DNA of 64,000 bases from Conoideocrella luteorostrata. Taxonomy: Eukaryota > Ascomycota > Sordariomycetes > Hypocreales > Clavicipitaceae. Each line of letters begins with the position of its first letter. Position 1 is the stretch's first letter. Both the position numbers and the translations under genes were made by a program. Shown here one piece after another: positions 1 through 64,000 of the stretch. The stretch covers positions 1-64,000 of the forward strand of contig JASWJB010000134.1 in assembly GCA_032433595.1 (NCBI GenBank). Direction: 5' to 3'. The notes under the pieces are model-generated. The model ran no database searches. It saw only the letters and a list, made by a program, of their open reading frames with translations, and was not told where the DNA came from.

Positions 1-809
1 GGGGGGGGGGGGGGCCCCGGGCAAGCGGGGAAGGGCGCATCAGTAGCTGGACCGTCTTGGCGACCAAATCTTCGGCCGAATGCGCCTGGCCCAACAAGCC
101 TGACCTGTGCAAGAGGACTCCGTACCAGCAGCAGAATTCACGTTTCAGGCTTTTCGTCATGATCATCAAGCTTGTCGGATGCCTGCATTCTTCTTCAGGA
201 AGCAAAGACATCTTGATGTGGGCCTGCTTCCCCGAAACGGGCAGCCCCTCTTGCCAGTACGTTTGCCGCCATTTGCGCCTTCTACTGAACAGTGAAGTGC
301 CGAGACGATCAGAGCAAAGCCCTGTGAACTCAACAAAAAGTTCAGCTAGATCTTCGCCGACCCTTTGCTGTGGAACTGGCCGGAAAAAAACTCATACAAC
401 TAATAGGCCGGTCCTCTGGATTGTACCTGCTGCTACGGGTCTAGTCTGTTTTATCCCGTTCGAGTTAGTTGAAAATTGATTAGTTAATGAGGTCGGTGCG
501 TGTAGGCAAGTAAGTGTTAAGTGTTGGCGGAGTAGTAACTAACGCAGTTGTCATTTTTATGGAGACAAGTCGAGACGTTTTGGAAACAAGTGCAGCTGCC
601 GGGTAGCTCATTATTTGGCGCATCTACCTTCTGCTTACAGCTTTGCCCTCCCATTCAAATATACCCAAATATTATAGTACGGAACTAAACTCCTCCATAA
701 TCCGACTTTGATTGTCGCCAAGCTGAGTGTGCGTTATTGTATATGTCACGTTTTTGTATAGCTTTCAGTTTCAGATTGTCATCATGGAATGGCCCACGTA
801 GAATTCCCA
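1..809. other. Left edge, no gene recognised
   Basis: The window opens with a run of 14 G followed by GC-rich sequence, which looks like a contig edge or sequencing artefact. The remainder holds short open frames with no recognisable domain. I see no gene here apart from the 3' end of the glycosyltransferase that begins downstream on the minus strand. Confidence 0.5.
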
Positions 810-2435
810 TTATCTACTAAGCTCTTGCCCGATATATCCTGCCACCATGAATGAGCCGTTACCATTCTTCTGGCACACATGAGAAAGCTCGATAGCCCGA
901 TTTCTGACATCTGCCGCGTCTCGTCCGACCAATACATGCAACATCTCTCTAGCCAGCTCTTGCGCATTCCACTGCGGCTTTGAAGTGTTATTACCTATCC
1001 TGCCAATACCCAAATGCCTGACTCGCTGAGCATAGTCGTAACAGTCTGTCCACTGAGGCAGTACTACTTGCGGGATGCCCGAACTATGTTCATATCAGTT
1101 GCTGTTCATTAAGAGGCTTTTAAAGGGAAAGAGCTACAAACCTCACGGCTTCAAAGTACGAGTTTGCACCGCCATGATGTACGCTGCATGTTATGTGGCC
1201 TGTTCGAAGTAGTGCATAAGGCTGCGGAGTGAGCCAGCTATATACTCGGACAAGATCAAGCTTAAATTCGTCCGCGAGAATGTCAAAAATTCTACAACCG
1301 GGTTCTCGGACCTTGTACGACCCCAGCTTTTGAAGCTTCCATAAGACTTGAAGGGGAGAGGACACTGGTGCTGATGGAACTGTTCGAAGTACGGTTCGGA
1401 TCGCTTGCGCGATCTCACACGCCTTGTCCTCTGATATCCTGCAGATGGAGCCCAAGTTGATGTAAATTGTAGGACCATTGGCTAGCCATTTGGCAAGTTC
1501 TGGGTCGTCATCTTCTACAGGGCGAGGATTACGAAGAATAGGACCGCACGGAATGACGTGCTGTGGAACGACGAGTGGATAGTCGAGTTCAGGCAGTGAA
1601 CCAACAAACACCTTGAGCTTCGCGGGTCGATCAAACAACAGATCGACAGGTGTCCGTAATACGGCCTCTACGCTAGTTTTCAAGTGTGCTTGTACGCTCT
1701 TTATGTTCCGGTCAGTCTTGAAGCAGTATCCAGTGAAGAGCACGAAGAAAATGTTCAATGGTATCAAGTACCATGGCACAGGGTACTCGAAGCCGGAAAA
1801 GAGCCTGGGAAAACTGTCAGTATTTTTTCGACACACTGTGTAGAATATGGCAGAACTCACGCTGGCCATTTCCAAAGACTCACTGCTTTGGGTTGCGTTG
1901 GGCCGGAGAACTCCTTGATCGAATTCGGGCTGAGGCACGAGAAGTTAACCCCCAGGTGGTAACAAGCCGTGAGCCCAGCCGTCATGAGGACATCCACTAA
2001 AACCAGATCGGGAGAAATTGTCGTGATTATGTTCACTATTGAGGAGAATATCTTTTCCATTTGTGGACCTGTGTATGGAACAAGAATGGGCATTGTATCC
2101 CGAATGGCTCTCATGGTGTTTCTGAACCCGAGTGGTGCCAGATGAGACTCGAGAAGGTAGCCGTCACGGACTTGAAGTGTGGTCGTGGAGATATACTGCT
2201 TTATTCCTTGTTCCATAGTAAGACCCTCAATTTTGTGGAAGTAAATGGGCTTTGCCAATGGGACTTTGTCCGAGACATGTTGCCAGAGTGAGTAGACTTC
2301 TGCTTCGAGGCCAGAGAATGTCGCAAAGTGTATTTCAATTTGGGTTTGTGTTCGTAGCAAGGCATCCGCAACTGCAAGGAACACGTTCGCCTGACCACGG
2401 TCAACGTTGGTCAGCAAAAGAAGCTTTTTAGCCAT
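810..2435 (-). CDS. UDP-glycosyltransferase (GT1 family)
   Basis: Predicted to move a sugar from a UDP-sugar onto a small hydrophobic acceptor. Three exons (2435-1861, 1813-1142, 1083-810) join in frame to 506 residues, the usual size for fungal GT1 enzymes. The introns are 47 and 58 nt, with donors GTGAGT and GTTTGT. I chose the ATG at 2435 because the N-terminal nucleotide-binding-like start (MAKKLLLLTNVDRGQANVF) follows it directly; an in-frame ATG exists 36 nt further upstream. The C-terminal half has the family signature: HHGGANS at about 404-410, then GIPQVVLPQWTDCYDYAQR at about 418-436, which spans intron 2. It lies beside a polyketide release hydrolase and a reducing PKS, so I infer that it glycosylates that polyketide. 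The alternative is a general detoxifying sterol or xenobiotic UGT. No signal peptide is obvious. Confidence 0.88.
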
Positions 2436-3042
2436 GGAGAAATGCCCAGACGCGACCGAGCGTGGGTTCAACGGAGACGAGATGCTTAAGCGTAAGGTGA
2501 TAAGATAAAATGCGCAATCATAAAATTAACCAGGACGGTGTTATGCCATGGGGAACGCTGCAGGGCCACCTGATAACAGGATTGGTTCATGGCCTGTTCG
2601 CACAGGCGATGGTGAAACATCGACGAGCACATTTTTGCCGCGGGATCACATGCGTATGCCTTTCAGATGAGATTTCCCCTTGATCCCTGATAGTGTGCTT
2701 TCCTAGTGGCACTAAAAGAAAGTTGAGCCTATCATTACTTAAATACGGCCGATATAATAACCTGAACTTTATGGGCTCGCCCGTGGCCTTGTATGACCGT
2801 GCGCGTGACATTCTTGAGACGATGCGACTCAGCTGGTCCATGGGCGCGCACAGGACGGGCAACTTACGCTGCCCAACCCTCATTCACAATCGGCTCTAAT
2901 TTGGCGCGATGGGTAAAGCGCTATGGGTAAAATTATGAGATGGTAGCTAAGTAATAAATTATGTCACAAAGAAGATGCATGCGGAAAATACACGCAGAAT
3001 GGCCATGCACTCCCAAACTACCCACCGGTTGGTTGCCACTTC
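2436..3042. other. Intergenic, UGT to hydrolase
   Basis: About 600 bp between the start of the UDP-glycosyltransferase and the end of the FSH hydrolase, both on the minus strand. It should hold the glycosyltransferase promoter. I recognise no gene or clear element in it. Confidence 0.5.
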
Positions 3043-4029
3043 TCAAACCATGATTTCCCTGGGCCTCCACACCCCACTCACGACGGACACCAGTTCCTGC
3101 AACGTCCTGGCGTCGCGCGGAACTGTATGTCCTTTCCCATGGTCAAATAACATCGCCGTGTCCTCGTCACACATGCCGAAAAGAGCCATCGCTCCGTGAA
3201 TGTAAGGATCATTGCAGCCAACTACATGGCATGTGGGAATGTCGATGACATTTTCGCACTCGTCGGCCAGCAGGCATTGGACCATGTCGTCCTCAAGTCG
3301 CACCGGCGGCCAGCCTGCAAAGAAGACTGCATTCTTCGGGAACGTTAGTCAAGCGAAATATAAGTTTAGTGCGACAGAAGTCAAAAGGGATTTCTCGTAA
3401 TGTCTCGCAATGTCTTTTTCTTATGCGTACCTTGATGCGGCGAGGTCTTCCTTCTTGTTCAAACCGGCGTTTCTCCTCTAGGATGAGACTAGCGGCCACT
3501 GTGGCACCTTCCGAATAGCCAAGGACTCCCTGTTCCTGTTAGAGAATGAAACTGCATCCGTGCTGGGGAAAGCTTCGCTACTCACGGTGATCTCTGGGTC
3601 CTCGTCTAACATGTCGATCAACCGGCCCAGAGTTCTTCGGACTGCTGGGGCAGTGAAAGCCTGGTTGTCTCCGATTAGACGTCGCATCGTATCCTCTGCG
3701 TTCAGGCCCTCAGGGAACTCTCGAAGCTTGCTGAGCATGTCGTCCAGTTCGCTGACGCCATCGAAATCGATGAACCGGTACAATGGCCCCGGACCAAAGT
3801 AGGCTTCAAAGCCTGGTGGCGGCGTAGCACTGTGAGCGCCATTGATCCATTTGAATTCCGCAGTGCCGGATTTCTCAACCGCATCAATGAATGGGCGCAA
3901 TTGTGTCTTGAAGTGCTGTGGAGTCTTGTTAATAGCCTGTTGATGACAAGCTGCAGCACAACGATGTCTCTCAGACTTGCTACTTACAGATGCGCTGCCA
4001 TACGCGCCGTGAAGGCAAAGAATCGTCAT
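3043..4029 (-). CDS. FSH-family serine hydrolase (LovG-like thioesterase)
   Basis: An alpha/beta hydrolase of the FSH1 family. Members in fungal PKS clusters, such as LovG, release the finished chain from the ACP. Four exons (4029-3988, 3915-3586, 3535-3431, 3333-3043) give 255 residues, essentially the length of LovG. The start MTILCLHG opens the first strand and an oxyanion-like HGAYGS. The nucleophile is Ser132 in GYSEG, the acid is probably Asp201 in VVGCNDPY, and the base is His228 in DHGKGHT. The introns have donors GTAAGT, GTGAGT and GTACGC, and branch points TTAAC, CTAAC and GACTAAC. It is divergently transcribed from the reducing PKS, with a shared 1.3-kb promoter region, so co-regulation and off-loading of that PKS are the natural inference. 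No signal peptide is seen, so it is probably cytosolic. Confidence 0.9.
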
Positions 4030-5325
4030 GATGATGATGAGCTTCCGTTGTGGAATTGACCAAAAAAAAAAAAAAGGGATGAAGGGCTCTCCAAAGTATG
4101 TGAGGCTCAATAGACTTCAGCGCGACTCGTCGAAAATGAAATGAGATGGGCTCATCGTGGGACGACACCGAATCTTTTATCTCTGGGGTTGGCCGTCACG
4201 AGCCTCGAGTTTCACAAGCAACGGATCTGCTAGCGCCCGAGTCGAAACCCATCCGTTGTGCTGAAATATCTAATAAAACGCGGGGGAATTTGGGGACTGG
4301 ACTACCCCGCTCATAATCCTCAGATAACTACGGACTACTCCGTAATAACGATCCTGTTGCATGCAATGCCACTGCAATATTGCATCCAAGAGACAATAGG
4401 AATAGCGGAGCATGGGCACGGACACTCGGTTCCTGCAGCAGGAGAAGGCCACACCTGCCGGAAAGGCAAAGCCATCGGATGACCGTCGACAGCTCAGACT
4501 CAGACCCCATGCATGTGGCAAATAGAGATAAGCCATGTGCTGTGCGTGCTGCTGGGTCGGGGTTTGTGGCGTTGCGATCGGCGGCATATAATTCGGGGGA
4601 TTGCCTGTGCTGTTGCAACATGACTCCACTGGGCATGGAGCTGGAGCCGGGGCAGTATTTAGAATAGATTAATCTGCCGAAGGCATCGTGGCATCTAAGG
4701 CACTTGGCCGCTGTGGATTCAGGGACAGCAATTCACGCAAAATGGCCCAATGTAGCAGGCAAGTGGACTTTGCTGTTTCGCTTAGCTGGATAAAGACAAC
4801 GTTGCGAACGTTGATTTGTCGGGGACACATTTAATAGTCGATGAAACTTAATCGCAATAGGCCTCTTTCTTTGTGCTCCTCAACTAAATGCGCGCAGCGT
4901 TTTTGTATGAACCCTGCCTCGGTGAGGGATGTTCCTGTGGCTTGTGATCACATGTGAACGCCTGCAGACTATAGAAGGAATTATTTGTAAGACCCCGGAG
5001 TTGTCATGAAACCGTGCCTTTGACCGTACTGTGACATTGCAGTCCGTACCACAGGGATCAAGTGATGGTGTTACCCCACAAATTGCTGCTTGCTTGTGAA
5101 AGCGACATCAGACGGAAGCTTTGGGATGTGCTGGACGCGGGCCCAAACGACCCCATTTGGAGTGGTGGAATCGAAAGATTTGGAAAGGGGGATGAGCGCC
5201 TCTTTAAAAGACGCCTCTTTCCTCTCCTGAAAAAGTGATCGTCGCCATCATACAATGGTAGTCTGACGTACCTTGTATATCCAACTTTTGTGTTTTTTGA
5301 TACCCCTAATATACGTACCATCATC
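4030..5325. promoter_or_regulatory. Bidirectional promoter, hydrolase/PKS
   Basis: 1.3 kb between two divergent genes of the polyketide locus. It contains one imperfect copy of the recurring palindrome (TACGGACTACTCCGTA, 4329-4344) and a 13-nt A run just upstream of the hydrolase start. There is no convincing gene. No pathway-specific regulator gene is adjacent. Confidence 0.5.
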
Positions 5326-8300
5326 ATGTCTGCATCAAGCCCCATTGCCATTGTGGGCATGTCATGCCGCCTGTCGGGCGGAGTGACAACTCCTGAAGAC
5401 CTCTGGACCATGATATCGCGCTCACGAGACGGATGGGGTCCTATTCCAGAGGATAGGTTCTCTGCAGATGCCTATTACCATCCAAACCCACAGAAAAAGG
5501 GCTGCTTCAACTTGAAGAGCGGCTACTTCATGAACCGAGATTTATCGCAGTTTGACGCTCCATTCTTCAACATTACTGAGCAGGAGGCGATTGCCATGGG
5601 TATGAACGCCGCTGGCATTATGCAGAACAAGGGGAACGGGGAAGAGGGCTTGGGCTAACAGTTGATTAGATCCACAGCAAAGACAACTGTTGGAATGTAC
5701 ATACGAGGCACTGGAAAGTGCTGGAATACCCAAAGAGGCTCTATCAGGCGCCAGCATGGGAGTCTTTGTTGGAGCGACATCCTCGAGCTATCGAATGGGC
5801 ACACTGCGAGACTTGAATCAAGTGCCACTCTTCGACTCTACCGGCAATCATCAATCTATTCAAGCTGCGCGCATCTCACACTATTTTAATCTTCGTGGGC
5901 CTTGTCTTTCAATAGACACTGCCTGTTCGTCCAGTCTTTACGCATTGCATGCAGCGGTACAGAGCCTTCGTTCTGGGGAAACAGATTCTGCAATTGTGGC
6001 AGGTTGCAGCTTACATCTGCAACCTGATGACATGGTCTCCATGTCAATGTTAGGGTAAGTTTAGGCCGGCTCATTCAATATTCATTCACTGACATCAAAA
6101 AGTATTTTTAATAATCATGGAAAAACATTCTCATTCGACCACCGCGCCAAGTCCGGCTTCGCGCGTGGCGAGGGAGCAGGATGTCTCATTTTGAAACCAC
6201 TTGAGCAGGCTCTCAAGGACAATGACAAAATTCGATGCATCATCACCAATACTGGAACCAACCAGGATGGTAAGACGGTTGGTAAGTTAACATTATGTTG
6301 CCCGAATGTTATTACTCAAATGCTAATGTCAATTTAGGTCTTTCCACACCTAGCGGAGAAGCCCAAGAGGAATTGATACGCGAAGTCTACTCTCGAGCAA
6401 ATATATCCCCTCAAGATACCGGTTACGTCGAAGCCCACGGTACGGGAACTAAAGTTGGCGACCCGATCGAGGCTGGTGCTTTATATAGAGTGTTTGGGAC
6501 AGGTCGTACTAAGCGAGCACCTTTGTACATTGGCTCGGTCAAATCCAATGTCGGGCACCTGGAGAATGCAAGTGGCATCGTCTCAATTATAAAGGCGTGC
6601 CTCATGCTTGAAAAGGGTTTCATTCTGCCAAACATTAATTTTGAAAAGGCAAATGATGCGATCCCACTGGATGAGTGGCATATGAAAGTGCCAGTCAATC
6701 TTCGCCCATGGCCAAAAGACAAGCGATACATTAGCATCAACAACTTTGGTTTCGGCGGATCTAATGCTCATGCGGTTCTTGAACGTGTTCCGCCATCCCT
6801 GTCGAGTTTGCCGGGCGCCATCAAAGACCATCCAAAGCTGTTCGTTTTGTGCGCCAATGATGAAAGTGCTGCAAAGCGAATGGCGTCCCAGCTCAGTGTT
6901 TACCTTGAGCAGCACCCGGAAATCTTCGAGAAAAGGATTTTCAACGACATTGCATACACATTATCTGAGAGACGGTCACATCTTCCGTGGCGGTCTGCCA
7001 TCACGGCGTCGTCCTGTGACGAACTTGCTATGGCTTTAAATGGCACTGCAAGTCTTCCCAAGAGAGCTGTTACCAATAACCCAAAGATTGGCTTTATTTA
7101 CACAGGCCAAGGCGCCCAATGGGCACAGATGGGCCGTGAGCTCATGGACATTTACCCTGTCTTTGCCAGCACGATGTATGCCGCGGCGGGCTGCCTGGAG
7201 CGGCTAGGTGCCGACTTCTCTCTTGTAGAAGAACTCCTCAAACCAAAAGAGGAATCGCAGATTAGCCAAGCCTATCTATCACAGCCAATCTGTACAGCAG
7301 TGCAACTTGGAATGACGGATTTGCTGGCGTCATGGGGCGTGAGACCGAGCATGGTACTCGGCCATTCCAGTGGCGAGATCGTCGCCGCATATGCTGCTGG
7401 AGCGATCACTGTTGACGCAGCCATGTCGGCTGCCTACTATCGTGGTCAAATGGCCATACTGGCGAAAGAACGGCACCCCGACATGCGCGGAGCAATGATG
7501 GCTGTTGGGTGCGACGCCGCAGACATCCAGCATCAAATCAAGCTCAATGGGCTGCACGGTTTAACCGCAGCTTGTCATAACTCGCCAAACTCCACAACGG
7601 TTTCAGGCGATGAGCACGAGATTGACCAACTTGCGGTGGAGCTTGAGAAACAAGGCACATTCAATCGCAAACTCCGAGTTGATGTTGCCTACCACTCTCC
7701 GCACATGGCACTCGTTGCAGACGACTATCTGAATGCCATCAAGGACATAACACCGCAGGCTTGTCGCCCTGACGTGGCATTTTACTCTTCTCTTATCGGC
7801 AAATATAACGATACTGAAGAGCTCGGTGCGTCGTATTGGGTCAACAATCTCGTAAAGCCCGTGCTATTCTCGCCCGCACTACAAGACATGTACAAGAATG
7901 ACAAGCCTGATATCTTGATTGAGATTGGACCTCATTCGGCGCTGGAAGGACCGATCAAACAAATCCTTCGATCAATTAGCGCTCAGGCGGCTGGTGATGT
8001 CAAGTACTTCCCAACCCTTATTCGCAACCAGAATAGTGCTACTGCTCTCTTGGACCTTGCCGGCAAGCTCTTCCTCCATGGCCAGCCCATTCGCTTCAAT
8101 GAGGCCAACCAGACTGGCACAACTCCAAAGCCGAATATTATTACCGATTTCCCTCCATATCCATGGACTGGGCGGAACTATTGGTATGAGTCGCGTGCTA
8201 GTAAGCAGCACAGGTTGAAGCCATTTGCTCGTCATGATCTTCTTGGGACACTGGACTACAATTACACAGATTCGGAGCTGACGTGGCGCAATGTACTGTC

Positions 8301-11300
8301 CGTTGATGATATACCATGGTTAAAAGATCATCGGATGCAGTCACTATTCACATTTCCGCTCGCAGGTTACTTGTGTATGGCCGTAGAAGCGGCATATCAG
8401 CGGGCTCAACTCCGACAGACACAGTCAAAACAAATAACCTCGTTCCATTTGCGAGAGATTCATGCATCCAAGGCTTTAATAATGGAGAGCGCGACCCAGT
8501 ACGAGACCTCTATAAGCCTGCGGCCATACACAGAAGGAACCAGGTCATTGTCAAATGACTGGGATGAATTCTTTATTTCTTCGTGGGCCCCAAACCGAGG
8601 CTGGCTTGAGCATTGTCGCGGCTTGGTGTGTGTCAAGAAGTCGCGCGCTGTAAATGCCGTGAACTCTTCCAGGCACCAAGCAGCCCACACCAGGCGAAGG
8701 GAGGCTCGTATCAATCAGGGCATCAAGGTGCCATTGAATGAGATGTATCGCGAGCTTGGGGCTCGTGGAGCCGAGTATGGCCCAGTGTTTGTTAATAATT
8801 CCGATGATGTCACCATGCCTGGAAACTACACAATAGGCTCGGTCGCGGTGCCCGACACTGCTTCAGGGATGCATTCTGCATACGAGACGCCATCAATCTT
8901 GCCCGCAGGCTTCATGGACTTAATTCTCCAGTTCACTTTCCCTCTGCTTGGCGCGGGATTTGGTACAATGCCGTCTTTGTTCATGCCGTCAGCAATCAGC
9001 GACATCGAAGTTAGCACGTGCTTCCCGAATAGTCCAGGGGAAACTGTGGAGGCTGTTGCATCTGGTTTCTTGGACTGCTCTAGTCCAGGCCCCGTATCAT
9101 TCACCGTTGACGCTTGGCATCCTTCATCCTTGGAGCCAGTGGTCACCATGGAAGGCTTCAAAATGAGTCCTGTAAATGGTGACGTTGGGGCAGACCACAA
9201 GCCAAGGTCACTGTGCTACAAAGTTCAATGGGAGCCCTTAATCAGCCATGCTAAGCACGAGAAGTTGTTAACAAACGGCGAAAGTCATACCCATGGCCAT
9301 CTTGTCAATGGCGACGGGCCCGTTAATGGCCACATTGTTAACGGCACGGGGCTAGACAAGCCTACAAACGGGTGCCATGATACAAACGGTGATAGCCATA
9401 GCCAGACCGAGTTACATCTCAATGGAACTGTTAACGGAACTGTCAATGGCACTGCTGAAGGAATCGCTAATGGCTTCCATGGTTCGAATGGTGTAAATGG
9501 CCATTCGGTTGAGGAAGCTTCGCCAAAATTAGATCTAGCCGGGTCCGGAATTGTTCTGATCACCGACAAAGCGGAAACGGACCTTTTGATCTCGTCGCTT
9601 CTCGACAAGACGAGACAGCTGACAGGTGTAAGCGCGGTGGTGTGCTCATTTGCAAACCTGCATCCATCTTCGTCCACTCATTACATTTGTCTTGATGAAC
9701 TTGACTCTTCTGTGTTAGTTGGCATGACGGAGACAACATTTGCGGCGTTGCAGTCTCTGTTGCTGACAGGCTCGACTGTTCTCTGGGTGACATCTGGCGC
9801 TTTCAACTCCGCAATGAATCCCGAGCGCAACATAGCGCAAGGATTATTCAGAAGCGTACGCTCCGAGACTGAGAAGGTATTGGCTACTCTCGACTTGGAT
9901 CCAAAGACCTTTTTGGATGCAGCCTCGCATGCCGACATCATCTTGAACGCTTTGGAGACACTTCTTGGCTCCCCGCAAGATGGTTCACCAGTTGACTTCG
10001 AGTTTTACGAGCGTGATGGCCAGCTTGCTGTGCCACGAGTTGTGCCTGATGACAGCCTAAACACGAGTGTCTTCCACAAGACTCAACCTCTTGTGCCATA
10101 CTCCCAAGACTTCCAGCAGGCTGATAGAAGGCTCAAAATGGTGGTGGGCACTGCAGGAGCTCTAGACTCATTGTATTGGAAGGATGATCCAGAGCAACCT
10201 TTGGCCGATGACGAGATCGAGATCCGAGTGTCTTGCACTGGTATCAACTTCAAGGATGTCGTTATCGCAATGGGCCAGCTAGCCAGCCCTTATATTGGAG
10301 TTGAATGTAGTGGTGTTGTTTCTCGCGCGGGATCCAAGGTTACTTCTCTGGCCGTGGGCGATCGCGTTTGTGCTGTGCCTATGGGCGCATACGGCACATT
10401 TGCCCGTTGTCTTGGCACCAGTGCTGCAATCATTCCACAGGACATGTCATTTGCGGTTGCTGCCTCAGTTCCGGTCGTTTACTGCACCGCTTATTACGGC
10501 ATAATTGACCTGGGTCAACTTCAATCAGGTGAAAAGATTTTGATCCACGCTGCATCGGGTGGCGTTGGGCAAGCCGCGATCCAGCTTGCTCAGATGATTG
10601 GGGCGGAAATTTATGCCACAGTCGGTTCAGCGGAAAAGAAACAACTTCTTATGGAAACGTACGGTATTCCGGAGAGTCGGGTGTTCTACAGCCGCGACAG
10701 TGGATTTGGTCCTGCCATACGCCATGCGACTGGAGGCAGAGGTGTTGATGTTGTGATCAATTCACTGGCTGGTGACCTGCTCCGAGAGTCGTGGGCAAGT
10801 CTCGCTCCATTTGGGCGATTTATCGAAATCGGAAAGAGAGACATCACGTCCAACAGCCGACTGGATATGAGCAAATTTGATTCCAACTGTACTTTCAGCT
10901 CGGTTGACCTTACGCTCGTCGCAGCCGAGCGTCCGCAGCTTATGAGTCGCATCATGGGCAACGTCATGAATCTCTTGAGGCGCAAGGTGGTGTATCCTAT
11001 TGGACCAATCGTTGAGACGAGCATCGGAGAAGTAGAATCTTCGCTCAGAAAACTGCAGAGCGGCAAAACTTCAGGCAAGGTTATTGTCGATCACACTCAA
11101 CCGGCGAAAGTCAAGGTATGTAGCAATAACGAACACATCGTAACGGCATTATCTAACAGTTTTCTGCAAGGCCACACACCCGAGCGCGGCGATGAAGGTA
11201 CTCGGGAATGAGGCTACGTACCTCATTATTGGTGGTACTGGTGGTATTGGTTGCGCCATTGCCCGTCGACTTGTCCAACAAGGAGGCCGCCACATTGTGC

Positions 11301-12393
11301 TACTATCTCGCAGTGGAAACTCCACAGACGAGGTCCAAAGAGTCACTGAAGACAGTAAGGTATTTGGCGCAACTATTCACGTGGAGAAATGTGATGTTGC
11401 CGATCGCGAAATGGTTTCCTCCCTCGTTTCTCTGCTGCAGCGATCCCTGCCACCAGTGCGCGGCATCATTCACGCAGCCATGGTTCTTAGGGTAAGACAC
11501 TCTCATCATCGACAAATGGAAGACCCGTGGCTAACATTTACTTTTAAAAGGACACACTTTTCGAAAAAATGTCATTCCAGGACTACAATGATGTAGTAAG
11601 GTCAAAGGTCAGCGGTGCACTCAATTTCCATGTGGCGTACCGCCACGAACCACTTGACTTTTTTATCATGCTTTCATCAGTTGCTGGCATTGTTGGCAAC
11701 AGGGGTCAGGCTGCATACTCCGGCGCCAACACATTCCTTGATGCATTGGCTCATCACCGCCGTCAAAATGGCCTGGCTGCAACGTCGCTAAATTTGACGG
11801 CGGTTGATGATGTAGGATACCTGGCAAGCAATGCCTCAAGAAAGTCGGAAGTGCTGAAGAACATTTCTGGAAGTTCTATGAGCGAAACTGAGGTCTTGGC
11901 ACTCGTTGATGCAGCTATCCAGGGCCAAATTGCTGATGGACAGTGTATCACGGGATTGGATCTCGACAATCCGTCTTCGCTTCCGTTTTGGGTAGCTGAT
12001 AGCAAGTTCCACCACATTCGAGAAAAGGCACTTGCATCTTCCTCGAATCTGGGCTCGGCGGCAACTTCCGATATGTCGGTTGCCGAAAAATTGAAACGAA
12101 TCTCAAGCGCCGAAGAGGCGATTGAGCTAGTTGCATCTGAGCTTGGCGACAAGCTTGCGGCAATCCTCATGATGGCACCAGAGGACATGGAAGCCCAAAA
12201 GACGTCAATGTCCATCACGGCATTTGGGCTGGACTCTTTGAACGCTATCGAGCTGCGAAATTGGATTGGGAAAGAGCTCCAGGCGCATCTACAAGTATTG
12301 GAGCTACTGACGAGTGGTCGTCTTACAGACTTGGCGGCATTGGTGTTGAAGAAATCGAGGCTTAGTGGGCCGTGGACGAAGCAGGAGAGTTAG
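5326..12393 (+). CDS. Highly reducing polyketide synthase
   Basis: An iterative type I PKS that builds a reduced polyketide from malonyl-CoA. Six exons (5326-5599, 5670-6054, 6103-6281, 6338-11115, 11171-11491, 11551-12393) join in frame to 2259 residues. KS: Cys177 in DTACSSS, His313 in EAHGTGT, His353 in SNVGHLEN. AT: Ser623 in GHSSG. DH: His944 in WLKDHRMQS. ER: NADPH loop HAASGGVGQAA at about 1683. KR: IIGGTGGIG at about 1891, Ser2022 and Tyr2035. ACP: Ser2208 in GLDSLNAIEL. Every expected catalytic residue I checked is present, so it is probably functional. I see no methyltransferase domain and no C-terminal thioesterase or condensation domain, so release in trans by the neighbouring FSH hydrolase fits. 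An unusual Asn-Gly-rich linker (about 1258-1337) separates the DH from the ER half. The product is unknown. Confidence 0.96.
9271..9510 (+). repeat. Asn-Gly-rich repeat linker within the PKS
   Basis: About 80 codons of the PKS encode a low-complexity stretch in which NG recurs a dozen times, often as VNG or TVNG, with interspersed His, Ser and Thr. The DNA repeats aatgg/aacgg words at irregular spacing. It lies where the non-catalytic structural region after DH would begin, so it is probably a flexible linker expanded by replication slippage. Confidence 0.8.
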
Positions 12394-13241
12394 AGTAGAA
12401 GCATTCATCATCAAGTTACATATTAGAGCGGGGGACTTCCAGCAATTTGTGGTCACAAATCAACATCTATTCTTTAAATTTAGTTTTGTAGAATTTCTCT
12501 AGGAAAATAACTTGTGAAGACTTATGGCATACACCTAAATCGTCCATCTGTGGTCCAAACAGGAATGTGATTAGGAGCACTATCCCTTCTCATCCCGCTT
12601 TTGACACAGTCTAATCAAAACGATATTTTCGAGTAAGGGACACCACGTAAAGCGAGCGTTGACCAACGATATTATGGATCGAGACAAGGACCGAGTCAAG
12701 ACTTCACTTCGAATTACGTTATTTCCTACTTTCTACATCTCCTTTGAAGCATGTTGGCACAACCCGGACTCGACCATATAGGTAGGTGGGCTGCCATTTG
12801 GTGTCGAACATCTGGTGGATGAACTATTAAGTAAATTGTAACTCTCTAGAACTGACCCCAAAATTTGCTCTGGCGCAACTCTAGCTTCTCAAGTACTATT
12901 GCAAGTTAAAATAAATTAAAATCGTAATGTCCCTTTGTCTGTCAGACTTCTCTTAATAGAGGAAATAAACATTACATGCCGGCTATACCCTGTCGGATAT
13001 TATTATTATAACCCTGTCATTAGCGCGGGTTCTCGCTTAACATGTCGTTGACAGTGTATTTTGTCGAGTTAAAAACGCAACAGTAGCTGGAGCTCATCGA
13101 CAGCTTCTCCGACGGCGCAATGATGGCGAAAGTCTCAGCATAGAGTATCGAGGAAGAGCGAAAATATAAAATGAAAATGTTCTATTTAAAAATGTAATAA
13201 TTTCAGGCTTGTAAGGTGTGAAAAGGCTTATTATTAACTCT
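12394..13241. other. Intergenic, PKS to GT8
   Basis: About 850 bp between convergent gene ends, moderately AT-rich. I see no gene. It presumably holds both 3' UTRs and poly(A) signals. Confidence 0.5.
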
Positions 13242-14531
13242 TTATGATCGTCTTCGCTCCCGTTTCTTTTCAGCTAATTCTGGCAACTGTCGTGTTTCAG
13301 CCAATGTTGCCGCCCTGCAAGTGGTCAACTTCTCTACGCTCTTGCTTCTTCCTGCGTCCCTAATGCATTTCCAATAGCGAGTGTCCACTCTACTATCAAG
13401 GTCATTTTCGTCAATCCTCCACGGTTTCACCGGGGTAAAGTGGACGCTGCGAATAGGCACAACGTTCGCACCAGAGCAACCATAGTTCCTAGGCCACACC
13501 GAATTATATAGCGGTAGAATGCTGCATTGGAACTCTGGTCTTAACGGTTTATAGCCATCATAGGTATAGCCGCAGACGCAATTTAGCAGCTCCTGTTCAG
13601 ACTGGCCCCAATTACCACTGAAACATGAAGCCTGCTTGTCGTACAGAAGCTCGGCCACGGAAATATGAAAATAGCGAGAAGGCTTTAGCAGAATCATGCC
13701 ACCGTTGATTCGCGAGCGATCGTGACAGCCTTGGAATTGATCTGCGGCGCCGACAATAGTAGCTGCAGGGGTGGACTCAAAGATCTTATGAAGGTCAGTA
13801 AGAATAATGGAGTCCGCGTCCAGGATGAGAATTCGAGGATACAGGTCAAAACCCCACGAGTGGACTTTATTCAGCGCAGCAAGCCACAGTGTCTGTGACT
13901 CCATGAATTCTGGTCTTTCTATGGGCGAAAGGGCCTGAAATCGCACAGGAACAATTTTGTTAAGTTCCGGGCTGCTGTCAAGCGCGGCGCAGTCCTCCAT
14001 GTGAGGATAGGGGTTCTGTCGCGCTTTCCACTGGTACATGTTCTCGATACTAGTGAGGTTCTGATCGATGTAGGTGACGTGCACACACACTTTGTTTCGT
14101 AGAGCTTTAGGCTGCGATAATACATTGCGCACAATTGAGGAGTAGACTGTGAGAGCGCCGGTGCAATGAATATCCGGTGTTACGTGAATCAGGATAGGGT
14201 ATTCGCATCCCTCTATCCTAGCGGAGCTATTGCTTGCACTAGGTCTGACATTGTAATGTTTGCCTAAGTCAAGACTGCCTTTCTCGCTCTCTGCAGTTGC
14301 TGGAGTTTTCGTTGATTCTGTATTGGGTGTAATCGTGTCCGATTCGATCGAGTCATCTGAAGTTATGGGGTGCTCCGTGGGTAGTCTGTTGTTTGAAAAT
14401 ATCGTCGATACTAGCTTGCTAGGCGGAGGAGCATTCGACCAGAGGTAAGTCGAACCGAGGATGGCGAATGCCAAGATGGAGAGAAAGAGCAGTCCGCCGC
14501 GCGGAAGGGCGATACGGCTTGGGCGACCCAT
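13242..14531 (-). CDS. GT8-like type II membrane glycosyltransferase
   Basis: Intronless gene for 429 residues. A short basic N-terminus is followed by one hydrophobic segment (about 13-31), then a Ser/Thr/Pro-rich stem to about 100 and a catalytic domain, the layout of a Golgi type II protein. The catalytic part contains the metal-binding DxD motif (ILDADS, about 235-241) and the later glycogenin-like signature INGGMILLKPS, so the fold is GT-A, family 8 or close. Many Cys residues fit a lumenal domain. The probable role is transfer of a sugar to a glycan or protein. It lies convergent to the reducing PKS, and I cannot tell whether it belongs to the polyketide locus or is a housekeeping neighbour. 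Secretory-route membrane enzymes seldom decorate polyketides, so the latter is likelier. Confidence 0.8.
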   Translation of the reverse strand: MGRPSRIALPRGGLLFLSILAFAILGSTYLWSNAPPPSKLVSTIFSNNRLPTEHPITSDDSIESDTITPNTESTKTPATAESEKGSLDLGKHYNVRPSASNSSARIEGCEYPILIHVTPDIHCTGALTVYSSIVRNVLSQPKALRNKVCVHVTYIDQNLTSIENMYQWKARQNPYPHMEDCAALDSSPELNKIVPVRFQALSPIERPEFMESQTLWLAALNKVHSWGFDLYPRILILDADSIILTDLHKIFESTPAATIVGAADQFQGCHDRSRINGGMILLKPSRYFHISVAELLYDKQASCFSGNWGQSEQELLNCVCGYTYDGYKPLRPEFQCSILPLYNSVWPRNYGCSGANVVPIRSVHFTPVKPWRIDENDLDSRVDTRYWKCIRDAGRSKSVEKLTTCRAATLAETRQLPELAEKKRERRRS

Positions 14532-17500
14532 CAGCCAACAGGATGCACCGCCTATTAGGGATTATATAGGACAAACAATACAGAAAAGTAAGGCAAAAGT
14601 GGTTACATCCGACTGCAAATGCTGAAGGATAGAAGAGAAGAAAGGCTCGCGAGTGGCATGGCAATTGGAAGTTCGTCTTTTGTTAGTGAGGTAGGGTCTT
14701 TTATTGTACTCCATTTTACGGAACGGAGTACTTGTAATATGACTTAATTCCTCTTGGTCCCATATTATGTAACTGACCCTTGCTTGTACTAGCATAACTA
14801 AAAGTCAAGCGGGGAGCTCCTGGGCTGCAAGAATGATACATAGGGCGGGAGTTGCTGCTAATTTATTACGTTAATGCGCAGGAAGTCTTGGTCCTTCTAA
14901 TGCTTAAAGCCCCCAGCCCCTACGGAGTACTTAGTTAGCAGATACAGAGGTATCGACATACAGCAAGTCATTCACTGTTGCAGAATGCGTAGGTTGTATC
15001 TAAGGCGTTACAGAATAACCCTATTTTAGATTGTGTCATCGTAACCTTAGACGGCTGCTTAATCCAAACCACTGAGGATTATCACCTGACACGACTGATA
15101 AACTGTTCACTAGAAGGTATCAAGGCCCTCGTGAGTTAAATGAAACGGAGCGTAACTCTTACCGCACTTAAATAGACCGTCCACAACTGCTTGTCGCCGT
15201 ACGAGCTGTGAGGTGTAATTGCAGTGCACCAATTTTGCCGTACAGTGGGTCCCCATTATTTCCAAATCTATTTGTATGGTACTCCGTACTCCGTAAACCC
15301 ATACAAAAAAAGCTCGGGATGGCAAACACCCACGTAGGTCCTATCTACGATAAAGACGCCTTATGTCCGCTTCGGCTGTCGAAAATTTCTTTCTGCTAGT
15401 CTCGGCTTGGTTTTGTTAGGTCCCTAGCCTTTCCTCTGTTAGTATAACGTCCGGCACGTTCACGGTAATTGGACCTTGAGCAGCTTGGCATGGGGTCTAC
15501 TGGATCCCCACTGTGGTTCAGAAATCCTGCTACATTCTCCCACTAGTCGTCTCGTCGCCACCATGTCACCGTTTGATAAGAGTGGCTTTGACATGAACGC
15601 GAGTAATTTACAGTGCCCCAGCAGTAATTTCGAGCCACCGCTCTGGACGATTCGGTTGCGTCTTGGCTCGGAATTACTGGAGGCCAATTGTGCCATCAAA
15701 CCCCTCACAATAGGGAGTACTGTGTTCATACTACTACTGCGCAGCAGGTTGGACGGCCGAATACTTAGAAGAGGGAGTATCCAGCGACCCGCCCGAACCC
15801 AAGAATGATATTTTCGCCCGGAACTGGAGACTGGAGTAACCATGACAATACTAAGGCAATTTTCTGCTCTTGTCAGCATACGGTCCCTGCTGGATGAGTA
15901 ATTGAATTGCTCTCCGCGATGCTCGGATGATGAAATTTATCCGCTCCACTGACGGTATCTTGGCGTTACGCTTTGTAACCGACTAGGCCATTCCGGTGCT
16001 TGCCTTCGACGCCCTGCACGCACGTGGCCTCCTGTACGTAGTGGTATGCCACAGGGGTTTTGTGGTACAACCTTCACAATCGATAAGATAAACTCCAGCT
16101 GGAGAAGGCGCCTGCGAAGCCCCTGCTGTATGAGTACTCCGTGACCCTGCGAGGGCGAGGTGAAGAATACCGGCTCTACCTGCAATATAATAGTTGGGCA
16201 ACTTTGTACTCCGTACTCCGTAAGTATGTACTGCTAGCATGGCTTTCATGACCCCGCCCAACCCACTACGCACTGAGACCCGCCGATATTTTTCGTAAAC
16301 CCATACTCCGTACGTTGACATCGGCTTAATTGCAGACAGATATCGTGAGATGGGTACCCAAGATAACGAGCCTGCTGATTCTGATAAGGGAGCAATAGAC
16401 CAGACGTAAATTTTTCTGCTTTGGGTTCCTCGCTCGCCGTTGTAAAACTAGACGGCTTGGTGTCCTCTAGCTCGGGTGTGGATGCCCTAGCAGGATCCTC
16501 AAGTTGCAGGGTACGTCACGAAAACTAGGGTTTCCTTGCTGTAGAACGTGCGCTAAAAATATGCGTTGCGGTAAACCTTGAAGGGGCCAAGGCAACTAAC
16601 TGATGCTGGATTATTGGCGGTCATCCACGTGTCCCCCTTCAGCAACTTCTCTTAGAGGAGGTGGAATCGTCCCAGATCTTTACCACGATAGTCGAGATCG
16701 GAGTCAACTACAATGAAGAGCCAGTCAGCGAGGTAATTGGCAAGCGGGAGCCTGCCGTTTTTGGGAACTCAAAAAATGGAGAAAATACAAGATCCCGTAT
16801 CAGATCAAGCCCTGTGCGGCAGCGACTTGGTATCGCAGTCAGTAGCAGCGAGTCCATGTCGAACTCGGCGAACCCGAACCTGCAACTCAGCGCAAAGATC
16901 CCGGGCACATGGGAGCTACTCTTCCATCGAGGACAATGGCAATCATAAAGCCGCATTTTGCTAGGCGGTCGAGTACGCTGGTTAAGGCGTAACCTTCTGG
17001 CGCAATCTTCAACTCCAACTGTACCACCGGTACTTACGACTCGTGACATGTTTAGAATGCTCTAGCTCTAGTCATTAGCGGACGCCGTTGGGAAGTAGGG
17101 TGGGTAAATCTCAGGACCTCCCGCCCCGTACAGGCACCGATACGACAGAGTCAGGAAGAGCAGCCAAGCGCAAGGACAGCAATATGTACAATACACACAG
17201 CGCACTCCGTGTTTTAATTGGGGGACTAACGATGCTGCAGAGAACATGGTTCACCATGCAGGGCATACCATGCCCCACTTACTCAGATACGTCAAACCCT
17301 CCATCACCACACTTGATTAGCGACTCAGCCACATTTCGTACTTCCCGTCAATAACTAACTGCATTATCACTTAAGCAAGGGTTCTTGACTAGCCATCCGT
17401 TAAATAACCTATTATAGAAGCTCTGAACTAAGTTTGGCGCAGAACACAGTCAAGGGAGGAGAGCAATACAAAATACCTTAAAGAGACTGGCGCCCGGTGC

Positions 17501-18479
17501 GATGGACCCAGCTCGTCGGTGTAACATCATCAGCACAGACCGATCCAGTACAAACAAAAGCTTCCACAAGCTATAAGAGAGTTCAATGCACTTCTATAGC
17601 GTTATTACTACTTATATGGTTTTATCGAAGTTGTTCTGGCCAACCATCCGAAAGAGAGTCAAGAGTAATGTTTCCTCGGGTTAGTCAGCGAGAAATTCCC
17701 GAACCGAAACTGGAGGCAAGAGCAGTAGCCACTAGCAGGCTGGCCTTGGAGGAAGGTATTCAGAGGAATGAGAATGGTTTGGGTGAACGTGCGGCGATCT
17801 ACCGATCAACTGACCAGAAGAATAATTCTTGTGTGACTGCTCGTGTCCAATCTGAAGCGTTACCCAATGCTTGCGAATTGCTGAAGACAACAATCGCCGA
17901 CCGTGTCCCGGGAAAAAGGCATAGTGTTGTTAGATAGCCTTCACTTGGCCATCGTGGTAGAGCATCAGCGACGCGGCGATGGTCAGATACCACATGAACC
18001 TAGGGAGGCGGTACGAATGCACCGTGCTGCCGCCCCAGAACTAGATCCAAGGCGGTTTCAATATCTGCGTCTTGGCGGAGGTCAACAGCCTTGCAGTAAC
18101 AGGACCTCCCAGACCGTCCTTCGCTTTCCTCTACCACATAAGCTCGCCGAGGCTCGATATCCTAGGACTGTTGATGAAAAGATGGGTTGCGAGGCAGGGG
18201 CATATGCTTGGATTCAGGATAAATGTCTAGAGATTCCCATACCACACCTCTTTGGCTTCGGTTTAAGCAACAGTTAACACGTAAGTCTTATATTCCCCTT
18301 TCTTGCGCTATGGCATATTTTGATGTCCAGAAGTTTACCCACTCAAAAAATATGCCACTGCTCGCCCGGATTGTTCAACATTGTTGGCGCCTTGTGTATA
18401 ACCTTTTTTGACTTCCGCTCCTCTCCGAACACATCCAGAGCTATCCAGGCTGTAATCTTACTTTAGCATGCATATTGCT
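14532..18479. other. Long gene-free stretch with palindromic words
   Basis: Nearly 4 kb without a gene I can support. Open frames here are short, lack domains and show no splice logic. The stretch is rich in the recurring word TACGGAGTAC or its complement, listed separately. Confidence 0.5.
14931..16314. repeat. Cluster of TACGGAGTA / TACTCCGTA words
   Basis: Copies are seen at 14931 (tacggagtac), about 15278-15297 (two joined copies), 16133-16141 (a near copy), 16206-16222 (two joined copies) and 16303-16314. All are intergenic. The word is half of a 16-bp perfect palindrome seen intact at 27518. The spacing is irregular, so this is not a tandem array. Confidence 0.75.
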
Positions 18480-18970
18480 TAAATACCTGGGACCGGATAC
18501 TAGCTGCATGCTCTCTGATACTTTCGATGCTAAACGGGGAGACTCAGAGAAGAGACAATAGCTAGTTAAAGGTATTTCTTGAATCATTCTCTTGTTAGTA
18601 AAGATTCTATAGCTAAGGATTAGATCTTTTTGTTTCAATAGTAACAGGATTGTCTCAATAACAAACTAACCTCTATGCTGCTTAACTATAATTCTTGAGA
18701 ACAATACTAACGCTAGGTCTATGTAAAAGAGCAACACTTATATATATACCAATGCCTATGTTTTAGATATACTTAATCTTTATAATTAACGATTTTGAAG
18801 TGACCTAAACGCGGTTTAAGATAAGGAAGATTGCTATTACCAGATATCAATTAAGACCCTCCTCTAACGTATCTCTTATTCTTTTATTAAAAAGCAATTC
18901 TAATAAGGTTTATTTTTCCTTTAGCTAACCGATTTTCACGCAAGAAATCTACTAGTTAACAGGATTAGAA
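18480..18970. other. AT-rich block beside the PKS relic
   Basis: About 490 bp that is markedly richer in A and T than its flanks, with many TA steps (tatatata, ttaactata). It abuts the truncated 3' end of the PKS pseudogene. It could be RIP-mutated repeat DNA that replaced the missing ER, KR and ACP part, but I identify no transposon. Confidence 0.5.
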
Positions 18971-19000
18971 TGTCACAGGCTTGATAGACCTTAAATGGAT

Positions 19001-22000
19001 CTATGCTCTCCCGTTAAAGGATACGGCAAGATTGTTCTTGTCATCCGTAAGAATCGTGGCCGAGATTTGCAAGCGCGTGGGAAGCGCGAGAACTTCGTCA
19101 ACTTCAAGAACTCCGTGGACTCGACGAGCCGCTAGTGGCTGGACAGCATGCGTGGAGAAGGATAGACGGTCGATTGACTCCAACCTGCTGTCCCTAAGGG
19201 ACCATGGTTTGTCCGGAACAGGGAGATTTTCCGGAGTGGATGCCACAATCTGCTCTACCGGGTTTCCGAGAGCGGTCGTATTTTCTGGAGGATCCACGGG
19301 GTTTTTCCATGTGAAATTTCTGGAACCCTCCACGACCACGCGCTTCATTCCCGTCCGACACAAAGCCGTGCGGGTATCTGTGGGCTGGTCTCGTTTGGAG
19401 ACGCCGTTGACGTTGCTAACCCCTGAATCGGAACGCTGGCTGCTGCCGTTAATCTCCACGGTGCGGCTCAACGGCTCGATGGGCTCATTCGAGCCGTTGA
19501 ATGCCTGAACACGTACTTGATAAACCTGAAGAGAGTTTTTTTTTCAGAGTTCAGACGCATAAACTGTGTAGAAAACTCGGCGTGGTCTTCGGATGGAGGC
19601 AAGTACCGGAGCTTGGTGAGGTCGATTGAAAAGAGATCAAGGAGCGTAGCATCTTGAGAATGATCAAACATAGAGTCGAGAACCATTGTCAGCACGGCTT
19701 CAGCTGTCAGGATCGGGGCGTTGGTCCTGGGCTCGACAGGAAAAGACTCTGTGGGAAGCACGGTGCGTCGATGCCCTCCGGCTTTGGTATACCCAGGAAG
19801 CTTGTAACCCGCGAGACCTTGTCGACTCTGACCCAACGTCATGTCAGCAGCTAGTCTAGATGGCGCCCAATATCTCTGTTGGTCCCATGCATACACTGGT
19901 AATCCCTGTAAGAAATCAGCAGTATGATCATTGTTGATTTGCTTGATGTCAAGTTGAACTCCTAAAGAGAAAAGGCTGCCTGCAACTTAGTGTAGGGCTT
20001 CCGGACCGCTATTTGCCCTGGTCAAAGTGGGAACTTGGGGGATTTCCATTCTGCTGGCCGTCAAAGTCTGACGGGGATGGCCCTTTGAGAGCTGGGTCTG
20101 GTCCAATCTCAAGCAAAATGTCCACTTGCTGTTCATCAAACTGGCCCAACACAGTCCCCATCAGAGCTTCGTTGTACCGGACTGGAGAAACAAGGTTCCT
20201 TGTCCAGTAACTAGGTCCCATTTCTCTCCAGTTGACTGGGCGACCCGTGACGGAGCTGAACATTGGGGATGTCGGAGGTCGCGGGCTATCGGCAAGGGCA
20301 CACTGCTTCATCATGGTTTCGTAGGTGGTTTCGAATCTCAACATGTGATGAGAGTGATATGCCTGAGACACATCCAGACACAGAGTAAAGATGTCGTTGT
20401 TATCCAACATTGCCTCGAATTGATCAATGTGGAGCAGGTCACCGGAGATGGTGCAGCTCATAGGACTGTTTACGGCTGCCAGGGTCAGGTATCCCTTGAA
20501 GTCCTGCAGCACCTTGCTCGCTTCGCTCTCTGACATGCCAACGGCGAGCATGGCTCCAGGAGTCGGAGAAGCTTCGGGTCGGTTTGTTGAGGTGTGCAGT
20601 CCACGATAATATGCGAATATGATTGCAGTCTCGAACGACAGAATACCGGATGCATACGCTGCTGGGATCTCACCGCTTGAGTGTCCACAAGAGGCTGATG
20701 GATGAATGCCCCAGCTCCTTAGAGTCGCAATCAATGCCAGCTGCATGGAAGCTGTCATTTATCGGCAATGTTCCAGCTGGGACCCTATGGAAGGCTGTAC
20801 AGTGTATCGTTGCAGCGGTCAATCGTCTTGGTGAAAACAGCTTGTTTGCCGAGCAGAGCAGATGCCATCCCAGCCGATGTGGCGCCTTGTCCAGTGAACA
20901 GAAAGCCTATCTGAGGAGCTTTGGCAGACACTGCTGTCTACTAAAGAGGCTAATTCAGGCTCTCGACTAATCTTTCGCGATCAGTAGCAATGAGAAATGC
21001 ACGATGACGGTGAAAGCTGCGCCTGGTGGTCAAGGTGTGTGTATAAGAGCGTCCATGCTCAAGCCGGGGTGACGAGCAATGTAGGATTTCAAGTTTGCAA
21101 CAGTCCCATCTGCCGCGACTTGATTGTGTGCCGTCACGGGGAAAATGCGGGCAGTGAGTGTGATGCTGTTGGTGTGTGTAGAAGTGCCATTCGTCAATTC
21201 TATTCTGTTTTAGTTTGGGTCATGGCTCTCTAGAACCAAGTGGGCGTTCGAACCACCGTACCCAAATGAGTTGATACTTGCACGCACCAAAAGGCCATTC
21301 TTCGCGGGCCATGGAAGCATGGTACTAGCAACGACAATGCCGCCTTCGCAGCTTTGTACTGTTCTGTTGTTTTTGTAAAAGTGCATATTGCTTGGGATCT
21401 GGGCGTTCTGGAGTGCCATCGTGGCTTTGACCACGGAAACGAGACCAGCAGCACCCCCAAAGTGTCCAATATTTGTTTTGACTGAGCCAAGGTACAATGG
21501 AGCAATTCGAGTTCCGGTATGGAAATTGGATTTGATGGCCTCGATTTCTTTTTGGTCGCCGATGACCGTTCCTGTGCATCGTTAGCTAGTGGCTTGAACC
21601 AAAGCAGGAAAACTTGCCTGTGCCATGGCCCTCAAAATATGCCGTGTCATCTAGAGAGATGTTTACATTTCGATATGTCTCTCGCATCAAGCTTTCTTGT
21701 GCAGCCTCATTCGGCATGGTGATTCCTTGGGTCGATCCATCGTGGTTTACACCCACGGCACGGATGACTGACTTGACGATGTCATGGTGAGCCTCAGCAT
21801 CAACTACGCGCTTCAGGATAATGGCGACAATGCCCTCTCCACGAGCGTAACCATCAGTGGCAACGTCGTAAGCCTTTGAGCGACCATCTGCTGCGAGCAT
21901 GCCAAGCTGCTGCATCTCTACGAAGATACCTGGATGAAGGTGAAGTGCGCTTCCGGCAACAATGGCTTAACAGATAGAAATTAGCAAAAGGTGAAGTAAA

Positions 22001-22901
22001 AAGTTGAACATGATCCGAAGAGCAACACGTACCATATCCGAGCGACCTTGCTTGAGACTCTCGTTGGCAAGGAATAGAACAGTAAGCGTTGAAGAGCATG
22101 CTGTATCAAGTGAAATACTTTCACCATGGAGATCAAAGAAATAAGAGATCCGGCTAGAGGTCATACTTTGACTGAGACCCGTGACGGCATACTTGGAAGT
22201 AGATGCGGGTTGTTCCAGGTCAATCAGTCTTTGGTAGTCCAAACTAAATGATCCGGTGAAAACAGAAGTCTTCGACCCGGCTATGTCATCGAGTGTTATA
22301 CCAGCATCTTCAAGACCCTCGTACACGACTTCCAGTAGTAGTCTTTGCTGTGGGCCCATGGACTCGGCCTCTTTTTTTGAGGTGCAAAAGAACCATGCGT
22401 CGAAGAGACCCGGATCTTGGTCCAGGAAGTAATCTCTTTTCACATTTGTCTTGGCTGGTTAGCAGGTCTTCTATGTAAGTGTTGGAATGCCGCCAAGCAC
22501 AATAGGAAGCACAGAGCCCGTCACGTGGTCACCTTCTAGCCACGATATTTATACGACGATATCGTGCCTTCCACGATGACTTCTTTTCTTCTTCTTAGAT
22601 AGACAGACTGAATTATCAATATATTGTATTTGAAGCCGATGATCTAGATCATTGCACAACCCTGTGCAATCCACAGTAAGGGAATCAATAACCTTGTTGA
22701 TGTTGTACTCACAGAGCCTTGACGTTGAGATGTTGATTGATAGAATCCATCCATATTGAATCTATTGGCCGGGACATTTCGACCGACATCCTTTTGCGAC
22801 TCTATCAAACCCCAAAGCTCAGAGGGAGACGACGCGCCAGCAACACGGCATGCATCGCCAACGATACCAGTCAGCTTCTGTTGTGGCTCGGAGGAATCCA
22901 T
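19001..22901 (-). pseudogene. Decayed reducing-PKS pseudogene (KS, AT, DH relics)
   Basis: Minus-strand fragments line up in PKS order. KS pieces at 22901-22714, 22449-22034, 21965-21618 and 21571-21210 keep DTACSST, the HGTGT that spans an intron, and SVKTNIGH. The AT lies at about 20970-20009, with GHSSGE and YHSHH retained. DH-like pieces lie at 19896-19001. Damage is plain: the natural second KS intron joins exons one base out of frame, a TAG stop (20787-20785) falls in the AT, roughly 20-30 AT residues plus a frame change are lost just after it, and ER, KR and ACP are absent, with AT-rich DNA following. The first intron carries a solo LTR. A longer N-terminus from 23024 is possible. It cannot make a working synthase. 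The neighbouring split P450 and intact MFS gene suggest the remains of a second metabolite cluster. Confidence 0.85.
22480..22675 (+). mobile_element. Solo LTR inside a PKS intron
   Basis: A 196-bp element starting TGTTGGAATG and ending ATCCACA (TG...CA ends), flanked on both sides by the 5-bp direct repeat GTAAG (22475-22479 and 22676-22680). That is the target-site duplication of LTR retroelement integration. No internal retrotransposon genes are present, so it is a solo LTR left by recombination. It contains a TATTTATA-like segment. A second, diverged copy lies at 33941. It sits within the first intron of the PKS pseudogene, lengthening it from an inferred 62 nt to 263 nt while leaving both splice sites intact. 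Confidence 0.88.
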
Positions 22902-23084
22902 GTTGATGATTCTGTGAGATTGACCAATGTCACTAGATTGTGAAGAGTCGCGGGTAGACTTGAAAGAAAGCCAGTCTTGCTGCAAGTCATGTAACTTGGT
23001 CGATGAAACGGGACCTGTGGCCATGGGATGTAACGTAGAAATAGTTTGCTATTCGCTACAAGGGCCGTGGTGAACAACGATTAC

Positions 23085-24278
23085 TTATGTGCCGTTGCTG
23101 ATGTAGAAATGAGCATCTGGGCTGAAAATAGCGACGTTGCGGTGCAATACCCACGCACTCACACCCACGACGGTTCCAGGGGAGAGAAACTCGCCGCAGA
23201 CAGTGTGCCCTTGTGCGGGGACAACCCTCTCGGGGAAGGAGGGCGTTGCTGGGTGCATGCGGAATGTCTCGTTGATGCAGGCAGTCAGGTATGGGAGCTT
23301 CTGTGCTTCTGCAAACGACAAGGTACGCCCTTTGCTACACTCATAAGCCTGGTCTATTTCCGCCACAAGCCTCGCATAGCCTTTGGATCGAAGCATATAG
23401 TAGAAGAAGGCGCTGATGGAGATGGCTGTTGTGTCGGAACCTGCAGCAACAAGGCTAAGGCCCAAAGCAAGCGCCTCCCTTCCACCGACAACGTTGGGGT
23501 ATTTGGATTCGGCGGCAAGGAACTTGTCCGTCAGAGTGGAAACTCCAGTGTCGGATTGCCCGTCCTTGTTTTGCCTCAGGATTCGTCGCTGTTGCTGTTG
23601 TTTGGAGGCGAACTCCACCGAGAGAGGTGTTTTAGGAGCAAAGAGACCACGTCGTTGCAGCCAGAGCCAAAGCGGATTCGTCTGGCCAAGATACTCAATG
23701 CTTTGCACTTGACCAATCAGAATGGCGTACACGGAGTCTTTTTCTCCGAATGCCAGCATACCACCAACATCTTCGCCAGCCTCCATGTGTCGGATTCGAG
23801 CGCCGTATGTGACACAGGTAATGGCATCATCGGTGAAGAAGTGCATCCATTTAGGTAAATCCAAGGTGCCGTCGGCTTCGGTTTTATCCGCAAACCGCTT
23901 GGTGAGCTGCTCGATGAGCACTCCAATGGTCTCGTCAGCCCACTGCTCGTATTGAATCATACTGGTCATGGAGTACGCGGACGAGACGCAGCGTCGAACT
24001 CTGTGATGCCATTCAGGGTCGACACTGGCGAATAATGTTGGATAGGCCACGTCCTTGTCGATTTGTTGATGGGCCAAATGAAAGTCTGACTTGGTTTCCA
24101 GTCCTTTGGAGCCGTAGATGTCCTTTATGGCTTCCGGTTGGAAGAATGACAATTTCAAAGGCGATAGTCGTACAACATCACCGTATTTTTCGTGTAGATG
24201 GACGTAAGGTGGCAAATGTCTGTCCCTCCACAACTGGGATTCTCTCCGATCAATAGCCGTTAAAAATATCGCCCCCAC
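23085..24278 (-). pseudogene. Cytochrome P450, N-terminal and central part
   Basis: One open frame of nearly 400 codons that matches fungal P450s of the pisatin-demethylase-like type. It has the I-helix motif AAGSDTTA and the K-helix ExxR (NETFR), followed by the PERVVP region. It stops shortly after the IFSPDA segment, just before the meander and the heme-cysteine loop, so it cannot bind heme. The missing C-terminal part is found 4 kb away on the other strand at 27965-28328, and both break ends share GCTCATT. The 5' end also lacks a membrane anchor; an intron-like branch and acceptor (TACTAAC, then AAG) precede the frame, but I found no first exon. It is a pseudogene made by an inversion and is the nearest neighbour of the PKS relic. 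Confidence 0.85.
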
Positions 24279-24632
24279 TTGTGTATAATATACAGTTAGT
24301 ACTAGCTAGGGTAAGCTTTATTAATAATGCAGATCTTGCAAGCCTTTGCGCGCTCCTTTGAACGAGCACTTGATATCATGAGCGGGACCCGCTTTGAATC
24401 GACGACGTCGTGCATGAGCCGAAAACACTGTTGAGAATGTTTGTTCTATTCCGATAGACTAGACTGTTCCGCGTATGACGGGACGCCTAAATATGTGGCA
24501 CTCTTTCGCTTAACATTTCATTGCAGATTTAGTGAGAAGAGGGGAAGTGCGGGAGCTGAGAAAATGGGCTTGTATTAACGGATTCACGCTCATTTGGACA
24601 ACTACAGAATAAACTAAGATCTATTCTGGTGC

Positions 24633-26487
24633 TTACGATTGCTCTCGTCGTTTCTGCTCGGCCTCTAATCCCGTTTCAACCACTTTATGTTCGCTGCTGA
24701 GCGGTTTGCCGTGGATGAACACCCAAGTAACGATCCCAACAGCCGCAATCACAGTGTACATGATCCAAGCCGAGCGCAGACTGTCGGAAATAGCCATCTC
24801 TGCGGATGCTCTGGCCGAGCCATGCAAGGATTGGACAATTCCAACCGAAGTACCAGCTCCAGCTTCGCCGTTTGCGCTGGCGATGGAGCTCAAGGCTGCG
24901 TTTCCGTGCGACTTCTTGACTAGCTCATTTTGATATGCGACACCACCAACCACAATCGAGATTGCCGTGGCCAGATTCCTGACCAAGCCATACAAAGCAG
25001 TGGCCGTGGCGAGATCATTGGGCGACGACCCAGCCTGTAAAGCGATCATCGGAGCTTGAATGTTGCCCCCAATGCCGAAACCCGCGATGATCTGGTAGAC
25101 AATCAGTTTCGCGGTGCCTGAACTTGCCGTCCAGTCGATGAAAAGACCCCATCCGAGCGTCATGAACAAGAAGCCAACAAGCATGGGTACTGTGTAGTTG
25201 CCGGTTTTCTTAATGAACAATCCTGTCCCCACAGAGACGAGTGAAAGTGATATAGATGTCGGCAAGAGGAAGACTCCGGATTTCAGAGCACTATATCCGT
25301 GAGTGGCCTGTAAGAAGAATGGGATGTAGAAGCTGGCTGAGATGAAGACAAACCCATGAATGGCGCAGGCCGCGAGCGCGGCGAGATTCGGCGCATTGGT
25401 GACGAGCCGCATGGGCATGATGGGATTCTGAGCCACATGCATCTCGCACAAGATGAAGAGAACAAACGTGAGGCAGCCAAAGACAATTAGGCAGACCACC
25501 GTGGCTGAGCTCCATGGGAAAGTGACTCCGCCGTACTCGAGGCCAAACAGGAACATGAGAGTCGCTCCGACGCTGAGGAGTGCGCCAAGCCAGTCGATGG
25601 ACATGATTCCGGCTATGAAGGGCGTCTTGGGTGTTTTAAGGTCGAGGAAGAAAATTAGAAGACCGAAAGCCAGACCGTCAAATGGCAGGTTGATCCAGAA
25701 ACACCAGCGCCATGAGAGCTTGGAAGTAAATGCTGGACACTTGTCAGTTTCTTTTTCACCGCATGTTTAGATTGCAGTGTGCATACCTCCTCCAATGATT
25801 GGCCCCAAGGAATTCGCGACGGCCCAAACCCCGCTGATGATGCCGTAGAAGGCACCTCTGCTGCGAGGGCTGAACAGATCACCCACACAGATATTCGTCA
25901 GGGCAATCAGCCCACCACCGCCGATACCTTGTATGACTCTTCCCACAATCAACATGCTCATTGAAATAGACAAGGCGGCTACGAGCGAACCAACAAAGAA
26001 GAGAGCGTTGGAAAGGAGCAGGGCGGGCTTGCGGCCAAAAACATCACTCAGCTTGCCCCAGAGTAAAGTACTCGCGGCAGTGGAAAGCATGTACGACGAA
26101 CTGATCCAGGTGAATGCCGAAGGGCTGTCTAAATGTTCGGCAATGGCTGGTAGCGCAGTGGTGATGATGGTCTGCGAAGTCGAAATCAGAGGATGAAGAG
26201 AACGGAAGTCGAGCTGTAACGTACAATATCAAGCGCAACAAGAAAGACGGCCATCTATGAATTGGAGCAGCAGAAGCAGTCAGTGACAGGTTACAGCAAG
26301 CTCTCAATGACTTTCCAGATAAACCCACGCATAACGAAATCATGGTCAACGCCAGCCTTGCTTTGGACCTGGTCTTCTCGCTGGCAGTTGGTTCATCATC
26401 TGCCAGTTTGTTGTCGACAGCGGAGGGCACGGCGAGAACGCCCGTCCCAACCTCGCCGCCATGTTGTTTTTCCGACAATTTCGACAT
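24633..26487 (-). CDS. MFS transporter, DHA14 drug:H+ antiporter type
   Basis: A plasma-membrane proton antiporter of the 14-helix drug and toxin efflux family, of the kind that exports fungal metabolites. Four exons (26487-26329, 26254-26225, 26171-25787, 25732-24633) join in frame to 557 residues; exon 2 encodes only ten residues (MAVFLVALDI). A hydrophilic N-terminus of about 48 residues precedes TM1. The family motif A-like GKLSDVFGRKPAL follows TM2, GRVIQGIGGGG and the GPIIGGAF antiporter motif come later, and the long C-terminal exon carries the remaining helices. All introns have GT-AG ends (46-74 nt). No stop or frame break is visible, so it is intact, unlike the PKS and P450 beside it. 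It lies inside the segment inferred to have inverted. Its substrate was presumably the lost metabolite; it may now serve general resistance. Confidence 0.93.
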
Positions 26488-27964
26488 TGGATAATGGAGT
26501 GGGATGAAGTGACGAGGGAAAAAGCAGGACAAAGTCATAAAGGAGAAAAGAGGTGCGGGTGTGCGACCAACGTAACGCCAATTCCGACAAAAAAGAATTT
26601 AGCGCACCAAGGTAACGCTTGGGCACGCACACACCACCCTACAGAGTCGGCATAATGGAAATCATGCCCTCTCGCGTTCTCGCGTGCCAAGAAATGAACC
26701 AAAACGACCCGGCGATGGAAAATTGACCCGGTGCAGCAAGGAGCACCGGGGGATCTGACGGCAAGACGGGAACCACTCCGCGTCACCACTTTGCAGCCGC
26801 CAAACTATGGATTAACTAGCGAGTCAATTCCCGCTCCAGGCCACTCTGTGCCGCTGTGGATGCTGGACCACGTCAGATCGGCTTTGCCCTAAACTGTAAA
26901 GCTCCGGGACCTCATGAGCTCCACAGGTTTTCTCGTTGCCTTCCCTCTCACGAAGTGCTTCGTAGGTTATGTAACACGCCGTGCCGCGGTGGACACTGGC
27001 CACTTGAAGCCACCTGCAGAACGAAAGTCCCTGTCCACGGAAGCGGACAAAGGGCTGACTTCTCGGATCCGATCTAAATGCAATTGAAATCACGTTACGG
27101 AGTGGATCATATTTTCATAATGTACGGCATGCGATCATTCGTCTGCAGGACAATACATGGGCTTGATCATACGCGGAGAACAACAGATCAGAAAGTAGAG
27201 TGTCTTCTAATTTTTTTTAAAAGCCCCGATCCTGCGTTATCTTACCATCCCCACCATGTTACAACACCCTATTCCGTACCTACCCCTGCGTTGGGCTATT
27301 AGCATATCACCTCAACATAAGAATATGTAATGGGTCTCAAAAAATATCGTGCTAATGTCGTCAAGCACGCTAACCTATCTGCGTATAAAGTACGGAGTAC
27401 GGAGTAGCTCGTATCAAAGGTAGCGTTCCCCGTTCTCGCCGTGACACTATCCGATCGACTTGTGGACCTGATGTTATCGGGATCAGTGATGATTCAGCTG
27501 CGTGTCGGGCAATGCACTACGGAGTACTCCGTAATGGTGCGGCTTATATAAAAATCGGGCTCGCGGGAACCACCCAGCCACGTGCGGGTCTAACTAATTC
27601 TCTCATTGGCACTATTAGCCGCAGAGGATTGGTACTCCCGTACTCCGTACCAAGTTTCACAGATGTACTCCGTAGTGGACGCACATTTAGGGCGGATCGT
27701 ATGCTGTGCGAGCAACCTCGAACAGCCTCGGCCCCATCAACTTGGCTGGGCATCGAAACATGACTGCATTTAAAGTTTGATGAGGAGCGAATGAATCAAC
27801 TGGCAGCACTTACTAACCGCAGCCGGGGGAGGGGCTCATGGTGCAACGAGAGTGTCGACCGTTACTTAACGATGCAGGGATTGGCTGCTGCCTTATGATG
27901 GGATGGTGAGCTCGACTTTGTTTGTGAGAGGGTTGAATCGCGTTGCATTTACGTGGTATTATAG
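26488..27964. other. Intergenic, MFS promoter and palindromic words
   Basis: About 1.5 kb with no gene. Near the right end are several copies of the TACGGAGTA word, listed separately. It forms the right end of the inferred inverted segment. Confidence 0.5.
27391..27680. repeat. Palindromic TACGGAGTACTCCGTA cluster
   Basis: Copies lie at 27391-27406 (two overlapping direct copies), 27518-27533 (a perfect 16-bp palindrome, TACGGAGTACTCCGTA), about 27632-27651 and about 27665-27674. They are all within 300 bp and non-coding. Confidence 0.8.
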
Positions 27965-28328
27965 GCTCATTCGTTCCACGCCGAACGCTGGATCGAAGAT
28001 CCAACTGAGAAGTTCCGTCTCATGCAACGGACTTTGACTCGTTTCGGTTCACAGAGCGGTTTCATGTGTTTAGGCAAGAATGTGGCTCTGCTGGAGATGT
28101 ACAAAGTCATCCCGGCAATGCTGAGACAATTCAAAGTAAAGCAAAGCAGTAAAGCTCCCTAGAGGATAAACTAATGCTAATGATGAATTTTTTTCTTAGA
28201 TTGATCTCGCAGACCCTTCCAAAGAATGGACATTTAAGCTGGGGACTTTTGTGTCGGTGGATAATGTCGACGTTCGGTTGCAGAGTCGTGACATTGCGAT
28301 TCCGAGCGAGACTTGTCTGGGCTACTGA
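27965..28328 (+). pseudogene. Cytochrome P450, detached C-terminal part
   Basis: Two exons (27965-28135, 28200-28328; phase-0 intron of 64 nt, donor GTAAAG, acceptor CTTAG) encode 99 residues ending in TGA. They match the P450 meander and heme region: FHAERWIEDPTEKF, then CLGKNVALLEMYKVIPAML, then the C-terminal beta sheet. It begins exactly at GCTCATT, the word that also ends the P450 portion at 23108-23114. The heme loop is altered: the stretch before the Cys reads FGSQSGFM, which has one extra residue and lacks the usual second Gly and Arg, so decay after separation is likely. It has no start codon of its own. Confidence 0.85.
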
Positions 28329-29999
28329 GCATAAGTCGTTGAGTGTTTTTGACGGTTGGCGGCTATAATTTGAGCATACACTTTCCGACAGCGACGTACA
28401 TCAGAACGCTTCAAGGCAGAAAAGCAGGAGCTAGTGCTGTATTCAACTGAAATAAAGTTCACCACTTGACTATTATCGTCGTCCTCACATCGTGCAGAAC
28501 GGACCGTCGAAATTGAAAATCTTTTCACGTGAAGGTACGTGGGGGAATTGTCTTGCTTGCATTCCCACGCACTGCCATCACAGCCTGAGGAAAGGACACC
28601 GCTCATTTGGACGCTAGAAGTAGCGTTACGCTGGGGTAAACTTCCATGCTGGTGGGTAACGTACATGTCGTTGAGTGGATCGCTATCCACAAATCTGCGC
28701 AACTCCACCCACTAAACGAACACCTTTGAGGCAAGTAAGTTAACGTTATAAAATCTTGGTGTTGTCAGCGTGCACCGTGTTGGATGGGTCCGGGTCCGTG
28801 GTGTATGCGCAGGGCAAGCATTGAACCAGTCAGCTGCATATTGTTGGCTTGATCTACGTATTAAACAATTTCCCCTCATTAAACAATCTACAGCTATTGG
28901 AGGACCAAAGTGGGAAGGAAACTCAGACGCCCACGAAGGATTCCGACGTTACATTGTTGAGAAAACCTCCTGTACACGGTTACCTTCGGCTCGTTGGCTA
29001 TTTAACACGAAAAAAAAAAAAAAATGTTTGAACAACCCCGCTGTCAACGGCAACCCTACCCAACGAAAGAACGAATGACCCTACGCTTAGGCTGTGATCC
29101 ACGAAACGAAGCAAACTTATCAGCCTTCATAAAGCATGCACAAAGGACGCGCTAGCCATTTCCGTCAGATAATTTTCATAGAAAATTATGGAAATGTGTC
29201 TACTTTACATAAATCCCTTGTTGGTCTGCATTTTCATGTACCACGCTAGACCGGGGCCGCGTAGCCAAGAATGAAGTAAATTCTGCCGTTCTCTGGCTGA
29301 TAACAATAAAGCCACGAAATCTAGCTACAAAATTTGCAACCTACCTAGCTGATAAGTTTGTAGCCTGCTATGACTAGCTTTCACGGCGCCTGTGGCCTTG
29401 TATCAAAGCAGCTCATCACGCACGATGAGGCTAATAATAATCTGCTTCTCGCGATATTAACCTTGTGGTGTTGTAAATCACTAGGAAGAGCGCAGAGAGT
29501 GCTCCATTGGCCCTAACAACGCCTCTGCGAGCATCTTGCTGATAGCGACGAATTACCGGCGTTAGAAGGCACGCGAGCATCGCTAACAACATCACGAGAT
29601 TACTGTGAGCAGCTTCTTAAGGCGTCTGGTGGGCGTTTGAATACCAAAAGAGACCTTTTATAAGCTCTGTAGGTAGCTTCGCATAAAAACGGACTGTACA
29701 TTGTAATATCCCCACTTAGTTCACATACAACTTGTACCGTGCATTGTCGGCTGATAAGTTTGCTTTGTTTCATGGATCAGAGCCTTAGGCTCACCACAAT
29801 TGTTCAGAATCCACTCTAGCCCTATTATCTCACTACGCTACTACACTACTACACTACTGCTACCTCAATAGACCGCCTCAATCGCATGCTCCTTTCTCTC
29901 TAGTATTATCATATTATATCTCTCTACGCCATCCCTCCGTTGACGAAAGTTTCATCCATTAAGGAGAAGAATCAGAGACCAAGCCATTTCCTACCAACA
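28329..29999. other. Intergenic, upstream of adenylation gene
   Basis: About 1.7 kb without a supported gene. A short stutter of ctacacta units lies near 29835-29860 and the last 200 bp are pyrimidine-rich, as often seen ahead of fungal start codons. Confidence 0.5.
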
Positions 30000-31769
30000 A
30001 TGGCATTGATGACAATACCCAACCTCATCAGTCCGGCCGATGAGGTCAAGATCAACGAATGGAATTCTCCTGTTCGCCAGCCGGTGGAAGGGCTTGCCCA
30101 TAGCCTGTTCGAGCAGCACGCCCAAGAGCAGGGCACTGCACAAGCCGTCTGCTCATGGGACGGGAACTTTACCTATGCTGAGCTCGACAACTTCTCATCC
30201 AAGCTGGCACAGCACCTCAACAGTCTTGGAGTTGGTCGCGGTACTATTGTTCCTCTCTGCTTCCAGCACTCCAAGTGGATGCCCGTCGCCATGCTTGCAG
30301 TCAATAAAGCAGGTGGCGCGTGGCTCCCATTGGAACCTTTCCAAGACGGTGACATCAACGCCAAAATCATAGCTGCTGTCAACCCCCAGCTGATTCTTTG
30401 CTCAAAGCTCTATGAACAACTCCCAGTGACCTTGAGGTCCTATTCAGGAGCAAAGCTGGTTGTGGATGAACACACCATTGCCCAGGGCGTTGTCATCAGC
30501 ACAAATGGAACCGCCTTAACTGCTCGCGCCACCGCCGCAGACCCCGCGTATGTTTTCTTCACGTCGGGCAGCACTGGCGAACCGAAAGGCTGCATCAACA
30601 CCCATGGAGCCTACCTTGCCGCGCTGAAGTCTCACCAAGTCTCGATGGGAATGAAGCCCGATTCACGCGCCATGCACAACACTTCTTACTGCTTCGACGC
30701 ATTCCTGATCCAGACTATGCTGCCTCTAAGTGCAGGCGCTTGCATTTGCATTCCGGACGAAAACGCTTGGAAAAAGAACCCCGCGGCGTGTTTGGCTGAA
30801 CTAGGCGTCACTTGGGCCTTCTTCGTGCCGTGGTTCCTTGTCCAGATCGACAAATCCCAGCTGCCTTTGTTGAAAACTGTCATCATTGGAGTCGAAGGTA
30901 TCAGTGAGCCCCAAATGGCCAAATGGAGCCAACAAGTCCAACTGGTTCACGGCTACGGCCTAAGCGAATGCTGCGTCGCGTCCCACGTGGCTAGTCGCCT
31001 GGAACCATCTTCGGACCCGCGCAATGTAGGGGTTCCCGATGCCTTCTACCACTGGATCGTGGACCCGAACAATCACCAGCGACTCATGCCCATCGGCGAG
31101 ATTGGCGAGCTTTTACTCTCGGGTCCTTCGCTGGGAGGTGGCTACTTCAACCAAGAACAAGCGACAAGGGAGGCATATGTCGAGTCCCCTTCGTGGCTAC
31201 CACCAGCTCACAAGCAGACTTGGCCACGACTATTCAAAACCCAGGACCTGGCGCGCTATGCGCCTGATGGATCGCTGGTCATCATTGGCCGGAAGAACAC
31301 GCTTATGAATTTTAATGGTCATCAGATTATCTTGCCGGAACTGGAGCATTTTATCCAACGCATTATCCTAAGCGCTGCCCTGCTCGTCGTGGAGCGCACT
31401 TATCTCCCTGTTCTCGGCAAGGATGCGCTGATATGTTTCGTTGGGTTTGGGAAGAATGCTGATGGAGTTATGCAGCAGCTCAGCCCCGCCGACTATACAT
31501 CTATTACTTATATGATTAATGGCGTAATGTCCAAAGAGATGCGGATCGTGCTGCCCCAGTCTATTACTTGCACACCTACTTTGTTTATCCCCGTGTGTCC
31601 AATGCCGAGGAAGTGGTCGGGAAAAACCCACCGGCCGTTACTAGTTGAAGCTGCGCTGCGTTTATCTCGAGAGCAGCTCTCAGCGTACGAGCACGCGTGG
31701 TTTAACGCCCAGCCATTTGAGGTCCGAGAGGACTTATCTGATGCGTTTGTTCTACACCCTATCAATTAG
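30000..31769 (+). CDS. Free-standing adenylation-domain protein (NRPS-like)
   Basis: An ANL-superfamily enzyme that should activate a carboxylic or amino acid as an acyl-adenylate. One exon, 589 residues. The frame is open further upstream but without an ATG, so I take the ATG at 30000. NRPS-style core motifs are visible: FTSGSTGEPKG (A3), YCFDAF (A4), HGYGLSECC (A5), GGYFNQ (A6), TQDLARYAPDGS (A7), a divergent GRKNTLMNFNGHQI (A8) and the A10 lysine Lys542 in SGKTHR. It ends soon after A10, with no carrier (T), condensation or reductase domain, so it must hand its product to a partner in trans or to CoA. The A4 Asp suggests an alpha-amino acid substrate, which is only an inference. It lies downstream of the P450 C-terminal relic on the same strand and was probably part of the broken cluster, yet it is uninterrupted. 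Confidence 0.85.
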   Translation: MALMTIPNLISPADEVKINEWNSPVRQPVEGLAHSLFEQHAQEQGTAQAVCSWDGNFTYAELDNFSSKLAQHLNSLGVGRGTIVPLCFQHSKWMPVAMLAVNKAGGAWLPLEPFQDGDINAKIIAAVNPQLILCSKLYEQLPVTLRSYSGAKLVVDEHTIAQGVVISTNGTALTARATAADPAYVFFTSGSTGEPKGCINTHGAYLAALKSHQVSMGMKPDSRAMHNTSYCFDAFLIQTMLPLSAGACICIPDENAWKKNPAACLAELGVTWAFFVPWFLVQIDKSQLPLLKTVIIGVEGISEPQMAKWSQQVQLVHGYGLSECCVASHVASRLEPSSDPRNVGVPDAFYHWIVDPNNHQRLMPIGEIGELLLSGPSLGGGYFNQEQATREAYVESPSWLPPAHKQTWPRLFKTQDLARYAPDGSLVIIGRKNTLMNFNGHQIILPELEHFIQRIILSAALLVVERTYLPVLGKDALICFVGFGKNADGVMQQLSPADYTSITYMINGVMSKEMRIVLPQSITCTPTLFIPVCPMPRKWSGKTHRPLLVEAALRLSREQLSAYEHAWFNAQPFEVREDLSDAFVLHPIN

Positions 31770-32639
31770 GGACTATACGGCCATCTCTAGGCTTCGGGTT
31801 AATGGGCTTCGGGTAAGGCTTTGTGTACAACAAAGGACGACAAGAATAAGTTATGTGTTCTAGCGGGACTGACCCCGGGGGCAGTTGTGGCTCTAACTAG
31901 CTCCTGCAAAATTGCACATTTTATCTAAGTACTCATACATATAATAATAGTATGTATCAAAACTCAATTGTGGACGACGAACTGTCTACTTTCCTTTGCT
32001 GTTCTGCGCATAAAACAACGGCTATAAATGGCTTGAAAGAGGACTCCCACTATCTGCTCTATTATATTAACCTGACGCGGATGGACAAGGACGCTAAATA
32101 CGTTCGGTGCTCAAATAACACGTCTGATTGACAGCCCGGGGGGCTTCCCTCAGCGCAAAACGCATTTGACAATACGTCATGGCCGCGACCCCTAATTACT
32201 ATAGATCTGGCATGACCATTGACCTCTAGTCCGGTCCTAGGAGCACGCACGGGGATGTCCATTATTAGACGATCGGATACCGCGCCGTAGTTTATCTTTG
32301 CCGAATAATCGTGCTCAGCTCTAGGCAGCAGCGCCACCAAAAATCTAACTGGGGGCGCGGTTGCCGCGTGCTGGCTCCGCTGCAAGTTGCGATCGGTTCA
32401 GCTACTCTTCTTTGTACTCTTCTCCCCTAGTGTCGTGATAATGGCCCAGACTTATTGCATTGACGATTCTATTAATTTTTTTTTCAAATCCAGCACATCC
32501 GTGACAAGACAGTAACGCGATAATTTTATTATATCTTGATTCAAAACTCTGACGCTGCCTGTTCAGGTACGGGACGTCTGGAGTTATACGGTGACAGCTA
32601 GCGACGAAAATTCGAGAATTATACAATTTAGAGAAGAAC
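31770..32639. other. Intergenic, after adenylation gene
   Basis: About 870 bp. Short open frames only, with no recognisable domain. Confidence 0.45.
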
Positions 32640-32960
32640 GATTACTTCTTAATTTAGCGACGATAGATCATGTAAAGCAAGCGGCTTTTAGTTTTGTGGC
32701 TATCGTCCTAGACTATAGAACTATTAGAGAATAACATTCCTTGTATATTTATAAGATAAAAAAGCTACTAAGTAAAGTTTATATAATAAGAATAAAATAT
32801 TTTATTCTATATTTAAATAACAAAAAAGCATAATAATAAAATATTATTTACTAGGTATAATAAAAGCTCTTTATTATATACTCTTTAACACACTAAATTT
32901 AAGGCTAATAAATTCTTAGTTTTTTAAATAATTATAAAATTATAAACAGTTTGTTAGGAA
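32640..32960. other. Very AT-rich island
   Basis: About 320 bp of nearly pure A and T with scattered G and C (tttaaataattataaaattat and similar). The change in composition at both ends is abrupt. It is best explained as RIP-mutated repeat sequence or its remnant. A short open frame (32970-33350) follows, but I cannot support it as a gene. Confidence 0.6.
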
Positions 32961-33600
32961 GAAAAGAACATGTTGGATTACACGGGTGTGTGTGGACCGG
33001 ATGTGTGGATGCACGGGATGTGCAAGGAAGGTTACGTGGCCTCTGGGCCTAAGGCAGGAATTCAGGACGGAAGTGTCTCAGATTATAGGGTATTTATAGG
33101 GGGATTTGGACGAGGCCGTCAGACGGGGGATTCTGGATCCATCATCGAAGTAACACAGCTGGTCCCAACAATGCAAACAAATTTGAACCTCTCCTATAAA
33201 TTCCAACAGAACACACTGAACAACCCGCAGAACCGGTTGTACTATTCGGTATCAATTGATCAAATGGTTCGTGTACTCAGGGTGCCTTTATCTTGTGGTG
33301 CAAATCGCTCGTGTAAGCTTTCTCTTCCTCTAAAAGTGGGAGACATATAATATAACCTACCAGCGAGCCCCCACACACCTATCACGCAATTATCACGCAA
33401 TTCCACTACACCCTCTTTCCTATCTATTGTGCTTACTTCTTCCTATTGTTCAGAGGGATCACTTGATCACTTTATCCACCTTCTTTTCAGCTATTATCCA
33501 CTTTCTTGTTATTCCCCCGCTTCTCTTCTCGTACCTGTTGGTCGCGAACATACACTAGCTGCAAGCCACTAAGCCACCTTCTATTGTCATTATTATTATA

Positions 33601-33940
33601 ATGCCTTCTCCTAACCCCTCACGGATATCTAGCCCCCAGCTATTTTTCGATTTCACTGCAATTGTGCCGATCCCACGGAAGCTCCTCTCACACGTTGACT
33701 CCACCACATGGGGCAACCGTGCAGGATTTGACCCGGAAAGTGAGGGAATCACAGAGCAGCAGATAGGGTCCTTTATTGGATTCTCTATTAAGTGCTATTG
33801 TGATGAGAACTTCACTGGATGGCACCCGTGGCAAGAATTCCGGCGTGACTTTGAAGATTAGCCAGAGGAGACCTTCTCTAAGGCATCCACACAAGTGAAG
33901 AAGTATCTTCGCGAATACCTTCAAAAGAAGAGAATGCCAG
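33601..33940 (+). pseudogene. Unknown coding relic, stop and LTR interrupted
   Basis: From the ATG at 33601 an open frame of 86 codons ends at a TAG (33859-33861). The same frame stays open for about 26 more codons with a plausible Lys- and Glu-rich composition until it meets the LTR at 33941. TAG differs from the Gln codon CAG by one C-to-T change, as RIP would cause. I do not recognise the product. It looks like a fragment of a larger gene cut off by the retroelement, or part of a transposon itself. Confidence 0.45.
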
Positions 33941-34147
33941 TGTTGGAATCCCGCTAAGCACAATGAGAAGCATGGAGCGAGTCACGTGGTCACCTTTCGG
34001 CCACCCTATTTATACGACGATACTGGGTTTCGTATCTTAAACTTGTTTTCTCCCTCTTAGACAGACAGACAGACTTATTGAATATATTGCATTTTGACCG
34101 CAATTGGTATCGATACCGTGATTGCACAACACCCCGAGCAACCCACA
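33941..34147 (+). mobile_element. Second LTR copy, diverged
   Basis: A 207-bp relative of the solo LTR at 22480: both begin TGTTGGAAT, share the GTCACGTGGTCACC and TATTTATACGACGATA blocks in the same order, and end CCACA. The five bases on the two sides (GCCAG and GTAGC) do not match, so no target duplication is visible. This copy may be a recombination product or the edge of a longer decayed element whose other parts are gone. Confidence 0.75.
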
Positions 34148-37100
34148 GTAGCTTTATGTGTAAATAATTAGCAGGAACAAATTAATAGCATTGCACAAGA
34201 ACAATATAGTTTATATTGCACATCTACAGCCTTTTATTTTATTCGTGGGATTACAGTAGTTCTTTTTCTATTGTCTACTATTTTGTGGGCGAAAATGAAC
34301 TTCTACTGTGGTGGATGCTGCCTCACGTGAGGCTTTGACGTGACCAATTTGGTTAAGATCAAATGGATCATCTATAAGAAGGGCCCTTGTTCGCCTGCTT
34401 AGACAGTCGACAACATGCACAGCTATCATCATCCTGACTTGAATTGTTTTACCCTTCGACTTGATCTAAGTCCTCAGTGAGAACGACGACCTTAGGTTAT
34501 CATGCCTATCCCCCGCGTCAAGTGAGCAACCACACGCTTATTCCTGCGGCTCAATTGACAGACCATTTGATCTCGGCAGTTACAAGAAGTCTACAAATTG
34601 ATTTGGGCATAATTGGAGCACTCTACAAAATTGAAGTTACCATCACTGGGAGTGTGTCAGACACCGGTGTACGTGTGTGGTGGTTGTCTGTATCGGGTCA
34701 ACAAACTACATATATTATAACTATCCATAGATATTTAGTTTAGACAGCCACCAGATAGACTAATTCAATCATCTACACAATAATATAATTTGGCTGCTTA
34801 ACGGGGTGGGCGCTTAAGTGTCGACCACCCTCTATAGAGTGTCGATTTTTCGAATCCCAGAGTAGTAGCGGCGTGGCACTTGTGTGTACATCTACCACTA
34901 CCACCTCAAGGCTTATAGCCTCTATAACTCCTGTTGCTTGGTCTTTATAATGCCTAGCGCTCAAGCACCATCTATACAATGCCTGTCTTGTGAATAAATA
35001 GTCCACAGATTTATTTATGGTAGCATAGGGCTTCCTTACCATAAATTATTCTGGGTCTGAGAGTGCCTTTCTATACACGATTATCAGCAAAAAGAAGGGG
35101 GGGACGGACGGCAGAATAAGACCGACAAGTTACGCTATATTCAAGCTAAAAGATAGATAGCTAGCCTTGCCCGAACTCGATTACTAGAACTATAATTGCT
35201 TCGTTATCTTCCACAATCAAAGAAAAGGTTTCCTTTTTAGTCAGGAACCAAACTCAAGCGGCCCCTCAGCTTCAGGTCGCTCTCAAAGTCTGCTCTATTT
35301 CCTCTCCAATCTGTCGGGGCAATGATACATCACTTCAACATGCCTCACGTCCAATCTGGATCATAATTTGTATACATAGCAGCATGCGACAAGCAAACCT
35401 TGTGCCAGAGCGCAAGGCTAATAACGCTGGCAAAGAGAAAGCCCAGGTAGTCTGGCGAATGCTCAAGGTGATCTGATCTACACCAAGGAAATGGAGACGG
35501 TGAATTCACCGATCCCTCCTTGTTATACATCAACTTGGACGAATCGATCCTGCACTCTATCGATAAGGCCAACAGCGACAAACGCCAAGATAGATACGAT
35601 CCTCAGACAGCACGCCAATTCTGATTAAATGCAGAAGCTGGATAGAGGAGCGACGAAGAATATGCATGGGCAGGCAAAGCACCATGCGAAAAACACGCCT
35701 CCGGCTCTGTGTAGAGGGCCTGATACACAACGTACCCTCGTTCCGCCCTGGCTGCCCGTGCCAGCTGATTGTCTTCGTCGATCACAGTTTGGGACGATCT
35801 AGGCATCTAGCTGCCCGGAATACTAAGACACGCCTAGTTATGGACCTATCCAATCCAACACAGCCTGCTAGAGGAGCATTTAACATTGGTATAGGCGGCG
35901 TCAATGCTCTTTTAAATGAGAAATCAAGCCCTACCAGCGATACGAGATGTGGTCGCGAATCATGGCCTGGGACCGCAAATGGTTATACATTTTAACGCAC
36001 TGTGTTGAAAAGGGTGCGGTAGCGCCGCGGAGCTAGGAAGCTGGGTATAGCGGTCGGGCAAAGAATACTCCGGGAAAACATTAGGACTAGGAGAAGAAAA
36101 TCTTTGCTACCGCTGTTACTTCATATGTATTCAAGCTAGGCCGACTAACTATTCATCCTGCTATTATGCTAGGGGCGAGCGGGCTCCTACCTGAGCGTCC
36201 CGGTGGGTGGACGTCCGACAATTCCGGAACCTCTCTTGCCGGCGACGTTGCTAGTGCTACAAGCTAAATGAACTGTCTGAATAGACTTGGGAGCGGACTG
36301 AGAAGGAACGTAGGAGTGGCTTAGCCTTTGCACGACACATTGCTGCTATGCATAATCTCCATAGCTAGTTTAATGGCGGTGAAAACGGGGCACCAGACCG
36401 GTTCATTCTGGGTTAATTCCTACACGTCTTTATTATAGCATAATGTTCTCACAGGCGATGGGGAAATTAAGAGGGTTTTTAACTAATATTATGAGTACAC
36501 TTAACACCCCTAGACTAGAATATAACTATCGCACTCCGTACAACTATTAAGCATGTTTGCAGGGTAGCTCATACTTGTAAGTGTGTCGGGATGCTCTGTG
36601 TGCCGGGTATCTTCTTATCAAGCTTGAGGGTCTAGTTATGCATCAATTCTCCTACTCGTACTTGCCTTAATGCTGCTTCAAGGCTTAGACATAGCTGTAA
36701 GAACTACTGATTGCTGGAGGAGCGTGTGTTGGACACCGGGTCCTAGACTTGGGTCAACTTCAGCCGGGTTTTCATCGTTCCTCCCCTTATAAGAAGATGG
36801 GGAACCGATCTCTAACAAATCCTACAAGTGCTCCAATCAACTCCGGCAGGCCATACTAGTCGTAGTACAGCGACTAACTAGAGAGCGATCCTTATAGAAC
36901 GATGAGCCAGGGCGGCAGAAACCTTGGCACAGCGAACCTTATCAAACCGGTAAGTATGCATACGTGATATCGATCTGCCCATGCCGGCTAATAAACCAGC
37001 ATAGAAATGAAATCGACCAATCCATTCGCATCTATCGCCACGATCGACTTCCGGACAAAACACTTCTAATATCTCTTTTCAGCGACCCGCAAGGGCGACT

Positions 37101-37400
37101 CGGCTATGCACGGGGCTGCAGAGGAGCCATCACACGGCGCCTTAAGATCCTTGAGAGCTTGTTAACTTGGGCACTGGCTATGTTTGAGCTGGAAAGGATA
37201 GAAGCCATGCGTATCTCGCGCACACAAAGAACTGCGCTCTTCTTGTTGTTCATGGAGAAGCGCCCGGATAATAAAATGTGATGGCTCGACATATGGCTTG
37301 AGAGCATGCTTAACTTCGAGACCTATGTCGCGAAATAGACTGCAAAGCCAAGGCCGCGTCCGCGGCCTTGCAAATTATAAATTGAAGTACTAGCTGCGAC
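34148..37400. other. Gene-poor region
   Basis: About 3.2 kb with only short open frames, none with a recognisable domain. The composition varies, and the proximity of the LTR and AT-rich island suggests old repeat-derived DNA. Confidence 0.45.
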
Positions 37401-37830
37401 CCAAAAGTTTCCTACCCGGTTAAGGAGGACAAATAACATTCTCATAACTGTGCGCCGCTTATACTTCACATCGACAACAAAAACTCTCTTAACTTGCCCG
37501 TTCATCCCGAATATATAGTCGTGCGCAGTCTTTTTGCCTTGTTTCCCAGACAGAGTGTATACGACTTCTACAATGTCGCGGTGGACCTCTTCTGTATCTC
37601 GCAAATACTGCGTATCTGGCTGGCGACTCTCTCCCCCATCATATAGAAGAACTCGAGCAGATTGACCGGTTCGAATATTCGATTGAGACTCGGCTACTGT
37701 CTAGAGCTGGCGGTAGGATTCCTTCTCGATTTCTGCAATGAACCTTTCATGAATACGCGAGGGCATACGAACCAGAATTCTCCGCTCCTGCGACCGTGCT
37801 GCCGGAATCTTCTCGAGCAATAGTCAAAGC
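37400..37830 (-). pseudogene. Relic of a fungal protein of unknown function
   Basis: Read on the minus strand, a frame containing VRMPSRIHERFIAEIEKE reaches a TAG, then continues in the same frame through SARVLLYDGGES, RDTEEVHRDIVEVVYTLSG and AHDYIFGMNGQVKRVFVVDV. The pattern (R-M-P-x-x-x-H-E-x-F-I, then an E-V-x-Y-S block and an A-x-D-Y-I block) resembles an abundant but uncharacterised protein family of Sordariomycetes that I know only from general familiarity. The internal TAG, again one step from CAG, and the missing N-terminal context make it a pseudogene. Confidence 0.45.
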
Positions 37831-40440
37831 GAGGGAGAAACGTCCGGATGTTTTATTCGTGACCGTGCGGATTAAATGCGCGATCTAATGGAAATTCGAC
37901 GATTTTGTCTGAGCCGCCTGTGTTCAATCTGGAATAAGCACTCCAGCAACGATGCAAATCATCGACTGTGGCGATTCGCTGTATGTCTTGACGTTTGTCG
38001 CTCTTCGGGGGGTCGGAGGCCACGCTATTCGTCGTTCTAGAGGCGTCTTGCTAAGGCTGACACCGTTCCGTTGCCATACATTCATGATCTTGGGAATTCA
38101 TGATCGTGAGCGGCAAAGGCTCATGACAATCTCACGGTCGCGTAATGCACGTGGAGGAAAGGAGAATGCGAAATCCAGGCTTTGAACCCGTCGGGCAGTC
38201 TGGCCCCACATCGTTGGGTTGCCTATCGAACGTGCACTAGTGAATCTACCCTAAATAAAAACTTTAAGTATCATGCATTTTGTCCATTTGTCCTCTAGCT
38301 AACGAAAACGCAGACTTACTGCTTCCAACCCTTTTGGCTGGTGTGGGCCGGGTGTTTACGAGACCCCTTGCGTATTAATAGCTAGTATCGAAGATTAAAT
38401 AAAGTGAAGTTCTTGTTGCAACAAGGGGGTTATCTTCAAGTGCGCACATATTTAGTAGATGCTGTCTCTTGTAGTCCTTTCCCGTGAACACGGCTACATA
38501 CGTTGAACTTAAGGGGGTTCCCACCGGAGGCATGGCCCGCAACCCCGCATCAACAACCACACTCTGCAGGCCACTTGCGTAGTTACAAACCACGACACTC
38601 ACCTACGTTGTCCAATGCAGCTATTCTTACTGTAGGCCGACCTGCACGGATACTCTTGCCTGAGCGTTCGACATTCCCGATCGATTTGCGCATGGGCCCT
38701 TTCGATAACCAAGATGGAGGAGCTGGGAGCTGGTGGCTCGTGCCCGTTGTAACAAAAAACGACGGATACTTATCTCGGCACTCCATACCATGAGGAACGC
38801 GCAAAAGCTCTGGCGTGACACACCAAATACGGCGACAGGACATCCCATGCCAGATCTCACAACGGAAGAATGGTGTGAGATTGATATTGTTCAGATGGAG
38901 GCGCCAGTGGTTCGTGCCATTAGCAACGCTCAATCGGGGCGGAGAACGCACTTTTGCATGCGCAGGATATTTGGGCAAAATATGGATAACGATACACGAC
39001 CTTCCCGACCCACGCTGCGGTTTTCAGATTACACTTTTAGGCAGGATGCGACACCTCGCTGGACACGGACACACGACATGGCAGAAGACTTTGAATATCC
39101 GCTATACTCTCTGCAGGCGGAAATTATGCCGGAGTGCCTGAATGCTTGGTCACAAACAAATGCAAATTGCCCTGTGTCGCAGCGATCTCTAGTTTTTCCA
39201 GTGCTATCATCTTTAGCCTACGAATATAGACAAATCCAACTCTACTGCAGTTTAATTTGCAGTTTGGTGGAATTGAACATGTGCTGAGGTACTAGAGTTG
39301 GGTTTTGCACATCCTTGTAGAGTTGATGTTTTTCCACTGATCCTTGATCATATCCAATCAACCAGTAGTTATAGTGGAATCCTATCAGGGTCGCTGGCTA
39401 CTCTTCTACTATTCATAATCGATACCTGCCCCTGCCGGAAATCAACCCCGCGTCGTTCCCCGCCATTTTAAACCTGTGTTGCAATTCATAGAATGGTGGT
39501 TAGCGTTAGTTGGTTTTGTTCCGGATTGGAGGACGAAACTGCGCCAACCACAATTTTTCTGAAGAGCATACTTTGGACAGCCATACACTATGGGGTTGCA
39601 ACAATAAGGCAGCACGGCCCATTGGTTAGCAAAGCGTCTGCTGTCCTAGCTCACTGGATGGCAAATATTTCCCATCCATAGCCAACTGTCCCACGTAGAT
39701 AAATAGGGCTAATGCGCTGTCTAGCCCACATCTATTATAAAGAATGCGTTGTATTATCGCGTTTGCGAGTGGCCGACATTGGCCTGATGTTCCTTGCCTA
39801 GCCTATCTAGGAGCCTGGCTTTTGTGGCCCAGCCGATATTTTGTCCCAGCACACATGCTCCGGTTCGGATGACAACCGGGTCTTTGAGTATGCTCTGGTA
39901 AGCTGGGTCTGGTGTGGCCGTGCCGCCCAGAGCACGAATTGATCTGGGGCCGACTAAGGGATGGTGTAGAAACACGGAGAGGGATTCACAGCTGAAGACG
40001 GCTGCCAAGGGCCCGAAGCGCAGTCCAAACTTCACCCTTACATCATTCTCAGTTCACTACCCGCCGCCAGCTTCTGCTTTCTACCGCCGGCCCATTTTCT
40101 GCTGGCTCATGCACAAAAATCTCAACCATCCGAGCCACTTGTTAGGTTTGTACAGAACCACCTTATAAGAGCAGGTGTTACCGACCGCAACAGCAAATAC
40201 TCGATAAGCTTTACCAAAACGGAGCTAGCTTCAGCGAAGACAAATTGGCTTACGTTTGGCGGACGACTACTACGCCGAGACAATAGCAAACACAATTCAA
40301 GAAACCCGCGTTTCTAAACAGTAACACCACTCTCGAACCTTGCGAAGATCCCACAACGATTGAGACACTTGAGGCGTGGAACAACCGTGAGCCTCTGCCT
40401 CTATACACAGATTTAGATTCTGAATCCAACGGAAGAAGCT
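37831..40440. other. Gene-poor region, weak open frames
   Basis: The longest open frame (38733-39287, plus) has no recognisable domain, and a similar frame overlaps it on the other strand, so I do not call it. Just before 40440, another frame (about 40320-40545) has coding-like composition and an acceptor-like TTTCTAAACAG ahead of it. It may be part of an unrecognised gene that overlaps the start of the next entry. Confidence 0.35.
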
Positions 40441-41448
40441 ATGGGCAACTCTTCAAGTGGTACTTCCTGCAAACGGAAACATTACGAAAAACCGACGATG
40501 TCAACCAAGACGCAGCCATTGACTCAAGATGTTCTCCGAATGTTAGATGAAATCGACAAAGTTGGGGTAAAGGGCGGAGAGTCTGCATGTAAAGGCCTAA
40601 GGGCTAAAACTGCAACGAAAACCGCATCTTATGATGCCGACGGTTCTCGAGACACCTCCGAAGGAAACAGAGATGTTTCCGGCGGGGAAGAAGACCCTCA
40701 ACCAGAGGATGAGAGCGACTACGAAGTGGATGATGATGAAGATGACGATAACTCTGACGTATCCGATGAGGCAGAGGCTATGGACAAAACATGGACGGTG
40801 CAGGATGCGCTCTACAGCTGTACGCTGGATTTCAGCCGCAATGGGGCAGTTCTCGATTACAATGGAAACAGTGTCGTCATGGAAGATCCTCTTTACGCAC
40901 TTTGGTGCGGAACCACCCGAACTATCATGCGCGAGTTCCACAAGTTGGCTCAGACCAACAACAAGCGCGCGGAGGAGGACAAGGCCGCCAAATCCGAAGC
41001 TGAAAGCAGCGGAGGTAAGTATAAACCCGGGAGACCACTTACCTTCTCCGAAACTGGCATCACTCTCCAAGCAAAAAACAAAGCTAAAAATGCTGCCATT
41101 GCATTTTTGAACGGCGGATTCCTCAAGTCTACCTCCACTATGGCCTTGCCTTCTCATGAGGAGGTTTTGGCATCCCGCTTCGTTCATCCGCGAGGTTCAG
41201 TTGATGGTTTACTGGCTGGTTGCCTGTCATGCATTGGACGTGCTGATTTATTGCAAATCCAGTCCTGGCTCAACGAAGCCACGGCAGGAACCAGCGAAGC
41301 AATAGCTTGAAAAGCTAGCGAGAAGCTTGAGAAGGTCTCTGAACACTCGGACAAACATCAAGAGCAACATAACAACCAGGCTATTGACCTTGCGACCAAG
41401 CTAGACATTGAGGAACTCCGGCGATTTCAGAAGAAAACGGCTGAATAA
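40441..41448 (+). CDS. Hypothetical acidic protein with internal stop
   Basis: An ATG at 40441 opens 289 codons, closed by TGA at 41308-41310. The same frame then runs on for another 45 sense codons (KASEKLEKVSEH...) to TAA at 41446-41448. The protein has an Asp/Glu-rich stretch near residues 82-120 (with runs such as DDDEDDDNSD), then a mixed globular-looking part, and the extension is a Lys/Glu/Gln-rich probable coiled helix. No family is recognised. TGA is one C-to-T step from CGA (Arg), so a recent nonsense change is the simplest reading; programmed readthrough or a missed intron is possible. The opposite strand also holds a long frame (40597-41187), which I judge a shadow caused by the acidic codon bias. 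Confidence 0.45.
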
Positions 41449-42310
41449 ATTTGGACTTTTTCGTGCTGGTGATTTTACTATTGGTTTCTTTGAAAAATGT
41501 TCTTTGTTTGGGTTAATAAGATCAAGATCGAGATTAAGATTGCTTTTGCCGGGATAGCAGATGAATCCGACATTCATACTGTTGAGGCTTAGTTTTGCTC
41601 TTTGCTGTGGTCGCAACACAATCCGACCTATTTGGTGACGGGATTGGCACAGGAAAGGATGGATTAAACACCGTATCTGCGATGCTTGCGACTAGCTAGA
41701 GTCGCCGAGTTTGTTTTGGCATTTTTTCCTTGCAATAAGGACGGTGATAAACCCGCTTGGGTGGTAAGAATTTGGCTTTAGGATTGACATATGCGACATC
41801 TTGCGTTAGCTTGCTATATACGTAACGTCTAGAGACAAATTTCACTTCGCAGACGCTAAACCCACGGCTCGGACAGTCGCTTTCTTTTCTTTTGTGTTAC
41901 CTGGCACTTGTTATGTATTTGACGTGGATGCCGATGGTAATGCGAACGCCGAGAGTACTGTCACCAAAAATATGAGCCCCATTCAAGGGTCACAACTAAA
42001 CTTGCAAAGTGGCCTCTGGATACGAAAATTTGGGTGACAAGTCCTGCTGCTTGGATGATTGAATACAAAACACCCAAGTGGATGATCTAAACCCCACAGA
42101 CACATTTATTGTTATGCACAGCCAAACAAACAATTGTTTCAGGTGCTGCACCCGTTTATGACGGCGTAGTTTACGACCAGACACGCGACTGTTCTGCAGC
42201 GTCTGTGAATGACGTCATGGACTAGATGGACGGCGTCTTCAAGGCCCGCCACAACCCCAAGTCCAACCTCGTGTTGTTACAACAGTCAAGCTTGACACAG
42301 ATACCTCACG
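41449..42310. other. Intergenic, before DUF4385-like gene
   Basis: About 860 bp. I see only short frames and no recognised domain. Confidence 0.45.
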
Positions 42311-42817
42311 ATGCCGGCAATATCCAACGAAGAAAAAGAAGTTACTTTGTCAACTTTAAACGTGCCCGACACAGAACGCAAGCCCTACCGCATTGGACGT
42401 GGAGAGCAAGGTGTTCTAACGTATGAACCCTACAAATCCATCCTCCTTCCACTATGGCGGTTCCGCACCGTTCCCCTTGCTCGGCAAAGTGCAGCCAATC
42501 TTTGGACGCGATTTGGGCAATTCCACGAAGAGGGAGATTTTGTTGGCATGGACATGACACGTAAATTCATTCAGATGGGCATGACGCGGGCGAAGAGGTA
42601 TGCGAACCATGCTGGAGGAAGGAAGTTTAGGGTTAGCGCAACCAGGGAGGAAATTCCGAAGAGTGAAGCACACAAGGGCAAGGAAGAGAAAGAGCAAGCT
42701 AGTCAAATATTTCGAGAGTACTGGGAGAGATGCAGAGCTCATGAGGGTTATCAGGAAATGAAGAGGGCTTTTTTGCAGGAACAGAAGCGAGATCGGAGTC
42801 GTAGAAGTGCTCAATAA
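42311..42817 (+). CDS. DUF4385-like protein
   Basis: Single exon, 168 residues. The core YRIGRGEQGVLTYEPYKS, LWRFRT, DFVGMDMTRKFIQMGMTRAKRYANH reads like the DUF4385 family (small proteins of unknown function in bacteria and fungi), in which the RxGRGEQGVL and DDFVGxDMxRKFxQMGxTRARRYANH blocks are conserved. The last 50 residues are a Lys/Glu/Arg-rich helix (IPKSEAHKGKEEKEQASQIF...). No signal peptide or membrane segment. It is not obviously part of the adjacent catabolic cluster. The start at 42311 gives a short disordered leader before the domain; no better start was found. The family assignment is from memory of the motif pattern. Confidence 0.65.
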   Translation: MPAISNEEKEVTLSTLNVPDTERKPYRIGRGEQGVLTYEPYKSILLPLWRFRTVPLARQSAANLWTRFGQFHEEGDFVGMDMTRKFIQMGMTRAKRYANHAGGRKFRVSATREEIPKSEAHKGKEEKEQASQIFREYWERCRAHEGYQEMKRAFLQEQKRDRSRRSAQ

Positions 42818-43348
42818 GACCTGTCGTACCGTATCTATACTGCCTGATAAACAGAACTTACGATGTGCCTCATTCTCATGAACTTCCCTGTGATATCGTT
42901 TGTACACTGTCTGTCCTGTCTTGGGCACTAAAAAGCAAGGAAACCACTTGTTGAAATGTCGCTGAAAATGTTTCTATTAGAAGCTACGGTCACCTTTTTT
43001 GGCATTAGAGTTGGGAAGATAAATAGCTGAACAGCAGTTCTTGGTAGGTAGTTTGGGGTCATAATAACGTTTATTAATAATGCTTGCCAGGCTTTCCCGG
43101 CTAAGTTCATTAAAAAATTATCCTGCCCAGCGCTGAGATGCTGTGCACGTAGCCAAGAAAAACCAGAACCCTCCCCGTCACCAAAAAAAGTGTCGCAACC
43201 AGTCAGATTGGAAAAACAACTACTGTCTCACACTATTGTTATCATTGCTTATTTTAGATTCATAATATCATTGTTCGTAAGTGCCTAAACTATAATTAAA
43301 GTGAAGAAGATGACTGCAGGCTAGGACTACTGCGATACTAACTGAACC
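42818..43348. other. Intergenic, convergent gene ends
   Basis: About 530 bp between the ends of the DUF4385-like gene and the dehydrogenase gene. AT-rich, no gene seen. Confidence 0.5.
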
Positions 43349-44872
43349 TTATTTCGTAATTCCCTTTGGACTTCTTTGACTATATGGGAAAAGAAACGAC
43401 GCAAGCCTCCTTTTAGCTTCTAATTTCAACGCCACATACTCATCTAGTGTTCTTCCTGCGGCATCTTTGTTTTCAAGAGCCCGCCGCGTAAGATACCCGA
43501 GACACTCCGTCACACTGCCCCAGGTGGAACATTTGTAAACCTCTGGTTTGGAGTCGTTAAAACTTCCAAGACGTAGGAGCCCAAAGCTCACTGCGTCTGT
43601 CATGCCATGTAGCTGAGCAAATCCCACGGGTACTGTTGACAACCCGTCTTTTAATCGTTGCTGATGGAGCTCGTAGGAACTGAATACGCTCTCTTTGTTA
43701 TGGCCGCACAACATCAGGTTCACCGAAGGGAATGGCGTACAGCCTTCTGCTCCAATATTGCCGATCTGCCGCCGTAACGCCCCATGCGCAATCGCGTTGT
43801 AAGCATTGTCTGTATCCTTTTTCGTGTCACATATCAAAGATCTCTGCTCAGTGGCTAAATAGGCACCACGCACAAGCTTGAGCCCTAACGTGAAGTTTTC
43901 ATCAAAAGCTGCTTTAAGGTGGTGTTCTATTGTTGACGTTGCATTCTTGAGATAAGCTTGGTATGTATTATATACGAGTGCGTAACCGTCTCGGTTAAAC
44001 TCTCGCATTAAATCAAGACCAGCTTTTAGAATGCCACCCTGGTAAGCTTGAGATTCAGCATCAATTAATATTCTAACTTGTCGGCGCTTGCAATGCAAGC
44101 TGATGTCTCTTAATGCATCGAACATCTGTTTTGGCAAAGGGTCACCCGCCGCGAGTGCGTCCGTTACAACGGGGCCGGCTCCAGTGGTCCTAGGATGTTA
44201 TGAGTCAGTAGAGTATCTTTGCAATGCATGAGGTTTTGCGTACTTAATTGCTAATTGATCACCTTCCCCGAGCATCTCAATGGTCTCATGTACGCCCTGA
44301 CGCCAAATCTCAATGTTCGGACACAGCCCTTTGTCTGCGTTGGTGTTTTTCTCAATGCCGAAGTCGTGTACGACTTTTGTGTTGTAGTCAAACACCGTCT
44401 CTTTCGCGTATGTAACAATAGTGCCTCGAAATCCCATACTTTTAAAAGTTCGCAAGGTCTCCTTTACTTCCCTTCCCGATTCACCAGCACAAAACTGTTT
44501 GTACACAAGTTTTTTCACTAATCCTGCAAGCGGTTTGTTACGATTGACGTCAACAAGAAAGCTTCTCTTTGGTTGACAAAGAAAAGACATGAGTGAGATT
44601 GCTGGACCGAGAAGAAAAGGCTTCGAAGAGATGGAATTGATAAGAAGAGATCGCATGAGAGCCGAGTTGGATAGGGCTGACAACGGCGAGCTATTCGTCG
44701 ATTCAACTGGATGTTTCATGGAATGAGGATCAGGCGCCCCCGCTCCGGCATTATAGGGACTGTAGTACTTCATGTCCCTAGCTGAAGGAAGCGCACCATG
44801 CCGGGCTTGAGTTTGCGTGGATAAAGCCCTACCCGCGATGTGCGTGTTGAATCTATTTCGAAAAACTGACAT
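43349..44872 (-). CDS. Proline / hydroxyproline dehydrogenase (PRODH family)
   Basis: An FAD enzyme of the mitochondrial inner membrane that oxidises proline to P5C or, in the PRODH2 subtype, 4-hydroxyproline to 3-hydroxy-P5C. Two exons (44872-44244, 44189-43349) give 489 residues; the intron is 54 nt with donor GTACGC. The N-terminus (MSVFRNRFNTHIAGRALSTQ) is rich in Arg and Ser and lacks acids, a mitochondrial presequence. Conserved blocks: LAIKTTGAGP, VRILIDAESQAYQ, GLKLVRGAYLATE, FAQLHGMTD and the substrate-binding GYLTRRALEN (Arg445, Arg446). At the position of the active-site Tyr that favours proline over hydroxyproline (Tyr540 of E. coli PutA) this protein has Cys430 (KCSTWG), and mammalian PRODH2 also has a small residue there. 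With its neighbours this points to hydroxyproline as substrate. A CGG-N8-CCG site lies about 153 bp upstream. Confidence 0.92.
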
Positions 44873-46621
44873 TTTCTCCGGAGCAATAATGAAGAGTCAG
44901 GCTCTACGGCCAGTGCTTCAGTAGCCGGCTTATAAAATAGCTTGGCCTCTGACTGATACTTACTCCCCCGAACTACTAGCTAACTAAACATTGCGAGAAT
45001 GTGCGTTGTGAGCGAGCCTCTTATCGGGTGGCATGCCGACCATTGCGGGGTTGCTGGTGGCTGCGAAACCGGGCACCCCTCTACTGGAGACGAGGCAACT
45101 TCGCTAATACAAGGATATCCGATGACTTATCTATTATTAAGTGCCTTTTTCTCAAGAAGAGCGAGCTGCTTTGCGCCTTTCTGCTTGATAAGGGCTGCTA
45201 TGTGCCAAAGTGTCACATCCCATACCCTGGTGTGGGGGTGGCGATACTACCTATGGAGAGCTCATTATGCCATGATTAATGAAAGGGTCCATCGTTGTTT
45301 CCGATCAATGGCCGGTGTGATGTCTGACGGTTGCAGGAAGCAATGGCTATCGCGGATGGTACCCGTAGCTGTTATCCCCTCGATAAGGGATATAGACAAT
45401 AGTTGCTCGTGGGTGATGCGAGTGAAAGCTGCAAATGTATGAATGCCCAACCCGGGTCCATCATTGCCGTTGTGCTGGCTATCGGACAGGCCGCCGTAGC
45501 GCGACACCAAGTAGTTCTAGATTGCCATTCCCGAAACTCTTGGATTAAGTTCGTGTCCCAACTTTTTTCTTATCTGGGCAAGGTCAATTAGGACGCGGGG
45601 TTGGATCCGCAGATTAGCATAGAGCCTTTGTGGGGTAACGTATGTGCAAGGATCTGTGACGCTTATCAACATGCAGCTTAGCATATCTGTTTAAATCTCC
45701 TCAGTAGAATACGGAGTGAAAACTTCATATTATTCATTATCAGCCGTGCAGTTGTTCCAATATACAAATCACTCCAGATAGAGAAGTTTTCGGTAAGCGG
45801 CCACAATCTTAATTGACTTGTGAGCTGTTCTGGGAAATAGACCCAACGTCGCTCTCAGTTGGGATGCCGTTGGGACCGGCACACCAAAATAATTGTTGTG
45901 TCCTTTGTGCAGCCCACCGTCGAAACAATTGGCTGGCAATCCGCGGCTTGTGTTGATGCAGTGGACTCGGATCGCTAGCACTGGCTTCTGAGCGTAATAC
46001 GAAGCGGGTACTTCTTGCATATGTTATTAACTCGATTAGGAATACATTTGTCAATTGATGCACGACCGGAATGGATCCTGCATGAGAGTGAGAAGCACTT
46101 TTCTCTACATGATTGGCTGGCTATTTCATCAATAAGCTCTATTTTCTACAGATGATGCTCTTCTTGTCCACGCGGGGATGCGTCTGGTTTATTGGAAACG
46201 CCGACCATGAGCGCAATGTTGGGAAGTTTAGTCAGTCTCTTCATGGTATGATCTGTGTCTCCGGGAACAAAGGAGGATACAGACGACTCTCCCGCAGCAA
46301 GTCGAACTAAATCTGTTTCCGCAAGAGCGTAATGGAGACTAGAAAGCATTAAGTGCGGCGGGAGACACATCTCGCTAGATGACTTATGCATGTTGATAAT
46401 ATATTCACCAAACTGTAGATTGTAACCTGAACGGAAGATTTCTGTTCCATGTAGGTAGTATCCACTCAACGATATTTAACCATAAATACTCTTTTAGCGG
46501 CATGTAACAGTGTCTTAACTTCAAAATTATGTTCTTAATACTGACTACCCTCATTTTATGTCCAATACAATTTGATCGACTCATCACCCCCGCTTTGTGA
46601 TTACCAGTACAATACCAAATT
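44873..46621. promoter_or_regulatory. Intergenic with dehydrogenase promoter
   Basis: 1.75 kb between the dehydrogenase start and the end of the P5C dehydrogenase gene. The part next to the dehydrogenase holds a TATAAA-like box (44929-44938) and the CGG-N8-CCG site at 45025. The rest has short frames without domains. Confidence 0.5.
45025..45038. promoter_or_regulatory. CGG-N8-CCG site upstream of dehydrogenase
   Basis: CGGGTGGCATGCCG, an inverted CGG pair with an 8-bp spacer about 153 bp before the dehydrogenase ATG. Inverted CGG triplets are the classic target of Zn2Cys6 homodimers, and a Zn2Cys6 gene is in the same cluster. Confidence 0.45.
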
Positions 46622-48595
46622 TTACTCGTTGCTCGGATAGGTGTATTTGCCTAACGGAGAAAACTCTTCCTTGATTGTTCTTGGGCTTGTAAATCGCCTA
46701 AGGAGATCCGAGCTTCCTGCCTTGTCATTGGTGCCACTGGATCGGGCTCCTCCGAAAGTCTGCTGACCAATGAGTGCTGCTGTGGTCTTGCAGTCTAGAA
46801 CAGAGAAAGAAAGAAAGACTAGTTAGAAAGCCGGTTTTATGAAATCGGGACGTTTAACTCACTAATATAGAAGTTTCCAGCCGCGTAGCGCAGACTGTCT
46901 TCAACTTGGCGTATGACTTTGCGATCCTTGGCGAACACAGCGCCAGTCAAGGCAAGCCCGCCACCATTCTGATCAACGGATTGCAGAGTTTCGTTCCACT
47001 TGGCGTCTGGGTAGACATGAACTACTAGCACGGGGCCGAAAATCTCCTTGTTAAAGAGCGGGTGGCTCGGGGATTCAGCCTGATACACGGTTGGTGTGAC
47101 GAAATATCCCGTAGAGCCGTCGTAAGTGCCTCCGGTAATCAATTTCAAGGTTGGGTCTTTGTTGCTCTCATCAATGATCTTCTTAATCTTGTTGAACGAG
47201 TGCTTGTGGATGACTGGGCCCATAAACGCCTCAAAATCTTTGTCGGGACTTCCAACGGTGATATTCTCGACTCCCTCTTTCAGACCGGCGAGAAACTCCT
47301 CAGCACGGGACTCCGGTACATACACACGAGAGGTAGCGGAGCACTTTTGACCCTGGTATTCGAATGCACCACGGATTGTATGGTTCACTGCGCTTGGAAT
47401 GTCCCCCGAGGAATGGATGAGGTGGAAATTTTTGCCGCTCGTCTCTCCGACAATACGAGGAAACTCGCGGTACTTTTTGCTGCCGATGCCCTGACCGATC
47501 TTTGCGTAGATAGAGCGAAAGACATCCGACGACCCAATAAAGTTGATACCGGCAAAGTCGTAATGGTCCAGGACTGTACTGGTTACCTGCTCAGCATCAC
47601 CAGGGATCATCTGTATGACATTTGGAGGCAGACCGGCTTCTAACAGGATCTTGTAAATGACGGTACTCGGATAGATGTTGTATTGGGATGGTTTCCACAC
47701 TACAACGTTACCCATCAATGCTGGGCCGGAAATGAGACTGCCGCCGAGGGCCGTAAAGTTGAAGGGCGAGACGGCATAAACGAATCCTTCAAGAGGTCGA
47801 TGTTCCACACGCCTGAGTTGAAAGTCAGCGACAAGTCTGTATGGGAATTCTTTTAGGCATGGATACTTACGTCCAAATGCCATCCGTGCCGCGAGTTGGC
47901 TGCCTGCCAAGCAGCTCAGCAGCGAAATTAACATTTAATCGGAAGAAGTCCGCAAGCTCGGCTGCGGCATCAATCTCGGCCTGCCAAACGTTTTTGCCTT
48001 GGCCCAGCATGGTGGAGGCTATAAGCTCATTTCTGTACTTGCCAGTAACGAGCTCTGCTGCTTTCAGAAAAATAGCAGCTCTGTCTACAAACGGCGTTGT
48101 CTCCCATTCCTTTTTGGCCTTGAGCGCCTCGTCAATGGCAACGTTCACCTGCTCGCGTGAGGCCAGAGGATAGTTTGTAAACTCTTTGCTGCTTTCCCCG
48201 GGCATGACTTGCATGTCTGACTTTTGAGCTGTTTGAGCTTGCCCGTTGTAGAATATCTCACTCTTGAGAGGTAGAGCCGACCGGAGACGTGCCAATTCTT
48301 TTTCCACTTCGGCTCGTTCTGGGGACGACTTTCTGTACTCAGGCTGCGTGTATAGCGGATTAGTTTGAAGTTATAGTCGGTCGGTATAGAAACAATAATT
48401 GGACATTACATTAGGCTCATTCCGCTCGTCAGGGACCCGGAAAGGCATCGTGGCCTTCATCCTCGTATGCGTCAGGGACAACATCCGACTGTTCTGTGTG
48501 AAGAACAAACCGGATGGTTTACGAGCTGCCAAGCCAGCAGACATGATCCTCGAACCGGCCATTGCTACTGTCGGAATTGGTGCGACAAATTGCAC
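46622..48595 (-). CDS. Delta-1-pyrroline-5-carboxylate dehydrogenase
   Basis: An NAD-dependent ALDH4-family enzyme that oxidises glutamate semialdehyde (from P5C) to glutamate, and 4-hydroxyglutamate semialdehyde to 4-hydroxyglutamate. Four exons (48595-48410, 48343-47871, 47812-46863, 46794-46622) join to 593 residues; introns are 66, 58 and 68 nt. The N-terminus has a Met/Arg/Ser-rich mitochondrial leader, followed by RVPDERNEPN joined to PEYRKSSPER across intron 1. Catalytic Cys377 lies in YQGQKCSATSR, the general-base block is GETSGKN, the cofactor-fold block is SPFNFTALGG, and the C-terminal INCKTTAALIGQQTFGGARSSGTNDKAG is split by intron 3 (quoted in shorthand; 46863/46794). All core residues are intact. 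It acts directly after the PRODH-type enzyme in the matrix. A CGG-N8-CCG site is about 250 bp upstream. Confidence 0.95.
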
Positions 48596-49296
48596 GATAA
48601 TTGAAAGCTATCAAGTCTCGACCTGATAAAATAGAGCTGGGTGTTGAAGTAGGGCAGTAGGGCAGGGCGTCTCGTCAGGTTAACAAGTAACGAGTAATAA
48701 CTTAGTCACGACCCAATGGTGAAACTTTGTAACTTTCATCGTTGCATCTGCAGAACTGGCGACTATTTCAATACCGATTCCTACAGATGTAATACCTCGT
48801 ACAAGGTTGTCAGCTACGACATCGGCCCTTGACTGGCCCCACAGTCGGGAGTGGTGCCGAGAGATCCTTATTAGTTTTAGTTGCTACGGCTCAGTCGCCA
48901 TAGCGCTGCTGATAAGCGTCAACGGCCAATTGACCCCAACAAGCCTATTCAACCCCAGTTTGTAACTCATGCTCCAGACTCTTTGCAAGCCGTGACTACG
49001 CTAGTACTTCTTGTTGCTCTCGGTATATATTTCATGCGGGGTAAAATTCCCGTTTCGTAATTCATTACGTCGCCTGCATAGATAACTTACCAGGAGTACT
49101 ATCGCTCGTTGCATACGTTATTATGCACAGGTTGGGTGCGGGTGTGGATGCATTGCAGTGCAGAATTACGGAGTCACTGTTTGAAGATACAAGTAGCGGT
49201 ACCGTTAGGGAGCAGTCAATTTGACAAGAGGAGAATGCCTTGACACACTGATCTGCCCAAAGAGCGAAATTCCAAAAAAAAAAAAAATCAATTCGT
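48596..49296. promoter_or_regulatory. P5C dehydrogenase promoter region
   Basis: 700 bp between the P5C dehydrogenase start and the P5C reductase end. It carries the CGG-N8-CCG site at 48846. No gene. Confidence 0.5.
48846..48859. promoter_or_regulatory. CGG-N8-CCG site upstream of P5C dehydrogenase
   Basis: CGGGAGTGGTGCCG, with the same half-sites and spacer as the site at 45025, 251 bp before the P5C dehydrogenase ATG. Its first seven bases, CGGGAGT, are identical to the site at 50792. Confidence 0.45.
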
Positions 49297-50302
49297 CTAG
49301 TGACGGGTGTCATTTACATGCTCAACAGTGCCCATGCTTCGAGCAACAGTGACTGCCTCGCGAAGTGCCCGTCCCACATGCCCTCGAACAGCCGTCTCCT
49401 CCAGAATCATGAGACCACTCATTGTGCAGCCCTCGGGCGAAGTGCCCTTGTCTTTAACTGCGCTGGGTTGCATACCACTTAGAAGCATCCGAGCCGTGCC
49501 CAGCATTGATTGCGCAATACTTCCGTGTGCGATGTCTCGCGGAACGCCGACAGCAACCGAAGCGTCAATGAAAGCCTCGCAAATGACTGCGAAGAAGGCG
49601 GGTGTTGAACCGCCCACTGCCGTTGCTGCATCCAGTAGATGCGGCTGCAGAACCATCGTTTTTCCCACGCAGTCAAAGATTGATTTGGTCGTGTCCATAT
49701 GCCCTGGCGGCAGGTCAGGATGCGGTGTCTCAATTACGGTCAATCCCGCATGAACCACAGCGGCCACGTTGGGCAAAGTCCGAATGACCCAAGCCCGATT
49801 TTCAGCATTAATTGAGTGTCCTTCCCCGTACAGCACGCCTTCGAGTTTTTGCCTTGTCCAGCCTGCTGCGACGCTGATGAGCAACTTCTGGGAGAGCTGG
49901 TCGCAAAGACCTGGCTCGGTGAGCACTGACTCCACGTCCGTAGGGTCTGTGGCTAGTATAATAACATCAGATTCGCTGACTGCCCTAATGTTATCGTTTT
50001 GGAAAACCGATAGTTTATCAGTGTAGTCGCAAAACTGTTCTTGCAACCTGGTCACCGAGCTTTGGGATCGGACAGTGGCAATAAATCTGGAGAATCGCTG
50101 TGTCTCTTTCGAAGCGTTATTCGAAGAAACGAGCAAGCCGCTCAGGATTGCGCTTCCTAGATTGCCTGGTTCGAGGTTGCAATGTTAGACTCCAAGCAAA
50201 CCATCATTTCGTCTCACTCCAATAACTGACTCCCATCCTACTACTATAAAATCACTTACCACATCCCAAAAAGCACACCGATACACTTGATACCTCATTC
50301 AT
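49297..50302 (-). CDS. Pyrroline-5-carboxylate reductase
   Basis: An NAD(P)H enzyme that reduces P5C to proline; family members also reduce 3-hydroxy-P5C to hydroxyproline. Two exons (50302-50260, 50165-49297) give 303 residues. The first exon is only 43 nt and carries MNEVSSVSVCFLGCG, whose Rossmann glycines continue across the intron as NLGSAILSGLL. Later blocks are ILATDP, ISVAAGW, WVIRTLPNVAA, a substrate-loop GGSTPAFFAVICEAFIDA and the C-terminal EGCTMSGLMILEE...GHVGRALREA, all typical of the ProC family. It is transcribed divergently from the FAD oxidase with one shared promoter. A proline-forming enzyme in a degradative cluster is odd. It may be a specialised paralogue that recycles or detoxifies the cyclic imine, and the housekeeping copy is presumably elsewhere in the genome. 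Confidence 0.92.
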
Positions 50303-50973
50303 AGCGGGACTCTGCGTGGTAATGTTAACGGTAAGCATTGCTGGTATGGAACTATTTAAGAGAGACACTAAAAATGAAAAGATATTATTCTAATAACAAA
50401 GTATCAAAGTACTTGTAGAGATGAGCAATTCCGGTGCTAATAGACTTGGGAGAGTTCCTTGCCAGAATGACAGACTCGGAGGGAGTACCGGCAAGAGACC
50501 GGAGCGTGTGGGCACGGTGTGGTTGGGACGGGGAGCCATGTTGATATCGGAGCATGGATCCGAGTGGCAGCGATAACAGCGATAGGAACAATTGCCGAGA
50601 ACTATTTGATTCGAGCGATCAGATCTAAGCTCAGTTTCTCCGATGTCGCAATTCTGGTGGCACCTCTCTGTGTCAAATTTGTCGTAACACGGCGGTGTTC
50701 ATTTTCGGACGCTGAACCACTAAACCACCACTGACGAAACTCACCCAACTCGGGTGTGGATGACCCGTCGCTGTTAGCGCGCTTGAACCATCGGGAGTTG
50801 TCCCGGTGCTTCAGTAGCTGACAACACCACGACGAACAGTGCACCTTGATTCGGGCAACAAATGAACGGGAAGGTGAGGAGTTTAGCGGCTAATATTTCA
50901 ACTCTGCATTTCTCATCATTCACTCCTTCCTTCCTATGTGCTGTAAACTATTCAGAAAGTCGCAAATTGAGCC
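50303..50973. promoter_or_regulatory. Bidirectional promoter, reductase/oxidase
   Basis: 670 bp between two divergent genes. It contains the CGG-N8-CCG site at 50792 and a direct pair of ACCGG words near 50490-50502. No gene seen. Confidence 0.5.
50792..50805. promoter_or_regulatory. CGG-N8-CCG site in bidirectional promoter
   Basis: CGGGAGTTGTCCCG, 169 bp before the oxidase ATG and 490 bp before the reductase ATG. The outer five bases on each side form an inverted repeat (CGGGA / TCCCG). Confidence 0.5.
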
Positions 50974-52359
50974 ATGAAGACCGCTATGTCAGATCCTCTG
51001 CTCATTGTAGGGGCTGGTGCGTTTGGTCTGTCGACGGCGCTGCACCTATCCAAGGCAGGCTATACGGACATCACTGTTTTCGACAAGGATGATTCAGTGC
51101 CCCCCAAATATTCTGCAGCAAATGACCTCAACAAGATCGTCAGGGCCGAATACGAAGATGACTTTTACAGCGATTTGACAATAGTACGTTTCTGACGCAA
51201 TCAAATATCCGACGTGCCCGTCCAGGGTTTGGTGCTGACCGATGCACAGAAAGCCATATCCGCCTGGAGGACACCACTATTTGCTCCCTACTACCACCAG
51301 ACCGGCTTCCTCCACTGCGTATCGAAGACTTGTCCCGAGAAAGCTGTCGGGACAATGAAACGATTCTGGGCCGCGGCTGAGAAGCATGCCAATATACGCA
51401 GGCACGTCGTACCCATCAATTCAAGGCAGGATATCCTCGATCAGGTCTGGCAATTCCAGGACGGGCCGCTTACAGGCTGGCGAGGTTATCTGAATCGCTT
51501 CGCGGGGTATGCTCAGTCCGGACATGCCCTAGCTGCAGTGTACCGCGAGCTTTGCAAGATAGGTGTCAAGTTCCGTCTGGGTCCCAACAACGAAGTGGCC
51601 CAAATCATCTACGACGGAGCTTCCTCCAACGGCTCGAAAACTGCACGAGGCGTCAAGACGAAAGACGGCAACTTCTACCCAGCCAAACTGGTGATTGTTG
51701 CGGCAGGCGCATGGGTATCTCGTCTCATTCCCGAGATTGGAAGTCAGGTTGTCGCCAAAGCTTGGTCTGTCGCGCATGTTAAGCTCACGGATGATGAGGC
51801 ATCTATGTTGAGGAACATACCCGTCACCTATGCTCGAGATTTAGGTTTTTTTTTCGAGCCTGACCCAAAGACCAATTTGCTCAAGCTGTGCCCCATGGGC
51901 GGAGGCTTCATCAACAGCGATGCTAAAACGAGCGTGTCGGTACCACCGGAAGGCCATGCGCGAAGCGCTTTCATGCCTGCAGACGACGAACGCAAGGTTA
52001 GGCAGTTACTTGCCCATACGTTACCTGCGCTCGCGGAACGACCACTCGTGAACAAACTGCTGTGCTGGTTTGCCGACACGAGCGACTCGGATTACATTAT
52101 CGACTACGTTCCAAGGACCTCATCGTCGGTCGTAGTCGTGTCCGGTGACTCTGGCCATGGCTTTAAAATGTTTCCTATCGTGGGCTCCTGGGTCACGGAT
52201 TTACTGAGCGCCACGGACGGCACGCAGCGTGAGCCTCGGTGGCGCTGGAAGATGCCCACAGCGGGGAGTTCTGCTAGCGATTGGGGCGAGAGTGTCAGCT
52301 GGAGGGTGGGCGAAACCAAGGAATTTTCATCTATCGAGGCTATAAAATCCAAGATATGA
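50974..52359 (+). CDS. FAD-dependent amine oxidase (MSOX/FAOX family)
   Basis: A flavoprotein of the sarcosine / fructosyl amino acid / pipecolate-saccharopine oxidase group, which oxidises a secondary amine to an imine and makes H2O2. Two exons (50974-51183, 51250-52359) give 439 residues, the family's usual length. The dinucleotide fold is IVGAGAFGLSTALHL near the start. The covalent flavin Cys is expected at Cys342 in LCWFADTSDSDYIID. The C-terminal SGDSGHGFKMFPIVG is the conserved FAD- and substrate-binding turn. A second in-frame ATG (50986) could also start it. There is no C-terminal SKL; it ends IKSKI, so a peroxisomal address is not evident. Secondary-amine oxidation suits proline-like substrates (N-methylated or D-hydroxyproline, or an imino acid), but the true substrate cannot be read from sequence. 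Confidence 0.85.
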
Positions 52360-52775
52360 GATGGGGATTGATCTAGTACGATTCGAGACTCTTGGCTGTA
52401 TTAGAGAGTATCGGCCCGGGGTTTTTTTTAACTAATAATCATGGTCATATCTGATTTCTCAAGATTACACTCACCTTGTGTCTGATTTGCCTGCCGTATA
52501 TGCTCATGTAGCGTCGTGCCTCGTCTTAGGCCGCAGAGGCGGAGGCCATTGATCACACCAGTTTAAAAATCTCACCGCACGAGGAAAGACTTCGAACGTG
52601 AATTGCTTGGAGACATTGACACTATCGTTTGAGAATGAGTTAAGGAGTTTTGAAGACTAAATGCGTCAAAAATGAGGTGCTCTGTTGTGCGCACTCCTCT
52701 TGACAATTTGGAAATAACACACTCCACTGTGACCAAATGTTATATTGTCACGCTATGCAAGGCAGACCTCATGCA
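52360..52775. other. Intergenic, convergent gene ends
   Basis: About 415 bp between the oxidase and regulator ends. No gene seen. Confidence 0.5.
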
Positions 52776-55473
52776 CTATGTATACTCGAAAAACGCTTCT
52801 GTCATCCACTCGCTATGCTCGGTGTCAATCGAGTTGACCATGTCCATGATTTGTGACGTCGAGAAACCAGCCCCCGTATAGTTCCCGTCAAGCACGTCTT
52901 CTGTTATGGGACTAGGTAATATGGCTTCGGGATCGGAAAAGCCTGCACCAGCCGGTGGTTCAGTTACCGTGGTCGAGACTGGAGCGTGGCGTGGAGACTC
53001 CGGAGTCCTTTCAGATACCCCAGTGAGGATTTCAATCATCTGCTGTAGGCGCTTTAATTCCGATTCATGGCACTGCGCTATTAGATTACCACTCTGAGCG
53101 ATTTCATCCAGAATTGAGAAAGCTCGATGTCGCCATGACGCCCAGTTTGATCCGTCACCCTGATACAAAACTGGAGCTACCAAGAGGTTTGTCATGCTTA
53201 TAGAGAGCGCTTCCAGATCATATGAAAGGAAAGTTTCTAGAAGAGAACCCTGGTGTTAGATGAAAAGTCGTGGATGCCATGGAATAGGAGCGTACCAATA
53301 AGGTCTTCTCTTTGCAAGCATTCCAAAATAGAGACCACGTGCTGAGACGAGTCGAGACACATTCGTAAAAGACTCTGAACGGAAGGAGAGGAATCAAAAA
53401 TGCGGGTATAGGAGTGCGGTGTTTCAAGGCGAATCTTGTAGAGACAAAATAGTATCGGCCGGGTTGCGAGAATAATGCACTAATAGTATACAGGTCATTT
53501 GCCTGCAGAATTCGTTGGATGGGGGTCACGCATATCACGCATACCTGATGGAAGAGTAAATGAATGTGCGCTGATATCCGAGGGGTGCCGCTTTCGTTAT
53601 TGTCAAGATCCAGGGGGAATTGTTGACGAAGCTCGTCTGGAAGTTTTGCCATGCTTGCCAACGTGTCTTTGGTCCGGAGAAGGAAGTTGCTGCTTAACCG
53701 CTCGTCTGGCTTGTAAATATCTAGATATAGGGACATGTCAGAGATTAAATTGATCTGAGTGAACTTTGTTTCACTCACTCCTGTCTATTGTGGCAATGAA
53801 ATGTGACAACTTGGTGCGCATTGCAAAAGCCGATGTGCGAAAAATGTCGCCTTCGAAGTCCGGCAATGGGGCAGTGACGTCTTCATCACGCACAGATTGA
53901 GGGAGTCCCGATAAGTAGGTCATTTGTCGGTCAAGAACGAGAATAGTCCACCACAGTTTTCGACATCTTGAAATGAGGGGAAACTCCACCTGGTGAGAGC
54001 TTAAATCGGTGTGCAAACCGTGGGTCATTGCCAGCCGGACTGCCTGACCAATCTGTATCTTATTAATATTAAACGTGAGCGACGTGGGCTGTTGTGGAAT
54101 CGACTGGCTCACATAGTTGTGCGCAGAGCCTCGGTGCTCAATGCAATGCAAGTACAAAGCTATACAGCATAGAATTTCAGTAGCTTGCACTGGTTCGCTC
54201 CATAGAATGGTAATGTTTGGTAGCAGCTGCATGGCATGTATAAAAAAACCAGCTCCAGGAGGTTGGTTGCCTTTGCCAGGCTTTGACGTGAGCGCTTTAC
54301 CAAACGCGAGTATCAACATAAAGTGAATGAACCATAGTTGTTGTACCAAGGCTTCGGGTTTTTGTTTGCTCTCATAATGCGCATGTAAAGCCTCCATAAA
54401 GACTGTGTCATCGAACAAGTGGAAGAGTGGACTACAGTGGAACTTAACAATATTGACCAGATGGGTGGCATAGTCCATGGTCGGCAGCGCCGGCGCCGAG
54501 TGCGATGTCCGGCTCAGATCGCCCGATCTGGGCCAGTCCAAGACATATACTTGGCCATCGAACATGAGCGCTGCTGTTGGTAAGGCGGCTTGATGAATAT
54601 GCTCATGCGTCATTTTCAAGATGCGTCGCGTGAAAGACCAGTTGGACGAATGCCCCAAGTAAACTAAGCGGGAATGTCAGCGCTGTACTTGTTTACATGT
54701 TTCAAAGTGCCACTTACAAGTTCGTCCTGTGTCAGACAACATGAATGTAGACGGCCCTGTCGATAGCGGGTTCATGAGAGACGTAGTCTCAGGCAACTCC
54801 TCAGATGCACAGTCGCCTAATGGGCCACTTTCAGTCCTCATGCTCCGAGGGTCCTGTTGCTGCAGTTCTGGAGCATCGGGGGGTCGTGAATGTAAGCCTC
54901 GGGTATCTAACCCTGGCGTAAACGTCTAACAGTTAGAATGACCTCTTCGTCTAATTGTTCGGTGCCTGAGCGACGACATACAGTCCCGAGATAGTACCAA
55001 CTCATTCTGACGAGTGATTGCCGTTGATGTTAAATTGCCCTGGGCTTCCACAAACACATTTTGGCCACCACCGAGACCCCTCTGTGTAGCCTGTTCTTGA
55101 AGTGATGCAAGATACCTTCATGTCAGCAGAAGTCAGTTTATGCCGAGACGTGTGAAGAATTGTAAAATTTCATCAGGGACGAATATGACTGACCCTCGAG
55201 TTACCAAGACTTTTTGCACGTGGTCATCAAAGATACAAGACAGTTTACGCTTGTTGCAGGCCTCGCATGGATAAGTCCCCGTGCATTTTATCTTCTGTCG
55301 ACGACATCGTGCGCATCTATTTCATGTTAATATACTCACATATAGCAGGGGCGAAAGAGCACGAACGCGTTTGACGATCTCTTGGCAATGCGACTGCGTA
55401 TGTTTGGAGGCCCAGATGCGGCCTGCCGATGATGTGTCGTGTGTTCGGGACTATCTTGACTCGTAGGCGTCAT
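52776..55473 (-). CDS. Zn2Cys6 transcription factor
   Basis: Probable pathway regulator. Seven exons (55473-55367, 55316-55194, 55115-54982, 54912-54718, 54663-53779, 53720-53296, 53249-52776) join without a frame error to 780 residues. The zinc cluster, completed across intron 1, reads CARCRRQKIKCTGTYPC then EACNKRKLSC (Cys37, 40, 47, 53, 56, 63), with the basic RKLSC/KVLVTR linker after it. A Ser/Pro-rich spacer leads to the fungal transcription-factor middle domain starting YLGHSSNWSFTRRIL. The domain continues with GQAVRLAMTHGLHTDL and RRLWW-like CRKLWWTILVLDRQMTYLSGLP. The acidic, Pro-rich C-terminus may be the activation domain. Introns have GT-AG ends, 46-69 nt. It sits in the middle of the imino-acid catabolic genes and is divergent from the aminotransferase, as PrnA is in the Aspergillus proline cluster, so I infer that it induces this set. 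Confidence 0.93.
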
Positions 55474-56754
55474 AGCTACAGGCTAAGCGCTGGATGGTTG
55501 GGAATGATCCTGCTGAAACAGGCCTCCGTGGGACGAGATATGCCTCAACGTTATCTCCCATGATTGAGATGTCAAGTCAACATGGCAGGTGTTTCCACAT
55601 TTTGATAGATTGCAGTTGGGCTGCCAGCTGGTTATCAGCGATGCCATTCCACCCCACCCTCCGCTCAGCGTTTGTTGCACCAGCGCCCTCCAGTAGTTGT
55701 GCGCGGCGCGCCATGACCACCCAGTCAGTTGACCCCAGTCGAAGCCCAGAGGCTCACCGGCTGCACCCCGCACGCTTTTCCAGATGTGTGCAATCATCGA
55801 GTAGTTAGCACCAACGCAGAGTCCGATCACGGCAGCCTCGTGTCAAAACCTGCCCCAGACGAGGTGGACTCGTCATAGCATCTGGACATCCCTCACTCAC
55901 GGAGCAGCAGCCAGCCAGCAATACCCCGCCACCAACAGTGACTGTATGCGCCAAGGCCATTTGAGCCATGCGTTGCGACAAATTCGTGGAAGCTCTGACT
56001 GACCTTGACAAAAGGCTAAATACAGTCCTGTTGCGCAGCAAATAAGCGGTTTTTGCGACATGGTTAAAGATAAAGTTACGGTCCATAATCCTAAGGGTAG
56101 GGTATTGGAATTGTGTTGGTTCGCAACCGGCTTTCCTGAGTTCCAAGAGAGCATATTGACATTGCTCTTTACACATTTATATGCCACCCAACAGAGCCGG
56201 TTTCATTATTCTATGGCTGAAGTCTCTTATCTCCATATGAAGGACTGGGCACAATGTGGTGTCCTTCGTCGCTAGCTGGCATGCCCTACTTGTGCTGCCG
56301 TATGGGCCTATCATCCACCAAGTAATTGTAGATAACACTGGGGGCGGCCGACGACCCGCCCGGATAGTGTCCCGACACATCTGCAGCGTTGAAATCCGAC
56401 TGTAAGCCTACTAGAACGGTGCACAGCGGAACAAACAGTCTAGTTTGATAGAGCAAATCAGCTGTTCCTTGAGGCAGCGACATTGTTGATTGGATCTTCT
56501 TATGCATGTATCGCACTGAGTCCGACATACTGGCCGAACCGTTCCGGGACTTCTTACCGACAGTACCATCCCAGTTCGCTCATAGCGCTCGTGGGGGCAG
56601 AGTCTTGCAGGCATCAGCCAGGCTTAACAAATGTCAGGCCCTGCCAGAATAAAACCTGTGGAATCCCGATTGACTTTTCGACTTTAGTTTGCATTGCCGG
56701 CCTCGTTTCGGTTGACATCGTTATTTTTTTTTATTTTTGCACGAGTCCAAAGCC
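55474..56754. promoter_or_regulatory. Bidirectional promoter, regulator/aminotransferase
   Basis: 1.28 kb between the divergent regulator and aminotransferase genes. It holds the CGG-N8-CCG site at 56361 and a long T run just before the aminotransferase. Minus-strand frames here are short and lack domains. Confidence 0.5.
56361..56374. promoter_or_regulatory. CGG-N8-CCG site upstream of aminotransferase
   Basis: CGGATAGTGTCCCG, 381 bp before the aminotransferase ATG and about 890 bp before that of the regulator. It shares the right half GTCCCG with the site at 50792. Confidence 0.45.
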
Positions 56755-58096
56755 ATGGAAGCACATCAAGCTGAATCAGCCTTCGCAGCTGCATCATACA
56801 TACCGCCCGACAGGATCTTTGAGCTCACGAAGCTGTACAATGAGGATCAATGCCCCGACAAAGTCAATTTAGGACAGGGAACGTACCGTGATGAAAACGG
56901 TAACCCGTGGGTGTTGCCAGCTGTATGTGCGGCAAAGGATGCCCTAGGTTCAACTGGGCACGAGTACCTTCCAATCCGCGGTCTACAGACATTCTGCGAC
57001 AGTGCCGCCAAACTTGTGCTGCATGATACAAAAGCATTGGAGGAGAATAGGGTATGTGGTGCGGTGATAAATTGACACGTCCCGGGCTGATCATCTTTGA
57101 AGGTTGCGACATGCCAAGCATTGTCAGGGACAGGAGCGCTTCTACTGGCAGGCCTCACAATAAAGAAGGCCCAGACTGGCATTGACACCATATACATTCC
57201 AACCCCAACCTGGACAAACCATGAGACTATATTCCAGTCAGTAGGATTTCGCGTCAAGGAAATACCCTATTACAGAGACAGAGCATTCAACTTTGGAGCG
57301 TATTTAAGCGCCCTCCAGGCAGCGAATAGCCATTCGGCAGTGATCCTGCACGCTTGCGCCCACAACCCCACTGGCTGCGATCCGTCTCAAGATCAATGGC
57401 GGCAAATTGCGGCAGTGATCAAGCAGAACGGAATTTTCCCAATTTTTGACGCAGCATATCTAGGGTTCAACTCTGGGTCCGTCGACGAGGATGCATGGGC
57501 TATTCGACACCTGATAGAAGATCTGGCTCTTGAAGCTGCTATTTGCGTTTCATTCGCGAAGAACATGGGACTATACGGCGAGAGAGTTGGTCTTACAGCT
57601 TTCGTGACCAAAACTCCCGACGTGAGCCGCACAATATCCTCTATACTCGAGAGGGGTCAACGTTCAACTGTCTCAAACCCTCCTGCATATGGCGCCCGAA
57701 TTGCGGCTACTGTCCTAGGCGACAGTCGCATTAAAACACAGTGGTCTCAAGACCTGCTTACTATGTCTTCCAGAATTAAAAATATGCGTAGAAGATTGCA
57801 TGATGACCTCGTGCGCTTGGAAACGCCGGGTGATTGGTCCCACATCATTCAACAAAGCGGCATGTTCGCATACACTGGAGTCAGCAGTCAGTGTGTCAAT
57901 TGGCTGCGTGGTACGTATAACCCTTCACAGTTAGAATTGCTATTTGTGTTAACCATTTCTCCAAGAAAAATATCACATTTACATGCCAAGCACATCAAGA
58001 ATCTCCATTGCGGGCCTTACCGAAAGGACAGTGACCTACGTGGCGAATGCTATAAATGATGTAGTTCGCATGGAAATTAAACACAAATCTACATAA
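56755..58096 (+). CDS. Aspartate-type aminotransferase (class I)
   Basis: A PLP enzyme that moves an amino group between dicarboxylic amino and keto acids. Aspartate aminotransferase is known to convert 4-hydroxyglutamate to 4-hydroxy-2-oxoglutarate in hydroxyproline breakdown. Three exons (56755-57051, 57103-57910, 57966-58096) join to 411 residues; the last exon restores the family C-terminus (YHIYMPSTSRISIAGLTERT). PLP Lys252 lies in SFAKNMGLYGERVG, the aspartate/cofactor blocks are HACAHNPTGCDP and PIFDAAYLGF, and VNLGQGTYRDENG is near the N-terminus. It has no mitochondrial presequence (MEAHQAESAF), so it appears cytosolic, unlike the two preceding oxidations. It is divergent from the regulator with a shared promoter. 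It would perform the third step of the proposed pathway. Confidence 0.94.
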
Positions 58097-59258
58097 ATAA
58101 AACAAATACACACAAGGCCTTAAAATTATACTTTGTTAGTTCTAAGATGTGACTAAGCTGTTTCCGAACTACTTTTAACCGTTATTCCAATCATATTTCA
58201 GCATTCGTGAGCCCCGTCGTTTTCACCCGTACAATCGCGATATAGAACAAACTCGTAAACACCACTTGCATGTATTTTCTATCATTATGTTCGAAATTTT
58301 ACTCCCAATGCTAGCTTATTGACTAAATTATACGTTGTCTTTGCAATTTTCCATCAGTTCAACTTTGCTTGGAATGATCAGCACATTTACGATACAATGT
58401 AGCATAGCTGGAGGGATGAAAAGACAGCCCCGCCACCATCAACAATTTTTTTCCAAGAATCACAGCCCTCGACGTTATGCGCGAGAATCGAGGTAACCAC
58501 AGCGGGACTGGTTATTTTGTCATTATGCTCTCTTCTATCTAGTTATGAGTGCTCCCACATTGCACAACTCCACGTAGCGGGCTCGTCTTCGTGAGCAATC
58601 TACAGTATGAGGCAATTAATTTTTGCATGGCAGCTGGTACTGCGCGAATAGGCTGGGCATCTAGGCAGGAATTTGCGCGAAATTAACGATAGAAAGCTTC
58701 AGAATTTGATCATCAAATGTCCCATCGAGTAAGACGCTAAAGTCTAGTACATGAAGTATTAAATATTTATTTTGGTTGCTCTGCCGAGCAGTGACGGCGA
58801 TGTTGACAAAACCCGAACCGGCGCGAAAACGTAATGCCTCCTCCCACTGTATGGCGCATCGTTCGAGTGTTAAGCGGGGTAACCCCGGTTCACCATGGCT
58901 GCCCCAAATCCACCGGGCCGGCAGCCTGTGCACTCAGACAGTGGGCCTCCAGTAAATCCGAGCCAACAACAACTAAGTCGAGCGTATGGAGGAGTAGTGG
59001 CGGCTTCAAACTACTGCTTGGGGCGTTGTACTGTGCTGAACGTCGGCTCGGCACAAGTTACCGGTCGCCGGAACGCAGCCCGGTGATTGCCCCAACCAGC
59101 TCGCCATGCATGGCCGTTCTCGGAGGGAAACGGCCATCATCATTTATTTATTAATACAATTCTGATGTGCTATACATTGAGATCACAAGTAGCGAATGAA
59201 TTGAATATTGCTGCAAGCACAAGCACATCCGGCAACAGTCACCAACATCGTCACCAAC
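58097..59258. promoter_or_regulatory. Aldolase promoter region
   Basis: 1.16 kb between two genes transcribed in the same direction. It is rich in CCGG/CGG words from 58870 on, including CGGGGTAACCCCG (58875 region, 7-bp spacer) and the CGG-N8-CCG site at 59069. No gene seen. Confidence 0.5.
59069..59082. promoter_or_regulatory. CGG-N8-CCG site upstream of aldolase
   Basis: CGGAACGCAGCCCG, 177 bp before the aldolase ATG. It has the same half-sites and spacer as the other four sites in the cluster. Confidence 0.45.
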
Positions 59259-60263
59259 ATGGCGACCAACGGAGTTTCGAGGGCTACATTTCCTCATGTA
59301 CCGCCAGCAGGTGTTTGGTGCCCTGCCGTCACCTGCTTTACCGAAGACGACACTCTCAATATTGAAGCTCAATCCAAGTATTTCGCCCATCTTGCCAAGT
59401 CTGGCCTCACTGGCTTGGTGGTTATGGGTACAAATTCAGAAGCCATGCTCCTTACCCGAGAGGAGCGGTCGCAACTTGTTTCCACCGCTCGCCAAGCGAT
59501 CGGACCTAATTTTCCGCTGATGGCAGGCGTTGGAGCGCATTCCACAAAGCAAACTCTTCAGTTTGCTGAGGATGCAGCCAAGGCAGGCGCCAACTACCTG
59601 TTAGTGCTCCCGCCAGCCTATTTTGGCAAGGCAACGACTATGACCACTGTTAAGAGGTTTTTCGCCACGGTTGCCGATGCGGTCAGCCTACCAGTTATTA
59701 TTTACAACTTCCCTGGCGTTTGCAATGGAGTGGATCTTGATTCAGATACTATTACGAGCATTGTTCATGACAGCGCTAGGTCTAATCCTGCCGGTATCTC
59801 TAATGTTGTTGGCGTCAAGCTTACTTGTGGCTCTGTTGGAAAAATCACGCGCTTAGCTGCACAGCATCAGGGTCAAGATTTCTCGATCTTTGGCGGCCAA
59901 TCGGATTTTCTCATTGGTGGCATGGCGGCTGGCAGCGCGGGATGCATAGCCGCCTTTGCAAACGTGTGTCCGACGTTGACCTCGGCAATATATAGGCTTT
60001 ATAAAGCAGGTGACCTTCAAGAGGCCATGAGGCTACAACAACTAGCGGCATTGGCTGAAAGCCCTTGTAAAGGCGGCATTGCGGCGACCAAGTTCGCTGC
60101 CGCTTACTATTCCGCAAAGTTGGCGGGAATTGAGAACGCAGAGGCCAAGTTTCGACCCAGACATCCGTACGAGGAGGCTACCGAGGCGGTCAAAAAATCT
60201 GTGAAGGATGTTATCAAGGCTGCCGGAGCAATGGAGGAGTTGTTACAAAAGTCGTCCAAATGA
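59259..60263 (+). CDS. DapA-family aldolase, likely 4-hydroxy-2-oxoglutarate aldolase
   Basis: A class I (Schiff-base) aldolase of the dihydrodipicolinate synthase / N-acetylneuraminate lyase superfamily. The mammalian member HOGA1 splits 4-hydroxy-2-oxoglutarate into pyruvate and glyoxylate, the last step of hydroxyproline breakdown. One exon, 334 residues from the ATG at 59259 (upstream codons in frame lack an ATG). The Schiff-base Lys187 is in VVGVKLTCGSVGK, the catalytic Tyr149 in IIYNFPG, and VMGTNSEAMLLTREER is the substrate-loop block (usually GTTGE in DapA, here GTNSE as in many HOGA-like proteins). Fungi do not make lysine through dihydrodipicolinate, so a biosynthetic DapA role is excluded. 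Other keto-acid aldolase substrates remain possible (for example 2-keto-3-deoxy acids), but the neighbours favour 4-hydroxy-2-oxoglutarate. Confidence 0.88.
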   Translation: MATNGVSRATFPHVPPAGVWCPAVTCFTEDDTLNIEAQSKYFAHLAKSGLTGLVVMGTNSEAMLLTREERSQLVSTARQAIGPNFPLMAGVGAHSTKQTLQFAEDAAKAGANYLLVLPPAYFGKATTMTTVKRFFATVADAVSLPVIIYNFPGVCNGVDLDSDTITSIVHDSARSNPAGISNVVGVKLTCGSVGKITRLAAQHQGQDFSIFGGQSDFLIGGMAAGSAGCIAAFANVCPTLTSAIYRLYKAGDLQEAMRLQQLAALAESPCKGGIAATKFAAAYYSAKLAGIENAEAKFRPRHPYEEATEAVKKSVKDVIKAAGAMEELLQKSSK

Positions 60264-61277
60264 AATGGACAGATTACTTTGCACGGCACTGGTATGGCAT
60301 GACACATAAATTTAATGTGATGATTTTGCAGTGCTCACTATGATCGCCGCAGAGGCGGAGCAAACTGCCCTTGAGATGTTAGACAATAGTTTTAAGGCTC
60401 GTATCGCTGCTAGCGTCGCCAACAAACGAGACATTCATTCCCGCCACAGACATGTGTGGCAATTGACATGACAAGCTTATAACCCCAAGTGAGCACAAAT
60501 ATTAGGAAGGGAGGAGGTTGAATTCGATGTCCTTTGTGCATGGACGCACGTATCTTCTGGCAAGATTACTGCGTGATATCTGTCGTGTGCAAGAATTATA
60601 ATGTGCGGCTAATGACAGTCACCGTGATTCCCATCCCCCCAGCCGTAATTCCGTCGCCGCTACGGGTCAGTGGTGCGTTGGTTAAAACAATAATCGGTAA
60701 TGCCGAAAAACGATAAGCAACAGGCGCCTTTCCCCGGAGCAACAGATGGGTGTTCAGACCCACTAGCGAAGCGGGTCAAAGACTGACCTACGGCGTATCA
60801 TTTCTATCAATTCAGCTTGGTAATTAATGCAAGGGCTGATGTCCCAAGTCCAACCGGATAAGATCAGTAGTTATGCTAGTTCTCCGAACTCCGTAGATGC
60901 GCAGAACTCGCATTCACCCTATCAAACGACGGCAGCCTGCATTCCCGCATTCCCGCATTGGCCACCACGCTTGCAGCAAAACGGAGGCGTGGAACACAGA
61001 GGCACACGACTCAGCATAAACCACGGGCATCCCTGGACTGCGGAGTACTTAAGAGCCTTTATCGCCCCATTGCCACTTCATCCGAAACCCTCGGGTTGTA
61101 GACCTCATACTTCAACTCAGTGCACATAACCCTTGGCACGAATCGCTGCTGCTCAATCCTCTTTGCCCATAGTGGAGCAGGTCTTTTTCGTCATATTTTC
61201 CTCGTCGCGCTATTTGGCGCGTCTCACATGTCCAAAGCTCGATTTGCTCTTTAGCTACGCTAGAGATTGTCCAAAAA
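60264..61277. promoter_or_regulatory. Transporter promoter region
   Basis: About 1 kb upstream of the transporter. I looked for CGG-N8-CCG and found none; CGG-N5-CCG occurs once near 60694. One TACGGAGTA-like word lies near 61040. No gene seen. Confidence 0.5.
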
Positions 61278-62993
61278 ATGTCAAATAACATGGAGTCAAA
61301 GGATAAAGAGAATCTTCCGGGCCCTCCGTCTCTCGGTGTGGCTGATCACGGCTATGGTGATGTGTCAAGCGTCCAAGACGCGGTATTCGGAGATTTGAAT
61401 GAAACTGGACCAAATTACCGTAATGTATGCGTGCCTGTTTAGTTGATGTGTCATGATGTTAAGCTTAAACTAATGCCTTGAATAGGTTGGATGGCTGGGA
61501 ACCGTCGCCCTAATGATGAAGACCCAGATCGGTCTAGGTGTTCTGTCTATACCTGCGACGTTCGATACTTTAGGCTTAATTCCTGGCATTATCTGTCTAA
61601 TTGTCATTGCTGCTATTACCACCTGGTCGGACTACATCGTCGGTGTATTCAAGCTGCGACACCCCCAGGTATACAGCATTGACGATGCCGGAGGTTTGAT
61701 GTTTGGTCGCATAGGGCGTGAAATTTTTGGCACCGCATTCTGTATATGTGAGTACTCAAAATTCCACTAGTCCGGCCGGGAGGACACGATGGCGATCTTC
61801 ATATTGCAGTCACGGGATGATGACAGCTTTCTGACATCTTGTAGATTGGATCTTCGTTGCGGGATCAGGAATGCTGGGCATTTCAATTGGTCTTAACGCG
61901 GTATCGACCCACGGGGTATGCACTGCGGCCTTCGTCGCTGTTGCTGCTATTATTGGATTCATGTTTGGCAGTATTCGGACGCTAGGCCGGATCAGCTGGT
62001 TAGCCTGGATAGGGCTAACATGCATCTTGGTCTCAAGTAAGCATTTCCTTTCTCTATCTTTTGGAGAGTAATACATCGTCTCCCCATTTAGGATTCTAAT
62101 GCGAGAGTAATCATAGTTTTTACCGTCACAATTGCTGTTGGTGTTCAAGATCGCCCCGCTGCAGCACCCCAGGGACAACCTTGGGTCTCCGATTTCAAAC
62201 TCTTCAAGTCGCCGTCATTCACCTCGGCAATTTCTGCTGTAGCATCGCTTGTATTTGCGTACGCAGGGACTCCGGCATTCTTTGCCATCGCGGCTGAGAT
62301 GCGAGACCCGAGACACTACAGCCGCTCACTTCTCATCTGTCAGTCGGGAGTGACAGCCACGTATATCATTGTTGGTACCGTTGTGTACTACTTCTGTGGC
62401 TCTTACGTTGCTTCCCCCGCACTTGGTTCTGCGGGTCCATTGGTGAAGAAGGTTGCATATGGCCTCGCTCTTCCCGGTCTTATAGTTACAACAACTCTGG
62501 TTGTTCATGTGAGCATGCCCTTCTCTGTCGGTCAAATTTGACATACGCTAACGACTGGGCGGCCCTGTAGATTCCTGCCAAGTATATATTTGTGCGTGTC
62601 TTACGAGGATCAAGACATCTCACAGCTAACGGCTTTGTTCACTGGGCGAGCTGGCTTGGCTGCACTTCACTTATCACTGTAATTGCTTACTTGATTGCGA
62701 GTTCGGTTCCTGTCTTTGGCGGTTTGGTCGCCCTTGTTGGAGCTCTTCTCGGCACCCTTATGTCATTGCAGCCCATGGGGTGCATGTGGCTATACGACAA
62801 CTGGGGGAATGGCAAGAAAGACCGAACTCTTAAATGGCTCCTGATGGTGGCTTTCAGCATCTTTGTTGTGGTAATAGGCACATTTATTATGGTTGCTGGT
62901 ACTTATGGCTCGGTTATCGGTATTATAAACTCTTATAAGGAGAATGGTGGCTCAGGCGCTTGGACATGTGCGGATAATTCGAATTCAGTGTGA
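61278..62993 (+). CDS. Amino-acid transporter (AAAP family, Mtr-like)
   Basis: A proton-coupled amino-acid permease of the Aa_trans family, like the Neurospora neutral amino acid permease Mtr. Five exons (61278-61424, 61486-61747, 61845-62036, 62117-62508, 62571-62993) join to 471 residues. After a 49-residue hydrophilic N-terminus come about 11 hydrophobic helices. VGWLGTVALMMKTQIGLGVLSIP covers the first helix and its conserved break (quoted span 61486-61554), and FAYAGTPAFFAIAAEMRDP is the central conserved loop. The third intron ends at CATAG (62116), the only acceptor that keeps frame. Its place at the end of the cluster suggests uptake of hydroxyproline or proline at the plasma membrane, which is an inference. 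It lacks the CGG-N8-CCG site seen upstream of the enzyme genes. Confidence 0.92.
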
Positions 62994-64000
62994 TTGACTT
63001 TAAGCGAGTATCGAGTATGCAGCAATAATCTTTCATTCATTATTGTAAAAGAAGTAGTGGATTCCATACTAATTTAACAGCGCATGAGCCACATCCTTGA
63101 AACTATATTGTAAGATCATGTAAGTAGCATAAAGTGCCAAATGCAAATTTTCCCGTTTAGCTAAGCTTAGATACCAGTCCAATATTTAGCTAGTGACAGA
63201 TTGTGTCGTACGGCATTCAACGTCCACGGCGTTGCTATGTGCTACCTATAACTCGCGATTGGTCGTACATCAGTGCTCTTCACCATCTTTATCTTGGAGT
63301 CTCTTAGTGAATGTACTGCATCGTAACAGCATCACTAGTTTGTTGGTTTGCTTTGGTTGGTGCGTCGGAGCAGCCGATCGTCGCTCCCTCGCGGACTGTG
63401 GCTTAATATCGCGCTACGGGGCCACTCCCGACATACCTACCTAATTATCCCGGGGTTATGACGTTGAACTTTAGCACTAGTATTTCCCGGGGTAGTCTTG
63501 ATAATCAGACGGACCCACAACGGCTACCGTTTTGTTGACAAAGGGTTCATCCCTACAGGAGAGGAAATTTTCGCCAGCAACAGGCCTATCCACGACTGAG
63601 CGATATACCGCATATAAGCGGCGTGATGTTTATATTAACCTTTGTATCACAAGCGTTATTTGCTGTCGCGGCTCTTCCGTAAAAAACTCACGAGAGTAGT
63701 GATTCACTTCTACACGGTTCATAAGAGGGATCGGATCTGTGTTTTCTGGCGAAAAGGGCTTGACTACAATAAAATGGATTCATTTCTTGTCATTGAAAAC
63801 AGTAGGATAGTCTGGGGATCAAAACGAACACGTGTTTGACAAGAATGTCCGATATTTTATGTTAACGTAATGCGTGGTCTTCCCCAGTATCACCACGTAA
63901 CTACCTTTTTACGTGTGATGCCAACACGGCCTTTAATCTTGGATCCATGTACAGAGGGTTCACTGAATTTGCTATTGCCTGTCTTGTTGGATTGACTGGG
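62994..64000. other. Right edge, no gene recognised
   Basis: About 1 kb after the transporter. Short frames only, with no recognisable domain. Confidence 0.5.

Follow-up and report, generated by a model that had tools for sequence, protein, structure and literature searches.

The window, which is the first 64,000 nucleotides of contig JASWJB010000134.1 (C134) of the insect-killing fungus Conoideocrella luteorostrata, holds eight intact neighbouring genes in the interval 43349-62993, running from the stop codon of a PRODH-type dehydrogenase gene at the left end to that of a transporter gene at the right end (Table 1). A first-pass annotation made from the letters had proposed an eight-gene cluster here, and the gene models bear this out, as none of the eight is interrupted by a stop codon and the introns follow the GT..AG rule. 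None of the ten larger flanking open reading frames scanned extended the proposed hydroxyproline (Hyp) pathway beyond the cluster, and Rfam gave no match within 42900-64000.

Table 1. Genes and predicted zinc-cluster dyads at the candidate Hyp locus, with flanks (positions in the window).
Feature	Position	Strand	Remarks
DUF4385 gene	42296-42814		left flank
PRODH-type dehydrogenase, proposed 4-hydroxyproline dehydrogenase	43349..44872	-	489 aa, 2 exons (43349-44189, 44244-44872)
CGG-N8-CCG dyad, PRODH upstream	45025..45038	+	two more, at 45483 and 45596
P5C (glutamate semialdehyde) dehydrogenase, proposed 3-hydroxy-P5C oxidation	46622..48562	-	582 aa, 4 exons
CGG-N8-CCG dyad, P5C dehydrogenase upstream	48846..48859	+	
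P5C reductase (P5CR)	49297..50302	-	303 aa, 2 exons
CGG-N8-CCG dyad, divergent P5CR/FAD-oxidase promoter	50477..50490	+	second at 50792-50805
FAD oxidase, fructosyl-amine oxidase group	50974..52359	+	447 aa, 2 exons; C-terminal SKI, PTS1-like
Zn2Cys6 transcription factor, proposed pathway regulator	52776..55473	-	761 aa, 8 exons; one weak donor GTCTCT
Two overlapping-range CGG-N8-CCG dyads (56345, 56361), aminotransferase upstream	56345..56374	+	
Aspartate-type aminotransferase, proposed 4-hydroxyglutamate to 4-hydroxy-2-oxoglutarate	56755..58096	+	411 aa, 3 exons
CGG-N8-CCG dyad, aldolase upstream	59069..59082	+	
DapA-family aldolase, proposed 4-hydroxy-2-oxoglutarate aldolase	59259..60263	+	334 aa, no intron
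AAAP-family amino-acid transporter, proposed uptake	61278..62993	+	474 aa, 5 exons; PF01490 149.4 bits
MUG190-like C2 proteins			right flank

The dehydrogenase matches PF01619 (155.7 bits in a six-frame search), and its first 40 residues, with six R/K, one D/E and seven S/T, resemble a mitochondrial presequence. In the alignment with E. coli PutA, K329, D370, Y437, L513, R555 and R556 are conserved and Y540 is replaced by Cys; according to the available text of PMC3718742, Tyr540 sets the preference for proline over Hyp. Cys occupied this site in 118 and Ser in two of the best 120 of 1306 homologues, and the fungus's own paralogue on contig C135 has Tyr. A protein that keeps the catalytic residues and lacks the proline-enforcing Tyr would suit the Hyp dehydrogenase step of a mammalian-type 4-Hyp pathway. 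Many database entries among the homologues listed are named proline oxidase or proline dehydrogenase.

The aldehyde dehydrogenase scored 696.7 bits with TIGR01236 (cut-off 613.6) and carries the catalytic motifs GETSGK and QKCSA, and both score and motifs point to the P5C dehydrogenase of such a pathway. It is 57% identical over 493 residues to a paralogue on C194, which is the genome's best TIGR01236 match; for the P5C dehydrogenase gene on C247 no sequence was recovered for the paralogue comparison. The aminotransferase falls in the NF006719 subfamily (386.4 bits, cut-off 377), and its alignment with E. coli AspC retains the PLP Lys, Asn194, Asp222, Arg292 and Arg386. The equivalents of K258, R292 and R386 in AspC numbering we take to be the PLP lysine and the two dicarboxylate-binding arginines, and the residues retained argue for a dicarboxylate (aspartate-type) aminotransferase. 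The paralogue comparisons exclude the DapA protein of C2 and the aminotransferases of C53 and C265, whose translations followed a wrong or cut reading frame (for C265, probably so).

The aldolase (PF00701, 152 bits; AlphaFold model with pLDDT 84.9) is 60% identical to the uncharacterised Coccidioides protein 3qfe and 27% identical to human HOGA. Relative to HOGA it keeps the catalytic Lys196 and Tyr168, the HOGA-type Asn78 and Gly222, and has Thr in place of Ser77 and Ser198. The description of this protein as HOGA-like was overstated, since human HOGA ties with bacterial DapA structures in closeness to it, the fold fails to single out HOGA, and Asn78 and Thr198 are likewise carried by the paralogues on C73 and C141.

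P5CR scored 206.8 bits with TIGR00112 (cut-off 196.75). What had been called an FAD amine oxidase is indeed an FAD oxidase (PF01266, 103.6 bits), but is more aptly called a DAO-superfamily oxidase close to the fungal fructosyl-amine oxidases, as its best PDB relative is 3djd (213.9 bits) and monomeric sarcosine oxidases reach 46 bits at most. The C-termini of its best 120 homologues read x-[KR]-[LI] in 116 and [SAC]-[KRH]-[LMI] in 71. The regulator matched PF00172 (Zn_clus, 28.6 bits) and PF04082 (Fungal_trans, 39.4 bits) on its N-terminal 559 aa.

The zinc-cluster dyad CGG-N8-CCG was found nine times, in five of the seven upstream regions (4952 bases), where 0.81 copies were expected from the 33 copies counted over 202,006 bases elsewhere in the same genome. 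Nine or more dyads at any of 13 spacings were obtained in none of 5000 intergenic-like draws and in none of 2000 Markov sets; the cluster upstream regions are themselves rich in CGG triplets. No dyad lies upstream of the transporter. A strict site pattern, CGGGAGTKGYSCCG, had four matches in the genome (backwards control, 0), about three being the estimated chance expectation in a genome of this size, and because the pattern was built from three window sites only the match on C398, at an unlinked alanine aminotransferase gene, is independent. A promoter k-mer hunt gave 9-mers (one mismatch allowed) in six of seven regions against 1.1-1.9 expected, as the best of very many.

The available text of the review PMC8779045 takes 4-Hyp to glyoxylate by four enzymes, PRODH2/HYPDH, P5C dehydrogenase, aspartate aminotransferase and HOGA1, and all four enzyme types occur in the cluster. 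P5CR and the FAD oxidase, which had also been assigned to the pathway, are both identified at the locus but are not among these four. The step-by-step match with the 4-Hyp route that the first-pass annotation had drawn agrees with the gene types, with the specificity residue of the dehydrogenase and with the dicarboxylate residues of the aminotransferase. As in mammals (PRODH2/HYPDH, ALDH4A1, GOT2, HOGA1), a dehydrogenase with a small residue in place of the Tyr of proline-specific enzymes is found with an aspartate-type aminotransferase that has both binding arginines and a class I DapA-family aldolase, here in one locus. The cluster differs in adding a regulator, a transporter, the FAD oxidase and P5CR, in its Cys at the Tyr540 site where human PRODH2 presumably has Ser, and in an aldolase distant from HOGA and, judged by eye, without a mitochondrial presequence.

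Degradation of Hyp is the best reading of the cluster, and a probable one on these sequence comparisons. The AAAP transporter would take up Hyp, the mitochondrial-looking Cys-type dehydrogenase would convert it to 3-hydroxy-P5C and P5C dehydrogenase would yield 4-hydroxyglutamate, from which the aminotransferase would form 4-hydroxy-2-oxoglutarate for cleavage to pyruvate and glyoxylate by the aldolase, and the Zn2Cys6 protein may induce the genes through the predicted CGG-N8-CCG sites. The least certain part is the FAD oxidase and P5CR, whose divergent promoter has two dyads; they may form a side branch, which probably recycles the pyrroline intermediate or channels in another ring-amine form, either a stereoisomer or an N-substituted Hyp.

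Linkage in other fungi was counted from the 120 best homologues per search, equally long contigs being taken as one. PRODH and FAD oxidase homologues had 25 contigs in common among the matches listed, and both genes were seen on one contig in Aspergillus, Penicillium, Colletotrichum, Fusarium and Purpureocillium. PRODH and aldolase had seven, including that of C. luteorostrata, the others being in Purpureocillium, Hirsutella and Fusarium. Fused PRODH-P5CR models occurred six times among the 120 PRODH homologues listed, and all six P5CR halves were closest to the cluster P5CR (52-58%, against 40-48% for the C264 protein). The matches listed held one fused AAT-PRODH model, P0062 of Fusarium, with an AAT half 66% identical to the cluster aminotransferase and 47% to the C296 paralogue. 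The common contigs for PRODH, FAD oxidase and aldolase, and the fused models for P5CR and the aminotransferase, show linkage of these genes across species, and together with the repeated promoter dyad they now lend support to the proposal of one regulated unit.

As to the dehydrogenase-aldolase synteny suggested as a check, the two genes are linked in the three genera above but unlinked in seven organisms compared, including six of six Eurotiales species, where they lie on different contigs (Paecilomyces variotii, with PRODH and aldolase from different strains, was left out). Only part of the group might be a Hyp unit, with the aldolase, and perhaps the transporter with its dyad-free upstream region, as a later or chance arrival at an old core of PRODH, FAD oxidase and P5CR, the aldolase serving for instance in sugar-acid cleavage, and some aldolase relatives among the matches listed are named 2-keto-3-deoxy-L-rhamnonate aldolase. 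This is unlikely given the contigs common to aldolase and PRODH in three other genera, the close locus tags of the two in Fusarium sp. NRRL 66182 (5484 and 5488) and the adjoining oxidase and aldolase tags of F. nematophilum (012937 and 012938). The wide distribution of the dehydrogenase and oxidase pair, in the five genera named, makes feeding on animal or nematode collagen, which had been put forward for the cluster, unnecessary as an explanation.

The fungal prn cluster holds PRODH, P5C dehydrogenase, an amino-acid transporter (prnB, of the YAT permease family) and a Zn2Cys6 regulator. The cluster resembles such prn/PUT-type proline clusters in these four adjoining gene types; unlike them it adds the aminotransferase, aldolase, FAD oxidase and P5CR, its transporter is of the AAAP family, and its dehydrogenase has Cys, the Tyr-type paralogue lying on C135. 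The substrate might instead be a different cyclic secondary amine, whether D-proline, pipecolate, an N-substituted proline or, under special conditions, proline itself; having a small residue in place of Tyr540 would then just widen the pocket. P5CR and a saccharopine/fructosyl-amine-type oxidase do resemble a pair that fungi use to make pipecolate, saccharopine oxidase with P6C reductase, and some oxidase homologues among the matches listed are named L-saccharopine oxidase. Proline and pipecolate degradation, however, are not known to require a pyruvate-type aldolase, yet one accompanies PRODH on its contig in Purpureocillium, Hirsutella and Fusarium, and a Tyr-type PRODH (C135) and second P5C dehydrogenase (C194) are available for proline, which makes this substrate range improbable. 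In the available text of PMC10621835, Put3 of Candida albicans, a known proline activator, showed no induction by Hyp isomers.

Bacterial Hyp clusters encode an epimerase, a D-Hyp dehydrogenase, a deaminase and a KGSA dehydrogenase, and the 1-pyrroline-4-hydroxy-2-carboxylate deaminase is a DapA-family enzyme. The present cluster resembles them in encoding an aldehyde dehydrogenase together with a flavoenzyme of the DAO family and a protein of the DapA family, and the genome has proline-racemase-family genes, but a route of this style, with the DapA-family protein as the deaminase, the FAD oxidase as a D-Hyp oxidase and an epimerase encoded elsewhere, is very improbable, as none of the six genome matches reported for PF05544 (on C2, C561 and C126) is on C134, the aldehyde dehydrogenase is a P5C dehydrogenase (173.5 bits for alpha-ketoglutarate semialdehyde dehydrogenase, NF042993, cut-off 770), and PRODH and the aminotransferase would have no use. 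A possible Hyp cluster of bacterial type on C2, where a DapA paralogue and a gene of the proline racemase family occur, was set aside because a GABA transaminase, an MMSDH-like gene with a broken frame and a regulator lie near its DapA gene.

No description of a fungal Hyp gene cluster appeared in search listings of open-licence papers. Aspergillus fumigatus is reported in the available text of PMC2526178 to grow slowly on Hyp as nitrogen source, and its genes co-regulated in Hyp medium are reported to include 16 groups that are physically linked (Table S8), so that expression data for an Aspergillus counterpart may already be published. More tentatively, the Hyp degradation unit may represent an undescribed regulon of filamentous ascomycetes, with a clade of Cys-type Hyp dehydrogenases, a Zn2Cys6 activator of its own that works through CGG-N8-CCG sites, and a branch made up of P5CR and a peroxisomal FAD oxidase for Hyp forms beyond the mammalian route; it might include the unlinked alanine aminotransferase on C398 for glyoxylate/pyruvate disposal.

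Collagen and the glycoproteins of plant cell walls are rich in Hyp. If Hyp is the substrate, the mammalian set of steps would be found collected in a fungal gene cluster, giving named, testable genes for fungal Hyp use, a one-residue marker for fungal Hyp dehydrogenases now often annotated as proline oxidase or proline dehydrogenase, and a handle on the use of host collagen or plant extensins by moulds.

The assembly analysed comprises 46.4 Mb in 620 contigs, and the cluster lies on a contig of 105206 bases, C134, whose initial 64000 bases make up the window; a published draft of the insect pathogen C. luteorostrata is described with 47.39 Mb, 864 scaffolds and 49% GC (PMC12352038). The eight neighbouring pathway-type genes proposed in the first-pass annotation were confirmed by clean gene models and family matches for all eight, and their order and orientation are shown in the table. 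The FAD oxidase, a DAO-superfamily protein near the fungal fructosyl-amine oxidases, is divergent from the P5C reductase (P5CR). A flank scan covered ten larger ORFs on both sides of the cluster, from 6 kb to 97 kb of C134, and the closest scanned genes were a DUF4385 gene to the left and two MUG190-like genes to the right. In the left half of the window (6286-31766), ORFs for a polyketide synthase, a cytochrome P450, an MFS/TRI12 transporter and an AMP-binding enzyme possibly form a secondary-metabolite cluster.

Cluster genes from left to right, followed by associated features and by PRODH/oxidase locus tags in other fungi
Feature	Location or locus tags	Strand	Remark
Proline-dehydrogenase-type enzyme (PRODH)		-	
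P5C dehydrogenase (P5CDH)		-	
P5CR		-	
FAD oxidase		+	
Zn2Cys6 regulator		-	
Aspartate-type aminotransferase (AAT)		+	
DapA-family protein (aldolase)		+	
AAAP transporter		+	
Strict dyad site	window 63417-63430	-	424 bases past transporter stop
MUG190-like SMP/C2 protein gene	C134:64992-67481	opposite to next	adjoins cluster
MUG190-like SMP/C2 protein gene	C134:69121-72072	opposite to previous	adjoins cluster
Aspergillus hancockii	003772, 003776		close together
Purpureocillium lilacinum	013444, 013448		close together
Cosmosporella	000620, 000650		close together

In E. coli PutA, Tyr540 is described as setting the preference for proline over hydroxyproline (Hyp) (PMC3718742). Alignment to PutA shows that Lys329, Asp370, Tyr437, Leu513, Arg555 and Arg556 are all conserved in the window PRODH and that position 540 is Cys, as it is in 118 of the best 120 of 1306 PRODH homologues (Ser in the other two), the window PRODH itself being one of these 120. 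That Cys at this position would favour Hyp is extrapolated from the PutA Tyr540 result, the observed part being the loss of Tyr alone. The paralogues within the genome carry Tyr (contig C135), Cys (C49) and Ser (C247). The Cys-bearing PRODH at C49:127912-128622 had no further proline-pathway gene among the ten adjoining ORFs scanned. A second, proline-type cluster at C247:2291-10614 contains the Ser-type PRODH, a P5CDH, two P5CR and a flavin-reductase-like ORF; a Zn2Cys6-type ORF follows further along C247, as does an amino-acid permease. At C2:117361-130260 a proline-racemase-family gene has a GABA transaminase gene, a regulator gene and a DapA paralogue in its vicinity, together with an MMSDH-like gene with a broken reading frame; the genome contains six PF05544 matches.

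The group to which the FAD oxidase belongs acts on secondary amines. Its C-terminus is SKI, and among the homologues listed x-[KR]-[LI] was found in 116/120 and the stricter [SAC]-[KRH]-[LMI] in 71/120, endings typical of peroxisomal import. Elsewhere in the genome the top long match was 35% identical (C15), and a 46-residue piece on C64 was 57% identical.

Linkage in other fungi was compared through contigs common to the best 120 matches of each of the PRODH, FAD oxidase and aldolase searches, two contigs of equal length being counted as one and the same. PRODH and FAD oxidase homologues shared at least 25 contigs, 9 of these below 500 kb, and were on the same contig in 25 of the 32 named organisms present in both listings and not in the other 7. 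For the dehydrogenase-aldolase pair, for which the first-pass annotation had proposed a synteny search across ascomycetes, at least 7 contigs were common, C134 included; the two genes were on different contigs in 7/14 organisms compared, namely six Eurotiales and Metarhizium acridum. Because the Eurotiales do have PRODH and oxidase on shared contigs, they provide a negative control for the contig matching. FAD oxidase and aldolase homologues shared at least 4 contigs. Among the matches listed, fused gene models joined PRODH to the window-type P5CR in 6/6 such models and AAT to PRODH in one; these may be prediction artefacts, yet they show that the genes are adjacent. In a tree of 36 aldolases (34 of the best 120 homologues and two paralogues from the genome itself), the window aldolase clustered with Metarhizium and Pochonia (support 96/87), separate from the copy on C18.

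Seven analyst-chosen upstream regions, 4952 bases in total, contained 9 CGG-N8-CCG dyads, located upstream of PRODH, P5CDH, P5CR/oxidase, AAT and the aldolase; within these regions none was found upstream of the regulator or the transporter. The background of 33 in 202,006 bases of other genome stretches gives 0.81 expected, rising to 1.6 with the whole window, cluster included, as background. Nine dyads were never reached in 5000 draws of seven pieces from 55 intergenic-like pieces at any of 13 spacings, nor in 2000 Markov sets with N8 or any of 13 spacings, and 15 other spacings gave 0 to 4 sites each across the 8147 non-coding bases of the cluster. Three additional N8 sites fall inside coding sequence. 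Part of the signal may reflect general CGG-triplet richness, because direct CGG repeats were likewise enriched (6 to 7 at three spacings versus 0.8 to 1.1 expected). The strict dyad form had 4 genome matches, at window positions 48846, 50792 and 63417 and, as the sole match outside the window, at C398:30518, 711 bases upstream of what is presumably the start codon of a gene for alanine aminotransferase. No ORF of more than 84 codons occurs from the transporter stop to 64000.

The chemistry of Hyp degradation is itself already known; no description of fungal Hyp gene clustering, of the Cys marker or of the FAD oxidase/P5CR branch was found in the open-licence literature searched. A. fumigatus is reported to use Hyp as nitrogen source, although it grows slowly on it, and in Hyp medium 16 groups of linked genes are described as co-regulated (PMC2526178). 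Candida albicans Put3 is reported to show no activation by Hyp isomers (PMC10621835), and on that account a separate Hyp regulator would be needed. Taken over all eight genes, a Hyp-degradation cluster is the most economical reading.
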